64,000 nt of DNA from Cymbomonas tetramitiformis (lineage: Eukaryota > Chlorophyta > Pyramimonadophyceae > Pyramimonadales > Pyramimonadaceae). The translations under genes and the position numbers were made by a program. The DNA is taken from contig LGRX02033436.1 in assembly GCA_001247695.2 (NCBI GenBank), positions 19,031-83,030 on the forward strand. The letters are read 5' to 3'. The stretch's first letter is position 1. The number at the start of each line of letters is the position of its first letter. The notes beneath the pieces are model-generated. The model was not told the DNA's origin, searched no databases, and was given only the letters and a program-made list of their open reading frames with translations. Below are positions 1-64,000 of the stretch, piece after piece.

Positions 1-455
1 ACGCGTCTTCTGAACGTCTTCTGAACATCTTCTGAACGTCTTCTGAGACGTCTTCTGGGTCCAGAAGACATCCAGAAGACGTCCAGAAGACGTCTTCGGC
101 GCGTCTTCTAATGTCTACCATCTTCTGGTTTCCAGAAGACGTGCAGAAGATCTTCCGGGAAGACATCCAGAAGTTATCTTCTGGACGTCTTCTACATGTC
201 TTTTGAATCCCGGAAGACGTCTTCTTGATATCTTTTGGGCGTCTTCTGTACATCTTCCCCGAAGATCTTCTGGACGTCTTCTGAAACTCAGAAGATGGTA
301 GACATTAGAAGACGCGTAGAAGACGTCTTCTGGATGTCTTCTAGATATCTTCTGGAACCCAGAAGACATCTAGAAGACATCTTCCGGAATTCAGAAGATG
401 TACAGAAGTCATGCAGAAGACGTTCAGAAGATATCTTCTGAACGCCTTCTGCATG
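1..455. repeat. GAAGAC/GTCTTC word array with fold-back (element A family)
   Basis: The stretch is almost entirely GAAGAC and GTCTTC hexamers in alternating orientation, spaced 8-20 bases apart. Positions 101-127 are the exact reverse complement of 289-315, and the similarity continues imperfectly inward and outward, so about 60-350 can form one long hairpin centred near 208. The 19-base core at 101-119 recurs at 2241-2259 and, inverted, at 2267-2285, so this is an end or solo fragment of the same element family. Short ORFs here are by-products of the repeated word and I do not treat them as genes. Confidence 0.8.
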
Positions 456-839
456 TCTAATAAATTTCAACATTCGTATACGCATTCGCGAGGAATATTT
501 TTAGGCTGAAATAAGCTTGCAAGAAGGATGAGTGCAAACAAGATGTATGGCATAATACACTTCTCGCCATCCTTAACAAACATATTCTCAACGTTTGATA
601 CACGACAAGAGATGATTTATTTGTGTGGAAGGCTAAGATGCTTTGGAGACTAAAATTGCTTTAACAATATTACTTTTCAATCAAGAACCTAATCATAAGG
701 AGGGCCACACATATTATTATCCTAACTAGCTAAGTGTCTAGAACTACTTCACATTCATGTTCTAAACAACTAGTCTAATTACCTAGAAACGATGTTCATC
801 TAACATGCACACATGGCATAGGTCTTGGACCACGCAAAA
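456..839. other. AT-rich spacer, nothing recognised
   Basis: Unique AT-rich sequence without GAAGAC words, convincing ORFs or clear repeats. Confidence 0.6.
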
Positions 840-1260
840 ACATGGGTTTTCCATTCGCTCGTTTTTAACCGATCTGAAAAACAACGCACACCAAATTACC
901 AACACTTAGTAGAGTGAAAACACACAATGAATACAAGCACAAATTCCTAGGAAGGGTAAGGTAAGTACCTTTACTCTTCTAGTTGTGGGCGATGGGCTGA
1001 AAATGCGCTTTTCCCACTTGCTCATTTTCAGCCAATCTGAAAAACAAAGCGCAACTCAAAACCAAAGGTTAGTAAAGCGGAAAAACACAACGCATAAAGG
1101 CAGTATTTTTTAGGTGTGACACTAGGGGATGATAGAGCAAATACCTTTATTTGTGGTGTTGAGGTTGGGCTGAAAAATTACCTTTTGGACTAGGTCATTT
1201 TCAGCCGATCTGAAAAACAAAGCGCAACGCAAAACCAAAGGTTAGTAAAGCGCAAAAATA
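840..1260. repeat. Three diverged ~163-173 bp repeats
   Basis: A block containing ATCTGAAAAACAAAGCGCAA or close variants occurs at about 872, 1035 and 1208. The flanking text is also shared (a pyrimidine-rich CATTTTCAGCC before, CCAAAGGTTAGTAAAGCG after). The last two copies are most alike. The array ends just before the tRNA-like gene at 1308. Confidence 0.65.
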
Positions 1261-1307
1261 GTACGAGACGAAATACAAGATTACCGAAGGAAAACAAAAA
1301 GGCCTAG

Positions 1308-1379
1308 TGGTGTGAGTTGGAATCGAACCAACATCATCTCGTCCAAAGGACGAGCGAGAACACATGTCTCGTTCACACC
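1308..1379 (-). tRNA. tRNA-like gene, anticodon read as UUU (Lys)
   Basis: On the minus strand 72 bases fold into a complete cloverleaf: acceptor GGTGTGA/TCACACC (7 of 7 pairs), D stem GAGA/TCTC, anticodon stem CTCGT/ACGAG, a 5-base variable loop ATGAT, T stem GTTGG/CCAAC with loop TTCGATT, and discriminator A. The internal B box GGTTCGATTCC is perfect. A TTTTT run 8-12 bases downstream (1296-1300 on the + strand) fits a Pol III terminator. Odd points: the anticodon loop CCTTTGG has C instead of the near-universal U at position 33, and the 7-base D loop lacks the usual GG. It may be a divergent tRNA, a tRNA pseudogene or the head of a tRNA-derived SINE. The CCA end is not encoded. Confidence 0.5.
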
Positions 1380-2080
1380 TCAATTAGACGCTAAGCACGC
1401 CGAAGTGCGCGTAAAAAAACCAAGGCACGAAAAGCACCCGCAATCACTATTGAAGTATTGCGTTGTGCAACGTTTTTCTGTTAGACGAACTATTTTAAAA
1501 GGACCACTTCACCCAGCAGCAGTCCGCGGAAAACGAGGCTGCGGTGGAATTGAGTTGGATGCAGGTGTAAAAGTGGTAGATGCAAATTTCACTTCAACGT
1601 TAAATAAAATTCAAACTCGAACGGTCATGTCGATGTGCGGTGCGGTGCTCGTGCTCACTCCCCTGCGCTGGGCCTGACGATGCGATGCGATGCTAATGCT
1701 AGCTGACGATGACGCCTGACCACGACCGCGACCACACGCCAGCGCCACACCAGCGCAGCGCAGCGCTGGCAGATTTTCCGGGTTTGCTATCCGCGGTATC
1801 GTGCAGTCATCACGTCTCACGCGACTCACTGCGCGCGTGATCGACTGTTCGACCGTTGCTAGGAGGGATGGTGCTCTAAAACAAGAGCAGTTTCTTCTAC
1901 CAAATTCGTCGGCCGTTTTAACTTAGTAACTTGGTACGTTTGCCCCTCTCCCGAACAAACCACTTGTTTTTTTGCACTTCTACCTACACCACACAATTAT
2001 GCCCAGTATTGTGCACCTTATATGTTTTTTTGTTTTTTCGCGATTTTTAAAGCTTTTTTCAAAAAAAAACAAAAAGACAT
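1380..2080. other. Spacer, nothing recognised
   Basis: Contains GC-rich simple patches (GATGCGATGC near 1680; CAGCGCAGCGCAGCG near 1753) and an AT-rich tail. A 121-codon ORF at 1312-1677 runs across the tRNA-like gene and shows no recognisable domain, so it is not called. Confidence 0.5.
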
Positions 2081-2445
2081 ACGGAAGACCCCCCAGATAT
2101 CTTCTGTGCATCTTGTTACCCTCCAGAGATGTCTTTGAGGAAGACATGTCTTCTGGAAATCTGCAACTTGTAGAAGTTCCACAAAACGTCTTAACACCCC
2201 TCTTCGGGGCGTCTTCCTCATTTTTTTGACGATCTTCTACGCGTCTTCTAATGTCTACCTAGGCTAGGTAGACATTAGAAGACGCGTAGAAGATCGTCAA
2301 AAAAATGAGGAAGACGCCCCGAAGAGGGGTGTTAAGACGTTGACGGGAACTTCTACAAGTTGCAGATTTCCAGAAGACATGTCTTCCTCAAAGACATCTC
2401 TAAGACAACCGGAAGATGTACAGAAGATATCTGGGGTATCTTCCG
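2081..2445. repeat. Long near-perfect inverted repeat, centre 2263
   Basis: The two arms meet at ACCTA-GGC-TAGGT (2257-2269). The inner ~60 bases of each arm match perfectly. Outer parts carry a few changes but pair out to about 2081 and 2445. GAAGAC words and a run of T/A are included in both arms. It marks the 5' side of element A and could extrude as a ~180-bp-stem cruciform. Confidence 0.85.
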
Positions 2446-2713
2446 CAAGCACAGTCAAGAAGACGTCCGGAAGATGTCAAAAAATGTCTTCCGCGTGTCT
2501 TCTGTGTGTCTTCCGCGTGTCTTCCGCGTGTCTTCCGCACCTCTTCTGGGTTCAGGAAGACATATATTTCCCGAAGGCGTCTGGAAGATGTACAGAAGGT
2601 ATCTGGGGTATCTTCCGCAAGCACAGTCAAGAAGACGTCCGGAAGATGTCGGGAGATGTCTTCCGCGTGTCTTCTGAGTGACTTCTGAACGTCTTCTGAG
2701 TGTTTGTCTTCAG

Positions 2714-3720
2714 GATGCCCTCCGCACTACCTTGGCCAAGTGTCCTTTGTATAGGAGATAGAATGGCAAGTAAACGTGCCGCGCATCTCCAAAAGGGGGA
2801 AGCGCCCCCAAAGACCAAAATGTCGTCCTTCAAACGAGCGATGCTCACTAACCCCCCCCCCGAATCCGCGGCGGAGGTCTTCCGTCAATCCAAGCCGGAG
2901 GTCTTGAAGGGGAAGATGGCAGCGGTGCACGATTGGTTGTCTACGGTGTCGCCATCCCGCGAGCTGGATCATGAGATGACGGCATGGCTCGGGGAATCCG
3001 TCTACATTCATGAGCATTCCCCTGCAACAAGGTGCTTGCTTGTCTCCATAACCCACATGCATCTATCATGCACATTTATGCAGTTTGAAATGCATACAAC
3101 CGAAGATGTGTGGAGCATCTTCTGCGCAACTTCCGGACGTCTTCCACGTGTCTTCTATGAACTCACCATCACAATGTTTTCGCAGGGCTGAAGATCACGA
3201 GGACGCGGTTCGTATTTGCGTGCCGCGTCAAAGCAACCGGCCACCTTTCGGCTTAGCCGAGCCCACTAATGTGCTTTTCTCGGTTCAAGAGTTTTTTGGC
3301 TATGTGCAAGCAATTTCAGACTTGCATGAACCGGGCTTTAAGGAGCATACGTGGGAGGACATTTTCTCCGATCCATTGGACTTGGCCGATGATCCGGGCA
3401 CGGTGCACTTTCGACAACATAAGTGGCTCCTTGAGCCTCCCATTGGCGTCAACCTCCAAGGAATGGTGTTGAAGATACGGGATGCAATCGCATCGGGCGA
3501 ACCATATCATCGTCCTCCGGAGCTTGTGAGTGATGGGGATAGGCGGATGAATCCGCAAAGGCTTTCACCTTCACCTCCGGCCCCGATGGATGAAGTTGTG
3601 GACATGACCTATACCGAAGTCCATGAGCCCGAGGACCCTCCCCCGGAGATGCCAACACGAAGGTGCGAACCGGTTGCCACGGCATGCCCGTATCTCCATG
3701 AAAGATGTATGCCTGCACGC
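2714..3720 (+). CDS. Two-exon unrecognised protein of element A
   Basis: Exon 1 runs from an acceptor at about 2713 to 3031 and exon 2 from 3186 to somewhere before 3720. The donor AG|GTGCTT and acceptor CGCAG|GG join in phase to read SPATRAEDHEDAV. Exon 1 is basic near the methionine at 2763 (MASKRAAHLQKGE). Exon 2 is proline- and acid-rich at its end (PSPPAPMDEVVDM, EDPPPEMPTR). The 154-base intron holds GAAGAC words. I recognise no domain. It may be the 3' part of an accessory gene or of the transposase itself, and any upstream exons have been lost at the palindrome. The exon 2 donor may be CGAAG|GTGCGA near 3662. Confidence 0.4.
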
Positions 3721-3727
3721 TCCATCG

Positions 3728-4285
3728 GAAGTCGTTCCGAAGACGTTCCGAGCGTCTTCTGCGCATCTTCCGGGCTCATGGACTTCGGTAAATCTAACGT
3801 AGAGCAAAATGACAATAGCAGAATCTGAAATCAAGCATTCCAAAACTGAAATCTGAAATCCACCGTAGAGCAAAATCAGCCAAAACTGAAAATCGGAAAT
3901 CTAATATGGAGCAAAATGACACATATAAAAATCTGAAATTGGTTTGTAAAATCTGAAATCAAGCATTCAAAAAACTGAAACCTGAAATCTAACGTAGAGC
4001 AAAATCAGCCAAAATTGAAATTTGGAAAATCTAACATAGAGCAAAATGACAAATGCAAAAGTCTGAAATGGAGCATTCCAAAAACTGAAAACTGACATCC
4101 AACATAGAGCCAAATTAGCCAAAATCGAAAATCGGAAATCTAACGTAGAGCAAAATGACGAATGTAAAAAATCTGAAATCAAGCATTCCAAAAACTGAAA
4201 TCAGAAAACTAACGTAGATCAAAATTAGCTGAGATTGAAATTTTGGAAATCTAACGTAGAGCAAAATGACATATGTAAAATTGCA
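3728..4285. repeat. ~105-129 bp tandem repeats inside an element A intron
   Basis: After a short GAAGAC stretch (3728-3775), AT-rich units carrying TAACGTAGAGCAAAATGAC or variants start near 3795, 3900, 4029, 4140 and 4252. A half-unit with CGTAGAGCAAAATCAGCC alternates with them. The array lies between exon 2 of the upstream gene and the transposase exon at about 4400. Confidence 0.75.
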
Positions 4286-4399
4286 CTTTCGCATTTTCCC
4301 TTCAATTTCAACAAATGCACACAATCTTGATTATTGCTAATTAATTACAAATGGTCATCACAAATCACAATGGTCAAATGGGGGCAAGGCCATAAGAAG

Positions 4400-6105
4400 A
4401 TGTTGCGTCCGAACGGCACGAACACCGGACCGAAGATGCTCAAGTGTCACGAAGGCGTTGAAAATGCTACAAGCGGGCATCATGAGCGTGCTAGCGTCTT
4501 GGGATAGAGACGAGGGCTACTCGAAAAACATGCTTGAAGACTTGATCGGGCAGTTGACGGTCATAACGAGAGAGCTCACTTCGGAGCTTGTAGACTGTAA
4601 GGTACGGAAGACATCTGGAAGACATCCCGAATACGTTCCGAGTACATTCCAAACGTCTTCCTTAATTACCTTTTATTTGGTGATTTTGCAGGATGTTCCT
4701 AAGCTTCAAAATCTGGTGGATGAGTTCTTCAAGTCACTCGAGCGCGATGGCTCACCTGACTGGCTGGTCATCAACACGCATTTGCTTTCCCACTTCCCCG
4801 ACCAACTCCTCATGTATGGTCCAATACGGGGGACATGGATGTACGTGTTCGAATCATTCAACGGGAAGATTCGAAGGTGGGTGAAGAACAATGCATATCC
4901 GGTTCAGAGTGTTATGCAAGGCTTCGGGCGGTACCGGATGGTACATGTGGTGCGAGGGTTAATCTTGGTACTTCGTCGCCGGCGGGAGGCAACCACCAAT
5001 CCCACCCGGCCACCCGTGCTCCGGTTCTTGACCACCGCACCGTTGAGGGCGCCGAACACCGTGGTTTTGGGAACACAAGGCAAGCGCCATGTACTCTCCC
5101 GCGCTGAAACGAAAGCGCTGGAGCTGTGGATGCATGGCAACGTGCCCCAACCAATACCGCAAGTTGAAGGCAAAATTCGACGACTACGTCACCTACTGCA
5201 AGAGGTAAGTAAGAAATGAAACCCATAAGGTGCCTGGAAGACGTTTCATATATCTTCTAGGCATCTTCCACACGTCTTTGGTAAATACATGTCCTGACAC
5301 TGTGCACGTATACATTCGCAGGGAAAGCCATATGGTTCGGAGACGTATTGGCGCACATGCCGGAGGGTCTCGCCTGATGGATGTGCCGCTGCATATGCAC
5401 GGTAGCGACCCCAAGGTCTGGCTGGGGAGACCATTCACGGAGAATGAAGCGGCACTCGTCGAAGGGCCTCCTCGCGTGTGTCAATCTTTCGGCTCGGTCG
5501 TGGTTCGAGGAGTTTGCTATCGCACGGCAGCTCAGGACAAGACGAAGAAAACTTGTCAACGTTACTTCCGAGCCTTTTTCTCTGGAGAAACATCAAAGGC
5601 CCGAGGAAATCGAGACTGACCGGTGCGTCCGTGCATTACGTTTTGGTGAATGTGCGCAGAATATGTACCGAATGTCTTCTGCGTGTCTTCTCGACGTCTT
5701 CGGGGATTCTTACTATAGAGTATTGTGGCTCCAACTCGCAGGTACGCCATGGTCGATAGCATCTACAAGGTCGACTTGGCCGCGAAAGAGTACATTCTTG
5801 TGAAGGGAAAGTGGTTCCCTGAATTCAACCAAGCGACGACAAAACGGTTTGCCAAGCTAAACTCGAAGTACGGGCCGGACAATACCGCAAAGGTGGTGTA
5901 CACATACGACCCGGATGATCCCGAGACACCTTGGGACACTACTGATCCATTCATCCTGGCGGCTCAAATTGAGCACCAAGTTGTAATCAAGAAACATCCT
6001 GTGATGAAGACGGCGGTGATATTTGATTTAAAGGCTGACTTTTTCGAGTGCATCGACGATGATGGTTCACGACCGAAAGGTGCAAGACGCAAGAGGCGAT
6101 CATGA
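4400..6105 (+). pseudogene. CACTA transposase C-terminal region (tnp2-like), element A
   Basis: Exons: about 4400-4601, 4692-5204, 5322-5622 and 5742-6105 (TGA). Donors (GTACGG, GTAAGT, GTGCGT) and acceptors (TTTGCAG, TTCGCAG, CTCGCAG) are good, and every intron carries GAAGAC/GTCTTC words. The second exon (THLLSHFP, GPIRGTW, ESFNGKIRRWVK, PVQSVM) aligns with the same region of the element B transposase (THILRHLP, GPAHGTW, ESFYGKCKESVK, PVASIM). The last exon (DSIYKVDL, YILVKGKWFPEF) resembles the DUF4216-type C-terminal domain of CACTA transposases, here matched by YGELLKIYSIP and FLKVRWFPL in element B. Near 4440-4465 the similarity switches frame (GPKMLKCHEG then KMLQAGIMSVLASW), implying a frameshift. 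The catalytic core is missing. Confidence 0.6.
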
Positions 6106-6332
6106 TAATACGCCGGGCATCGTACTTAGTGGTCTGTATGTTGAATAGATGCAATCGTACATGTATGTGTAGATAGACCTATCAATTAACTTAGCCGTAT
6201 ATTATGTATCATAGCAACAGAGCATGATGACAACCCTGAAGCTGTTAGGAAGATACCTGGAATGTCTTCCGCATGTCTTCCGTGCGCCTTCTGAATGTCT
6301 TCTGTGATTACGCGACTAGTGTACGTGTGGTA
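6106..6332. other. Element A 3' tail up to the LTR insertion
   Basis: Follows the transposase stop. GTCTTCC words recur at 6250-6305, then unique sequence runs to the TGAAG target site at 6333. Confidence 0.5.
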
Positions 6333-6337
6333 TGAAG

Positions 6338-6569
6338 TGCTGGACTTTAGGTTCAGGGTTATTATTATGGGCTCTGATAGCCCCTAGCCTGACCCGTCTC
6401 TGATCGGAACCGTGACTCCGCTAGTAGCTAGGATGACAGTACAGTAGTACTGTACTGTCAGTCATCACTTCGTATTATCCGGGTTTCCGAGATGCATGAT
6501 AAAAGCACTCGGCCGGACTGATTATGGGAGCTTAGCCAGTTTTACCCGAGCGGAACACCTGTTCTCGCA
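6338..6569 (+). repeat. 5' LTR
   Basis: 232 bp, TG...CA. Contains a 27-bp palindrome near 6433-6460 (TGACAGTACAGTA, centre G, TACTGTACTGTCA). Confidence 0.93.
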
Positions 6570-6962
6570 GGTTATGCGCGTCACCACTTCCCTAGTAATT
6601 CTGATGGCACAGCGCCAAGCTGTTGCCATGATTGGCTAAGTTTTGACACAGAGATGGGGTGGGCGCCCCCTTAGGCAGTAGCTTTCTCTTCGCAGTATGG
6701 CCTCCTTTTGAAGTGGAGATCAGTTTTTCAGCATTTATTCGGCAGAGTATCGTCGCTGAGTATGGTTATGTTTTACGTTCCGTTTGATCAGCGGGCAGGA
6801 CACTCCGCGTTTTGTGGGTCGCTCCCACGATTAGCCACTCGGCTCATGACCTGCTTGATTATGTTATTGTTTGCTGAGACTCCTGCAGGAATTGGCCGCT
6901 GCGGGATTATTCACTATTGTCGCACCGCTAGCCCGCAATCCCATCTCACTGTCATTTTTGAG

Positions 6963-9140
6963 ATGGAGACAACGCCAAGACCACGTACACGCGCTAGAGC
7001 GCGTAAATTAGCGACTATTTTCGATGATGTTGGGGCATTAAATTCGGCTACCCCTACAACGCCGCATTTGGATTCGGCTAACGAGTCGGCTGCGGCTGCG
7101 ACGCTCGTTCAGCGGTTGCGGAAAGATTCTTTCGATGTTCAGTGCGCGAAGACGGCAGCGACCAAAGTTTTGGGGGACAAAACAGCAAAGTTTCATGGCA
7201 GTGAATCATCGGCTTCGGACATTTTTTCACAGCTGATTTCCGAAATTCAGCAGCTCTTCACGCTGCAGTCGCAGGCAATTGCACCCCTGTTTGAGCTGAC
7301 TGACGCTGATGTTCCTGTCATGCCCACTGCCAATGAGCTGCTGTACTCTGTGCTGTTGCTGCTGACCGCGCCAGGGTCTCCTGCCCGTAATTGGGTAGAG
7401 GCTTCTGGGGCTGATGTTCCTGCTGATGGCAAACGTGCCACCCTCGAGGTGGTGCGTATGCTCGCTGATGATTCGACTCCGTTCGAGTCTCTGACTGAGC
7501 TGCTTGAAGTGAGAATCTCGGACGAGAGTGACCCTGACTCGAGCATTCGTCTTTTTAACAGTTGTCTTCGGGATGCACAGCGTCTGCAGACGCTGCCCGA
7601 AGACGCTGTTAAAAGGCAATTCCTCTCTGCCCTGTCTGGACCGGCTTACGCCACGCTGGTTGACTCGTTTGCTCGAGCTGACCAGCGTGCGGCTGTAAGT
7701 CTGCTCACCCTGCAGGCGCGCGTGCGCGAGCAGTACCGCTGCGGGCGGCTCTCGGGCAAGCGCACTGCGGCGCGCCCCATGTCCGTGGCATCTTGCACCA
7801 CTGACACTGGCCTGGCTTCGGCCATCGAGCGGCTCGGTTCTTAGTTGGTCAAGTTGCAGCGGGACGTGGATTCCCTTAAGAAGGGTGGCTCCAAGCCACC
7901 TCATGGGAAACACGCTCCGCGCGGCTTCCACCGTCCTGGAGTGCAACCGCTTGCTCATTCCGCCTCTTCGGAGGTGGCTTTTGACAAGCGGTCTGGCACC
8001 TTTGTCCCAACGTGCAGGCACGAAAAGTGCCGCGCCGTTGGGTCGAAGCATTGGCTGAGTGAGTGTCCTCACAAGGACACTCACCCAATGACCATCTCGG
8101 CATCTTACTGCCAAGCCGTCGAGTCTTATGACTCCGACGTGCTTGCCCTTCGTTTTCAGCGGTACTATGACGCTGGGGATGAGGGGTCCATTGAGCACTT
8201 GTGTGCTCTTGTGGGGCAGCCTGAAATCTGTGAGCTGTCTGCGCATTCCTTTGCTCCAGAGCCTACGGCTCTGCAGCAGTTCAAGGATGCTGCTGCCTCT
8301 GCTGAGACTGCACCTGCTGAGCATCTTTCCATTGGCCGGGTTGCATTTGCTGAGGTCAGCGGTCCGCTTGCTGGTGGTGTCGCTGAGCCGGCTGCCAGCA
8401 AGCAGCTGCTGCCGAAGGCCTCTGCGCCCGTGCATGGTAAGCCGATTGACTTGCATGGGGTCAGCAGTGCCGCCTTTGTGCCGCCGTCTGCCTCTTTGGC
8501 TCTCGGCCCGATGGCTTCTGCTGACAGTTCATTCAAAACATTCAACACTATACACCCTGACTGGTTTGACATTGACCCTGAGCCTGTTGAGGTGTGTGAT
8601 TCCGATGACGACGGGGAGGGCTCCAACTACCCTCCCGGTGTCTGTCTGACTGAGATTGAGGGGGGTGCACCGCCGACGGCTGCGGCATTTCGGCGGTTCG
8701 GCGTTCCCAGAGGCTCCAGGCCATTTGGCATCAGTGAATTTACTCTCAGTCTCTTCATGGTGGCTACATTTCTCTTCAGTGCTACGGCGATGCCGACACT
8801 CGTGGTCAGCGGTGGTGTCAGGGGCCTGGTTGAGCCCGGAGCCACTTACGACCACGGTGCGGTTCATCTCGGTGGTGCATTGCTGGATTCTCCTTGCCCG
8901 ACTGTGGTTACCGCTGGTTCGTCATTGCCGCCGCGGGATGTGGCACAACTCTTTTCTCAATCGACCTCAGCGGCTTTGGAATCTGATGGTTTTGCCGCTC
9001 TACTTTGGGATCCGCCTGACCCACTTGGGTCTGGTGGTGTCAGTTCTTACAAATTCTCTTCTCAATTGACTTCGGATGTTTTTCTTGCTTGGAATCCGTC
9101 TGCTGAACTCGGCTATGCCGACCAGCTTTACAGTGGCTGA
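6963..9140 (+). CDS. Gag-like polyprotein interrupted by an in-frame amber codon
   Basis: One reading frame runs from the ATG at 6963 to the stop at 9138-9140, broken only by TAG at 7842-7844 (context GGT TCT TAG TTG GTC). The first part (293 codons) is helical and gag-like (LFNSCLRDAQ, RQFLSALSGPAYATLV). The second (431 codons) has a Cys/His cluster resembling a modified zinc knuckle (CRHEKCRAVG, WLSECPH), an acidic stretch and a hydrophobic segment near 8740-8790 (LSLFMVATFLFSATAMP). The order gag, Cys/His motif, acidic linker, hydrophobic segment is the same as in the N-terminal 900 residues of the copia polyprotein at 47329-55158, which suggests that an element of that type could supply enzymes. 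The amber could be a readthrough signal or a simple nonsense mutation. Confidence 0.7.
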
Positions 9141-9320
9141 GTCTGCTTGTTTCAAACCCTGGAGGTGTGATTAGCCTTAGCCGCAGTGGTGGGCTGTGCC
9201 GGGACAAGTCCCCGGGCACCCAGCTAGAAGTATATCTGTTTCCAGTGAATGCTGTTTGTTATCTGCTTACTTAGCTCCGCTTGCCTAGCCCTATTAGCTA
9301 CGTCACAGCTCCGGGTGGTG

Positions 9321-9552
9321 TGCTGGACTTTAGGTTCAGGGTTATTATTATGGGCTCTGATAGCCCCTAGCCTGACCCGTCTCTGATCGGAACCGTGACT
9401 CCGCTAGTAGCTAGGATGACAGTACAGTAGTACTGTACTGTCAGTCATCACTTCGTATTATCCGGGTTTCCGAGATGCATGATAAAAGCACTCGGCCGGA
9501 CTGATTATGGGAGCTTAGCCAGTTTTACCCGAGCGGAACACCTGTTCTCGCA
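9321..9552 (+). repeat. 3' LTR
   Basis: 232-bp partner of 6338-6569, with the same TG...CA ends and internal palindrome. It is followed directly by the TGAAG target duplication at 9553-9557. Confidence 0.93.
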
Positions 9553-9599
9553 TGAAGTAGCTATGTGGCCAAATTGCATAATCATCACATATGTGTCGA

Positions 9600-9870
9600 C
9601 AACACATGTCAGAATGTATTCTGGCCCAGAAGACATTCGGAACATCTTCCGGGTATCTCCCGGGAAGACTACCCTTTGCATGTCTTCCGGGAAGATGTCT
9701 TCCGAGATCCGGAAGACATTCCGCACATCTTCGGCACGTCTTCCCCGAAGAGTGTCTTCTGGTTTCCAGAAGACGTTCCCGTCAGAAGACGTCTTCTGGA
9801 AACCAGAAGACATCATTTCTACGAAGACGTCTATAAGACGTTCAGAAGACGTCTTCTAGACGTCTTCTGA
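9600..9870. repeat. GAAGAC word array, distal end of element A
   Basis: Dense alternating GAAGAC/GTCTTC words resume after the LTR element. Fold-back pairs such as TCTGGTTTCCAGAAGACG (about 9764-9778) and its near-reverse complement about 9800-9812 are present. The array stops sharply near 9870, where the 185-bp satellite begins. Confidence 0.8.
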
Positions 9871-9884
9871 TTTTCCCAGAATGT

Positions 9885-10875
9885 AGGGGAAACAGCCCGA
9901 AAACAGCGGTTTTCGGGCCATATTTCTCAAAAAATGAAAAAAAAAATCAAGAACCATATTTTGTGTGACACTTGGATATGTTGTGGTGGGGTAAGGCAAC
10001 CTTCAAATCGTCGCAAAGATGACATTAAACCGTAGGCGTAAGGCTATTTGAGCCGAAATAGGTCTAAAATGCGGAAAACAGCCCGAAAACAGCGGTTTCG
10101 GGCCATATTTCTCAAAAAATGAAAACAATTTCAAGAACCATATTTTGTGTGACACTTGGATATGTTGTGGTGGGATGAGACAACCTTCAAAACTTCGCAA
10201 ACATAACATTAAACCGTAGGCGTAAGGCTATTTGAGCCAAAATAGGCCTAAAATGCGGAAAACAGCCCGAAAACAGCGGTTTTCGGGCCATATTTCTCAA
10301 AAAATGAAAATAATTTCAAGAACCATATTTTGTGTGACACTTGGATATGTTGTAATGGGGTAAGGCAACCTTCAAAACGTCGCAAACATGACATTAAACC
10401 GTAGGCGTAAGGCTATTTGAGCCGAAATATGCCTAAAATGCAGAAAACAGCCCGAAAACAGCGGTTTTCGGGCCATATTTCTCAAAAAATAAAAATAATT
10501 TCAAGAACCAACTTTTGTGTGACACTTGGATATGTTCTAATGGGGTAAGGCAACCTTCAAAACTTCGCAAACATGACATTAAACCGTAGGCGTTAGGCTA
10601 TTTGAGCCGAAATATGCCTAAAATTCAGAAAACAGCCCGAAAACAGCGGTTTTCGGGCCACATTTCTCAAAAAATAAAAATAATTTCAAGAACCAACTTT
10701 TGTGTGACACTTGGATATGTTCTAATGGGGTAAGGCGACCTTCAAAACTTCGCAAACATGACATTAAACCGTAGGCGTTAGGCTATTTGAGCCAAAATAG
10801 GCCTAAAATGCAGAAAACAGCCCGAAAACAGCGGTTTTCGGGCCATATTTCTCACCAAAAAAAAAATTCAAAAAC
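9885..10875. repeat. 185-bp satellite, more than five units
   Basis: AACAGCCCGAAAACAGCGG starts at 9891, 10077, 10261, 10446, 10631 and 10816, a period of 184-186 bp. Units differ by scattered substitutions. Each contains a strong hairpin, CCCGAAAAC-AGC-GGTTTTCGGG, and the conserved phrases TGTGTGACACTTGGATATGTT and AACCGTAGGCGTAAGGC. No coding potential. Confidence 0.93.
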
Positions 10876-11192
10876 CAACTTTTTTCGTTGTCTTAGAATT
10901 GATCCCTTAATTTCTAGTGACTTTCAAAAGTTCCTATCGTTGAATTATGCATGTGACCACTTTGTGACGGCATAGGGAAATGCGACGGCTCTGCTTTGCG
11001 TTTCCCCCCCTTGCCCTCCACCCAGTTCTCGTCCAGTGTGCTGGCATCTTTATCTGTGAATTTGTATACACAACGAAAGACCGGAATGCAGTGAGAACGT
11101 GGGCCGAAGACAGCGAAGTTCAAACGCAAGAAAACACAACGAAGAACGAACGAACGAAGAAGCACAACGGGCGAAATGTGTAACACACGCAC

Positions 11193-11574
11193 TTCCAGAT
11201 GCACCTGAAGCACTTTGTTGTTCTGAAGGAGTCTTCCGTTTTTTGTTGGCCCTATTATTCTGCGCATCAACCCGGGATCGTTCTTCCTTGTCCTTGCGGA
11301 AAGCTGCTATCTCCTGTTCGTGTCCGGCGAGATTCTCGATGGGCTCCCATGTGTCCTCGTTATCAGTGAAACCCTCCCAACCTATGAGCCACACAGGTTT
11401 ACCTTTCCTTACTGCTTCCGCGTTTATCTCACGGACGGAGAAGACAGTGTCGTCGTTGCCCGTGAGGTCGTAAGGGTTTTTCTGAGTTCGTTTCACAGGG
11501 CCTTGACCCTGCGCGTGCAGAACCACGTCGGCGTCACTGGTCTTTCTGCGCTTGGCACCTTTGCCACGAGGCAT
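11193..11574 (-). CDS. Chromodomain protein, first exon or short protein
   Basis: Starting at ATG 11574 the protein opens with a basic stretch (MPRGKGAKRRK), likely nuclear. A chromodomain follows at about residues 43-95 (VFSVREINAE, KPVWLIGWEGF, EDTWEPIENL). The aromatic residues of the methyl-lysine cage are largely present (F near the start, W in LIGWEGF, W in DTWEP). A lysine/arginine-rich tail (NKKRKTPSE) follows. A donor-like GGAA|GTGCGT at 11193 suggests an intron. Without it the frame stays open to 11050 with low-complexity residues. It could be a host HP1/Polycomb-type gene or a chromointegrase remnant, and no integrase is visible nearby. Confidence 0.6.
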
Positions 11575-11915
11575 CTTTACTCAACGAATTTCGAAACAGT
11601 CGGTACGTAGATTAGCGATGAATGGGATTAAAATGCTCACAGATTATATTTTTTATACGAATTCCTCGCTCGCCCCTACTTTGCTATTCCGAAGTCTGCA
11701 CCAATAATATGAAGTTTTGGAATCATCTTGGGATCGATGAATAACGGTTGTTAATTGGTTGGATCGATGTGGTTTAGAATGGTACCTATCGTGATAGCTC
11801 AAGATCACGTTGATCCGTCAAAGTGGTTATCGTACTTATCGATTACTGCCATTCACATGAGGTGTCGATTAATCAAATAACAAAATCGCGTCGAACCTAT
11901 CGAGTGACGAGGACA
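11575..11915. other. Region upstream of the chromodomain gene
   Basis: Unique sequence 5' of the minus-strand ATG. It should contain that gene's promoter, but no clear element is recognised. Confidence 0.4.
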
Positions 11916-11917
11916 AT

Positions 11918-12107
11918 TCCGGTGAACCTGTCGAGCGACGACGACAGTTTTGTGAACCTGTCGAGCGACAACGACAATTTTGCGAACCTGTCGAACGACA
12001 ACGACAGTTTTGCGAACTTATCGAAAGATAACGATATTTACGATAAGTCATTTGAACATATCGAACGACGACGATAACTCCGATTAATCGATTAATCGGA
12101 GTTATCG
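11918..12107. repeat. 30-bp tandem repeats ending in a 36-bp perfect palindrome
   Basis: Four units of GTGAACCTGTCGAGCGACGA with a variable tail (period 30) run from about 11922 to 12040. They are followed by 12072-12107, a perfect 36-base palindrome (left half CGATAACTCCGATTAATC). The unit is in-frame as NLSSDDDSF-like text, but the ORF is short and unsupported. The TCGA/ATCGAT-rich style recalls the arrays at 34.4-34.6 and 45.9 kb. Confidence 0.85.
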
Positions 12108-12872
12108 AACTATCGATACCGGGCCTTGGCCGGCATGCGCACAGCCGCTTATGGTGAATCGCTTTAGGGTATTGTCAAGACATTTGCCCACGCGATCGGT
12201 GCACAAATGCCACGGGACAATTTGCATACGTTGGGTACATCGTGATGTGCCCAAGGCCGGGTACGTAGTGGACATGGGTGGCAAGTTAGCCACCCAGGCT
12301 GCCGCACAACATATACCCTGCACTCCGGCAAACGGCGGTCGGGAAAATCTCAACCGAATACCCGCTGATGGATATTCCACAGGAAACTGTGAGGGTGATG
12401 CCGTCCACACTCGGTGATGAGGAAGGTCATGAGCGCAAGCCATAATAATGTATTACCTGTGCGTGGAACGCTCACCAAAAACACACGAAGAAAACTGGTC
12501 AGCAATCACACAGATAGTGGACTGAAACGGCCTGCACTGTTGACACAAGCCAAAATCCAGACAACCAAATTATCACAAGCGCAAAGGGCTCTTTATCCTC
12601 CTCTGTCACTGAACACGTTTTATGGGTTTTATGTGTAGCCAAGAGATAATATGCAAGCCTACAACCACCCGTGGGCACTGCATGGGTGATGAGTTGCTGC
12701 TGGCAAAATTGCCAATTTCCCTGTCGAAACACGTAAAAATAAGCAACACTTGGAATGCTCAGTTGATGTTATAAAAATCACTGAAAAGCACCCGTGTCGC
12801 AGAAACCTATCCGAATTATGAATGCATGTTAATTCACTGCACGTGTGGGGCGTATCAACCTCTCGTCTGTCG
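12108..12872. other. No gene recognised
   Basis: Two overlapping ORFs on opposite strands (12151-12417 + and 12102-12443 -) have no recognisable motifs. No RNA gene or repeat is evident. Confidence 0.4.
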
Positions 12873-12946
12873 AGGTTCTCCGCGCTCAGGAGCATATCGA
12901 AGGTTCTCCGCGCTCAGGAGCATATCGAGGTTCTCCGCGCTCAGGA
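12873..12946. repeat. 27-28 bp direct repeat, three copies
   Basis: AGGTTCTCCGCGCTCAGGAG starts at 12873, 12901 and 12928, followed by CATATCG in the first two copies. Confidence 0.9.
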
Positions 12947-13604
12947 CCCACGAAGTACGCCATAAAAACATCGCTACAAGTCGCGAACACGTCCATAAAT
13001 AGGATCAGTGGCCGCTAAGCTTTCCATGCGACGCTGTTCCAACTCATATCACCACAGGAACCCGTCATCACACCCCAGCGCAGTTCTACACACATGGTAG
13101 GTATATTTGTGATGTCCGTGTTAAAAACCGATTTTCGTTGCGACATTTAAATGGGAAAACCAGCCCAGCGCGCGATGAATGAGAAATCCGAACGTTGAAC
13201 TTTTGCATACGAAACAAAAGTGCAAGTTTTGCATATTTCAAACTTGAAAAAGTATTAGAGAAGTGAATTAAAAAGAAATCCACGTATGGCCCTGTCTTAG
13301 TGTATGTTTTCATGTGTTTTTTTGTGTAGTCACGTTAAGCATCAATGGAACACTGGAACTAAAAAGGAAGCAGAATATTTTACGGTAACAAGGTGGCGCC
13401 GCAAGGTTTAACATATTTTGAGTAAAACTATTCAAGATTCAACACGCAAGATGAAAAATTCTTGCGATGGTCATGCTCCAGAGCTTCGGGATGGGTGAAT
13501 TTATCAATTTCGGCCGCGTGAAGTGGCTTATGGTTTGAAGCGCTTGTCCAGCGGCATGCCCGTGAGCAACGAAGAATAGTGAAAATACTGTGAATGTCTA
13601 CTGT
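12947..13604. other. No gene recognised
   Basis: Mixed unique sequence with AT-rich parts near 13100-13460. No domain, RNA or repeat seen. Confidence 0.4.
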
Positions 13605-13605
13605 T

Positions 13606-13991
13606 CAGAAGTTACAAATACTGTTAGGAACCAAAAACTGCAAGCCACCACACGCGCAGGAACGATGCACAAGACTAATTACAACACGCGACCGGATAAA
13701 TGTACTCAGGACTTGAGCGTGTAAACCTAAGAGATATGCCCCGGAGCTTCCCTGCTGCCATGGCGTAGGTTTTACATCCGAACCACAGCCTGGGCATACA
13801 GTGCAGCTGAAGCGGCTGCCCGACTCCCCCTGAAAGGAAGCAAGCTGATGCAGTTCGTCCATCATCAAGGCCGCATCGAGGGCTGCGCCCGTGGTCTGTT
13901 GTTTAATAGCTACGATTAATGCGACGCGCTTTTGTACCTCGTCTCCCCCCGCAGCACGTTGCCTCGCTGGTACCAGACTGGGCTGCCCCAC
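13606..13991 (-). pseudogene. Exon(s) of the coiled-coil gene split by element B (distal part)
   Basis: On the minus strand a coding-like stretch reads DEVQKRVALIVAIKQQ and ALMMDELHQLASFQ, preceded by an acceptor-like CTGTCAG near 13991. It lies 45 bases from the left end of element B. The matching proximal exons of the same strand lie just beyond the right end of element B (27026 onward), where an exon closes with a good donor (GCG|GTAAGC). I infer that element B occupies the intron between them. The true 3' limit of this exon is not clear, and the part after about 13800 (CTVCPGCGSDVK) may be intronic. Confidence 0.4.
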
Positions 13992-14037
13992 TGACAGGCA
14001 CTGCCTTTGCCGAGCGTCCGTTGCAGCAGGCAGTGCT

Positions 14038-14080
14038 CCCTACAGATCTGCAACCCTTGGGAAAGCTTTCCATAGGCATG
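14038..14080 (+). repeat. Element B left terminal inverted repeat
   Basis: 43 bp, exact reverse complement of 26789-26831. It contains AAAGCTTTCCATAGG, the first copy of the element's word. The terminal bases are CCCTA, not the classic CACTA. Confidence 0.95.
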
Positions 14081-15200
14081 CCATCCCTGTGCCCTCCCTA
14101 TGCCCGCCCTTGGGAACGCTCGGGAAAATCCGGAAATATTTTCCAAAGGCTTGGAAAGTTTTCCATAGGGTATTTCCATAGGGATACCCCCTTTTGGAGT
14201 TTCCACAGGGTTTCTATAGGGCTGTATGCCTATGGAAAAGGACGTTCCATAGGCATGGAAGGCCGTATAATCACCCTATGGAAAAGTAAACATTTCCATA
14301 GGACGACTATAGGCATAACCAGGACTATGGAAAACCCTATGGAAAATGTAAACCCTTCCATAGGGCGGCTATAGGCATAGGGGGCCGATGGAAAGCCCTA
14401 TGGAAAATATAACTTTCCCATACGCTTTCCATAGGCATGTCCAAGGGCGGGCGTAGGGCGGGCGTAAGGATAGCGCACCTATGGAAAATTAGCGTATACT
14501 ATGAGTTTTCCACAAGATCTTCCATAAGGCGGGCATAGCGATAGTACACCTATGGAAATGTACAATTCGCCCTGCGTATTCTCGGGAATAAAGTCGTAAT
14601 TCCATAGGGCCTTCCATAGGGATGCCATAGGTATGGTAGGCCTATGGAAACGTATAATCCACTCTGCGTATTCTCGGGAATATCAACGTAATTCCATAGG
14701 GCCTTCCATAGGGTCCCCATAGGGATAGTATACCTATGGAAATATACAATTCATTCTGCGTATTCTCGGTCAATAAAGACGTAATTCCATAGGGGTTTCC
14801 ATAGGGTTAGCTATAGGGATAACACAGGGTGAGCATGCCGTAGGTATACTCCTGATACAGGTGGCAAAGTCTATACCTATAGTATCCATATGGAATACGT
14901 TTCCACACGTATACCGTACGTATGGAATTGACGTTCCATAGGTATAGCCAGCCTATGGAATGAGCTTTCCCAGGGGTGAGCCACCCAGTGGAAAGGTCTT
15001 CCGTAGGTATATCATCCGTATGGAAACATGTTTCCCAAGGGATACCATACCTGTGAAAGGGTTTCCATAGGTATAACCATTCAGGTTTCATAGGGTGAGC
15101 ATAGGGTGATGATTCATGATATATCCAGGCTTTCCATAGGGCTTTTACTACATATATACATATTAATATACAGAATAATTCCATCTATGAAATGAACAAG
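14081..15200. repeat. Left subterminal array of TTCCATAGG words
   Basis: TTCCATAGG/CCTATGGAA occurs every 15-40 bases in both orientations, decaying to variants such as TTCCATACG and CCGTATGGAA toward the transposase 3' end. Two ~85-100 bp blocks ending TCTGCGTATTCTCGG repeat near 14570, 14665 and 14755. In CACTA elements such as maize En/Spm, subterminal word arrays bind an accessory transposon protein; a similar role here is inferred. Confidence 0.8.
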
Positions 15201-18200
15201 TTATTCGTCATGTAAGTCGCCCACAAAATCTACATGCCTATCTAGTATGAGCATCATCTTGTCTTTATCATATCTCCATGGTGGATCATTGAAACCGAGT
15301 TTGTGCTCGCCGAGATAATATACCAACCTATTTGCATCGGGTCGTCCAGCTGGAATTCTCTTGGTCGTGATGAACCGGTCAAAGTTCCATGGAATGGGTA
15401 CAATGCACACCAAGCACTCAATCTCAAATGCTTGGATGAAAACCTCGGAAAGGTCCCATGGCAAGTCCGACCTCAACATCATATTGTTCGCCACGGTATC
15501 TTGAAATGCTGCCTTCAATGGAAACCATCTTACTTTGAGGAAAACCAATTGTTTCCTGCCAATCGGGATGCTATAAATTTTCAGAAGCTCGCCGTACCTG
15601 CAACACATACTTTCCAAAGGGTGAGCATAGGGTGGGCACGGGGTGGACATAGGGCGGCTATAGGGCGGACACAGAGTGGGAAAGCTTAACTCGTAATCAT
15701 AGGGAGGGTGTAGGGTGGTCGTAGGGTGGGCACAGGGTGAGCATACGCATGATCTAGGATATATGTTACGGTATAGGGATGTTGTAGGGCGAACACAGGG
15801 TAGGCATAGGGCCAATATAGGGCGAACATAGGGTGGGCATCGGATGAACGACCTGTCTTCATGGGCATTCAATCCATTTACGGGGTATCAAAGATTGCCT
15901 TTATGTATCGTTGACAGGTGGTGAGGTGGCGGTCGGCGGATCGCGTACGAAAAGTGTCTCGTCCGACTTTCACGTGCTGACTCTTCATCACACCGTCCAT
16001 GTAGACATAACAACGCTCCTTGGTACTCAAAGGACGACATTCCCTCGTCAACCGGTTCAACCGCCATGTCTCCAGATCTTGGATGACGGGTCGTGGCATG
16101 ATCCGCCGTTCTCTCAAACTCAATCGCTTCCATTCAGCGAGTTTGGTGTCAAAGTCGTTTTGCAGGAGCTGGGCCCATGGGAAATTCGTGCGCATATACT
16201 TCCGTATACCTTTTATGTCACCTGTGGGTGATCAATGGGTGGGCATAAGATGGTTACGAATTTCAAAGGGTGGGCATAGGGTAGGCATAGGGTGAGCACA
16301 GGGATGGAATATTTCTTTTCAGCTCCAAGGGTGGGCATAGGGCGGGCATATGGCGGGAAAGATTTCCATTGGGTGGGCACAGGGCGGACATCTACTGCAA
16401 AGGCATCTAAGGCACTGCGTACCTTCATCCAAGGTTATCGGTGTTTGCTTGCCAATCACCTCCACTCGTCGCTTTTGTGGCCCAGTGTATGGTGCAACCT
16501 TCTCATTAGATATTGAAGCATATATGCCACGGACTAGCATCAGCTGTTTTTCTAGCATCTGACCTGCGACATACATAAAACATAAACAAACGTACAGTGC
16601 AGCCAGACGTTTCCATACCTATGTTCTCCCTATGGAAGGAGCTTTCCATAGGCACGGTATACGTACGGAACCGATACATAGTAAAGGCATAAGGTAAACA
16701 TAGGGTGGGCATAAGGTGGGCATAGGGCGGGAAACTTTGAGATTCCCATTCCCTATGGTGATCACAGGGATAGCATAGGGCGGACGTAGGGTGAACATAG
16801 GGTGAGCCTAGGTATACATACCGTTCATGATGCTGGCTACTGGCTGCGATCGAGTTTTGACTGACTCCTTGCATTTCCCATAGAATGACTCCCACGGAAA
16901 TAACCATGTTCCATGCGCAGGTCCTGTCAGTTCGATATGCCGAGGCAAATGTCGCAAAATATGCGTAGTTATATTCCAATCTTCAGGTGAAAACTCCTTC
17001 TCCCATCGGTCCATTAGAGCTTCAACCCGTTTATGCAGACGGTCCTCGGAGATGATGTGGTTTGAGACTATCTCACGCACCACTACGACGAACTCCCCAA
17101 CAAAGGACGAGTATTTCGGATGAGGCAAATCTCCCAATGCGTCTGGCCAAGCTGCGATTGCGCTCATGAAGCCGCAAGTTATGAAGACAATCCCCACGGC
17201 GGCCTTCAGTTTTCTTGGCTCTCCTGTGCTCGCGCTGAACTCCATGCCCTTAGTTACCACGTTGCCCCAATTCCGATCGACTTTTGATTTCTTGTACCAC
17301 TTAATCGCAATAGAACGAATGTCCTCATCCAGACCCCATGGTACAGCGAGTTCTGCAAAAACAGAAAAGAACAGCAGTCACTGTCATGCATTATTTGACA
17401 ATCGCCAGGTTCCAAGGGTGGGTATAGGGTGGCTATAGGTCGGGTGCAGGGTGGGCATAGGGATGGAATATTTCTCTGCAGTTCCAAGGGTGAGTATAGG
17501 GTGGGCATATGGTGGGCACAGGGTGAGCACAGGGATGGAATGCGTTTCCCCAGTTCCAAGGGTGGGTATAGGGAGGGCATAGGGCGAGCACAGGGATGGA
17601 ATGAAATCCCGAGATTGTTACATACCAGCAAAATGTTCTTCCAAGGTTTTCTCCACCTCGTTCTCGTCCACAGGTTCAGGTAGCCACTCCGGGTGCACAT
17701 GGTGATTTTCAGCATATCTAAGGCATTTAATATTCCAGTTGCACTGAAAAATAGCACATGTCATCCTATATTCCAAGTTATGAAGTTCGTGCATGATATC
17801 CGGGAAGTAGTCCTTTGTCACGGAAAAGTGTGGCAACAAAGAAAGTGCACACGGCCCTTTGATGCCCGTTCTACTATAAATCTCTCGAAGCTGAGCAGCA
17901 GTGTACAACCCAGAATCTGCGCAACTTGCATTTCTGGCCTGCAGCAATCGTACGTCCTCATCGGTGCGGAGAGGTGCAGAACCTGTGAGGACAGTTGTCA
18001 CATTCGTCATCGCATTCGTTTTCATAGGGTGGGCATAGGGCGATCACAGGGCTAGCATAGGGCGGCCATAGGGCGAGCATAGGGTGGGAAACCTGAATTG
18101 GTTATCTCAGGTACGGTATAGGGATGCTATAGCGGTGTCACAGGGCGGGCATAGGGTGGGCATAGGGTGGGAATAAGCTGGACTACCTTTGAAAATTGTT

Positions 18201-21200
18201 TTATTCAAACAGCTTGTTCCCCAGGTCTCGCCGGTAATGTTGCAGAACATGCAGGCTTTAGAAGCGGAATTTCCTCCCACTCGATTGGCAATTTCCGTTA
18301 TGCCCCCCGTGCCATAGTCAGCAACAACACACGTGAGCATGCATCGTAACTGGAAGATTTCCTTTTTTCTTGAATCAAACGCTCGGACACCAACATTCCA
18401 CATGTCGAGCAACTCGTCCACCAAGAACTTGTAGTAAATCTGAGCATTACTCGGTTTATCCTCGATTATTCCGTATACCAATAGAAACTCGTACTTGGCT
18501 CGATACTCAGCAGGCAGATTTAAGATTTGGAACGTTATTGGGGTGATTGAGGACGTGACCGCCGTGGAATCGTTATGAGGATTCACTCCATCGGCACACA
18601 TGAATAAGGAGATGTTCCGTGGCTCCGTAAAGAAGCCCGGCTGCTCGACATACACCTTATTTCTCCAGAAGGTCGACTCTGCGATTGAAACCGAGCAACG
18701 AAACTTATCATTTAAGGTGAGGAACACAATTACACTTTCTGGAATAATAAATGGATTTTGGGCATAGGATAAGCATAGGGTGGTCATAGGGTGGGCATAG
18801 GGCGAACATAGGGTGGGCATAGGGTCAACATACAGTAATCACTCAGTAATAAGAAAACCCGCCAATAAGAAAGTAGCCAGCTTTTTTGATTTCTTCACAA
18901 TATTTAACACACAACACTCCATATTTAAGATCTCTATATAAATAAGAAACTTGCTAGGCTGACCTAAAATTCCTGTTTTCTTAAAATCGAGTGTTTACTG
19001 TAGGATGCAAGGCAATTGTGAATTGGGCATAGGGTGAGCATAGGGTGGACATAGGGTGATCATAGGGATGTTATAGCGTGGACATAGGGTGATCATAGGG
19101 ATGTTATAGGGTGGGCATAGGGTGAGCATGTGGGAGGGATACACTTACGATGAAACGTAGTCACAACCGGCAGATCGTCGTTCTCCGCGGGTGTAGTTAT
19201 CTTCCATGATACCAAGAGCTCGGCCATCTCTGGTATCAAATATAGCATCGGCAGGAGTTCGTCCAAGCGCCAAAACCTAAATACCTTGTACGGCTTTCCC
19301 GGAATAAGCCGTCCGTTACGTCGAGAGCTGGGGTGACACCGAAGTTTGTGGCAATGGAGGCACTGGGTAAGGTCGTCATGCCGGCCCGGAGTGAAGATCA
19401 TGCATTCATTCCTGCAAACGTCGGCGGTATGGTACGGCAGGGCAAAATCCTTCCACATAGACAAAGCTTGTTTGAAGGAGGTCGGGAAACCATTTCGTCT
19501 CTGATTGCCGATGATGTCAACGTTGCCAATCACCGTTTGCCGCATGAGATTGAAGATTTGATCAAACATGGATTGGGTAGCATTGTGCTCGGATTTCGTT
19601 TCCAGCAGATCAACGACAAGACGATGCATTGTTGAAACCTTCTCGGCATAGACGTGATCAACGACCTGTGAAATCACGAGAGGCATCCCCAACTTTACAG
19701 GAACTGCAAAATAAAAAAAAGGCATTTCCCTCCGCATGTCCACCCTATGCCCGTCCTATGCCCACCCTATGCCGACCCTATGGAAACATCCAATGCTTTC
19801 CATAGGCATGCCTACCCAGTGAACCACCTATACCCGCCCTTGGGAATGCTCAGGCCCACCCTATGGAAACATTCCATGTTTTCCCAACCTATGCCCGCCC
19901 AATGCTCGCCCTATGCCCACCCACTGGAAACGTCCAATGCTTTCCATAGGCATACTTACCCAGCGCTCTACCTATACCCGCCTCTGGGAATGCCTGTTCC
20001 CACCCTATGGAAACGTTCAACGATTTCCCAACCTATGCCCACCTGTTGGCATACGTACGCCCACCCTTGGGAAATACAGAAAGAGGGGTACCTCATGGTT
20101 ATCCATATCCTCATCGTTGGCAGCAGGAATTAGGAGACGGGCACAATGTTCTTCCAGCTTTCTCAAATGATCCTGGAGAATTTCGTCCGCTTCTGCATTG
20201 GCATCTTCCATGTCATCATCACCTCCAAGGGAACCACCATCACCACCATTACGGTGGTAAACGATATTTGACACGAAGTGGGAACTGATTCCGCGCGATC
20301 GAGATGTCATCAGACCTGAGACAGGTCGTCATCGTCATTTCGCCGGATCCGAGGTGCCACCGCTGCGAGGTGCACATGGTAAAGCTGCGAACGGAAGGTC
20401 AAAGGCAAAGGGAAAGGCAAAGGGTTTAAGATTTAGCGGCAGTCGGAATAGTTTTCAGAAGCATATGGAAAGTATTCTAGTGCTTCTGAAAACTATTCCT
20501 ACTTCTTCTATATCCTAAACCCTTTGACTTTCCTTTTACTGCTGCACGCGACCGGCAAGCATCTTTGAAACTTCCGAGTTTCAAAGATGCGTTTTGTATT
20601 TTGGGTGCACCCTAAAATTACAAAACAGCCGAGCGCTTCCCGTTTGTGCGGGATATTCACATGTATCCCATGAAGTATTTCATATGAGTTAACACACATG
20701 CACACGCAGGGGAAACCCTCGGCTGCTTGGCATCTTTGGGTTTGGGTTCGAACCAAAACTCGAACCCAAAACATCTGCCTTAGAAATAAATTGCGCGTTT
20801 CGCGCACAAGTAACTTGAAGCCTTGAGCTTCAAGTAACTTAAAGATATGTATCTTGGCAGCATTTGTGCCAAGCTTCGTGCTCTAGGACGCACGGGAAGC
20901 CCTCGGCTGTTTGGCATCTTTGAGTTTGGGTTCGAACCCAAACCCAAAACATCTGCCTTAGAAACAAATTGCGCGTTTCGCGCACAAGTAACTTGAAGCC
21001 TTGAGCTTCAGGTAACTTAAAGATATGTACCTTGGCAGTATTTGTGCCAAGTTTCGTGCTCTAGGACGCACGGGAAGCCCTCGGCTGTTTGGCATCTTTG
21101 GGTTTGGGTGTCACGTTCGAACCCAAACCCAAAACATCTGCCTTAGAAATAAATTGCGCGTTTCGCGCACAAGTAACTTGAAGCCTTGAGCTTCAGGTAA

Positions 21201-22201
21201 CTTAAAGATATGTATCTTGGCAGTATTTGTGCCAAGTTTCGTGCGCTAGGACGCACGGGAAGCCCTCGGCTGTTTGGCATCTTTGGGTTTGGGTACGTTC
21301 GAACCCAAACCCAAAGGCAAAGGCATAGGACAGTTTCGTAGATTCTGTCCCGATGCCTTCGCAACCTCGCATGCTAACTCATATTATATTGAATATTCAA
21401 CATTCAAGCGTTGGATACCCCACGCCAACGGGAAGCGCTCGGCTGATTTGTTATTTGGGTATGCGCACCCAAATGACCAAAAACGCATCTTTGAAACTCG
21501 TTAGTTTCAAAGATGCGTGGCCGATGCCTTCGTGCTTATGTGTATATTTCATATGAAATATGCCATGGAATAAATGTGAATATCCCGCACAAACGGGAAG
21601 CGCTCGGCTGTTTTGTAATTTTAGGGTGCACCCAAAATACAAAACGCATCTTTGAAACTCGGAAGTTTCAAAGATGCTTGCCGGTCGCGTGCAGCAGTAA
21701 AAGGCAAGGCAAAGGGTTTAGGATATAGAAGAAGTAGGAATAGTTTTCAGAAGCACTAGAATACTTTCCATATGCTTCTGAAAACTATTCCTACTGCCGC
21801 TAAATCTTAAACCCTTTGCCTTCCCCTTTGCCTTTGACCTTCCGTTCGCAGCTTTACCGTGTGCACCTCGCAGCGGTGGCATGGCACCTCGGATCCGGCG
21901 AAATGACGATGACGACCTGTCTCAGGTCTGATGACATCTCGATCGCGCGGAATCAGTTCCCACTTCGTGTCAAATATCGTTTACCATTACGGTCACCCCC
22001 GTCATCACTTGAAGTATCGTCTTCACTACTACTTTCCCCCATGTATACCGCTCCTTGCCATCTCTTGTATAGCTTCGTATGTCGTTGTATCGTTCGAAGA
22101 GGTTTTTCAACTTGTAGTCGGCACACGGTGCAAGGACATGGTGGCATGTCGACCCCGTGGTTGTTTAATACTGGCCCACAACACACCATCCATACCAGCA
22201 C
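15201..22201 (-). CDS. CACTA (tnp2-type) transposase, nine mapped exons, disrupted
   Basis: Exons from 5' to 3' (minus): 22201-21987 (start 22201 or 22147), [insertion], 20254-20092, about 19703-19149, 18678-18187, 17982-17626, 17352-16822, 16563-16423, 16221-15882, 15597-15201 (TAA). Every junction from 19149 onward preserves phase. Domains: an N-terminal C-x-C-x2-C cluster (MPPCPCTVCRLQ) with IQRHTKLYKRW, typical of tnp2; the transposase core (MCADGVNPHNDSTAV, ITFQILNLPAEYR, SKACMFCNITGE, GIKGPCALSLLPHF, DIMHELHNLEY); the region HILRHLP, GPAHGTWLFPWESFYGK; and a DUF4216-like C-terminus (YGELLKIYSIP, FLKVRWFPL). All seven mapped introns contain GGGTGGGCATAGGG-like words. The join 20092/19703 is out of phase, so a small exon or another acceptor (TAAAG|TTG at 19692) is needed. 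The insertion at 20255-21986 breaks the coding sequence. Confidence 0.82.
20255..21986. mobile_element. Mutator-like palindromic element inserted in the transposase exon
   Basis: The termini TGGTAAACGATATTTGACAC (left) and its reverse complement (right) open inverted arms about 550-600 bp long. The arms are flanked by a direct repeat ACCATTACGG (20245-20254 and 21983-21992). Because part of it overlaps the terminal repeat, the target duplication is between 6 bp (TTACGG) and 10 bp. Long terminal inverted repeats and a 9-10 bp duplication are typical of Mutator-like elements. No transposase is encoded, so it is non-autonomous. Removing the element with one duplication copy restores the open frame (SSDDGGDRN followed by GGDGGSLGG), proof that it landed in an exon. 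The cargo is three ~180-bp units made of consecutive short palindromes. Confidence 0.85.
20780..21300. repeat. Three ~178-185 bp hairpin-chain units
   Basis: GCGCGTTTCGCGCACAAGTA starts at 20793, 20971 and 21156. Each unit is a string of palindromes: TTGCGCGTTTCGCGCA, AAGTAACTTGAAGC...GCTTCAAGTAACTT, AGATATGTATCT, CTTGGCAG...TGCCAAG, CGTGC...GCACG, GGGTTTGGG...CCCAAACCC. The arms of the host element hold more palindromes of the same style (GCATCTTTGAAAC/GTTTCAAAGATGC; GGAATAGTTTTCAGAAGC and its complement). Confidence 0.88.
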
Positions 22202-23587
22202 GCATGACTACTTGGAACCGTTGCTTCCTTTTTAACTTTTCATTTGCTAGGCATAGGGTGATCATGAGGTGGTCATAGGGTGGGCGTAGGGTGGGCATAG
22301 GCATGGAAACAATACGATGTGTTCCATAGGGCGGTCCGCCCAATGACATCCCTATGGAAGGTGTTCAATACCTTCCATACCATGAACGTAGGGTGGACAT
22401 AGGGTGGACATACGTTAGGAATGCTGTATTCTGGTTCCATAGGGATGCCCACCCTATACAACCTATGGGAAAATAACTTGAATTTTCCATAGGGATATTG
22501 GGTTGATATTCTATGAACGGTCGAGGTGTTAACCCTATAATAGTGGCGTCCGTAGGGCTGGAAATAATTACACAGGGATGGAAAAACCCTATGTAAAACC
22601 TATGGGAACGCATTTCCATTGGCTTTCCATAGGGCAAAAACCTTTCCATAGGGCACTTTTAAATCCCCTATCTCAAAATCGTATGGAATGGCTCTGGAAA
22701 ATTTGCCACAGGCCCCAATGGAAATCGTTTCCACAGGGTGATCATAGGTTGGCTCACCCCATTTTCGGGATTCCATAGGTAATTTATAGGGATGGAATCA
22801 AAAAAATGAAAAATAGGGCAGGGTAAAACAGGCCCTTTTTGGACTCTACAACAGCAACACGCCGCACTTGGAAAATGCCTATGGAAAATGCAGAATTACA
22901 CTGTTAAGGAATGCCACAGAGATCATCCCTATGATAGTGGCGTCCATACCTGTGGAATGGCCTGGAAACAGGTTAAAAAACATCACCAATGTACCCTATG
23001 GAAAATCCGGAGCCTGTGGAAAAAGTGGTGTGCCCTATGGGAAATCCAGAGCCTATCCCTATGGAAACCCCTATGGAAGACCCCCTACCGCCGCCAAAAA
23101 CCCCCCAAATAAAATGAGCCTGTTCGATCACCCCCAAGAAAACAAACCATTTGTTCACTGACGAGGGGGGCAAAAAAACAAAATTGCGGCCTGTATGCGC
23201 AATTTTGGCTATTAGAGATTTTATTTCTGGAACTTCAAAAAAAATCGGGAAGAACCTGATTTCAAACGAAAATCGAATCGCATTGGGTCCGACAGCGACG
23301 ACGCGCGCAGATTCCACGCATGACATCGAATTATGAATTCTCAACGGCAATCTCAGACTGGATATGCCATACGTTGACCACAGGGATGGAAATCGTAATA
23401 CAGGTATGCCCAGGCCGGGACATCCTAATGGAAATCGTGCCACGACGGCGATCGATGGGAGTGTGCAAATAATCGCATGGAAAACCGTACGGAAAGCTAA
23501 TTAGACCCATAAAACCCCAGGAAAAACCCCAGGTCCCAGCACACGCAGTTGTTTCCCAGTCACCTTCGTTAGTTCTTTACAATCAAA
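22202..23587. promoter_or_regulatory. Divergent intergenic region of element B
   Basis: About 1.4 kb separates the transposase start (minus) from the accessory gene start (plus, 23588), so both promoters should be here. CCATAGGG/CCTATGGAA words are frequent from 22250 to 23070 and thin out toward 23588. No TATA box could be assigned. Confidence 0.5.
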
Positions 23588-25396
23588 ATGGCAAAAACAG
23601 CAGCCGCAGAATATGCCAAGAAGAAAGTTGAGAAGACCAAGAAAAGGAAGCCTCCCACACTCTACGACGAAGCCCGCACGAAAAGGGGCAAGAAGTGCCA
23701 GCAAGCGCGGGCCATCGCACAGGCCCAGGAGGGGAAGAAGGCCAAAGCCGCAGGCAAAAAACTAGTGAAGGAATGCTTCGGTTCGGACTCTTCGGATTCC
23801 GAAGAAGAGGAGGAGGATGACGAGGAGGAGGAGGAGGAGGAGGAGGCCGCTAAGGCGGGACCAGCAGACCAACCGTTGGACTTCGTAAAGTTGATGGAAA
23901 ACCCGCAGCAGATGGCAGCGATCTTTGCAATGATGCAAAAGGCACAGCAAGGTGTGAAGATCGAGGCGGATCCAGTGGCTAGGCGGCCGTCGGGGGCGAC
24001 GGACGATGAGGTTTCTTTGATGCAGGCGGACGCCCGGACCCTCATAAGCGAATGGGAGGAAGCCAAAAAACTCCCGGTGGGAGCGTGCAAAGAGGACCTT
24101 GGGAAAAAGTTCGTGAAGCTGAAACGAGAAATCGGCAAACAACATATCCCCCCCTGCACTGACAAGCAAGTTCACACGTACCTGGTTGCTCACCTGAGCT
24201 ATCGCAAGGCCCGCCGCGGAGGAACCGGCCGGTTCAAAATGAATAAGGGTGGGGACATCCGCATATATGGCGGACCGCTCAACGGTCTCACTGTGGAAAA
24301 CTTCACAGGTCAATCTGTACCCAATGCAGATATCGTCAAGAAGCTCAACAAGTTCACAGACCCTGCAGCGCGGAAGGGCAAGGAGTGGACTACATTGGAG
24401 GAGCTCGTCGGCGGAACAATCGTGTGGCCAGAAGTGGATGAGGAAGATCAGGAGGATGAGGATGGGAAGGGGAAGGAGAAGGCTGCTGAGGAGGCTCCTA
24501 AGGGGGGAGAGGAGTTCGAAGGTGAAGCTGTCGAGGTACGTAAGCTCTTTGCCTGTGAGGTACACCTATGCTCACCCTGTATTATAGGCAAACTGTAGGT
24601 ACGGAAGGTATTTTTGCTTTCACCCCCTACTGTCTGTGGGACAGTGCCTGTACTACAGGCATACTATAAGTATGGAAGCTTTCAGCACTTGAATGGTATA
24701 CTTATGCTTACCCTGTATTATAGGTAGACTATAGGTATGGAAACTTGGGAACTGACTTTATTTTGCTGGGTGTGTGCGCGCACTTGCTCGCAGGCCTCAC
24801 GTGACTTCGAGCTGCACTGTCCAGTGGGTCTCTTCGCCAAAACCCAACAGAGCAGCGAGAAGCTTGAGGAGAAGGAGACCGCCAACTTCGAGCAACGCTC
24901 AAAGTTCGAGTTGGCGGTGGGGGTGGTGGAAGCACTACCGGGCACCCTTTCCCAAACATTCACGGACCCCCCCATGAAGGTTCCCGATGGCGTTTACGAG
25001 ATCTGCCTACTCGGGAACCGTATGCCGACAAAGGCGGACGGCGGGAGCCCGGCTATCAAGTCGTTTATTATGACGTCTTTGTTAAAGCTTCACGTCAAGA
25101 AGGATAGCGCGGTGAATGCGGCGGACTTCGCACACACGGAGGAATCGGTGGGGAAACCCAAGTCCGTCCTCTGGGTGGAGGGTCGCCACCTCCGACACAG
25201 CCACAAGGCGTCGGAGGTGGTGGCCCTCAAACAAAAGAAGATAAAGGAAGCTGCTTTAAAGGTACGTTAAAGGTTATTTTTTAAGCTTTGGAAAACCAAC
25301 CAACATGACTTACATTTGCTCCATGGTTTTCCACAGGCGAATGATAAGAAGGATGAGGAAGAAGAAGGCCAGGCTACGCAGGCGGAGTCGGAATGA
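23588..25396 (+). CDS. Element B accessory protein, three exons, 491 aa
   Basis: Exons 23588-24535, 24794-25261 and 25337-25396 (TGA) join in phase 0 with canonical sites (GAG|GTACGT, CGCAG|GCC, AAG|GTACGT, CACAG|GCG). The N-terminus is strongly basic (YAKKKVEKTKKRKPP), then an acidic run of about 20 E/D residues, then a central part (DDEVSLMQADARTLI, LGKKFVKLKREIGK, TDKQVHTYLVAHLSYRK, DIRIYGGPLNGL) and a second globular part (DGVYEICLLGNRM, KSFIMTSLLKLHVKK) before an acidic tail. I recognise no named domain. By position it corresponds to the second gene of CACTA elements, whose product in maize binds subterminal repeats. It is the obvious candidate to bind the CCATAGGG words, an inference only. 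Intron 1 contains CTATGCTCACCCTG, again the element's vocabulary. Confidence 0.72.
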
Positions 25397-26788
25397 ACAA
25401 TGGTGAAATAGACTGTTTATGTTGTGAAATAGACTGGAAAAAGAGGTTTATGATGTGAAATAGACTGGAAACAATAGAACAAACGTTATTACGTATTGTG
25501 TATTAAGTTGATGACCAGCATTTCATACGTATAGTATCCCTGTATTATCCTTGTACTATACCTGTGGAAATAGTATTAGCATTCCATACGTACAGTATCC
25601 CTATACTGCCCCACTACTGTGCCTATGGAAAGTAAATATTAATTAAGTTCCATACGTATAGCATCCCGATATTATCCCTGTATCGTGCCTATGGAAACCA
25701 TATATATCTACTGGTTCCATACCTATACTATGCCTATAGTAAATAGTTTCCATACGGATAACATACGTAGGGAAAGATGTTTTCCATACCTATAATATAC
25801 GGTTTTCATACGCATGGTATCCCTGGGGGAAAAGCTTTCCGTAGGTATAGTACACCTGCGGAAAATGCTCTCCATAAGTATAATAACCGTATGGAATATG
25901 AAATCCATAGGGCGGGTCACCCTACGGAAAGAGTTTCCATAGGTATACTCCTGATGCTGTTAACGGAATCATACGTATAATATCCGTATGGAATACCTTT
26001 CCGTAAGTATACAGCACGTATGGAATTGTGTTTCCATAGGTATAGCCATCCTATGGAACAATCTTTCCCAAAGGTGAGCCACCCAGTGGAAAACCTTTCC
26101 ATAAGTATGTCGGCCGTATGGAAACCTATTTCCCAAGGGACGCTAAGTGTATGGGCCCGTCTTCCGTACGCATAATGTCCGTATGGAAAGATCTTTCCCA
26201 GGGGATACCATACCTGTGGAAAATGTTCCATAGGTATATCGACCGTATGGAAGATTGCTTCCCAAGGGATACTACGCCTATGGAGTTCGCTTCCATAGGT
26301 ACACCGTCCGCATGGAAACAAGTTTCCCAAGGGGTACCATGCCTGGGGAAAAGATTTCCATAGGTATGACCTATTAGGTTCCATAGGGCCAGCATAGGGA
26401 TGGAACAGATCCGTGTGTTTTTCCACAGGGTTTTCCATACGACTTTCCATAGGAAGGCTATAGGGATGACATAGGTGCGGAAAGCGCTTGATATTCCAGG
26501 ACTTTCCATTGGGTTTCCATAGGGTTTTCCATACGATATTTTCCATACGATTCCTTCCATCCCTATGGAAAACGTTCCATAGGTATGGACGCCACAATCA
26601 TCCCTATGGAATGCCTTGGAAAACCCTATGGAAAGCACAATCACCCTATGGAATGCCCTGGAAAATAATGAAAACCTTCCCAAGGGTGAGTATAGGGATG
26701 GAAACTCAAAATTTTTGTTTTCGAGATAACCTCCAGTATCCATTTTCCCTTTTCCATAGGGCTTTTCCATAGGGTTTTCACCTGTTTC
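25397..26788. repeat. Right subterminal array of CCATA-type words
   Basis: TTCCATACGTATAG, TTCCATAGGTATA and CCGTATGGAAA-type words repeat in both orientations every 20-40 bases to the right terminal repeat. Variants are more diverged (CATACGTATAGTATCC) than in the left arm. Long ORFs here are repeat by-products. Confidence 0.8.
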
Positions 26789-26831
26789 CATGCCTATGGA
26801 AAGCTTTCCCAAGGGTTGCAGATCTGTAGGG
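26789..26831 (-). repeat. Element B right terminal inverted repeat
   Basis: 43 bp, exact reverse complement of 14038-14080. The target duplication GCT follows at 26832-26834. Confidence 0.95.
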
Positions 26832-27025
26832 GCTGGTTGCTGCTGTGATACGTCATGACGCCCTGCAGCAAAGCCATATCATCCACTGATCATTCCGTGC
26901 AAAGCAAAAAACCAGCAGAGATGGTCTGTGCGGGTGTTGTTCTTGTGCAACAGGCGGAGAAGGCAGAGATGGAAAACAATAATCAGGCACTACTGTACTT
27001 CGTATCAAGTAAATGGAAAGCTTAC

Positions 27026-28065
27026 CGCTAGCAACTGCTTTGTCAAATCTCGAGAATATCCTTCGTTCTGCTTTGATTTCTCTATTTGGATGGCGTACTG
27101 TTCCTTCATCAGTAGGACGGACGAGGCCTGCATCTGCTCCTTGACGGAGTTCCTTGGTTATCACGGTCTCCATCGTCTGTTGGCGGCGAGCCATCTCACA
27201 GAGGTGCTGCTAAGCTGAGAGACTTCTGTCGGAGATAGATGTCGGCATGATGCTTCAAGTGCGTTTCCTCCATGTCCTTTCGTCTGGCCAAAAACGCCGT
27301 GCTGAGCTCCTTGTCCTCCTCATATTTCGTTCGGCTCGATCTTTGCGTAAGGCCTGCTCCTGAATGCTCGCTTGCTCCCGCTCCTCCTGGAAGGCCAAGT
27401 TCTTGCCCTTGTCCAATTTCGACTCATCCAGAGCCTCAGTATTGAGGCGCTCGTTTTCACTGGAAAGGCCCCGCACCTCAAACTCCGACAAGTCCCGTGC
27501 GGCGTGTCAACGCCGCGAGTTCCTTCTTGTCAACATTAGTCTATCTACTAGCGGTTTCTGTCCTCGGCATTGCGCACGTTTTCGGACGTCAGCCGAAGCT
27601 CCGCCAGCTGCGCCATGAAGTCTTCCATCGATTATCTTCTCCTGTTATCATATATGCACACATCCCTGTCAACTGTTGTTTTGTCACAACCAAATCAACA
27701 ATAACAAGCAAAACCATCAAATGTGCGGTACGTACCGACACCTATATTTTTCCATTATTGGCAAACCTTTTCTGCGATGGCTCGTCCTCATCTCCTGACT
27801 GGTTTTCTTCGTCCAAGTCCACGTAGTCCAGCCCTCCGCCACCTCATCCAGTGTCCGAGTCCTTGAAGTCTTCGCTTTCCGACCCAGCGGAATCCGGATC
27901 AGAGTTCCTAAGTTCCTCGCCAACCGCACGCTCTTTCACCATCATCGCAGTTCTTCTCACTGTCTGTAAGTTGCGGCCTTTGGTCCGTGCGTAGTGAAGT
28001 CCGTTTCCTCTTGTTTGCAGTCTCCGCCGGTTTGTTTTAAGAGGGTGTATTTGAGTATTCGGATG
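27026..28065 (-). pseudogene. Degenerate coiled-coil protein gene, proximal part
   Basis: The minus strand contains coding-like blocks in shifting frames: an acidic block (VGEELRNSDPDSAG, then GGLDYVDLDEENQSG in another frame), MEDFMAQLAELRLTSENV, ELAALTR, SEFEVRGLSSENERLN with QEEREQASIQEQALRK, EEDKELSTAFLARRKDMEE, and VKEQMQASSVLLMKEQYA ending at donor GCG|GTAAGC (27026). The heptad-like, K/E/Q-rich pattern indicates long coiled coils. At least three frame changes have no plausible intron between them, so the gene looks decayed, though the sequence could contain local errors. The next exon lies beyond element B near 13.99 kb. The family is unrecognised. Confidence 0.45.
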
Positions 28066-28069
28066 TCGG

Positions 28070-28723
28070 AATTGCAGATGTTGACATGCTAAATTCCAAC
28101 TATAGATATGCAATTCCCAATGCACTTGGAGGTCAGCGTTTAAGTTTATCTCGGTTTATGGAGTCATCACGGGAAAGTTGTGCAAGCTCCCGGAACCCGA
28201 ATATGGGTGTCAACGCCCATTCTGAAAGTGGATTTCATTCTGAATTCCTCGCCAAAGTTTCTGATCGCCAACTTTGCTCACAGTCCGCCCCCAATCCGCA
28301 ATATCCTAATATCCACATTTGTGCCTAATCTAATTCCAATGTACGGAGTGCCTCCGATGCAATCGCAAATAACAATGCAGATATCAATATTGACATCAAC
28401 AAACAATGCTATGTACCAATATGGCATAATTTACCTCACCATTGATGAAATGCAATGTAACGATACCGTCATAGAACCGATACCGTCACTTTCAAATAGT
28501 ATTCCTAACTCTGTCCGAAAACAAGGCAACGGCATTATTGCATATGCTGCATTAAGATGTTAGCTGAAAAATATCACAGGTTTCCTTGATCAAAGTAAAT
28601 GGGAATCCCTATACACCAGTATTTTGATATCGCCGTCAAGTGCCAGCGCAGATAATATTGGAGGTTATGCACCACCAAACTCGGTATAAATTTGCCCACC
28701 GGAGCTATTGCCCTGCGCAAGTC
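28070..28723. other. Spacer between the coiled-coil gene and the Aven-like gene
   Basis: AT-rich. The ORF at 28180-28563 (+) shows no domain. No repeats. Confidence 0.4.
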
Positions 28724-31700
28724 TCATCCTAGCATTTGGTCAAGCCAATCGTCTAAAGACTCACTTTTCCCTTCGTCCTTGCTCTTCACAGGTGACATGG
28801 TGGCTCCCCCATCTGTACACTCATTGACAAATCCAGCTCCATATTAGACTTTGATTCGCATATCCTGTCGGCGGCATGCATGCGGACACACAAGCTTTTT
28901 GGATTAACGTATGGGCCTCGCATATAGGCTGGCAAGAGAGGGACAGGCAGCCCACCTGAAACAGCTGGCGCACACTTATGCCCAACCTCAAGCTTCACTG
29001 CATCGGTCGAGGAAGGAAGGGGGGTCATTACGGCGGTGTCCAGACCCAACAGCGCATCCAGTTCTGCATCCATTCCACCCCCAGCTGTAGGCCTGGTCCC
29101 TGCTGGAGGTGCCGTCACGCCCACAGGCGCTCCCGAGGGTGCTGTGATACTTGGCTTACCATTGGCTCTCCCACTTTGTGTTTGCACCTTCTCACTAGCT
29201 CCTGTCTCCGTGTCACCTCGCTGAGGTATGCTCGGAGTGTGAGCTGCGCCTGCATCGAGCAGCGCATCCAGCTCGGCGTCACATCCATCGGCGGAAGGGT
29301 CTTCTATCCTCTCATGCGGGTCACAGGTGGCAGCTGCAGGCCCAGCAACAGTTTCCCCTGAAGCTTCCGCCTGCACGGCTTCCTCCACAGCAGCCGTGCG
29401 GGAGAGCTCTGTATTCTCCGTCTTTTCGCAGCCAGCCTGTGACAACGGTGAGGTGTTTGCACGGGTTGCGTGATCGGAGATGGAGGGTGAGGGCAGGCGT
29501 ATATCGGACTGGTTGCCGACAATCAACTCCTCCAAGTCGCACTGTTGCTTGCTCCCGAAATCCGTCGCAAGAAGTAAGTAGTCCGACTTGACCTCACGCA
29601 TGCCTGAGAGTGATGGGTGTCACTAGGGCAACGGAAACTGGAAAAAACCGTGGGCGGAAGAAATCAGCCAGCCATACAGGTTGGCCATTAAGGTGTCCCG
29701 AGGGTATGGCAAAATTAGAAAGAGAGGTGACAACGACTAAAAAAGTACGGCCTACCATCTGGCAAAACAATGCTAATCTACCATTTACAACAGAAAGATC
29801 GCAGTGTTGCCGAATACGCTCCTTTGCTATGTGGTGCCTACATCGTGTGGCGCATCTCATATCCTCTGCTGCTTCACTTGCAGGGCTGACAAAGACTTTG
29901 CTATGGGCAGGGTGGCCCCCCTTAACCCTAAAAGGACGCCCGTCACCACCATCCTCACCCTTCAAGGACGCTGGTGTGCAGGGATGCTCGCTGCAGACAT
30001 CTATGGTCCGCAGGGATGCTTACGGACATCTTCAGCTGATTCAAAGAGGCAATATAGCTGCAGCGAGCTCTTACCTGCAAGGCACTTTCGGTACCCCCTC
30101 GTAGCTCAACAGGCACGAGCTCCATCTCGAGGCCAAGCAACTGCGCCCGCGGGTCAAAGCCCTCAGGGGCATGGGCAGTAGCTAAATACGCGACATACAA
30201 GAGAAGGAGAGAGACCCCAACACCGAACGGATATCAAAGTGAAAGAGGGGGAGTGGGAGAGGGCACCGACCAAATCATTCCGCAGCATGCACGGGAGGGG
30301 GAAATCGACAACTCCTTACAGAGATGTGCCAGCTCAGCATCCTGAAAGGTGGACTATACTGGGAGTATGCCACCAGCATGAACGTGGCCAGAAGCGCCGG
30401 ATACGGGAGGCCATGCTTTACAACGTACCACCAGCGTCCACGTGGCCAACACGGCCCTATCTGCATACGGCTTTATAACCAAGGCCATGCTTTACAACGT
30501 ACCACCAGCGTCCACGTGGCCAACACGGCCCTATCTGCATACGGCTTTGTGACCAAGGCCATGCTTTATAACGTACCACCAGCGTCCACGTGGCCAACAC
30601 GGCCCTATCTGCATACGGCTTTGTGACCAAGGCCATGCTTTATAACGTACCAACAGCGTCCACGTGGCTCGGCCAAGCTCTACTTCGGTTTCTACAACCA
30701 GCGGGGACATGAAGTGGAGCAATCATCCCTATAACCCTATTAGTTTGGCGTGCTGAACTAGGGTTTTGAGAGGTGCCGCCTCTCCACGGTAAAAGGAATG
30801 TCTTGTGTCTGCACCAATGTTCACATGCAGTCACTTATTCTTGAGTCTTTGACGCCCAGTATGGTAGCCACCAGAAAGAGGGATTTCTGCAGCACTCCAC
30901 TGGGTCCCTACACGGAGGAGTAAAGGTTTCAGCGAACAAGTTGGTACATATATCCGGATGCCGCAGATTTCCGTGGACATCGAGACCCCCGATGCTGCAC
31001 TGCGCCACCTGAGCGGGCGTGCGTTTGCTATGTCCGTCCTCTAAAACCAATCCCATGTGTGTGTGCGAGCATGTGTGTACGCTAGCAAACCGTGACGTGT
31101 AGCATTGCCTTGGATAAGGGCCACACTGAGGGGCAGAATACCTCGTGTAGTGGCAGTGCTTCCAGGCTCTTCGCAAGAGAAGCCACGTCGAATGCGAGTG
31201 GATTGCTCTGAAAGACGACCCGAGGGTAAGAAAGAGATTATCTAGATCAATGGGAGATGCAAGACCAAACGCCCATCAGCAGAGCTCGCAAAGAAGTCGG
31301 AAGGTATTAACGTGGTCCTATATACAAAACCTGCAATGGGGATGCCCGCGAACAGCTGGCTCGACGAATTGCCACCAGGAACTTCACAAACAAGCGAGCA
31401 CACAATTCCTGGGAATTCCCACCAGATGCGCGAAGAAGAAACGGGACGTGGGGTCTGTTCATAAAAATGAAGAGGAGCGCGGAGCTACCCAGAACAAAGA
31501 GAGCGAGCGTGCCCATGCCTGATCAGCAGCGCGCTGCGCGGAGAGGAACTCAGCGGCAACCGCCTCCTCGCTTTCGAAAGCGGATCGTCGAGGGAAGCGA
31601 CCGGTAGCCTGCATCGCTGTGAGGTAGAGAGAGCGCACGTTACAGCCCGGCCATAACGGCAGCTGCAGCGAAACGGAAAAGGAGGCGGAGGAAAAATATG

Positions 31701-32419
31701 CATCGCGGCCTACTGGTGCAGGGACGTCAGCCTCGATCAACGGACAATTCAAATAATGCAAGCTTGATACTTCCGCCCTACACTTTCTGAATCACCACCG
31801 AACCTTTTCCGTTCCACTTGCAGGTAACTCTCAAGTACGCGCGGCGTAAGAGCTTCACTTGTTGAGTCGAGGTCAGAAAACCGAAGGGCGCACCGGCCTC
31901 CTTAAGAAGCTCTTCTAAATCTCCTCCGTTGGACTGCCGCACAGGCATCCCTGGCGGAAGATCCTCATTATCTTCGTCCTGGCCGTAGGAAAACGCTCAG
32001 CTCAAAAACTGTTGTGATCGGGGGCCAAGACCTAAGAAGCTAAGAATCAATTAGGAACGCGATTAGCGTGTCGATCTATCTCAGAGCGCACCCTCAGAAA
32101 AAACAAACTGCGAACGGTCTTCTTATGCTTATACGATAACGTCTTAGGCAAACTTGAGTACAATTATGCAGCAACGAATGGTATCTCGAAAGTGGATGGA
32201 ATATGGGGTAGCAACTGAGAGTGATAGCAGCCAGAGCATTACCTGTTCGTAGCGAAAGTTGTTGCTTTCCAGTTCCGAGCTGCCTGCGTGCCGACGGGGT
32301 TTTCCGGCACCTGAACCCCGACCCGGTTGACTTCCTTTATTGGCGCCCCCCCGCCCAGCCTGTTTCCTTTGGTGAGACCGCCACTGAGAGCGCGCGATAT
32401 CCTTTGAAGAGCTTTCCAT
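28724..32419 (-). CDS. AVEN: Aven-like cell-death/translation regulator
   Basis: Mapped exons (minus): 32419-32243, 31978 to about 31800, 31207-31142, 30140-30075, about 29603-28956, 28812-28724 (TGA). The N-terminus is an RG/G-rich basic region (AGRGGANKG, GRGSGAGKPRR) followed by ESNNFRYEQ, the Aven-type SN-x-RYE motif. Next come GGDLEELLKEAGAPFGFL, then FDVASLAKSLEALPLHE joined in phase to LLGLEMELVPVELRGG, matching the conserved LxxALxxLPLHxRL core of Aven. The C-terminal half is acidic with two AELDALL motifs. The end, ESLDDWLDQMLG, matches the conserved Aven C-terminus (LxDWLDxM). Aven family proteins are RGG-rich, cytoplasmic, and linked in animals to Apaf-1/Bcl-xL binding and translation of G-quadruplex mRNAs. 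Exons between 31800-31207 and 30075-29603 are unresolved. Confidence 0.75.
30409..30668. repeat. 74-bp tandem repeat, 3.5 copies, in an Aven-like intron
   Basis: GGCCATGCTTTACAACGTACC starts at 30409, 30483, 30557 and 30631 with exact 74-bp spacing. Each unit contains GTCCACGTGGCC, a CACGTG palindrome, and GGCTTTATAACC or GGCTTTGTGACC. Later copies have TTTATAAC in place of TTTACAAC. Confidence 0.93.
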
Positions 32420-32906
32420 GCTGAAAAAGCCCAATCCAGTTCAAAGTTCTCACTCTGTCGAAAGAACAGCCGTGAAGGCAAGTCCTTCTGAACGTACTAT
32501 TACTATCCTGAGGGATGACAGCACTTCGAGAATCTTTTTAAGCCTACCGCACGCTCTGTCCCGTCGCTGCCTTTTGCTTTCCAAAACTATACAGCTTGGT
32601 AACTCCAGTTCAAATTGTGGACATGAAACGAGAAACCCCTCACCTGCTGGTCTTACGTTTGGGTTTTCGGTTTACCGATTACAGTCGAGTGACACTGGTG
32701 TGCAACGTTTGCAATGTACAATGTCATGACACGAGCGTTGGTGACATGACATGACACTCTCGTCTGTACGCGTCAAGCTCAAGCGAGGGTGTCACACTAG
32801 TCACACACACAGAAGGAGAAGGCACAAGAGAACACGAGCGGAAGGGGCAACATCCCGGGTTGTGCATTCGCCGACAACCTCATCATCAGTGACCCTACTC
32901 TTGTCC
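32420..32906. promoter_or_regulatory. Upstream region of the Aven-like gene
   Basis: Should contain the promoter; no TATA box assigned. Scattered TGACATGACATGACA tracts near 32740. Confidence 0.35.
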
Positions 32907-32970
32907 CCAGAGCTTATGGACGAAAATAGACATTTAGGGTTTGTAACTCTGTGGGGTCCATAAGCTCTGG
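32907..32970. repeat. Small hairpin element 1
   Basis: 15-bp perfect stem CCAGAGCTTATGGAC (32907-32921) and its complement (32956-32970). The loop holds TTAGGGTTTGTAACT, whose complement AGTTACAAACCCTAA recurs in the hairpin at 44492-44567. Confidence 0.85.
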
Positions 32971-35495
32971 CTCACATAGAGTACAATATTAGGTACCCTA
33001 TAGTAGTATCTAGTAGTAGGTGACTCCTTGTGTCACTCAACCTGAAGCATCGTAGTTGCGGTCGCTGTGTCACACGTTATGATGATGACATTGCGACACG
33101 CGCCCCTCACAGACAATCTTCCCTTCGTAATAACTTGGCGGCGCAAGCCGCCAGCCCTTACTCTGGTAATATTATCCGCAACCATTGTCCTTCAGCTGCT
33201 GCCTTATGGCAGCTGTCGTACCATCTCTTACCCCACCCTCATATAGCTAGTATATTTCGGGTTTCTCATGACTGGCATGACTCGGCAGGCCTCCAAATCG
33301 ATGTCCTCCAAAGTGCACACCACTTCAGAGGCTTCAACAGGAGGGCCAAACAAACAGAAGTTCTGCTCAACACATGCCCAGAAATTGACCTGATCTCTAG
33401 TTATGGAGGTAAACGTCCTGAAAACTGTCAGGTTTTCAGTGAGCTGCAAACGGTCTGGCACCAAAATCATTCAAAACTCCATAACTTTAGCGTACTCTAT
33501 CCAAATTCAACAAAGTATATAGAAAACTTCATTAGTTTTTCACGACTTACGCACTCCAACCATTTGTTCGTACAAATAAATGGGCTAAATCTCCATATTG
33601 TGACTTGGCCGACCTAGATGTTGATTCATAAGGGAGGGTATCGAGTCGTTAATTGCCAGGGATATGACCGATGACATATGTGTCATATATGGCCCACCGG
33701 TCATACATGGCATACCATGTCATGTCATGTCATGTCATATGTCATAATGACATACAGTCGTCAAGTATTGTCAGTACGGTCGACTATGACATGTACAGTC
33801 ATCATGTATGTCATCCACCTAAGGTGAGTGACACCTGTCATCGAGAGGCCAGGTATTGACATCGAGATGGCGAAGCAAGACAAGTCTTGAAGAACCGAAG
33901 TGTTCTGAGAAGACGCGTCTTCGCTTCAAGCATGAAATGAACAGCATGCGAGTATCAAAGGCTATATCGACCAGCCGATGCGGGTAGTTCACCCAGTGCC
34001 CTCGGGTTCACAACCCGATGGTGGTAACGCATGAGATGCGTGAGGGCCTTGGAAGTATATGAGGAGCATTGGGCTCAAGCAAGCACTTCTGGTCACCAGA
34101 CTGTTGCACTCATACCCACCATAATATTACTTACGGTTGTTACTGTTCAATAACAGCCGCATCAAGAGAGCGTTCGCATAAGCGAGCCCTGACAGTGGTA
34201 TCCTCCGCTCGGGCGAAGAACGAGAACAAGTGTGTGCAGCAGACTTGACATATATCGTATATAGATTTGTATATGGAGCGACAGAGTTCGCATATACATA
34301 TATTTCGAATATCTGCACATATACGACAACGATCGTCAGCTAATAAATTCCCCAAATTTATTTCAAAATCGCCTATATTTATTTCGCACATTTATCACAC
34401 TTTCACCTATTTTTATCGGAAACTTGTCGATAAATTATCGATACATCTGTTAAAGTGCGCATAATAACAACATTTGTAGGATGTGCAGATCGGCATGTGG
34501 AAATTCGTAGTATCAATCAATATTCAATATTTGGATATGTACGAATTTCCTATCGATCAATAACATTATTTCGATTGATCGATGCGATCGAAAATATCGA
34601 GTATCAATACTACTCTTTGGTGCGGGTGACCGTCACGGTCCGTCGCCGGTGCCTGATAGTCGATCCGAAACCTAAGCCCTCAACAAACCGTGACGCAACG
34701 GCCATCGCTAGTGTACATGTTGATCACACGCTTCATCAATACCGGAACCTATTTTAGGCCGGGTTTCGGATGTATTAGCTCGGTCAATATATATCCAACA
34801 GCTTTCGACTCTCGTACGCACTTTGTCTAGACGACATTGTGAGTTAGCCATGATTGACGACGACGCTTGGGATGGAGTGAGGGGACGCCCTTGCCGACAT
34901 TCAACCTACACTCGTCTCGAAAATTGTGTGTGCATTTTAGTATAGTGAAACTGGAACATATTATATACTGTAACCAGTTTTAGTGTAGTGAAATTGTTAA
35001 CTATATGGTGTATCAATTGAAAGTGGTATACAATATAGTTCGATGTACCCGTTCCACTGTACAGGCAGGGAGCAACGGGTGGTGGAGCGGGGGATTAGGG
35101 GAGGAAGGACGGTGCATAGGGAACTTATTTTCACAGATAATGCGTTTATCCCATTAACCATCATCTGCTGTCCACAGCTCTCCCTACTTGATTACATTCT
35201 TTGCCACTGTATCAGCACGTGATCACGCTGGATGCGCACCAAATATGTTCTCCGGACATGGTGCGGCACCATTACATCTTGTTGGGCGTCCAGAGCTGTT
35301 GCTGATGTCGTTACTGCTGCTGCTGCTACTGCGTGGGGCCTCCTCCGGGGAGCATCACAGCATTGTGCTGGAGGGAATGGAGGGATTTCCACTACACGAG
35401 TGCCGTCACCGCGAGGACAACCTCAACATCAGCTAGCAAGGAATAGATTCCGTAAGCCGAGGTCCACCGGGAACGCATGGAAATCACTTCCCAGC
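32971..35495. other. Intergenic region, no gene recognised
   Basis: A 195-codon ORF (33030-33617, +) and a shorter antisense frame (33228-33470) show no known motif. TCATG tandem tracts lie at 33717-33740, and an ATCGAT-rich AT patch at 34430-34610 resembles the array at 45864. 33.9-34.1 kb has a hairpin GGGTTCACAACCC. 34.9-35.1 kb is AT-rich with repeated GTAGTGAAA. Confidence 0.4.
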
Positions 35496-41462
<5,967 letters not shown>

Positions 41463-42130
41463 ATTGCTCGATCAAGCTATGGACGCGACCAAAAAGTTTC
41501 TTCAGATAATATTTATGTACAGGGCAGATAATTATTCATTACCGAGCAGAAAAATCATTAAGATGCATTTTCGAAAGGAAATTTTGGCTGATTCGCATGT
41601 CTTCGCGAACAGAAAGTGCAGTGATCTTAAGCACAGGAGCAGAGCAATTGCTTATTCGTTCCACTATCATTAACACCAGGAAATTCTGCGATTTCCTATC
41701 AGAAGCACGTTCAGAGAGTATATCCAAACGGGATGTCGTTGTTTTAAAATTCTCTCTCTCTCTCTTCTGCATTCTTCGATTCGACAAGTTCGAAGTTGTG
41801 TGATCAAAGCGAAGGGTAAGCTGAGGTGGAGGTTTCCAGCGCAGGTGACGTTTTTCGGTTGGGGACCCACCCGCCCGACCGGCGACCGCGACCGCACGAA
41901 GTTACGAGTTAGTGAATACTGTAGTCGTAGTAAGTGTCTCCAGTCTAACTGTAACTGCCGCCACAACCCAGCTTGGATGAGGAGCGCGTCGCCCTTTACC
42001 CCTCTGCAAGGAAGCATCCCCATCAACCAAAACCTGCAGTAAGCCCAAAACCTGCAGTAAGGAAGCAGGCATGCATGATGACTACTTCTAAACAGGAAAC
42101 CTACCACGCCACGCCAAACCATAAGTGTAC
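41463..42130. other. Spacer upstream of QTRT1
   Basis: Should hold the QTRT1 promoter. A 178-codon antisense frame overlapping it (41670-42203) is only credible in its first part, annotated separately. A duplicated AAAACCTGCAGTAAG lies near 42030-42062. Confidence 0.4.
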
Positions 42131-42313
42131 CAAAGAGTATTTTCCTGCGGTCAGCGTCATGGGCTAACCCACGCTCTTCGATTTCACAAATGGTGGAAGA
42201 CACCTCATCTATAGAGATAGGTGCTTCACGCTCTGTACATTGTCCAGCGTAAAAAAACAGAACCTCCGCGGGGTCTGTGATATCAGAGGGTGGGTGAGGG
42301 AAATCAAGGTCGG
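42131..42313 (-). CDS. Exon of an unrecognised conserved-looking protein
   Basis: The minus-strand frame reads DFPHPPSDITDPAEVLFF, then YAGQCTEREAPISIDEV, then ICEIEERGLAHDADRRK, ending at a donor-like TTTG|GTACAC (42131). A possible acceptor GAAG precedes at 42314. Amino-acid composition and open length in one frame look like a genuine host exon, but I cannot name the family. Flanking exons were not found. Confidence 0.4.
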
Positions 42314-42720
42314 CTTCAGAAGCTTAGCGTTTTTTACCTTCCATATCTCCTGCAAAAATAACAGCTCTCCGCTTCAGTAGGCGGCTGCGGACGTGTTCAA
42401 ACGAAAGAGGCTTCTAAAAGCATGGTTCTACAACTTACAGCAGCCGACATGTGCTGACGGGAAGATCGATTTTTTTCAGCTCGATGATCGGAATCGCGAT
42501 CTGAGCACGGAAATCGACAGCCCTTGAGCTCAGCTATCTGCCAGTGTGCAACATGCGGGGGTAATTCGGCCAATTAGATGGCGTAAAGATGAATCAAAGT
42601 GAAGCATATGCTTAACAACGATTTCTGTTTGGAGGTCGTTATTCGTTTTTCGAAAATGACAAACGATTTAGTTCCTTGGTGGCACCCTACCCTTAAACCA
42701 AAAAGTCATAGCCACCTGTG

Positions 42721-42739
42721 TCATGTCATGTCATGTCAT
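42721..42739. repeat. TCATG tandem tract
   Basis: Almost four TCATG units, like the tract at 33717-33740. Confidence 0.8.
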
Positions 42740-42772
42740 ACAGCAATTTCATGACCTAATCGCTACTCCGGA

Positions 42773-42856
42773 ACCGGAGTCTCTGAGCCGCGGCCGAAGC
42801 GATCGAGATTCGATTATTCGAGGTTTGTTACATTTTAGAAGCTCAGAGACTCCGGT
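42773..42856. repeat. Small hairpin element 3
   Basis: 16-bp perfect stem ACCGGAGTCTCTGAGC (42773-42788) and its complement (42841-42856). The loop contains AGGTTTGTTAC, close to the GGGTTTGTAAC core of the hairpins at 32907 and 44492. Confidence 0.8.
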
Positions 42857-43228
42857 CTTTTATGCCAAAACCAAGAAAACAGCCGTAAATCTCACTACCT
42901 TTTTTCAAGTCCTCTTTGCTGTTTATCTGGTGATAAAAATGCAGCGTGTGCAGCGTGATCATCCCCCCCGCCCATTTTGGAGAGCGCAATTATCCTACAA
43001 GACATGGTAGAGGCATATTTACTTTGGTTTTCGCCTCAATTCTGAACCTTTTCCCGACACGAAGTTGTAAAGAGCGCGACATCATGGGTGAGCAAACGCC
43101 ATCTCCCCACGTTCATCGCTTTTACTGTATTGTCCGGAAACGTGCGACGATGGGCGCAGATTTTACGTGCGCATCCTGAAAACACTTGAACAACTCACAC
43201 TAGGTATCTAGCGTTGTATGTGGGACCG
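42857..43228. other. No gene recognised
   Basis: Short ORFs only (42946-43179 +), without motifs. Confidence 0.4.
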
Positions 43229-43513
43229 CCTTTCACGTTCCAGTTGGGGTTTGCTCACAGGGTTCGCAATAAACCGACACTTGCGAGCGTATGTAGAATC
43301 TCGACTACGACTGCTCGGTTGCGTCGGATGATGGGCGGTAATGAAAGGTGAAGATCCCCTCTACCACTTCCACAACTCATATCCTTGTCGTTAAGTGATG
43401 TAGGGGACCGTTTTTGACGTTCCAGTTGGGGTTTGCTTGCCGGGTTCGCTAGAAAACGAGATTTTTGAGCGTTCGCTAAATCGCGTATACAGCTCGGTTG
43501 CGTCCGAGGATGG
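43229..43513. repeat. Two diverged ~177-bp direct repeats
   Basis: GGGACCGCCTTTCACGTTCC (43223 on) and GGGACCGTTTTTGACGTTCC (43402 on) start two copies. They share CAGTTGGGGTTTGCT, GGGTTCGC and GCTCGGTTGCGTC. Confidence 0.8.
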
Positions 43514-43768
43514 GTTCCGAAGTGAGTTGCACTGTGTAGTGTTGGCGAGTGCCGCACTCACAGTATGCATAATGTGGCGCTCGCGCCAAAATATAAAAGT
43601 TCCGAAGCGAGTTGCACTATGTAGTGTTGGTGAGTGCCACACTCACAGTATGAATAATGTGGCGCTGGCACCAAAATATAAAAGTTCCGAAGCGAGTTGC
43701 GTTGTGTAGTGTTGGCGAGTGCCGCACTCACAGTATGCATAATGTGGTGCTCGCACCAAAATATAAAT
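43514..43768. repeat. 85-bp tandem repeat, three copies
   Basis: GTTCCGAAG starts at 43514, 43599 and 43684. Units share TGTAGTGTTGGCGAGTGCC, CACTCACAGTATG and GCCAAAATATAAA. The last unit runs into the RecQ-like reading frame. Confidence 0.93.
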
Positions 43769-44092
43769 GTTTCGTGCTTGTTACTATATGATCCGAAGGA
43801 TGTGACACGGATTCGAACAAAGTTGCACACAGAAAAACATAAAGTAAGTTCGCAACGGCAAAAGCTTTTAGAAGTGGAAAGCTTTTGTAAAACGGTTGAT
43901 GTATGTAGACACAAGCTTCTGATGGTTCATTTTGGCGAGAAAATTGATATGCAAACATGTAATTTGAAATGCGATAATTGCAGGGCACGGCCAAAGGGTA
44001 TCAAGACGAAGAAGCGGCGGAGTGACATTCCAAAGGCTAGTGAAGGACAAGGTGGAAAGTACCGTAATACACGGCGTAGACAAAGTGCCTAG
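43768..44092 (+). pseudogene. RecQ helicase zinc-binding fragment, C-terminal
   Basis: The frame reads CLLLYDPKDVTRIRTKL, then a helical zinc-binding part with VCRHKLLMVHFGEK and CNLKCDNCRARPKG. This is the RecQ/BLM-type signature in which an early Cys, a C-R-x7-H-F-G-E motif and C-x-x-C-D-N-C build the zinc site after the helicase core. A basic tail (KTKKRRSDIPK, RNTRRRQSA) ends at the TAG at 44090. No helicase motifs are present upstream in the window; the frame starts directly on the 85-bp tandem repeats. It is either a truncated duplicate or the last exon of a gene whose earlier exons lie beyond a very long intron, and the former is likelier. Confidence 0.65.
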
Positions 44093-44491
44093 ATGGGATC
44101 ATAAGTAATCTCCAAGCGATTGATATATACATGTGAGAGCGGACCCTTACTTCATTTATATAATGACATTGATAGGGTGGGAATGGCATCACTTTCAATA
44201 ATATTGTTGTCTTATAACGGTTCCTTGACAAAAACTATTTTGCTTTGCGATTTGAATGGTTGAAAATAAGTGAGTATCGCAAAAGTTGTGTTAATTGGTA
44301 TCAATTATTCTTGACCACAGTTTTTTCTGCTGGTTTCTCTGTAATTCTGCGACTTTCGTGGCCAATAAAAGGGAAAGTAAAGCACGAATCCAAAAAGTAA
44401 CACGTGTGTATACCTTAGAATACATGTCTAAAGGAACCCTGAATTTTTTAGGCCATTTGAACAACCTTTTTTCGGGGCGTGACATAAAAGT
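44093..44491. other. No gene recognised
   Basis: AT-rich spacer after the RecQ fragment. The short ORFs on both strands lack motifs. Confidence 0.4.
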
Positions 44492-44567
44492 CCAGAGCCT
44501 TCGGACTCCATGACAGTTACAAACCCTAAGTCATAACATCTAAATTTAACCGATCCGAAGGCTCTGG
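44492..44567. repeat. Small hairpin element 2
   Basis: 14-bp perfect stem CCAGAGCCTTCGGA (44492-44505) and its complement (44554-44567). The loop contains AGTTACAAACCCTAA, identical to the complement of the core of element 1 at 32907-32970. Confidence 0.87.
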
Positions 44568-45863
44568 CCCCCAGAGAAGACCTAATCAAATGTGCATTTT
44601 CGATGACGCTGATGACTCGGGAAATGAGTAATATCGCGTGTATAGATTGATTTCAATCTGACGGTAAAAAGGAGATTGTCGAATGTCATCACCGTTCGAT
44701 GAAATTTTATTTGAAACATTCAACATGAAAGTCAGTTGCTACCGCGTGTACAAGCGTTGTTGTCGTTCACATCTCACAGAACTCAAAGCATTCCCTTCAC
44801 CCCCACAGCACGACATACCTCAGCAGTGCTTGTTTTTCCTGTCTTCGTGAACGGCAGGAACAATAAGTATTATGCAACTAGTTACGAGGTATTACGCATA
44901 TTCATAAGCATTCGCATCAACAAGCACGCAGTCCCGTGTTTGAACACGCAGTCCCGTGTTATAGGGAGTCAGCGATGCCCGGTTGCCAGCGCCGCCGTAC
45001 AGGTCGTACGCTGCTGGCAGTGTCTATTTAGATTTTTTTTTACATATTTACATTGTTGCTCTAGTTTCATTCTAGTTGCACTACTTTTTCACACGCGAAT
45101 CTCCTCGAGAATTCGTAAGGCCTCTGCTGAGGTCAAAACCTGACGGTTAGGATACCCAGGTTCCAAGGGTACCCAGGAAGTTATATAAACCGTAGTCCGT
45201 AGACCATAGACCATAGACCGTTACATAAAATATACATATGGCATACACATAATATACATAAGATTACCATAAATATATGTTTACACAAACCATAGACCAT
45301 AAATCACACATGTCATCCATTGACAAATGGCACCCCTACGCGACATACATTTAGTAACGTGTGTCAAGATAAGCAAATCTGAGATGAACCAATCGTGCGT
45401 CAAGAAAAATGACAGAACCACGACCGAAATAAATCATGCGTAGAGCAAAATGACCAAGTTGACAAAGTTCATCACCAGGGTTTGAAGGCGCGGTTGTGGT
45501 CATAGATCTGCGGCGAAGTCAATCTGCAGCGAAATATTATTATTTGATGATGGGTTCATTTTAGAATAGAAGTGGCTACTGCCCGACGGTCCGGTCCTAT
45601 GACAAGGACCGTAGTGAATTCGGGCTAGCAAGTGCGTTTTTTAGATATACTTGATATATGAGTGCTTGGGCATCATTTTTAGGTGTCAAAGAATTTATCT
45701 TGAACGTGGTTGGGGCGGTATACTCGATTTGGACATGTGGGAGATGGTGGAACTAGTGGGGGTAGCATCGCTTGAAATTAATTAAAATGACCGGTCCCAT
45801 CACAAGCAAGGCATGGTATCGAAACTTTTCGACCGTATCGATAGTTTTCGATAAGTTTCGAAT
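44568..45863. other. No gene recognised
   Basis: ORF 44736-45143 (+) has no domain. CACGCAGTCCCGTGTT is duplicated near 44925-44960. CATAGAC/ATACATA microsatellite text lies at 45190-45310. Confidence 0.45.
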
Positions 45864-46013
45864 GAATATCGATCGATATGAATAAGTACTGTGTGAATAT
45901 CAATCGATATAAATAAGTACTGTGTGCATATCAATCGATGTGAATAAGCGCGATGCCAATATCAATCGATATGAATAAGTTCAATGTTGATATCAATCAA
46001 TATGAATAAGTGC
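45864..46013. repeat. 31-bp ATCGAT tandem repeat, five copies
   Basis: Units of GAATATCGATCGATATGAAT plus AAGTACTGTGT start at 45864, 45895, 45926, 45957 and 45988, diverging in the last two. TATCGATA-type text continues on both sides. Confidence 0.92.
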
Positions 46014-47328
46014 ACATTTGTTTCCACGTATCGATATATTGATATATCAATATGACCTGAGTGCACACAACATTGCAAGCAAATACGCAAGGCATCAGTG
46101 AAAAAAATAATGATGAATTAGACCATACAATGCTATCTAGAACTCTAAAGTGTGCTAAGGCATGCCATCACGATACATGGAATGCTCAATTGTGCCTTCT
46201 GTAAGGCCTTTCCTTAAGTCAGAATGCATGGCCCCCACCTTAGAGACTCAGGCGCGCTCCACACCTGCCTGCTGGATGAAACTTGATGTGACGGTGCGGT
46301 TGCGGCTCATATATTATGCGAGAAGACCCAGTCAGTAAACAGACAGGTCAAACAGGAAGCACTGCAACGCTCAGGGTTTCGCACTCAGAATCTCTCTCAA
46401 CATACAGAAGATATAATATATATAGTTCTAGTATGCTGAGTGTGCTCTGTCTCATGTGACAACCGAACTCGATCAGAGGAGATGACAGTCGGGTCAGTGA
46501 AGTAGTCAGAGGTGTCGAGCCGTATCGGTGATGACAGCGGTCAGGTCGCGTCGGTGATGACTGCGGTCACGACGGGTCGGTGATGACAACTCTGATGACT
46601 GAGCTCGGACTGAATGTCAACTCCAGCACACCACCTCGAGTGAGGTGGTCAGACCAATAACCAATCAAACCAAGATACATGCCACTAATCCAGTGCCAGA
46701 ACCAAAATCCAGAAAGATGATGGAAATGGTGGAACTGCAGTCACACCGTGTCAGGGCTGAAAACCCCGAAAAGCTGGTCCGTAGACCCAACGTCCTGACA
46801 CGGGCAGTAATCTGTCCCTGGTGCCACCCTGCTGTCGGGGGATAGTGATATGTCATGTCTCTGAAGGTCCACACACCGTGGCTGCAAGCTATCCGGGGTG
46901 CTTCGTCAGGGGTAGGATAAGGAGTGCCGAAGCAGGTCCAGATCCGCCCGTCACCGGAAAGACTTACTGCAGAGGGAGAATGAAGAGAGAGATCATGACT
47001 GACAGCAGCGGTGGCTCTCACGGTCGGAACAGACACTGTAAGGATACTGTGACTAATGCAGTGTAGCTAATACCATAGAGTGAGCTCGGAATATCAATGT
47101 CCATATACACAAATCTATCAATGAGTGCCACATCATTTTCTATCTATTACAGTGATTCATTTTTTAAGGAAAACAGTAACTAACATAAAGTAACCAGCCA
47201 TAAGTAACTTTGAATATAGGCCAGTACCTGCAAAGCACAGTCAGCTACACAAACAACCCAAAACAGGAAAACAGGAAAACAAGGTACTCACAGTCAGATC
47301 ATGCTGCTGCTTTCTGAGTACCAGTAAA
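46014..47328. other. Region 3' of the copia ORF; LTR not identified
   Basis: The 3' LTR of the minus-strand copia element should lie here. TGATGACAG/GGTCGGTGATGACA phrases recur at 46485-46610, but I could not match any block to 55.2-56.1 kb. A donor-like TGTGAGTACC on the minus strand at 47287-47296 follows the copia stop. Confidence 0.4.
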
Positions 47329-50300
47329 TCATTTCTGAATAACTGCAGCCTGAGCCTTGCCCATGGCCATATATTGCTGGAACATCTGAATGAAGTAGGG
47401 CTGCATGTCCTTGACTGGAGGAACTGGTTTGGTGTAGGGGTCTGCCAGGTTCCGAGCTGATGGGACTCTGGCACACTGAATCCAGTTCAATCTGACAAAG
47501 TCTCGGAGGACATGAAATCTGATAATCACATGCTTCACCTTCTCGGAGAGGAGGTGATGCTCGACAATAGATCTGCATGCATCATTATCCAGCAGCAGGG
47601 GAATAGGTAACTCCAGGCGGGGCTGAGCTGAAGCTGTATTGATATATTCTCTGTTCCGGTTGTTCTGGAATCTGAGGGGAGTGATTTCATCTGTACTGAG
47701 TTCATCAGGAATTGTAGGAGAGTTTGGGCGGACTGAAGTCAGGCCGTCTGCTGGCTTGCATTGTTTCTCAAGCAGACGCCTGAGCACTGAGGTAGTCTGA
47801 AGAGAAGGCATGTCAAAGTGAATATCTGTGGCTGCTCTGTCAAGGTACTGAATAGCATGGTCAAGATCGGAATCAAGGGGCTGCTGGCAATCAATACGGT
47901 GAGTAATAGAACCAAATATCTCAGTGAGCATGAACATCAGTGATACCAACCGCTGAGCTGCCGTACTGGCTGCAACATACTCTGAACCTGTGGAGGAGAC
48001 CTCAGTGATGGTCTGCCTCCCTGAATGCCACTGCAGTATCATACCAGCCAGAAATATCACGGAGCCAGAATAGGACCGGGCATCATTCTCTAAGTCCCTA
48101 GCCAGGTCAGCATCTGAATAACAGAACATGGTGATGACCTTGACCGGAGTCTCGGGGTAGTAGAATGCCAGAGAGTAGTGAGCTGTGCTGTCCATATACT
48201 GCGCAATTCTGATCAGAGCCTTCATAGACTCCTCAGAAGGGCATGATACAAACTGAGCCCGATAGATTACAGGATAGTAGCAGTCAGGTCGTGAGCCACG
48301 GGCCAGCCATAGCAGTGAGCCGAGGATGGATCTGTAACTGGGGACAAGGGACAGGTCTGGATCTGCTGGTTTCTTGATGATGAGCTTCGGGTCCATAGGA
48401 GTTCTGTAGGAATGAGCTGTGATGTTGTTGTTGGCCATCAGGTCCTTGATCTGTCTGGACTGGCAAAGGTAGATACCAATCTGATCCTGCCTGACCCGCA
48501 TCTGGAGAACCGAGGTGACCTCTCCGAGATGCTTAGCCAGAAACCTGGCTCTGAATGCTGCCCAGAAGGCATCCTCAAGCTCTGTACTGGCGACCAGAAT
48601 GAAGTCATCCACATAGACTACACACATGGCCTTAACCAAATCAGTGTAGATGAAATATATGCAGTCATCATGAGAGGACTGCCTGAATGTCACCTCGCCG
48701 AACATAAAGCTGAGCATGAATATCTTAACCAGTCTCTGCCAGGAAGCACCGGCCACCTTAAGGCCGTACAGTGCATAGTGCAGTAAAGCACCACCGAACC
48801 CCTGATAGGTGTAACCACCCGGAAATGATACCCATACTGGGACATCCAGCTTAGCATTCATAAAGGCCTGGGAGACATCGAAGTGACTCATTTTCAGACT
48901 GAAGATGCTGCCGAAGATGAAGGCCAGTCTGAAGGCATAAAGCTGAGGTGTGGTGCAGGTGGTCTCCCACGGAAGGTAGCCGTATGTCTGCTTACCATTG
49001 GCACACAGTCTGGTTTTGAAGATCTGCCGTGTGCCAGATGGTGCTGAGGGGTCTGGTTTGAAGGGTCTGGAGAACACAAAGAGAGTGGTCAGGCCTTTGG
49101 TACCCGAGGGAAGGTGTCCCGGGACCATTTTATTGTCGGCGGCCAGACCAGCCACTTCGGCATCCATAGCCTCCTGCCACTGAACTGCTTCTGGGGTGGA
49201 AAGTGCCTGCTTGACACCGTGGACTGGCTTGAGCTGGGGTGCAGAAATATTGAACATGTGCACCACCAACTCTCTGGGTCCTGATCTGATGAAGCTGTCA
49301 GCTGAGGTGTACTGCTGTGGAATGTACTCGGGGCGGACATCTCTGCTGGGATCATCGGAGAAGGGAAGGAAGGCGGCGGCATGGGTGGACGGAAAGCTGA
49401 CGAGGGTAGCAGGAAGGTCCATATGCCAACCATAGGTAGACTCTGGAGTAGGCTCAAATATTACACCATAAGGTGTGCTGCTGCCTCTGTCGGTGGAGAT
49501 GATGATAGCGCCATATGATGGATGTCTGCGGCTCTCTCGGGCTCTGACAGCTGTCCAGATCGGATAGTGCTCATTGACCGAGACGGTCTTCCTATAGTGT
49601 GCGACATACACCAGCAGGTGTCTGTAGTGTGTACCGTCGGGTGTGGACTTGACATAATGAACCACGTCAGTCCAGGTATTGTCCCTCGACGGAACAGAGA
49701 GAAGCACACAGCCGTAAGACTGTCGGTCGGAAGTGCAGTAGTATGAGCTGATCTCAATGATCTGGGCATAGGTACAGTCGAGTGTCTCTGAGAAGGGAGA
49801 TGGCCTGATAAAGGTAGCATCAGCCTCTCTGTCAGCTGCCATAGTGTCTGGGAATGCTGACATGGATCTGCCCAGGTGCTCATAGGTAGGTATCCAGTGT
49901 GGCTTGCCCACAAGATGTACTGTGCCGTCGGAGGTGTCTAGGATCTTGTAGGCATTAGAGCCCATAGAGATACCAACCATGCGGCCTGCCCATGATCTGT
50001 TCTGAAGTTTTGATGAGATGCCTGGCTGTCTGCTGTTCCTCTGCTGACTGTCCATAACCACATAGCAGTGTGCACCAAATGCACGGAGACGACGGTACTG
50101 AAAGTGATGACCTGTCATAGTGTGGATAGGAGTAGTTACCACTTCCTTGTGTGGTGTAATGGACCACAACAAGGCACCATGCTTAGCCGCAAGCGGCCAG
50201 TAGCTGAGGTCGAGTCCAGAAGCTGTGAGGATGGACCGGATCATACGGGACAGGATGCCAGTGACATTCTCCGCATAAGGATTGTCCGTATGGACTGTGG

Positions 50301-53300
50301 GAGAAGAGGTCTGGTGGATAATGCCATGCTGCTGGTAAGCTGCCCGGCATTTGGCATCTGCCATCTCAGGTGCACAATCAGTCCTCAGCACCATCTCAGT
50401 GTCTGAGACTGTAGAGGTGGACAGGAATAGCTCATCAATGCCGTAAGAGAGGGATCTGGTATAGGCAATGAATCTCAGGAGACATACATAGTAGTCTGCC
50501 TTAGAGGCAACGGTGAACACAAATAGGTATCTGGTGGAGATGTCAATGAAGTGTATACGGTATCTGTGCCCATTGTAGCCACTGGGTGAGATGGGGCCTG
50601 TCATGTCTGAGGCCCATTTCCGGGCTGGCTGTTGCTGACTGGTACGGAGGCGGTCTCTGCTCGGGGCTGGTTTCTGTTTGAGGCCCGTCGTAGCACAGAC
50701 TGCACACCACTGAGAGCAGGTGGTAAGTGAAGCAAGAGCTGCTCTGGAACACTGTGGTCTGCCCAAGTCTACCCCTGGCATGTCATAGAGACGGAGGATA
50801 CGGGTCATCGAAGCATGCCCGAGAGCATCATGCAGCTCAAGAGGAGGACTGACCCTGATCGGGGTGTGGCGGTCTCGGTAGAGGATGCAGATGGGAAAGG
50901 GTGTGCCATCGATGAAGACCCGACCAGGTCCACCGTCAGAACCAGCTGGGGTGAGAGAGAGTGTGGAGGTGTAGGTGTGTCGCTCAAGGTAGCTGAATAA
51001 CCCCGTAGTACCAGTAGGCCAGGTATGTAATACCTCCATAGTACAGGTCTTATGCCAGATCCTGTGGGATGGCATATAGGGAACTATCCAGAAATATACA
51101 GTATTATGAGGGTCCAGAGGAAAGTCAGCATTGCCTTTAGTGAAAAGGCGGTCCAGAATAGATATAGTGAATGGCGGATTAGCATAGAAGTAATAACCAG
51201 TCAACTGGACGGAGAATATACTGTTCTGACTGTGATAGTGCTGCAGAGCAGGGTGATTATTGCCCTCTCCGACTGGGAGAGAGTCGCCGAACATAGAGAC
51301 ATCAAAGGCTGGTTCCCCAAGCTTGGCCGTAGCCGTAGGAGACCCATGAGTAGTAGCCCAGGCACTGTACTGACTGTTGGACCACATCCAGTCGGATGGG
51401 TCCCCTGATCTGTGCCTCTTCTTATTGCCCTGAAAGGCCTGAAAGCTGACATCTGCTGACTCTGGCTCTGCCCAAAGATAGTCTGTGCCATCATCAATGA
51501 TAGAGTATATCCGGCCAGAGTCAAGATGGGTATATGTCATACTGATGAAGTCAGGTGATGAGAAACCCTCCCGGAGCATAACTCGGGTTGACAGGAGGGT
51601 TTTGGCGCCGTGTTTGAAATGGCAGCCAGGAATGCTATACTCATCAATGTCACCAGTCAGTATGTCTCTGCCGATCAGTCTCAGTGTGCCAGTGCCATCA
51701 GTCCGTGAAGCGGGTCCAGTCATGACTGTACTGAAGGATATGGTCCTGCTGGTATCAAGGTCAGTGATCCTGTGTCTGGACCCGGTGATATTGCCGGTTG
51801 CACCGGAGTCACAGACAATGCCATCAGTGTCAGAACTGGTGATAGAGTACAGATGTATCATGGGGTCCTGGGAGAAGATGACTGAAGGGGGTGCACAGAA
51901 TAGTCCAAACCAGGTACACATCTCCAGAGCTGTGTCGCCTACATACTGCATGGCGCCGTAGAGCGGAGTCTGAGTCACAGGGCTGCAGACAGCGGAGATC
52001 GGTGACAGGTGGTGACCAGCCTCAAAGTGAGCCTCGACGAGGAACTCCTCATAGACACTCTGGTAGAGACATGTCAGGACTATGCCAAGGAAGGCTGTCA
52101 GGAGCAGAGCTGATACTGCTCTGTACCTCTGGCGCCGCTTCTCAAGCGCCTGAAGGAGACAGATCTGGGCTGAGCTGTCTGGTGGGGAACCGTCGGAGCC
52201 ACGAGGAGAACCATAGTGGCGGTGCTGACCAGAGTCATACTGCCAATACCAGTCGGAACCAGAGGAATATCCAGAACCATCACCAGAGGAATACCCAGAA
52301 CCATCACCAGAGGAATACCCAGAACCATCACCAGAGGAACACTGCCGGGTGGCAGACCAATCAGGAGTGATACCAGTGCCACCATCAGGTAAGCCACCAT
52401 CGGATAAACCACCATCCCCAGACCAAACTGACTGGACTGACTGGACTGATTGACTGTACTGACTGACTGCAGTACTGCTTTGCCCACCTCCCATCTCCCC
52501 CCCCGGTTGACACAATGTCAATCCGTACCACACTCCCTGAACAGGTGCTGCGGCTGAGAGGGCCTCCGCCGAAGCACTTGCCAGGAAGCAAGTGAACAGG
52601 GCGAAGGACATGAATGCACACCGGAAGATAGAGACACCACCTCTACCGACACGCCGTGGCGGTGGAGGTGGTGCCTGTGTGTCAGACATGTGCGTGTCAC
52701 TAGTCAGGTCAAGCGACTCATGGACCGGAGCGGGGACAGGAGGACACTGCTGAAGGAAAGAGCGGGAGAGACTCCCTTCTGTAGGGCGACCTCCAAGATT
52801 GATTGAGTTAAAGTTTGGGGCCGTGTCAGTGCCCCCAGTGTGCACCCGGTGCTCACTGGCTGGTGGGGACACTGACACGGCAGAGCCTGCATCAGACAGC
52901 AACAAGTCAGGAGGGCCAGGTGGCGGGGGCGTCACCAGAGGGGCTACACCCCTAGCTCCTAGTGAACTCTTTGATGGCAAAAGGTTACCGTGGCAAACGG
53001 TAGGGGACCTGTAGTCCTCCTCCCACACCCGCTCCCAGTGAACCTGCTCCAGGGATTTCCCTGGAGCAGACAGGGGGGAAGCAGGCGGGGGCACCGCACT
53101 GCTCCGTGACCCCTCCCTCAACAAAGATGCACTGTGAGTGTGGTGTGGGGAAGAGTGCTCGGTGGGTGCCGGTGCCGTGTACATGTCACTGTCCTCACCG
53201 TCACCCTGCACCACCGTCATTCCTGCAAACAGAGAGCAAGTCTCTGTGAGTGCAGGGACGGTGTGCGTGTGGTGGACGGGCGAGGACAGTGACTCACACT

Positions 53301-55480
53301 GTGCTGCAAACAGTCCAGCAGACACCACCGACGAGTCTGCTCGGTCCTGCGGAGCATGATCCACAAGAGCTGACCCGTGCGGTGTCTGCTGTGTCCGGCC
53401 GGAGTGGTACTCTCTGCAACAGGCGAGCACCACCGCAGCCGTGGACTGTGGTGAGTGCTGTGACACCTCGAGAGGTGCATCATGCTGTGCAGAGGCAGGT
53501 GCAGAAGCAGGGATGTCAGGCAGCAAGTAGGGGGGAGTGGGAAAGGGGTCACAAGCCTTCTGTTCTGTGCCGGTCCGGAACATCCTGAAGTGCACTCTTC
53601 CGAGTGACAACGAGACATTCTCGGACTGTGCACAGAACTTTTGGAATTTGGCTTCCGCATGTTGTTGTAGGCGGTCCCACTCCTGTTGTTGAGCCTCGGA
53701 GAGGCCGTCCCAGTCCCCATCGTCGTCAGACTCATCGGAGTCCCCGTGCTCCTGACTGGCGGAGTGAGAACTCTCCTCACCCTCACTGTCAGAGCACGAG
53801 TCCTCCTGGTACCCGACAACTGCTGGAGTGCCGTGCAACAGACAGAAGGACTCTAGTGCCTGTTCAGACTCCTCGTAGGCAGTCTGAAACTGGGCGGCTA
53901 GGATCTCCGTCCGAGCATGCTCCGCAAGCAGCTTCGGGTCTAGGTGGAAAGCATGAGCCGACATCAGCTTCGGGCAGTCGGCAGCCCTGTGCCCCTTTGA
54001 CCCACAGGTCCAGCATTCCCCTCGGAACTGCTGGGTCTGCCGATCAAAGACGACACGGGACTTGCCCTTGCCCTTGCCTTTGGCGGATCTCTGCTTGCCC
54101 TTACCGCCCGTCTTACCACCCTTGCGGGGAAAGACTCCTGCACGGTAACCAGAGCCAATCCCTTTAAAAGGGTTAGTGCGACGAGGCGGAATGTACTGAC
54201 GGGAAGAGGTGCGGTCAGGGACTCCCCTGCGGCCATGTGCACCACGGCTTCCGCCGTGATGCGAACCTGCATCATTGTAGAAAGCAGCCGTTAGTGGGGA
54301 CTTGAGTTTCGTCCCCGCGTTCCTGTGAACTGCCCGTGTCTCACGGAAACAGGTCAGCAAGGAAAGCGAGGAGTCAGCATCGAGCTTCTCCTCTGTGTAG
54401 GCATCATGCACCGCCTTATAAAAGACGGGACAGATCCTACGGAGAAACAATGCAATCCGTGCCTTCTCGGAGATGGTCACGGTGCACCCAGGACCCAAGT
54501 CAGACTCAACGGTGTCCAGAGAAGTCTGGAACACGTCAATGTAGTCCGCTGGGTCCTGGCCAGCCCTCAGGTCAACTCTGTCACCAGCGGATAGGAAGTC
54601 CGCAGCGCTGAACTCCTCGTGATCGGGCACAACGTGCCTCACGAGATGAACAAGCGCGATCTTCCCATCCCCTGGGAAGAGTCTGTCAGCCTTGCGCAGG
54701 ATACGCAAGGCGTCTCCTGCGCAAAGCGACTGGAGCAATTCCAACAGCAGGAGATTCGCCTTCTGCGGAACCTCCAAACCGTGGTTTTGCAAGTCGAACA
54801 TCAACGCCATCTTAGGGTGAACGAGTCTGAGCCTGGAATCGAGTTGCTCAACCAGGATGTCCAAAAGCAAACGAGCATTCTTCTCGTTGCTAGTGAATTT
54901 CCAGGTCTTTGCAGACTCTCCAGGCTCGACGCATTTCCCTTTGATGACGCTGAGTAATGCATCGAACTCCGCGGGCTTGCGCAACAATTCCCATGCTAGG
55001 TTGTTGCAAACTGACAATTCTGACGTGTCCGAAGCATTCGCTGGCGTCGGTGTGCCATTCAAAGCACCGAATTTAAGTTGACGTTTTCTCGCCCCTGGGG
55101 GGTGTGTCAGCAAGCGTCTCGGCAGAACCGGCGGTGTGGCGTACGGAGTAGATGACATCTAGATAATCAAAAAGAAAGAACTACAAGCAAGGCAACACTA
55201 GCAATCCCTAACAGGATAATACGCAAGCAAGCAATCAAATTTCACAACAGGAGCACCAAGAGGGTGCCAAAAAGGGAAGGGGGAAGAAAGCCTGTGATGC
55301 AAAAACAACACAGTTAGCAGTCAGTGGTGATGGCGTGGAGGAGCTCTTCGTTCAGTCCCGCGATTTTTAAGGGTATTCGCGCGAGATTGTCAGGGTCCCT
55401 ACGGTTGATCAGGCCGTCCCAGGATTTTCCTAACTAATTTAAACGCTGAAACGGAACGTACGATTCCTCTCACTCACCAC
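47300..55480 (-). mobile_element. Ty1/copia retrotransposon, ends unresolved
   Basis: Defined by the intact polyprotein. LTR borders, primer-binding site and target duplication were not recognised by eye. The 5' side abuts the + strand retroelement whose LTR probably starts near 55.49 kb, so the copia 5' LTR may be short, displaced or broken by that neighbour. Confidence 0.6.
47329..55158 (-). CDS. Ty1/copia polyprotein, intact 2609-codon ORF
   Basis: One uninterrupted ORF from ATG 55158 to TGA 47329. Approximate residues: gag 1-370; CCHC zinc knuckle ~380-396 (CWTCGSKGHRAADC); a long acidic, serine-rich linker; hydrophobic segment ~850 (FMSFALFTCFLASASA); tandem GDGSGYSS repeats near 960; second hydrophobic segment ~1020 (LLLTAFLGIVLTCLY); protease motif ~1114 (IVCDSGATGNI); integrase core from ~1515 (WASDMTGPISPSG, FIDISTRYLF, DCAPEM, NPYAENV); reverse transcriptase ~2040-2280 with FDVSQAFMNA, YGLKVAGASW and catalytic YVDDFILVAS; and RNase H (QTITEVSSTGSEY, LADPYTKP). 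The PR-IN-RT-RH order defines copia. At 2609 residues it is about twice the usual 1300-1500, the excess being the gag-protease linker. No stops or frameshifts, so a young copy. Confidence 0.95.
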   Translation of the reverse strand: MSSTPYATPPVLPRRLLTHPPGARKRQLKFGALNGTPTPANASDTSELSVCNNLAWELLRKPAEFDALLSVIKGKCVEPGESAKTWKFTSNEKNARLLLDILVEQLDSRLRLVHPKMALMFDLQNHGLEVPQKANLLLLELLQSLCAGDALRILRKADRLFPGDGKIALVHLVRHVVPDHEEFSAADFLSAGDRVDLRAGQDPADYIDVFQTSLDTVESDLGPGCTVTISEKARIALFLRRICPVFYKAVHDAYTEEKLDADSSLSLLTCFRETRAVHRNAGTKLKSPLTAAFYNDAGSHHGGSRGAHGRRGVPDRTSSRQYIPPRRTNPFKGIGSGYRAGVFPRKGGKTGGKGKQRSAKGKGKGKSRVVFDRQTQQFRGECWTCGSKGHRAADCPKLMSAHAFHLDPKLLAEHARTEILAAQFQTAYEESEQALESFCLLHGTPAVVGYQEDSCSDSEGEESSHSASQEHGDSDESDDDGDWDGLSEAQQQEWDRLQQHAEAKFQKFCAQSENVSLSLGRVHFRMFRTGTEQKACDPFPTPPYLLPDIPASAPASAQHDAPLEVSQHSPQSTAAVVLACCREYHSGRTQQTPHGSALVDHAPQDRADSSVVSAGLFAAQCESLSSPVHHTHTVPALTETCSLFAGMTVVQGDGEDSDMYTAPAPTEHSSPHHTHSASLLREGSRSSAVPPPASPLSAPGKSLEQVHWERVWEEDYRSPTVCHGNLLPSKSSLGARGVAPLVTPPPPGPPDLLLSDAGSAVSVSPPASEHRVHTGGTDTAPNFNSINLGGRPTEGSLSRSFLQQCPPVPAPVHESLDLTSDTHMSDTQAPPPPPRRVGRGGVSIFRCAFMSFALFTCFLASASAEALSAAAPVQGVWYGLTLCQPGGEMGGGQSSTAVSQYSQSVQSVQSVWSGDGGLSDGGLPDGGTGITPDWSATRQCSSGDGSGYSSGDGSGYSSGDGSGYSSGSDWYWQYDSGQHRHYGSPRGSDGSPPDSSAQICLLQALEKRRQRYRAVSALLLTAFLGIVLTCLYQSVYEEFLVEAHFEAGHHLSPISAVCSPVTQTPLYGAMQYVGDTALEMCTWFGLFCAPPSVIFSQDPMIHLYSITSSDTDGIVCDSGATGNITGSRHRITDLDTSRTISFSTVMTGPASRTDGTGTLRLIGRDILTGDIDEYSIPGCHFKHGAKTLLSTRVMLREGFSSPDFISMTYTHLDSGRIYSIIDDGTDYLWAEPESADVSFQAFQGNKKRHRSGDPSDWMWSNSQYSAWATTHGSPTATAKLGEPAFDVSMFGDSLPVGEGNNHPALQHYHSQNSIFSVQLTGYYFYANPPFTISILDRLFTKGNADFPLDPHNTVYFWIVPYMPSHRIWHKTCTMEVLHTWPTGTTGLFSYLERHTYTSTLSLTPAGSDGGPGRVFIDGTPFPICILYRDRHTPIRVSPPLELHDALGHASMTRILRLYDMPGVDLGRPQCSRAALASLTTCSQWCAVCATTGLKQKPAPSRDRLRTSQQQPARKWASDMTGPISPSGYNGHRYRIHFIDISTRYLFVFTVASKADYYVCLLRFIAYTRSLSYGIDELFLSTSTVSDTEMVLRTDCAPEMADAKCRAAYQQHGIIHQTSSPTVHTDNPYAENVTGILSRMIRSILTASGLDLSYWPLAAKHGALLWSITPHKEVVTTPIHTMTGHHFQYRRLRAFGAHCYVVMDSQQRNSRQPGISSKLQNRSWAGRMVGISMGSNAYKILDTSDGTVHLVGKPHWIPTYEHLGRSMSAFPDTMAADREADATFIRPSPFSETLDCTYAQIIEISSYYCTSDRQSYGCVLLSVPSRDNTWTDVVHYVKSTPDGTHYRHLLVYVAHYRKTVSVNEHYPIWTAVRARESRRHPSYGAIIISTDRGSSTPYGVIFEPTPESTYGWHMDLPATLVSFPSTHAAAFLPFSDDPSRDVRPEYIPQQYTSADSFIRSGPRELVVHMFNISAPQLKPVHGVKQALSTPEAVQWQEAMDAEVAGLAADNKMVPGHLPSGTKGLTTLFVFSRPFKPDPSAPSGTRQIFKTRLCANGKQTYGYLPWETTCTTPQLYAFRLAFIFGSIFSLKMSHFDVSQAFMNAKLDVPVWVSFPGGYTYQGFGGALLHYALYGLKVAGASWQRLVKIFMLSFMFGEVTFRQSSHDDCIYFIYTDLVKAMCVVYVDDFILVASTELEDAFWAAFRARFLAKHLGEVTSVLQMRVRQDQIGIYLCQSRQIKDLMANNNITAHSYRTPMDPKLIIKKPADPDLSLVPSYRSILGSLLWLARGSRPDCYYPVIYRAQFVSCPSEESMKALIRIAQYMDSTAHYSLAFYYPETPVKVITMFCYSDADLARDLENDARSYSGSVIFLAGMILQWHSGRQTITEVSSTGSEYVAASTAAQRLVSLMFMLTEIFGSITHRIDCQQPLDSDLDHAIQYLDRAATDIHFDMPSLQTTSVLRRLLEKQCKPADGLTSVRPNSPTIPDELSTDEITPLRFQNNRNREYINTASAQPRLELPIPLLLDNDACRSIVEHHLLSEKVKHVIIRFHVLRDFVRLNWIQCARVPSARNLADPYTKPVPPVKDMQPYFIQMFQQYMAMGKAQAAVIQK

Positions 55481-55486
55481 TACTTG

Positions 55487-56147
55487 TGTACTAGGGTGTA
55501 TCGCGAGTCAGACGAGAGACAGTCGTGTCTGAATGACGAGTGACAGCACCAGTGACAGTCACCAGTATGACCGCGAGGTATGACAAGGGTGACTGACAGC
55601 TTGTGACTTTTTGAACATCTGCAACCACAGCAGATCAGGTTGAGAGAATTGGTGGGAAGCCATTCCAGAAATGGGGGGGGAACCATTTTATATTCAAACA
55701 GCCACACAGATCTGGAGGGAAACCAGGAGAGTCCCAGATCTTGCCACATCATCAGATCTATGACTATTCAGTAATTCAGAGCAGAGATCACTGTATGACT
55801 GGCAGCTACAGCCCAAGGGCCAAATGACAAGACCTGTCAGAGGATATGTGAACATGAAGTGACTGAGCATGTGACTGTCGAATTCGGATGAGATCTGAGG
55901 GAATTCGAGTCGACATGTTACTACTTAAAGAGCTGAACAAGCTCTCATGTCAGTTTTTGAATTAGTTACACATTGGCACTGACCTCTGGTGTCTTGTAAC
56001 TTCAAACAGTGAAAGTTCATCTAAGTATAAGAAATATCCGACAGTATACAAAGCATTCCGATATCAACCTATGGTCCTAGTACCATATTCCCTGTAAGTG
56101 TTACTTGCACCCTTGTGAGACTGGTTCAGTCCTCACAACCGAACAAC
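55487..56147 (+). repeat. Probable 5' LTR of the + strand retroelement
   Basis: A sequence that could begin TGTGTACTAGG near 55487 and end ACCGAACA near 56145 lies immediately before a primer-binding-site match (TGGTATCAGCG at 56148). The downstream LTR lies outside the window, so the borders are a guess. Confidence 0.4.
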
Positions 56148-56158
56148 TGGTATCAGCG
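56148..56158 (+). other. Primer-binding site, initiator-Met-like
   Basis: TGGTATCAG-CG resembles TGGTATCAGAGC, the plant-type initiator-methionine tRNA primer site used by many LTR elements, and lies at the expected place just after the presumed LTR. Confidence 0.55.
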
Positions 56159-56254
56159 TGGTCGTGGTTCACGACTTCCGTTAGTATCTGCGTTCCACAA
56201 CGCGTTGTACAAACACAATTTTAGCCTGAATCTTCCGCCTTTGGGCGAAGGTGT

Positions 56255-56600
56255 CGTGCCTCAACCAAAGCACGACCTGTTCCTCTGAGAACACACTATA
56301 TCTGCATATCGTACCGACCTGTGCCGCATAATTACGACTGTGCAGTTTGCCGCTGGGCCAACTTTCCTTCTCTGAGCGACCTTTCCGCAGGATTCTTCGC
56401 GCGGTTGGAATTTTGCCCTGAAACGAAATCGTGCCTCAACCAAAGCACGACTTGTTCTCATAAGAACACTACGTATCTGTTAATTATCTCGACTTGTTCC
56501 CGCATAATGATGACGACTGCACGCCTTCAGAAATTGCCTCGTGCCAGCGTGTGAATTTCTCCAGCGACCTTTCCGCAACCGGTGGAATTTCAGTTTAAAT
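56255..56600 (+). repeat. Duplicated ~175-bp leader segment
   Basis: CGTGCCTCAACCAAAGCACG starts at 56255 and 56430. Both copies continue with TGTTC-TC-AGAACAC, CGCATAAT and CGACCTTTCCGCA. ACCTTTCCGCAGGATT recurs again at 56868, so the leader before the first ATG (56963) has expanded by duplication. Confidence 0.85.
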
Positions 56601-56962
56601 CGGCGAATTCTCGCTGGGCAAGTCTTGACAATTCTTGACGCGACAGACACCGTACGGCAGTACTTGAACTACGAGCTCAGCACCGTATTTTGGTGCCCTT
56701 CCCCTCGTGCGGTGATCTTCCTGCGCAATTTGCCCCCTAGTGGCGAAATCGTACGGAAATTAACGACTACCGACGCCTCCTCCTTGCTGCCGTTTCCGTG
56801 CGCAAGGCTGAGAGCGCGATCGACAGCAGCTGCGTTTTGTTACGGAAGAAATCTTCTTTTCTGGACAACCTTTCCGCAGGATTTATTTTTGCCGGCGGTT
56901 TGTACCGGTAATTAAACATATTTTAGCCGAAATTATCGCCAAAACGCGTCTGCCGTACCGTA

Positions 56963-58861
56963 ATGATGATGAATGACTACGGAGCACAACAGCCCGTCAC
57001 TGGTGCGAGCGTATCTCCGCGACCAGTGACGTCTTTCGGGCCAGCAGTGTCGGAATTGGGCGCCCACTTTGGGGTCCCGCCGTCTGCCGTACAACACACA
57101 GCTGGCTTTCCGCCGTTTCCGTACGACTACAGCGGACAATTTGCTGCGTACCCTCCGGGTGCTGCTTTCGACGCTGGGTTAATGATGACACCGCAGCAGC
57201 AATTTGTGGGCCAGCCGCAATTGCACCCGCAGACGCCGCAACAGCAGATTTTTCCGCAACAGCAATTTGTGAGCCAGTCGCAATTGCAACCGCAAACGTC
57301 GCATCAGCAGCTGGAGTTTCAGCAATTCGTGCACCAGCAGCAACTGGAACTGCAACGACAACTGCTTTGGCAGCAGCAGCAACCGCACCAACACCAACTG
57401 CAGCCGAGATCGCTATGGCAAACGCAGGTGCCGGTTGCTTCCGTGGCAGTGAGACCCGTGTCACCGGTTCCCTTCGGTGCCTTCACACCTGAACCGGTGC
57501 AGCCTTCCTCTACACCTGCTTTCCTTGCTGCTTCTGGACAGGCACCCTTGCACCCGGGCCCTGTCAACCCTGCAGGATCTACCAGCCCTGAGGGGGGGGG
57601 AGGAGAACCAACGCCAGTAGGACCCTTGCCGCTGGCTTCACAGCTCAGCGCTGGTTCCTGCACAGTATCTCCTGCAGTGTTCTTTACTGACGTTACGCAG
57701 GGCGGTGCTCCTGACCCAGCGATTTTGTCTGCGTTATTGACTTCGGGACCTGCGCCTACCACTTCTTGCCCAAAGATGGGGGATTGGGTCCCCATGGCAA
57801 CAGGGGCCGCCGGAGGCCCTGGCCAATTTTCTGCGACGTCAGTAACAGAGGCCAGCGCAGCGGTGTCTTGCCCGACGATGGGGGATCGGGTCCCCATGGC
57901 AACAGGGGCCGCCGGAGGCCCTGGCCAATTTTCTGCGACGTCAGTGACAGGGGCCAGCGCAGCGGTGTCTTGCCCGACGATGGGGGATCGGGTCCCCATG
58001 GCAACAAGGGCCGCCGGAGGCCCTGGCCAATTTTCTGCGACGTCAGTGACAGGGGCCAGCGCAGCAGTGTCTTGCCCGACGATGGGGGATCGGGTCCCCA
58101 TGGCAACAGGGGCCGCCGGAGGCCCTGGCCAAAATTCTGCGACACCAGCGACAGGGGCCAGCGTAGCGGTAGCAACGCCAGGGGGGCCGACGACTGAAGA
58201 ACGGGCGGCAAGCGTCGGGATGTTGCGGCGACTGGCACAGGCAACGACTGAGCGAGCGTCACGAGCAGCTAGCTCTCCCGCTGCCGTGAATGCGCCACTA
58301 GCACAGCCAGCAGTAAACGTTGCTTCAGCGGGCCATGCAGGTTCTGCCTCAGCCGCCCAAGCAAGCGCTGTCCCAGCGGCCCACGCAGGCGCTGCCCCAG
58401 CGGCTCACGCAAGCGTCGCCCCAGCCGCTCACGCAGGCGCTGCCCCAGCCGCTCACGCAGGCGCTGCCCCAGCAGCCCACGCAGGCGCTGCCCCGACTGC
58501 GCACGCGGGCGCGGTCCCAGCGGCCCACGCAGGCGCTGCCCCAGCGGCTCACGCAAGCGTCGCCCCAGCCGCTCACGCAGGCGCTGCCCCAGCAGCCCAC
58601 GCAGGCGCTGCCCCGACTGCGCACGCAGGCGCGGTTCCAGCGGCCCACGCAGGCGCTGCCCCAGCGGCTCACGCGAGCGTCGCCCCAGCCGCTCACGCAG
58701 GCGCTGCCCCAGCAACCTTGGCAAGCGCTGCCCCGGTAGTCCATGTGGGTGTCGTTCCAGCGGTTCACACGAGCGCTGCTCAGCTCAGTTACGTGGATGT
58801 GTTTCCCAGCTGCCAGCACCCGGTAACCCTCCAGCACCGATGCCAGCGTCAGGTGACCTAG
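56963..58861 (+). CDS. Gln/Pro/Ala-rich repeat protein of the retroelement (ORF1)
   Basis: 632 codons from ATG 56963. Residues ~75-150 are Q/P/H-rich (QQQ-FVGQ and QTPQQQ-type runs). Residues ~268-400 hold four 34-residue units (102-bp DNA repeats starting about 57766, 57868, 57970 and 58072; core CPTMGDRVPMATGAAGGPGQ). Residues ~455-600 are 10-12 residue AHAGAAPA/AHASVAPA units. No catalytic domain. Low-complexity, probably disordered; possibly a gag N-terminal extension. It overlaps the next frame by 22 bases (58840-58861), compatible with a frameshift fusion. Confidence 0.6.
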   Translation: MMMNDYGAQQPVTGASVSPRPVTSFGPAVSELGAHFGVPPSAVQHTAGFPPFPYDYSGQFAAYPPGAAFDAGLMMTPQQQFVGQPQLHPQTPQQQIFPQQQFVSQSQLQPQTSHQQLEFQQFVHQQQLELQRQLLWQQQQPHQHQLQPRSLWQTQVPVASVAVRPVSPVPFGAFTPEPVQPSSTPAFLAASGQAPLHPGPVNPAGSTSPEGGGGEPTPVGPLPLASQLSAGSCTVSPAVFFTDVTQGGAPDPAILSALLTSGPAPTTSCPKMGDWVPMATGAAGGPGQFSATSVTEASAAVSCPTMGDRVPMATGAAGGPGQFSATSVTGASAAVSCPTMGDRVPMATRAAGGPGQFSATSVTGASAAVSCPTMGDRVPMATGAAGGPGQNSATPATGASVAVATPGGPTTEERAASVGMLRRLAQATTERASRAASSPAAVNAPLAQPAVNVASAGHAGSASAAQASAVPAAHAGAAPAAHASVAPAAHAGAAPAAHAGAAPAAHAGAAPTAHAGAVPAAHAGAAPAAHASVAPAAHAGAAPAAHAGAAPTAHAGAVPAAHAGAAPAAHASVAPAAHAGAAPATLASAAPVVHVGVVPAVHTSAAQLSYVDVFPSCQHPVTLQHRCQRQVT

Positions 58862-59475
58862 TCAGTCCAGGCTTAGTGACTGCGTTGGAGGCTCATGGAT
58901 CGCAACTGCAAGCAGGAGTGCGTTCGGTCAGACAGCTGAGAGAGAGACATGGGTTACAGCCTGCGGACTTGCCAGTTCACAAACCGGACCCAGTTGCACC
59001 CGTCAGTGGCTCAACCTCAGCACCTGCAGCCAGTACGTCATCCCGATCTTTTACCAGACCCCAGCATAAAGGCCCAGGAAGATTGTCTGAGCAAGATGTT
59101 CTCGGTAGAGTTCATAGAAGGAAAGGGCCAGATCAGAAGGTGAGGATACTGAAGTGGACTGAGGACGACAATTCCCTCTGGAGCGACCATAGTGGGAAGA
59201 GCGCTGGATCTCAGCGGAGCACCCCAGTTCGGCTGCAGTTGATAGCAGCTACCAGGAAGGAGAGAGAGACACTCGTACGTTGGTTTAATAATGAACCACG
59301 TACCCAGCCTGGCCGTTTGCAGTTGTACGCAGCCACTGTGACAAATCTGCAGGACCTGAAGGACCAAGTGAGCTCGAGGGAGTACGCTCGCATGTTGAGA
59401 CATGGGGCTCTCAGACACGAAGGAGGAATTCCCATTAACTCCCGTGCAGTTATCTCACGCTTAAACGACATTTAA
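58840..59475 (+). CDS. Retroelement ORF2, unrecognised, 211 codons
   Basis: Starts ATG 58840 within the end of ORF1 in another frame. Segments: RSVRQLRERHGLQPADL, QKVRILKWTEDDNSLW, RLQLIAATRKERETLVRWF, RLQLYAATVTNLQDLKDQ. The two RLQLxAAT phrases are an internal duplication. It stops at TAA 59473, followed by an AAATCGATCGATTT palindrome. Family unknown. Confidence 0.5.
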   Translation: MPASGDLVSPGLVTALEAHGSQLQAGVRSVRQLRERHGLQPADLPVHKPDPVAPVSGSTSAPAASTSSRSFTRPQHKGPGRLSEQDVLGRVHRRKGPDQKVRILKWTEDDNSLWSDHSGKSAGSQRSTPVRLQLIAATRKERETLVRWFNNEPRTQPGRLQLYAATVTNLQDLKDQVSSREYARMLRHGALRHEGGIPINSRAVISRLNDI

Positions 59476-59730
59476 ATCGATCGATTTACCCCCCCACAAA
59501 CGCCGATTTGGACCCCTTAGACACCCCCTATCAAGGCACTCGATAGCTCAAAATGTGCCTAACGATGCCAACCAGAACTTGGTTGCAAGCACGAACACGT
59601 ATGTGTTCATATGCACCTTAACAAGCAACGGTCTAGCCGACCATGCCGCAGAAATTCCAAATGCCATAACAGCATAGGAGTTAAGTTCTTTGCGGGAATT
59701 AACTTCGGACGAGCACGACCTCTGAACCGA
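59476..59730 (+). other. Gap between retroelement ORFs
   Basis: Short low-complexity start (TTTACCCCCCC), no clear coding evidence until the frame of the next ORF becomes convincing near 59710. Confidence 0.4.
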
Positions 59731-60888
59731 CGAGATGAGCACCCAGCTCAGAGCAACAGGTTTGCTGTGCTCCCTGAGGTTCCGTCAGATCAGTCAGCAT
59801 CATTGGTGGCAGCACCCAGCAACAGCCAGCCGGCCCAGCGGGGGTCCCCTGAGGATGATCCCAGCAGCAGCAGCGGTAGCGAATCGTCGCTCAGTGAGAA
59901 ATCAGTATCGCCAGAGCGAGAGCGCAGATACCGCAGCAGCAGCAGTGACGACAGTGAAGAGCGGAGCAGAGGGCGGCGAAGAATCAAGAAGAAGAAGAAG
60001 AAGTCCAAGAAGCCCAAGAAGCGAAGCAAGTTCACTGCTGAGGAGAAGGGAAAGGCTAGGGCTGCTGTAGCGGCTGAGGAGAACCACTCCCTGACGCCAG
60101 AGATGGCGGTGAAAACCCTGCTGAAGGACAAGGCTCTTAGAGACCAGGCCTTCGAGTGTCTGCCTGCGGAGAGACAGCGGGCTATAGCCAGTGCGAAGGC
60201 CGCAGGGGAAGACGTGCACTGGGAGCAAGAGGGGTGGGAAGCTATGATGGCTGCCCAGAGGACAGTGCTGCAGGAGAGGAGTACCCCTCACCCGTTGCCA
60301 GTGCGTTCCCCCACACCGAAGGACACAGACTTGGTGTGGTACGAACACACCAAAGCCCTACATCCAACGCTGAGTGAGGATGAGGCATGGCAATTGGCGG
60401 TGCATAACCACACTGGAGCCAGCACAGCGCAGACCTCGGGGACAGGAGGAGGAGTGTCGAGTTCAGTATCCTCAGCACAACCTTCGGGCTCGGAGACAGC
60501 AGCCTTGGAGGAGTGGAGATACCCTTCAGTGCCTATCACTGTGGAACAAGGTATCCGGGACCACGTGAGGGTGCACAACTCGGGGGTAGAAGAAGCTACC
60601 GCCATTGCAGCAAAGTATTCCAACTTAGCTGTGAGTTATGGGCACGCAAAGAACCATAGAGTTCGTGAGACCCTGCCCGGTCCAGTGATGCAGCTCATCA
60701 GCGACACAGGTCACCCGGTACCCGAAGGCGCAGGGTGTGTCCGGTGTGGTCGCTTACTGCGATCGCCCGAGGGCCAGATCCGGGTCACTCCCGGATTAAT
60801 CTGGGATGTGATGTTGGGTTCCAACCGGACCTGTGTGCAGGTGCCTCTTTGTCAGGAGTGCACTAAACCCCCTGGACAGGAGCCTTAG
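59611..60888 (+). CDS. Basic, serine-rich protein with C-terminal zinc ribbon-like motif
   Basis: The frame is open from 59611; the credible part starts near 59710. It has a serine-rich stretch (DDPSSSSGSESSLSEKS, YRSSSSDDSEERS), a basic run (RRRIKKKKKKSKKPKKR; likely nuclear or RNA-binding), then a globular part (MAVKTLLKDKALRDQAF, LVWYEHTKALHPTLSEDEA). The end has paired Cys motifs (CVRCGRLL and PLCQEC), like a zinc ribbon. It stops at 60888, 30 bases before gag. Role unknown; it sits where an accessory or gag-leader protein would be. Confidence 0.5.
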   Translation: MHLNKQRSSRPCRRNSKCHNSIGVKFFAGINFGRARPLNRRDEHPAQSNRFAVLPEVPSDQSASLVAAPSNSQPAQRGSPEDDPSSSSGSESSLSEKSVSPERERRYRSSSSDDSEERSRGRRRIKKKKKKSKKPKKRSKFTAEEKGKARAAVAAEENHSLTPEMAVKTLLKDKALRDQAFECLPAERQRAIASAKAAGEDVHWEQEGWEAMMAAQRTVLQERSTPHPLPVRSPTPKDTDLVWYEHTKALHPTLSEDEAWQLAVHNHTGASTAQTSGTGGGVSSSVSSAQPSGSETAALEEWRYPSVPITVEQGIRDHVRVHNSGVEEATAIAAKYSNLAVSYGHAKNHRVRETLPGPVMQLISDTGHPVPEGAGCVRCGRLLRSPEGQIRVTPGLIWDVMLGSNRTCVQVPLCQECTKPPGQEP

Positions 60889-60917
60889 CTCAGCTGCCCA
60901 TCATTCCCACGCCCGAT

Positions 60918-62219
60918 GTGACAACGCCACAGTCTCAGCCGCGGAGTACTAGTGATCAGCAGCCCCCGCCAGATCCAGACCCTTCGCCCCACAGAGACGC
61001 ACCTGAGCAGGAACGTGGACCTCCGCCTCGCAGAGACGCGTCCGAGCAGGAACGTGAACCTCCACTGCGGTCAGAGACCGATCCAGCGCGGTTGGAGCAG
61101 ACACAGCTGAAGAAGCTGGAGGCAGAGGACAGACTCCTGAGTACCTTACGGAAGCTAAGGGAGCGCATCACTACGTACACGTGCCCTCTAGATCAGACAG
61201 CGGGAGAGAAGTCATCTGGTCATTTGCTGCAACCGTTAAAACTTCTGATGAGGGAGCTGCAAGATTACTTCAAGGAGCCGCAGGTGAAGAGAGCGCTGGC
61301 CACGAAGAAGATGAACGAGGACGCCGATGGAAGTGAAGCCACGGTCACCACTGTCTCAGAAGAATTGCGTCTGATCATCAGAGATAGGGTGGAAGGATCA
61401 GTCCAAGGGCTGCTAAACCAGAAGGTTCTAACCAATCAGATGAATACGCTGGACGATCTGATCGGCACCCTCGCTCGATCTTGCATCAGCGACGCTCACC
61501 TTAGCATTCTACCCAGCATGTTGTCACGGTCTCGGCAGGCCTCGGGCAAGAACGCAGGAAGGAATGCGCGGACCTTCCACCACGCTCTAATGGAAGCGTT
61601 TGAGCTGATGGAATCCCTGCATAAGCACGGAGTCACCGGTCCAGTCAGCAGAGCCTCGTTACCCGGCATCTTCCTCAGTGGACTGACACCAGAGTTGCAC
61701 GCGAGGGTTCATAAGGAGCTGTTGGGCAAGGTGGACTTTCATCAGTCAACTGGACCAGCTGGGTGGGAGGCGGAACTACTGCGCAAATACGTGGAGCAGG
61801 CTACATTGGAGGAGCGACGGGATCCGGTGGGACTGAAGGCAGCCAGGGACCAGTCTCCCTTTCCAGTGGCTGCGCTGGTTGAGTGCCTCGATGAGCACGT
61901 GGAGCAGTGCTATGCGCTACCGACAGCGCCGGCAGAAGTGGAGGGCAGGCAGCTGCCTGGATCGTCTACGTACACTGGTTGCAGGAAATGCAAATCTAAG
62001 GAGCACTTGGCGAGGGACTGCCCGCAGCAGCACGACCAGCAGAAGAAAGCTGCATGGGTAAAGTGCATCTGGGATGAGGCGTTCGAGACCCTGGAGAACT
62101 CTGGCGCAAGCCCGGAACTTATGGAGGAGACGTTCGCAGTCATCGCGCAGGAGAGGGGTTCAGATTTTGGCGAGGGAGAGGCCGCGGGGGCCAGTTCCTC
62201 TCCCGGTCGCAAGGCATAG
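60918..62219 (+). CDS. Gag-like protein with zinc knuckle
   Basis: Open from 60918 (MTTPQSQPRSTS), 433 codons. The N-terminus is P/D/E/R-rich, then a helical capsid-like region (LLQPLKLLMRELQDYF, MNTLDDLIGTLARSC, RTFHHALMEAFELMESL, LPGIFLSGLTPELHARV). A CCHC knuckle lies near residues 355-370 (CRKCKSKEHLARDC). Typical of LTR-element gag. It ends TAG 62217; protease coding resumes in a different frame from about 62300. Confidence 0.8.
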   Translation: MTTPQSQPRSTSDQQPPPDPDPSPHRDAPEQERGPPPRRDASEQEREPPLRSETDPARLEQTQLKKLEAEDRLLSTLRKLRERITTYTCPLDQTAGEKSSGHLLQPLKLLMRELQDYFKEPQVKRALATKKMNEDADGSEATVTTVSEELRLIIRDRVEGSVQGLLNQKVLTNQMNTLDDLIGTLARSCISDAHLSILPSMLSRSRQASGKNAGRNARTFHHALMEAFELMESLHKHGVTGPVSRASLPGIFLSGLTPELHARVHKELLGKVDFHQSTGPAGWEAELLRKYVEQATLEERRDPVGLKAARDQSPFPVAALVECLDEHVEQCYALPTAPAEVEGRQLPGSSTYTGCRKCKSKEHLARDCPQQHDQQKKAAWVKCIWDEAFETLENSGASPELMEETFAVIAQERGSDFGEGEAAGASSSPGRKA

Positions 62220-62299
62220 GTCCCGGAGCCAGCAGGGGGAGTACTCCGCCCCTTGCTGAGGCCGACAGGAGCGGGACCAGGCCTCTGGAGGAGAGGTCT

Positions 62300-64000
62300 G
62301 TGAGGGGGCGACACAGCCAGCCCTACCGGTGGAACACCCATTTCAGAGAAGACCACCGGATGAGGTATGGCCCGGGACCAGCCCAAAAGGCAACCGAGAA
62401 GCTGAGGCGAGCTGTGAGGTGGTTGAAGCGGACTCACCCGGTTACTGTGGTGGCTCCAAGCGAGATGGAGCCAGAGGTGGCACCAGCGCAGGCATCCACC
62501 CCAACAGAGGTACAAATCAGGTTCCCTTTGTTCGGGCAAGGAAGTCAGGGACACCCGTGCACAAAAGGTGTGTACCAGCGCGCCTTGCAGCCATCAGGTG
62601 CCAGAAGGGTGAGGTTCAGGGAGGAGGCAGCGCCCCGGCAGCTCTTTGGACGTGCGCTGCGACGACGACTGGACCGTGCCAAGCCGCCGCCGCTGTCGCG
62701 AGCACAACAGCGAGTGCAACGTGACAAACCAGCAGCGTGGGAGGCAGCCAGGACACTGACGAGCAGGCGGCGGGAAGCAGAGGTGCATCAGCACAGAGTC
62801 AGGAGTGCCATGGTACAGGTGAAGGGCCGCATAGAGCACCTGAGGAAGATGGTGAAGGCGAGCAGGGAAACGGCGACCGCCAGACCAGCACCCTGGCCAG
62901 ATGATCCAGCGCCGGAAGACTCCATCACCAGGTCTGCCCGCTGGACTGCCCTGATAGCGGAGGCAGGCACTTACCACCTACCCGACGACAACTCTGACGA
63001 AGAACTGAACCCGCGGGAAGTGGAGCCAGGTTTGCACAAACTGGCCAGCATCAGGCCGGACATAGGCGTGGACGCGGGGGCGGGGCGTTGGGGAGAGTGG
63101 CTGGACGAACATGTGCTAGCTGCCATGGATGCGTCCGGGCCCACTCTCATGATCTTTTGGGCGTGGATTGGCAAGGTGAGAGTGAAGGTCCTCATCGATA
63201 CCGGGGCCTCCTCCAGCTTCACATCCCTAGAGACTGTGAAGAAGCTCAAGCTTCAACCATCAGTCCATGAGAAACCAATGCGGGTGCAGGTTGCAGATGG
63301 CACAGTCTACGACGCCAACTCTTGCATTCGACCCAAGCTCACGGCGGAGACGCGGAAGGGAAGTTATGCCAAGCAGGTAACTCTGCGAGTGATGCCCTTA
63401 TCCTTGGGAGTGGACGTGGTGCTGGGGGGTGACTGGTTACGAGCTCTGGGGGGTGACTGGTTACGAGCTCAGCGGCGGATCACCTTTGACTACGCACAGT
63501 ATGGGAGTGTGCGGTTTGGCCATGGGTCACAGAAGGTAGTCATTGCGGGATGCAATCCAGGGTCGTCATCTACAGGGTCTGGGCAGGCCATGGGACTGGT
63601 AGAGGCACAGCTTATCAGTACTAAGCAAGCCAGGAAGGACCTGCGAGCCTTGAAGAATAGCGGCGAGGAGGCGTACCTGATGTATCTGGCTCCAGATGGC
63701 ACATTTAAAATGGAGGCCACCGACGACCCCAACTCTCCCTTAGAGGCCTCTGCAGCCCTATCAGAGTCATCTTCATCCTCATCATCGGAAGCAGAGGGTG
63801 ACAACGCTAGGCAAAGGGGGGGGGGAAGTTACCTCTGACGAGGAAGGCTGCAACAGCGACAGCACAGTAGCAAGCATAGCCACCCTAATCTCCGACAGCA
63901 GTTCGTCTGAATCTGAACAAGATGCAACAGAGCAGGAGGACTGGGCTCAGGAGCAGGTGTGTGCTCTGCGACCGGCGACGTGCCCCACATCAGCGCAACC
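62300..64000 (+). CDS. Retropepsin-containing pol start, frame broken at a G10 run, partial
   Basis: The frame opens at 62300 with no convincing ATG, so expression by frameshift from gag is likely. The aspartic protease lies at about 63180-63540: LIDTGASSSFTSLETVKKL (catalytic D-T-G), then VDVVLGGDWLRAL. The last motif sits in a 24-bp tandem duplication (63424-63447, 63448-63471) that repeats eight residues right after the conserved LGxDWL element. At 63816-63825 ten G residues precede a stop at 63838, but the frame beginning GAA at 63825 stays open to the window end (EVTSDEEGCNSDS, SEQDATEQEDWAQE). This suggests a homopolymer slip, real or an artefact. RT lies beyond the window. Confidence 0.75.

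Follow-up and report, generated by a model that had tools for sequence, protein, structure and literature searches.

The 64,000-nucleotide stretch of Cymbomonas tetramitiformis DNA analysed here (the window) carries two Tnp2-type transposons with inverted ends, referred to as A and B. Element A extends from 25 bases before the window (CCCTACATTCTGGG) to position 9888, and element B from 14038 to 26831; a sequence-only reading of the same DNA had made both of them too small. Neither has literal CACTA termini, as both begin CCCTACA. Because these ends are variant, membership rests on the transposase and the 3-bp target duplication, which place both elements in the CACTA/EnSpm (Tnp2) superfamily. 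Family-specific subterminal repeats are also present in both. Scans of the window for tRNAs and Rfam families gave no matches.

Element B is bounded by two identical 43-bp terminal inverted repeats, at 14038 to 14080 (forward strand) and 26789 to 26831 (reverse strand), next to the target duplication GCT at 14035 to 14037 and 26832 to 26834. Its left arm spans 14081 to 15200 and its right arm 25397 to 26788. The transposase gene (15201 to 20310, reverse strand) has eight exons with an open frame of 1,017 amino acids in the first model, and Pfam recognizes Transposase_21 (4.1e-21) and DUF4218 (1.7e-10) in the product. All seven introns lie on the reverse strand. Intron 1 (19666 to 20091) contains two 144-bp copies. 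Intron 2 occupies 18679 to 19148 if an alternative acceptor is used, which shortens the protein by 20 amino acids and fits family A better; the tests described below used the first model, ending at 18739. It carries a 168-bp insertion (18833 to 19000) that is missing from many other B copies. Introns 3 to 7 are found at 17983 to 18186, 17353 to 17625, 16564 to 16821, 16222 to 16422, and 15598 to 15881, respectively. At 20255 to 21986 is a central palindrome with inverted arms of 333 nt (97%) and 105 nt (100%), and between it and a second gene is an internal word-rich block (22230 to 23100). Gene 2 (23588 to 25396, forward strand) has three exons and an open frame of 491 amino acids, rich in lysine and acidic residues. 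No Pfam family scores above the cut-off for this protein, and a single-sequence fold of exon 1 (mean pLDDT 46.5) is too poor for use. No counterpart appears in the A loci examined, among which those with the catalytic domain were read in part.

Element A, as found in the window, is an internally rearranged derivative that lacks the catalytic domain and has an LTR element inside; A copies with the domain are present elsewhere in the genome. It is flanked by the target duplication GAA/GAA, and a 3-bp duplication is also present in six of six further A copies. The left subterminal arm (1 to 470) is dense in GAAGAY/RTCTTC words at 11-bp steps. A second word-rich block lies upstream of the gene (2040 to 2762), with 21 GAAGAC/GTCTTC in 723 nt and a lag-11 signal over 2380 to 2762. 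The gene itself (2763 to 6108, forward strand) runs from its first exons into DUF4218 and the later exons, and the Transposase_21 part is absent. Consistent with this layout, Pfam detects DUF4218 (1.6e-6) and not Transposase_21, and in a tblastn search with the B transposase the later part alone matched. A search of the genome with PF13963 found no match, and its control matched nowhere either. Five introns of the A gene each hold a 55-bp cassette on the forward strand: 3101 to 3155 (A1, within intron 3032 to 3185), 3727 to 3781 (A2, in an intron starting at 3662), 4606 to 4660 (A3, within 4602 to 4691), 5225 to 5279 (A4, within about 5205 to 5321), and 5647 to 5701 (A5, within about 5623 to 5741). 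The 3' part of the A2 intron is rearranged in the window into tandem repeats of about 110 bp (3779 to 4280). A further forward-strand cassette of the same layout lies 3' of the gene (6248 to 6302), and the right arm and right inverted end occupy 9553 to 9888.

What fills the non-coding DNA of these elements? The proposal that arms and transposase introns are made of each element's own short word is borne out, with [CT]ATAGG words in 7 of 7 B transposase introns, GAAGAY/RTCTTC words in 5 of 5 A introns, and no word-free transposase intron found in either. By compartment, B transposase introns contain 49 CATAGG/CCTATG in 2,056 nt and the B arms 54 in 2,598 nt, against 0 in the transposase exons (3,054 nt) and 12 in other DNA (37,001 nt, window positions 27,000 to 64,000). 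For GAAGAC/GTCTTC the counts are 9 in the four short A introns (482 nt together), 2 in the long one (779 nt), 3 in the A exons (2,085 nt), and 19 in other window DNA (37,001 nt). The words are hardly exchanged: the B word is absent from A introns, and the A word occurs once in B introns. Some non-coding DNA of B is poor in words, namely the gene 2 introns and the central palindrome (1 in 1,680 nt). Within B there are dialects, TTCCATAGG in the arms versus TGGGCATAGGGTGGG in the introns. Orientation differs too, since the arms carry words both ways, while in six of the seven B introns the transcript strand is mostly CCTATR, the pyrimidine-rich strand, and intron 1 is reversed.

Although the words of A and B differ, arms and introns of both elements repeat them at a step of 11 bp, which is close to one turn of DNA and had escaped the sequence-only reading. 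When self-matching at lag 11 was compared with dinucleotide shuffles, the signal was significant in all 12 transposase introns of A and B (P = 0.001 to 0.006), B introns 4 to 7 included, and in none of 16 exons (smallest P = 0.089). It was not significant in the two introns of B gene 2 (P = 0.16 and 0.29). Both B arms and the internal block of B carry the words and the lag-11 signal, and throughout the window every stretch above the chosen lag-11 contrast overlaps A or B. Shuffles and the rest of the window together rule out chance or simple repeats as the source of the arrays. In the A family the arrays take the form of the five-unit, 55-bp cassette, present in each of 11 non-coding pieces, 10 of them introns and one lying 3'. 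By a pattern picked after the runs had been seen, these score 21 to 27 of 28, and shuffles never exceed 20. The cassettes keep about five units and one layout across introns with differing flanks, while their spacer letters vary. A single orientation for all of them is ruled out by the scores (8 forward, with the pyrimidine-rich strand as the transcript strand, 2 reverse, 1 tie).

The window elements are not isolated cases. A profile search of the genome with PF02992 recovered A-like and B-like loci. Further copies, at 21 B-type and 16 A-type loci, agree with the window elements in the introns read. Among seven aligned A copies, five of six left-arm indels are exactly 11 bp, and among the 21 B loci, three of five intron indels of at least 4 bp are 11 bp, two of those possibly being one event. 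Introns 1, 3, 4, and 5 of B diverge faster than exons among copies, and intron 2 more slowly. Conservation of the B word cores is only weakly above that of neighbouring sites, with 10 of 276 core sites and 38 of 516 neighbours segregating (uncorrected P = 0.04); when the cores are compared with the rest of the intron sites, of which 60 of 1,017 segregate, P is 0.18. An 89-bp piece recurs in B introns 4 and 6 (81 to 84% identity), and 63 nt of intron 1 match the arm next to the terminal inverted repeat at 83% identity. Two other leads were discarded. A viral contig that fits the pattern of the B word (L001) contains 11-bp repeats of its own, phage-like frames by eye, and no related element, and a search of viral contigs found no close relatives of the B transposase. 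An apparent third word at locus L059 is an unrelated insertion with GTGGGTATACCCAC palindromes.

A third word does exist in a related family, C, found through DUF4218 only. Three DUF4218 size classes (L062, L063, and L064, with L063 placed by eye) form this one family. The C word is present in all three introns that were read (3, 3, and 5 matches) and has 0 matches in 676 nt of exons. In total, words occur in every transposase intron examined, 10 from A-type loci, 7 from B, and 3 from C. The 11-bp step is weaker in C, significant in two of the three introns, with one C exon at P = 0.049. How old are the introns themselves? B intron 3 and an intron of the A-type loci that have the catalytic exon coincide exactly, both in alignment column and in phase (phase 1), and a second A/B position coincides under the alternative in-frame acceptor of B. 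The A3 intron likewise matches a C intron in column and phase 0. In each case the contents differ. Since positions and phase are shared while words differ, the comparable introns are older than their words. The sequence-only view that A and B share no non-coding sequence is nearly right, the features seen in common being the CCCTACA termini, the target duplication of 3 bp, and the 11-bp step.

Known transposons offer two points of comparison. Like En/Spm and other plant CACTA elements, A and B combine a Tnp2-type transposase and a 3-bp target duplication with a family-specific motif in both arms, and B resembles the En/Spm TnpA systems in having a second gene adjoining the transposase. Soybean CACTA families likewise differ in motif (PMC2613891). 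Plant CACTA motifs are described as subterminal only in the portions of the literature seen, unlike here, where they also occupy introns and internal non-coding DNA. The second comparison is with VANDAL, Mutator-like elements of Arabidopsis, whose private motifs resemble those found here: they differ by family, form non-coding tandem arrays, introns included, and change fast between relatives (PMC5735166, PMC10398659; both seen in part). VANC21 sits on short motifs in VANDAL introns, intergenic regions, and terminal regions (PMC5735166), so the generalization that such words are subterminal, made for CACTA elements, is incomplete once another superfamily is considered. The targets of VANC6 carry motifs different from those of VANC21 (PMC5735166, PMC10398659), and activation of Spm by its own TnpA correlates with demethylation (PMC10398659). 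A and B may work like VANDAL elements, yet they are not members, because their transposase is Tnp2-type rather than the Mutator-like VANA. They differ further in the 11-bp step of A and B and in the different contents that shared intron positions hold in A, B, and C. No VANC homologue was identified among the Pfam matches.

Why would a transposon fill its introns with its own word? By analogy with these systems, we lean toward the words being arrays of sites for an element-specific DNA-binding protein, closest to the VANC sites of VANDAL. The putative docking sites would be served by an element-encoded protein, perhaps B gene 2, a candidate site-binding protein, or the transposase itself, and this protein would occupy them in phase over much of the element's length. 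Arrays may have been copied and expanded inside old introns, leaving the splice signals free, and would be replaced in concert with the arms upon a change of binder specificity. The suggestion that word and binder coevolve gains indirect support here, from three words in three families, the step shared by A and B, and the family-specific contents at shared positions. The likeliest role of the bound protein would be to protect the entire element from silencing by the host, the part that VANC plays for VANDAL elements. Ranked behind it, the protein could assemble the transposition complex and discriminate between families, as TnpA sites do. Counting against this reading are the absence of clear arrays from the gene 2 introns and the palindrome, the weak conservation of the B cores, the differing dialects of B arms and introns, the weaker step in C, and the lack of a gene 2 counterpart in the A loci examined.

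Neutral homogenization is the strongest competitor of this reading. On that view the arms are tandem repeats that grow by slippage, and conversion or template switching repeatedly transfers pieces of them to the element's own introns, where they would be tolerated as they would not be in exons; the step of 11 bp would be no more than the arms' unit length. Gain and loss of 11-bp units is directly seen between copies, and the pieces shared among B introns and arm, the rapid divergence of B introns 1, 3, 4, and 5, and the weak conservation of the cores all fit. Even so, we consider it less likely, as it does not readily explain one step with unrelated words in two divergent families, cassettes that keep their layout amid differing flanks, or the lack of any word-free transposase intron in A or B and the C word in all three introns read. 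A role at the RNA level, with a splicing factor or element protein binding the pyrimidine-rich pre-mRNA strand and marking element RNA, draws on the orientation bias of the B introns and A cassettes, and UCUUC may resemble a polypyrimidine-tract-binding site. This idea, raised from the sequence at the outset, is weakened by arms filled with the same words in both orientations and by the reversed intron 1, and the bias may also reflect avoidance of stray AG acceptors; we regard an RNA-level role as improbable. Most doubtful is an introner-like origin, in which the present repeats made the introns by insertion or by the splicing-out of expanded repeats. Similar sequence in many introns and the alike cassettes of different A introns do recall introners, which are known mainly from fast-evolving lineages such as green algae in the part of the source seen (PMC9860276). 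However, cassettes sit within introns of unrelated flanks, other window DNA has no 11-bp arrays above the contrast, and the shared positions leave the proposed creation of introns by repeat expansion unsupported, and indeed contradicted, for the comparable introns; it could hold solely for introns that are not shared, B intron 5 among them.

If the words are indeed sites for a DNA-binding protein, a wider and more tentative possibility is that Tnp2 elements here run mutually exclusive "address codes," with one word per family, at an 11-bp pitch, present in arms, in internal spacers, and in the introns of the transposase gene, these introns serving as landing pads for the element's own protein. 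The pitch would be inherited and the word replaced throughout when the binder changes. VANC-like private motif arrays, known from Mutator-like elements of one flowering plant, would then extend to CACTA elements of a different genome, and the content of transposon introns would gain a possible function. Intron positions that are shared while words differ would provide a natural experiment on the change of a recognition code across copies and compartments, and the many near-identical copies make the question testable.

Each of the two related Tnp2-type (CACTA-superfamily) transposons in the window, A and B, carries a private short motif, or word, that is concentrated in particular compartments of the element. 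In B, the word CATAGG/CCTATG reaches 23.8 per kb in the transposase introns and 20.8 per kb in the subterminal arms, against 0 in the transposase exons and 0.32 per kb across 37 kb elsewhere in the window. The sequence-only reading had claimed one word for arms and introns alike, and these densities bear it out for B, with introns well above the surrounding DNA. It is the core of the word that arms and introns have in common; the flanks around it differ between them. For A, whose word is GAAGAC/GTCTTC, the four short introns hold 18.7 per kb and the long intron 2.6, compared with 1.4 in exons and 0.5 in other DNA.

B is bounded by identical 43-bp inverted ends (14038-14080 and 26789-26831) and flanked by the target duplication GCT. 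The transposase is encoded on the minus strand by eight exons, separated by GT-AG introns; the spliced frame is open over 1,017 residues and matches the Pfam domains Transposase_21 (4.1e-21) and DUF4218 (1.7e-10). Another gene, gene 2 at 23588-25396, encodes 491 residues in three exons and matched no Pfam family above the cut-off. The large palindrome at 20255-21986, which contains a further copy of the beginning of the transposase coding exon, is possibly a two-way promoter. Intron 2 holds a MITE-like insertion (18833-19000), with CAGTAAWCACTC ends beside TA as judged by eye, that is present in some B copies and missing from many.

Element A starts 25 bases upstream of the window and runs to 9888; its ends begin CCCTACATTCTGGG, with GAA on both flanks, and perfect 3-bp duplications are found at all six additional copies. 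A 601-base piece of A drew 617 candidates from the genome (851.7 Mb, 25,745 contigs), 40 of them scored, and at least 40 matches, including the window's own, stand at 99-100%. The window copy contains an LTR element with two long open frames (identical 233-bp repeats at 6337-6569 and 9320-9552), which is missing from the six other A copies fetched. It has no catalytic domain; A-type loci that do have one are about 97% identical to A, to the right of the missing part on contig C17352 and to the left on contig C164. Since its coding parts differ in length from other copies at several places, the gene of the window copy may not be intact. Tandem repeats of about 110 bp (3779-4280) lie at the internal rearrangement of A, and 185-bp tandem repeats (9881-10950) form its insertion site; similar sequence occurs on the left side too, where fetched stretch L022 ends. 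The adjoining region to the right holds an open frame with a chromodomain (11050-11580, minus strand; Pfam Chromo, 1.1e-9).

Despite their unrelated words, A and B share an 11-bp step that the earlier reading lacked. When the sequence is compared with itself at a shift of 11 bp (lag 11), the match is raised in the introns and arms of each element, and exons, the B palindrome, and other window DNA show no such rise; all stretches of the 64-kb window above the chosen lag-11 contrast overlap A or B. Tested against 1,000 shuffles per piece, hence with a p floor of 0.001, the step was significant in all 12 transposase introns (p 0.001-0.006), in 0 of 16 exons of A and B (smallest p 0.089), and in neither intron of B gene 2. 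The test covered the exons of gene 2 up to its final one (60 nt); A intron A2 entered twice, as 3662-4440 and by its first 129 bases alone, and B intron 2 was taken from the first gene model. Repeats of 11 bp also occur in a viral contig (L001, 2501-3000, 4501-5000, and 5501-6000, with CATAGGGTGTC in the first block), as far as seen unrelated to the transposons.

How do copies vary? A PF02992 (Transposase_21) profile search gave 1,984 genome candidates, of which 150 were scored and 30 loci fetched, 21 B-like and nine A-like. The B-like loci, covered over their first four or five introns, whole or partial, match at about 97-100% in aligned pieces. Their intron indels of at least 4 bp measure 11, 11, 11, 9, and 7 bp, though two of the 11-bp indels, separated by ten bases within one array, may be a single event; the two exon indels are each 1 bp. 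Among seven A copies, five of six left-arm indels are 11 bp and the remaining one is 34 bp. B-like substitutions per site are 0.0047 in exons and 0.0178, 0.0023, 0.0071, 0.0104, and 0.0068 in introns 1 to 5. Word cores segregate at 10 of 276 sites versus 38 of 516 in nearby spacers (p 0.04, uncorrected), and, set against all remaining intron sites (60 of 1,017; p 0.18), are not significantly less variable.

The A family arranges its word in a 55-bp cassette, two GGAAG units and then three GTCTTC in 11-bp register, found in each of ten introns (from the window, L034, and L053; A2 by its 5' part only) and again in the piece after the A gene. These fit 21-27 of 28 core letters, the maximum in 500 mononucleotide shuffles per piece being 20; as the pattern was picked once the runs had been seen, the scores are a description, not an independent test. 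Flanking sequence differs from intron to intron. A-type loci with a catalytic exon carry the same cassettes in introns 1 and 2 (16/16 each, interrupted in intron 2 of one locus) and in intron 3 of all 15 read at that intron. Within an A-family exon, L059 has an insertion (210-860) with repeated GTGGGTATACCCAC palindromes.

A DUF4218 search of the genome gave 2,080 candidates, 150 scored and three read. These three small stretches (L062 to L064, L063 assigned by eye) represent one family, C, whose DUF4218 region is 43% identical to that of B and 37% identical to that of A. Its word, CGGAC/GTCCG, occurs in 3/3 introns read in L062 (3, 3, and 5 hits; first intron, 3' part only) and nowhere in the 676 nt of the two exons. 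At lag 11, two of these three introns reach significance (p 0.007 and 0.027, against 0.75 for the remaining one), and one C exon gives p 0.049.

Were the introns created by repeat expansion, as had been suggested? Shared positions speak against this for the introns that can be compared. The four joined exons of the A-type locus on C17352 have 0 stops and align to B. A intron 2 and B intron 3 occupy one alignment column, phase 1 in both, with element-specific contents. A intron 1 and B intron 2 also coincide, both in phase 1, given the in-frame B acceptor 18679, not 18739; we prefer 18679, since with it B picks up at the point where A does. A intron 3 and B intron 4, both phase 1, are separated by roughly a dozen columns where the alignment is weak. 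Each element's own word fills the introns at all three pairs. Neither B intron 5 nor A3 has a counterpart in the A/B comparison; the second intron of C falls in the column of A3, phase 0 in both. The introns at shared positions are older than the words they hold.

What might the words do? Arabidopsis VANC21 binds short motifs in introns, intergenic regions, and terminal parts of VANDAL21 (PMC5735166), and VANC6 targets carry other motifs (PMC10398659). The words of A and B likewise lie in introns and arms, whereas soybean CACTA motifs are described as subterminal (PMC2613891). A survey of introns in CACTA elements discusses intron loss and gain (PMC4158355). The text consulted in these last two papers makes no mention of words in introns, and the top open-licence literature matches included no report of intronic words in CACTA elements or of anti-silencing by them. 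On the simplest reading of the sequences, the words would be putative sites with a one-turn pitch, bound by an element-specific protein.
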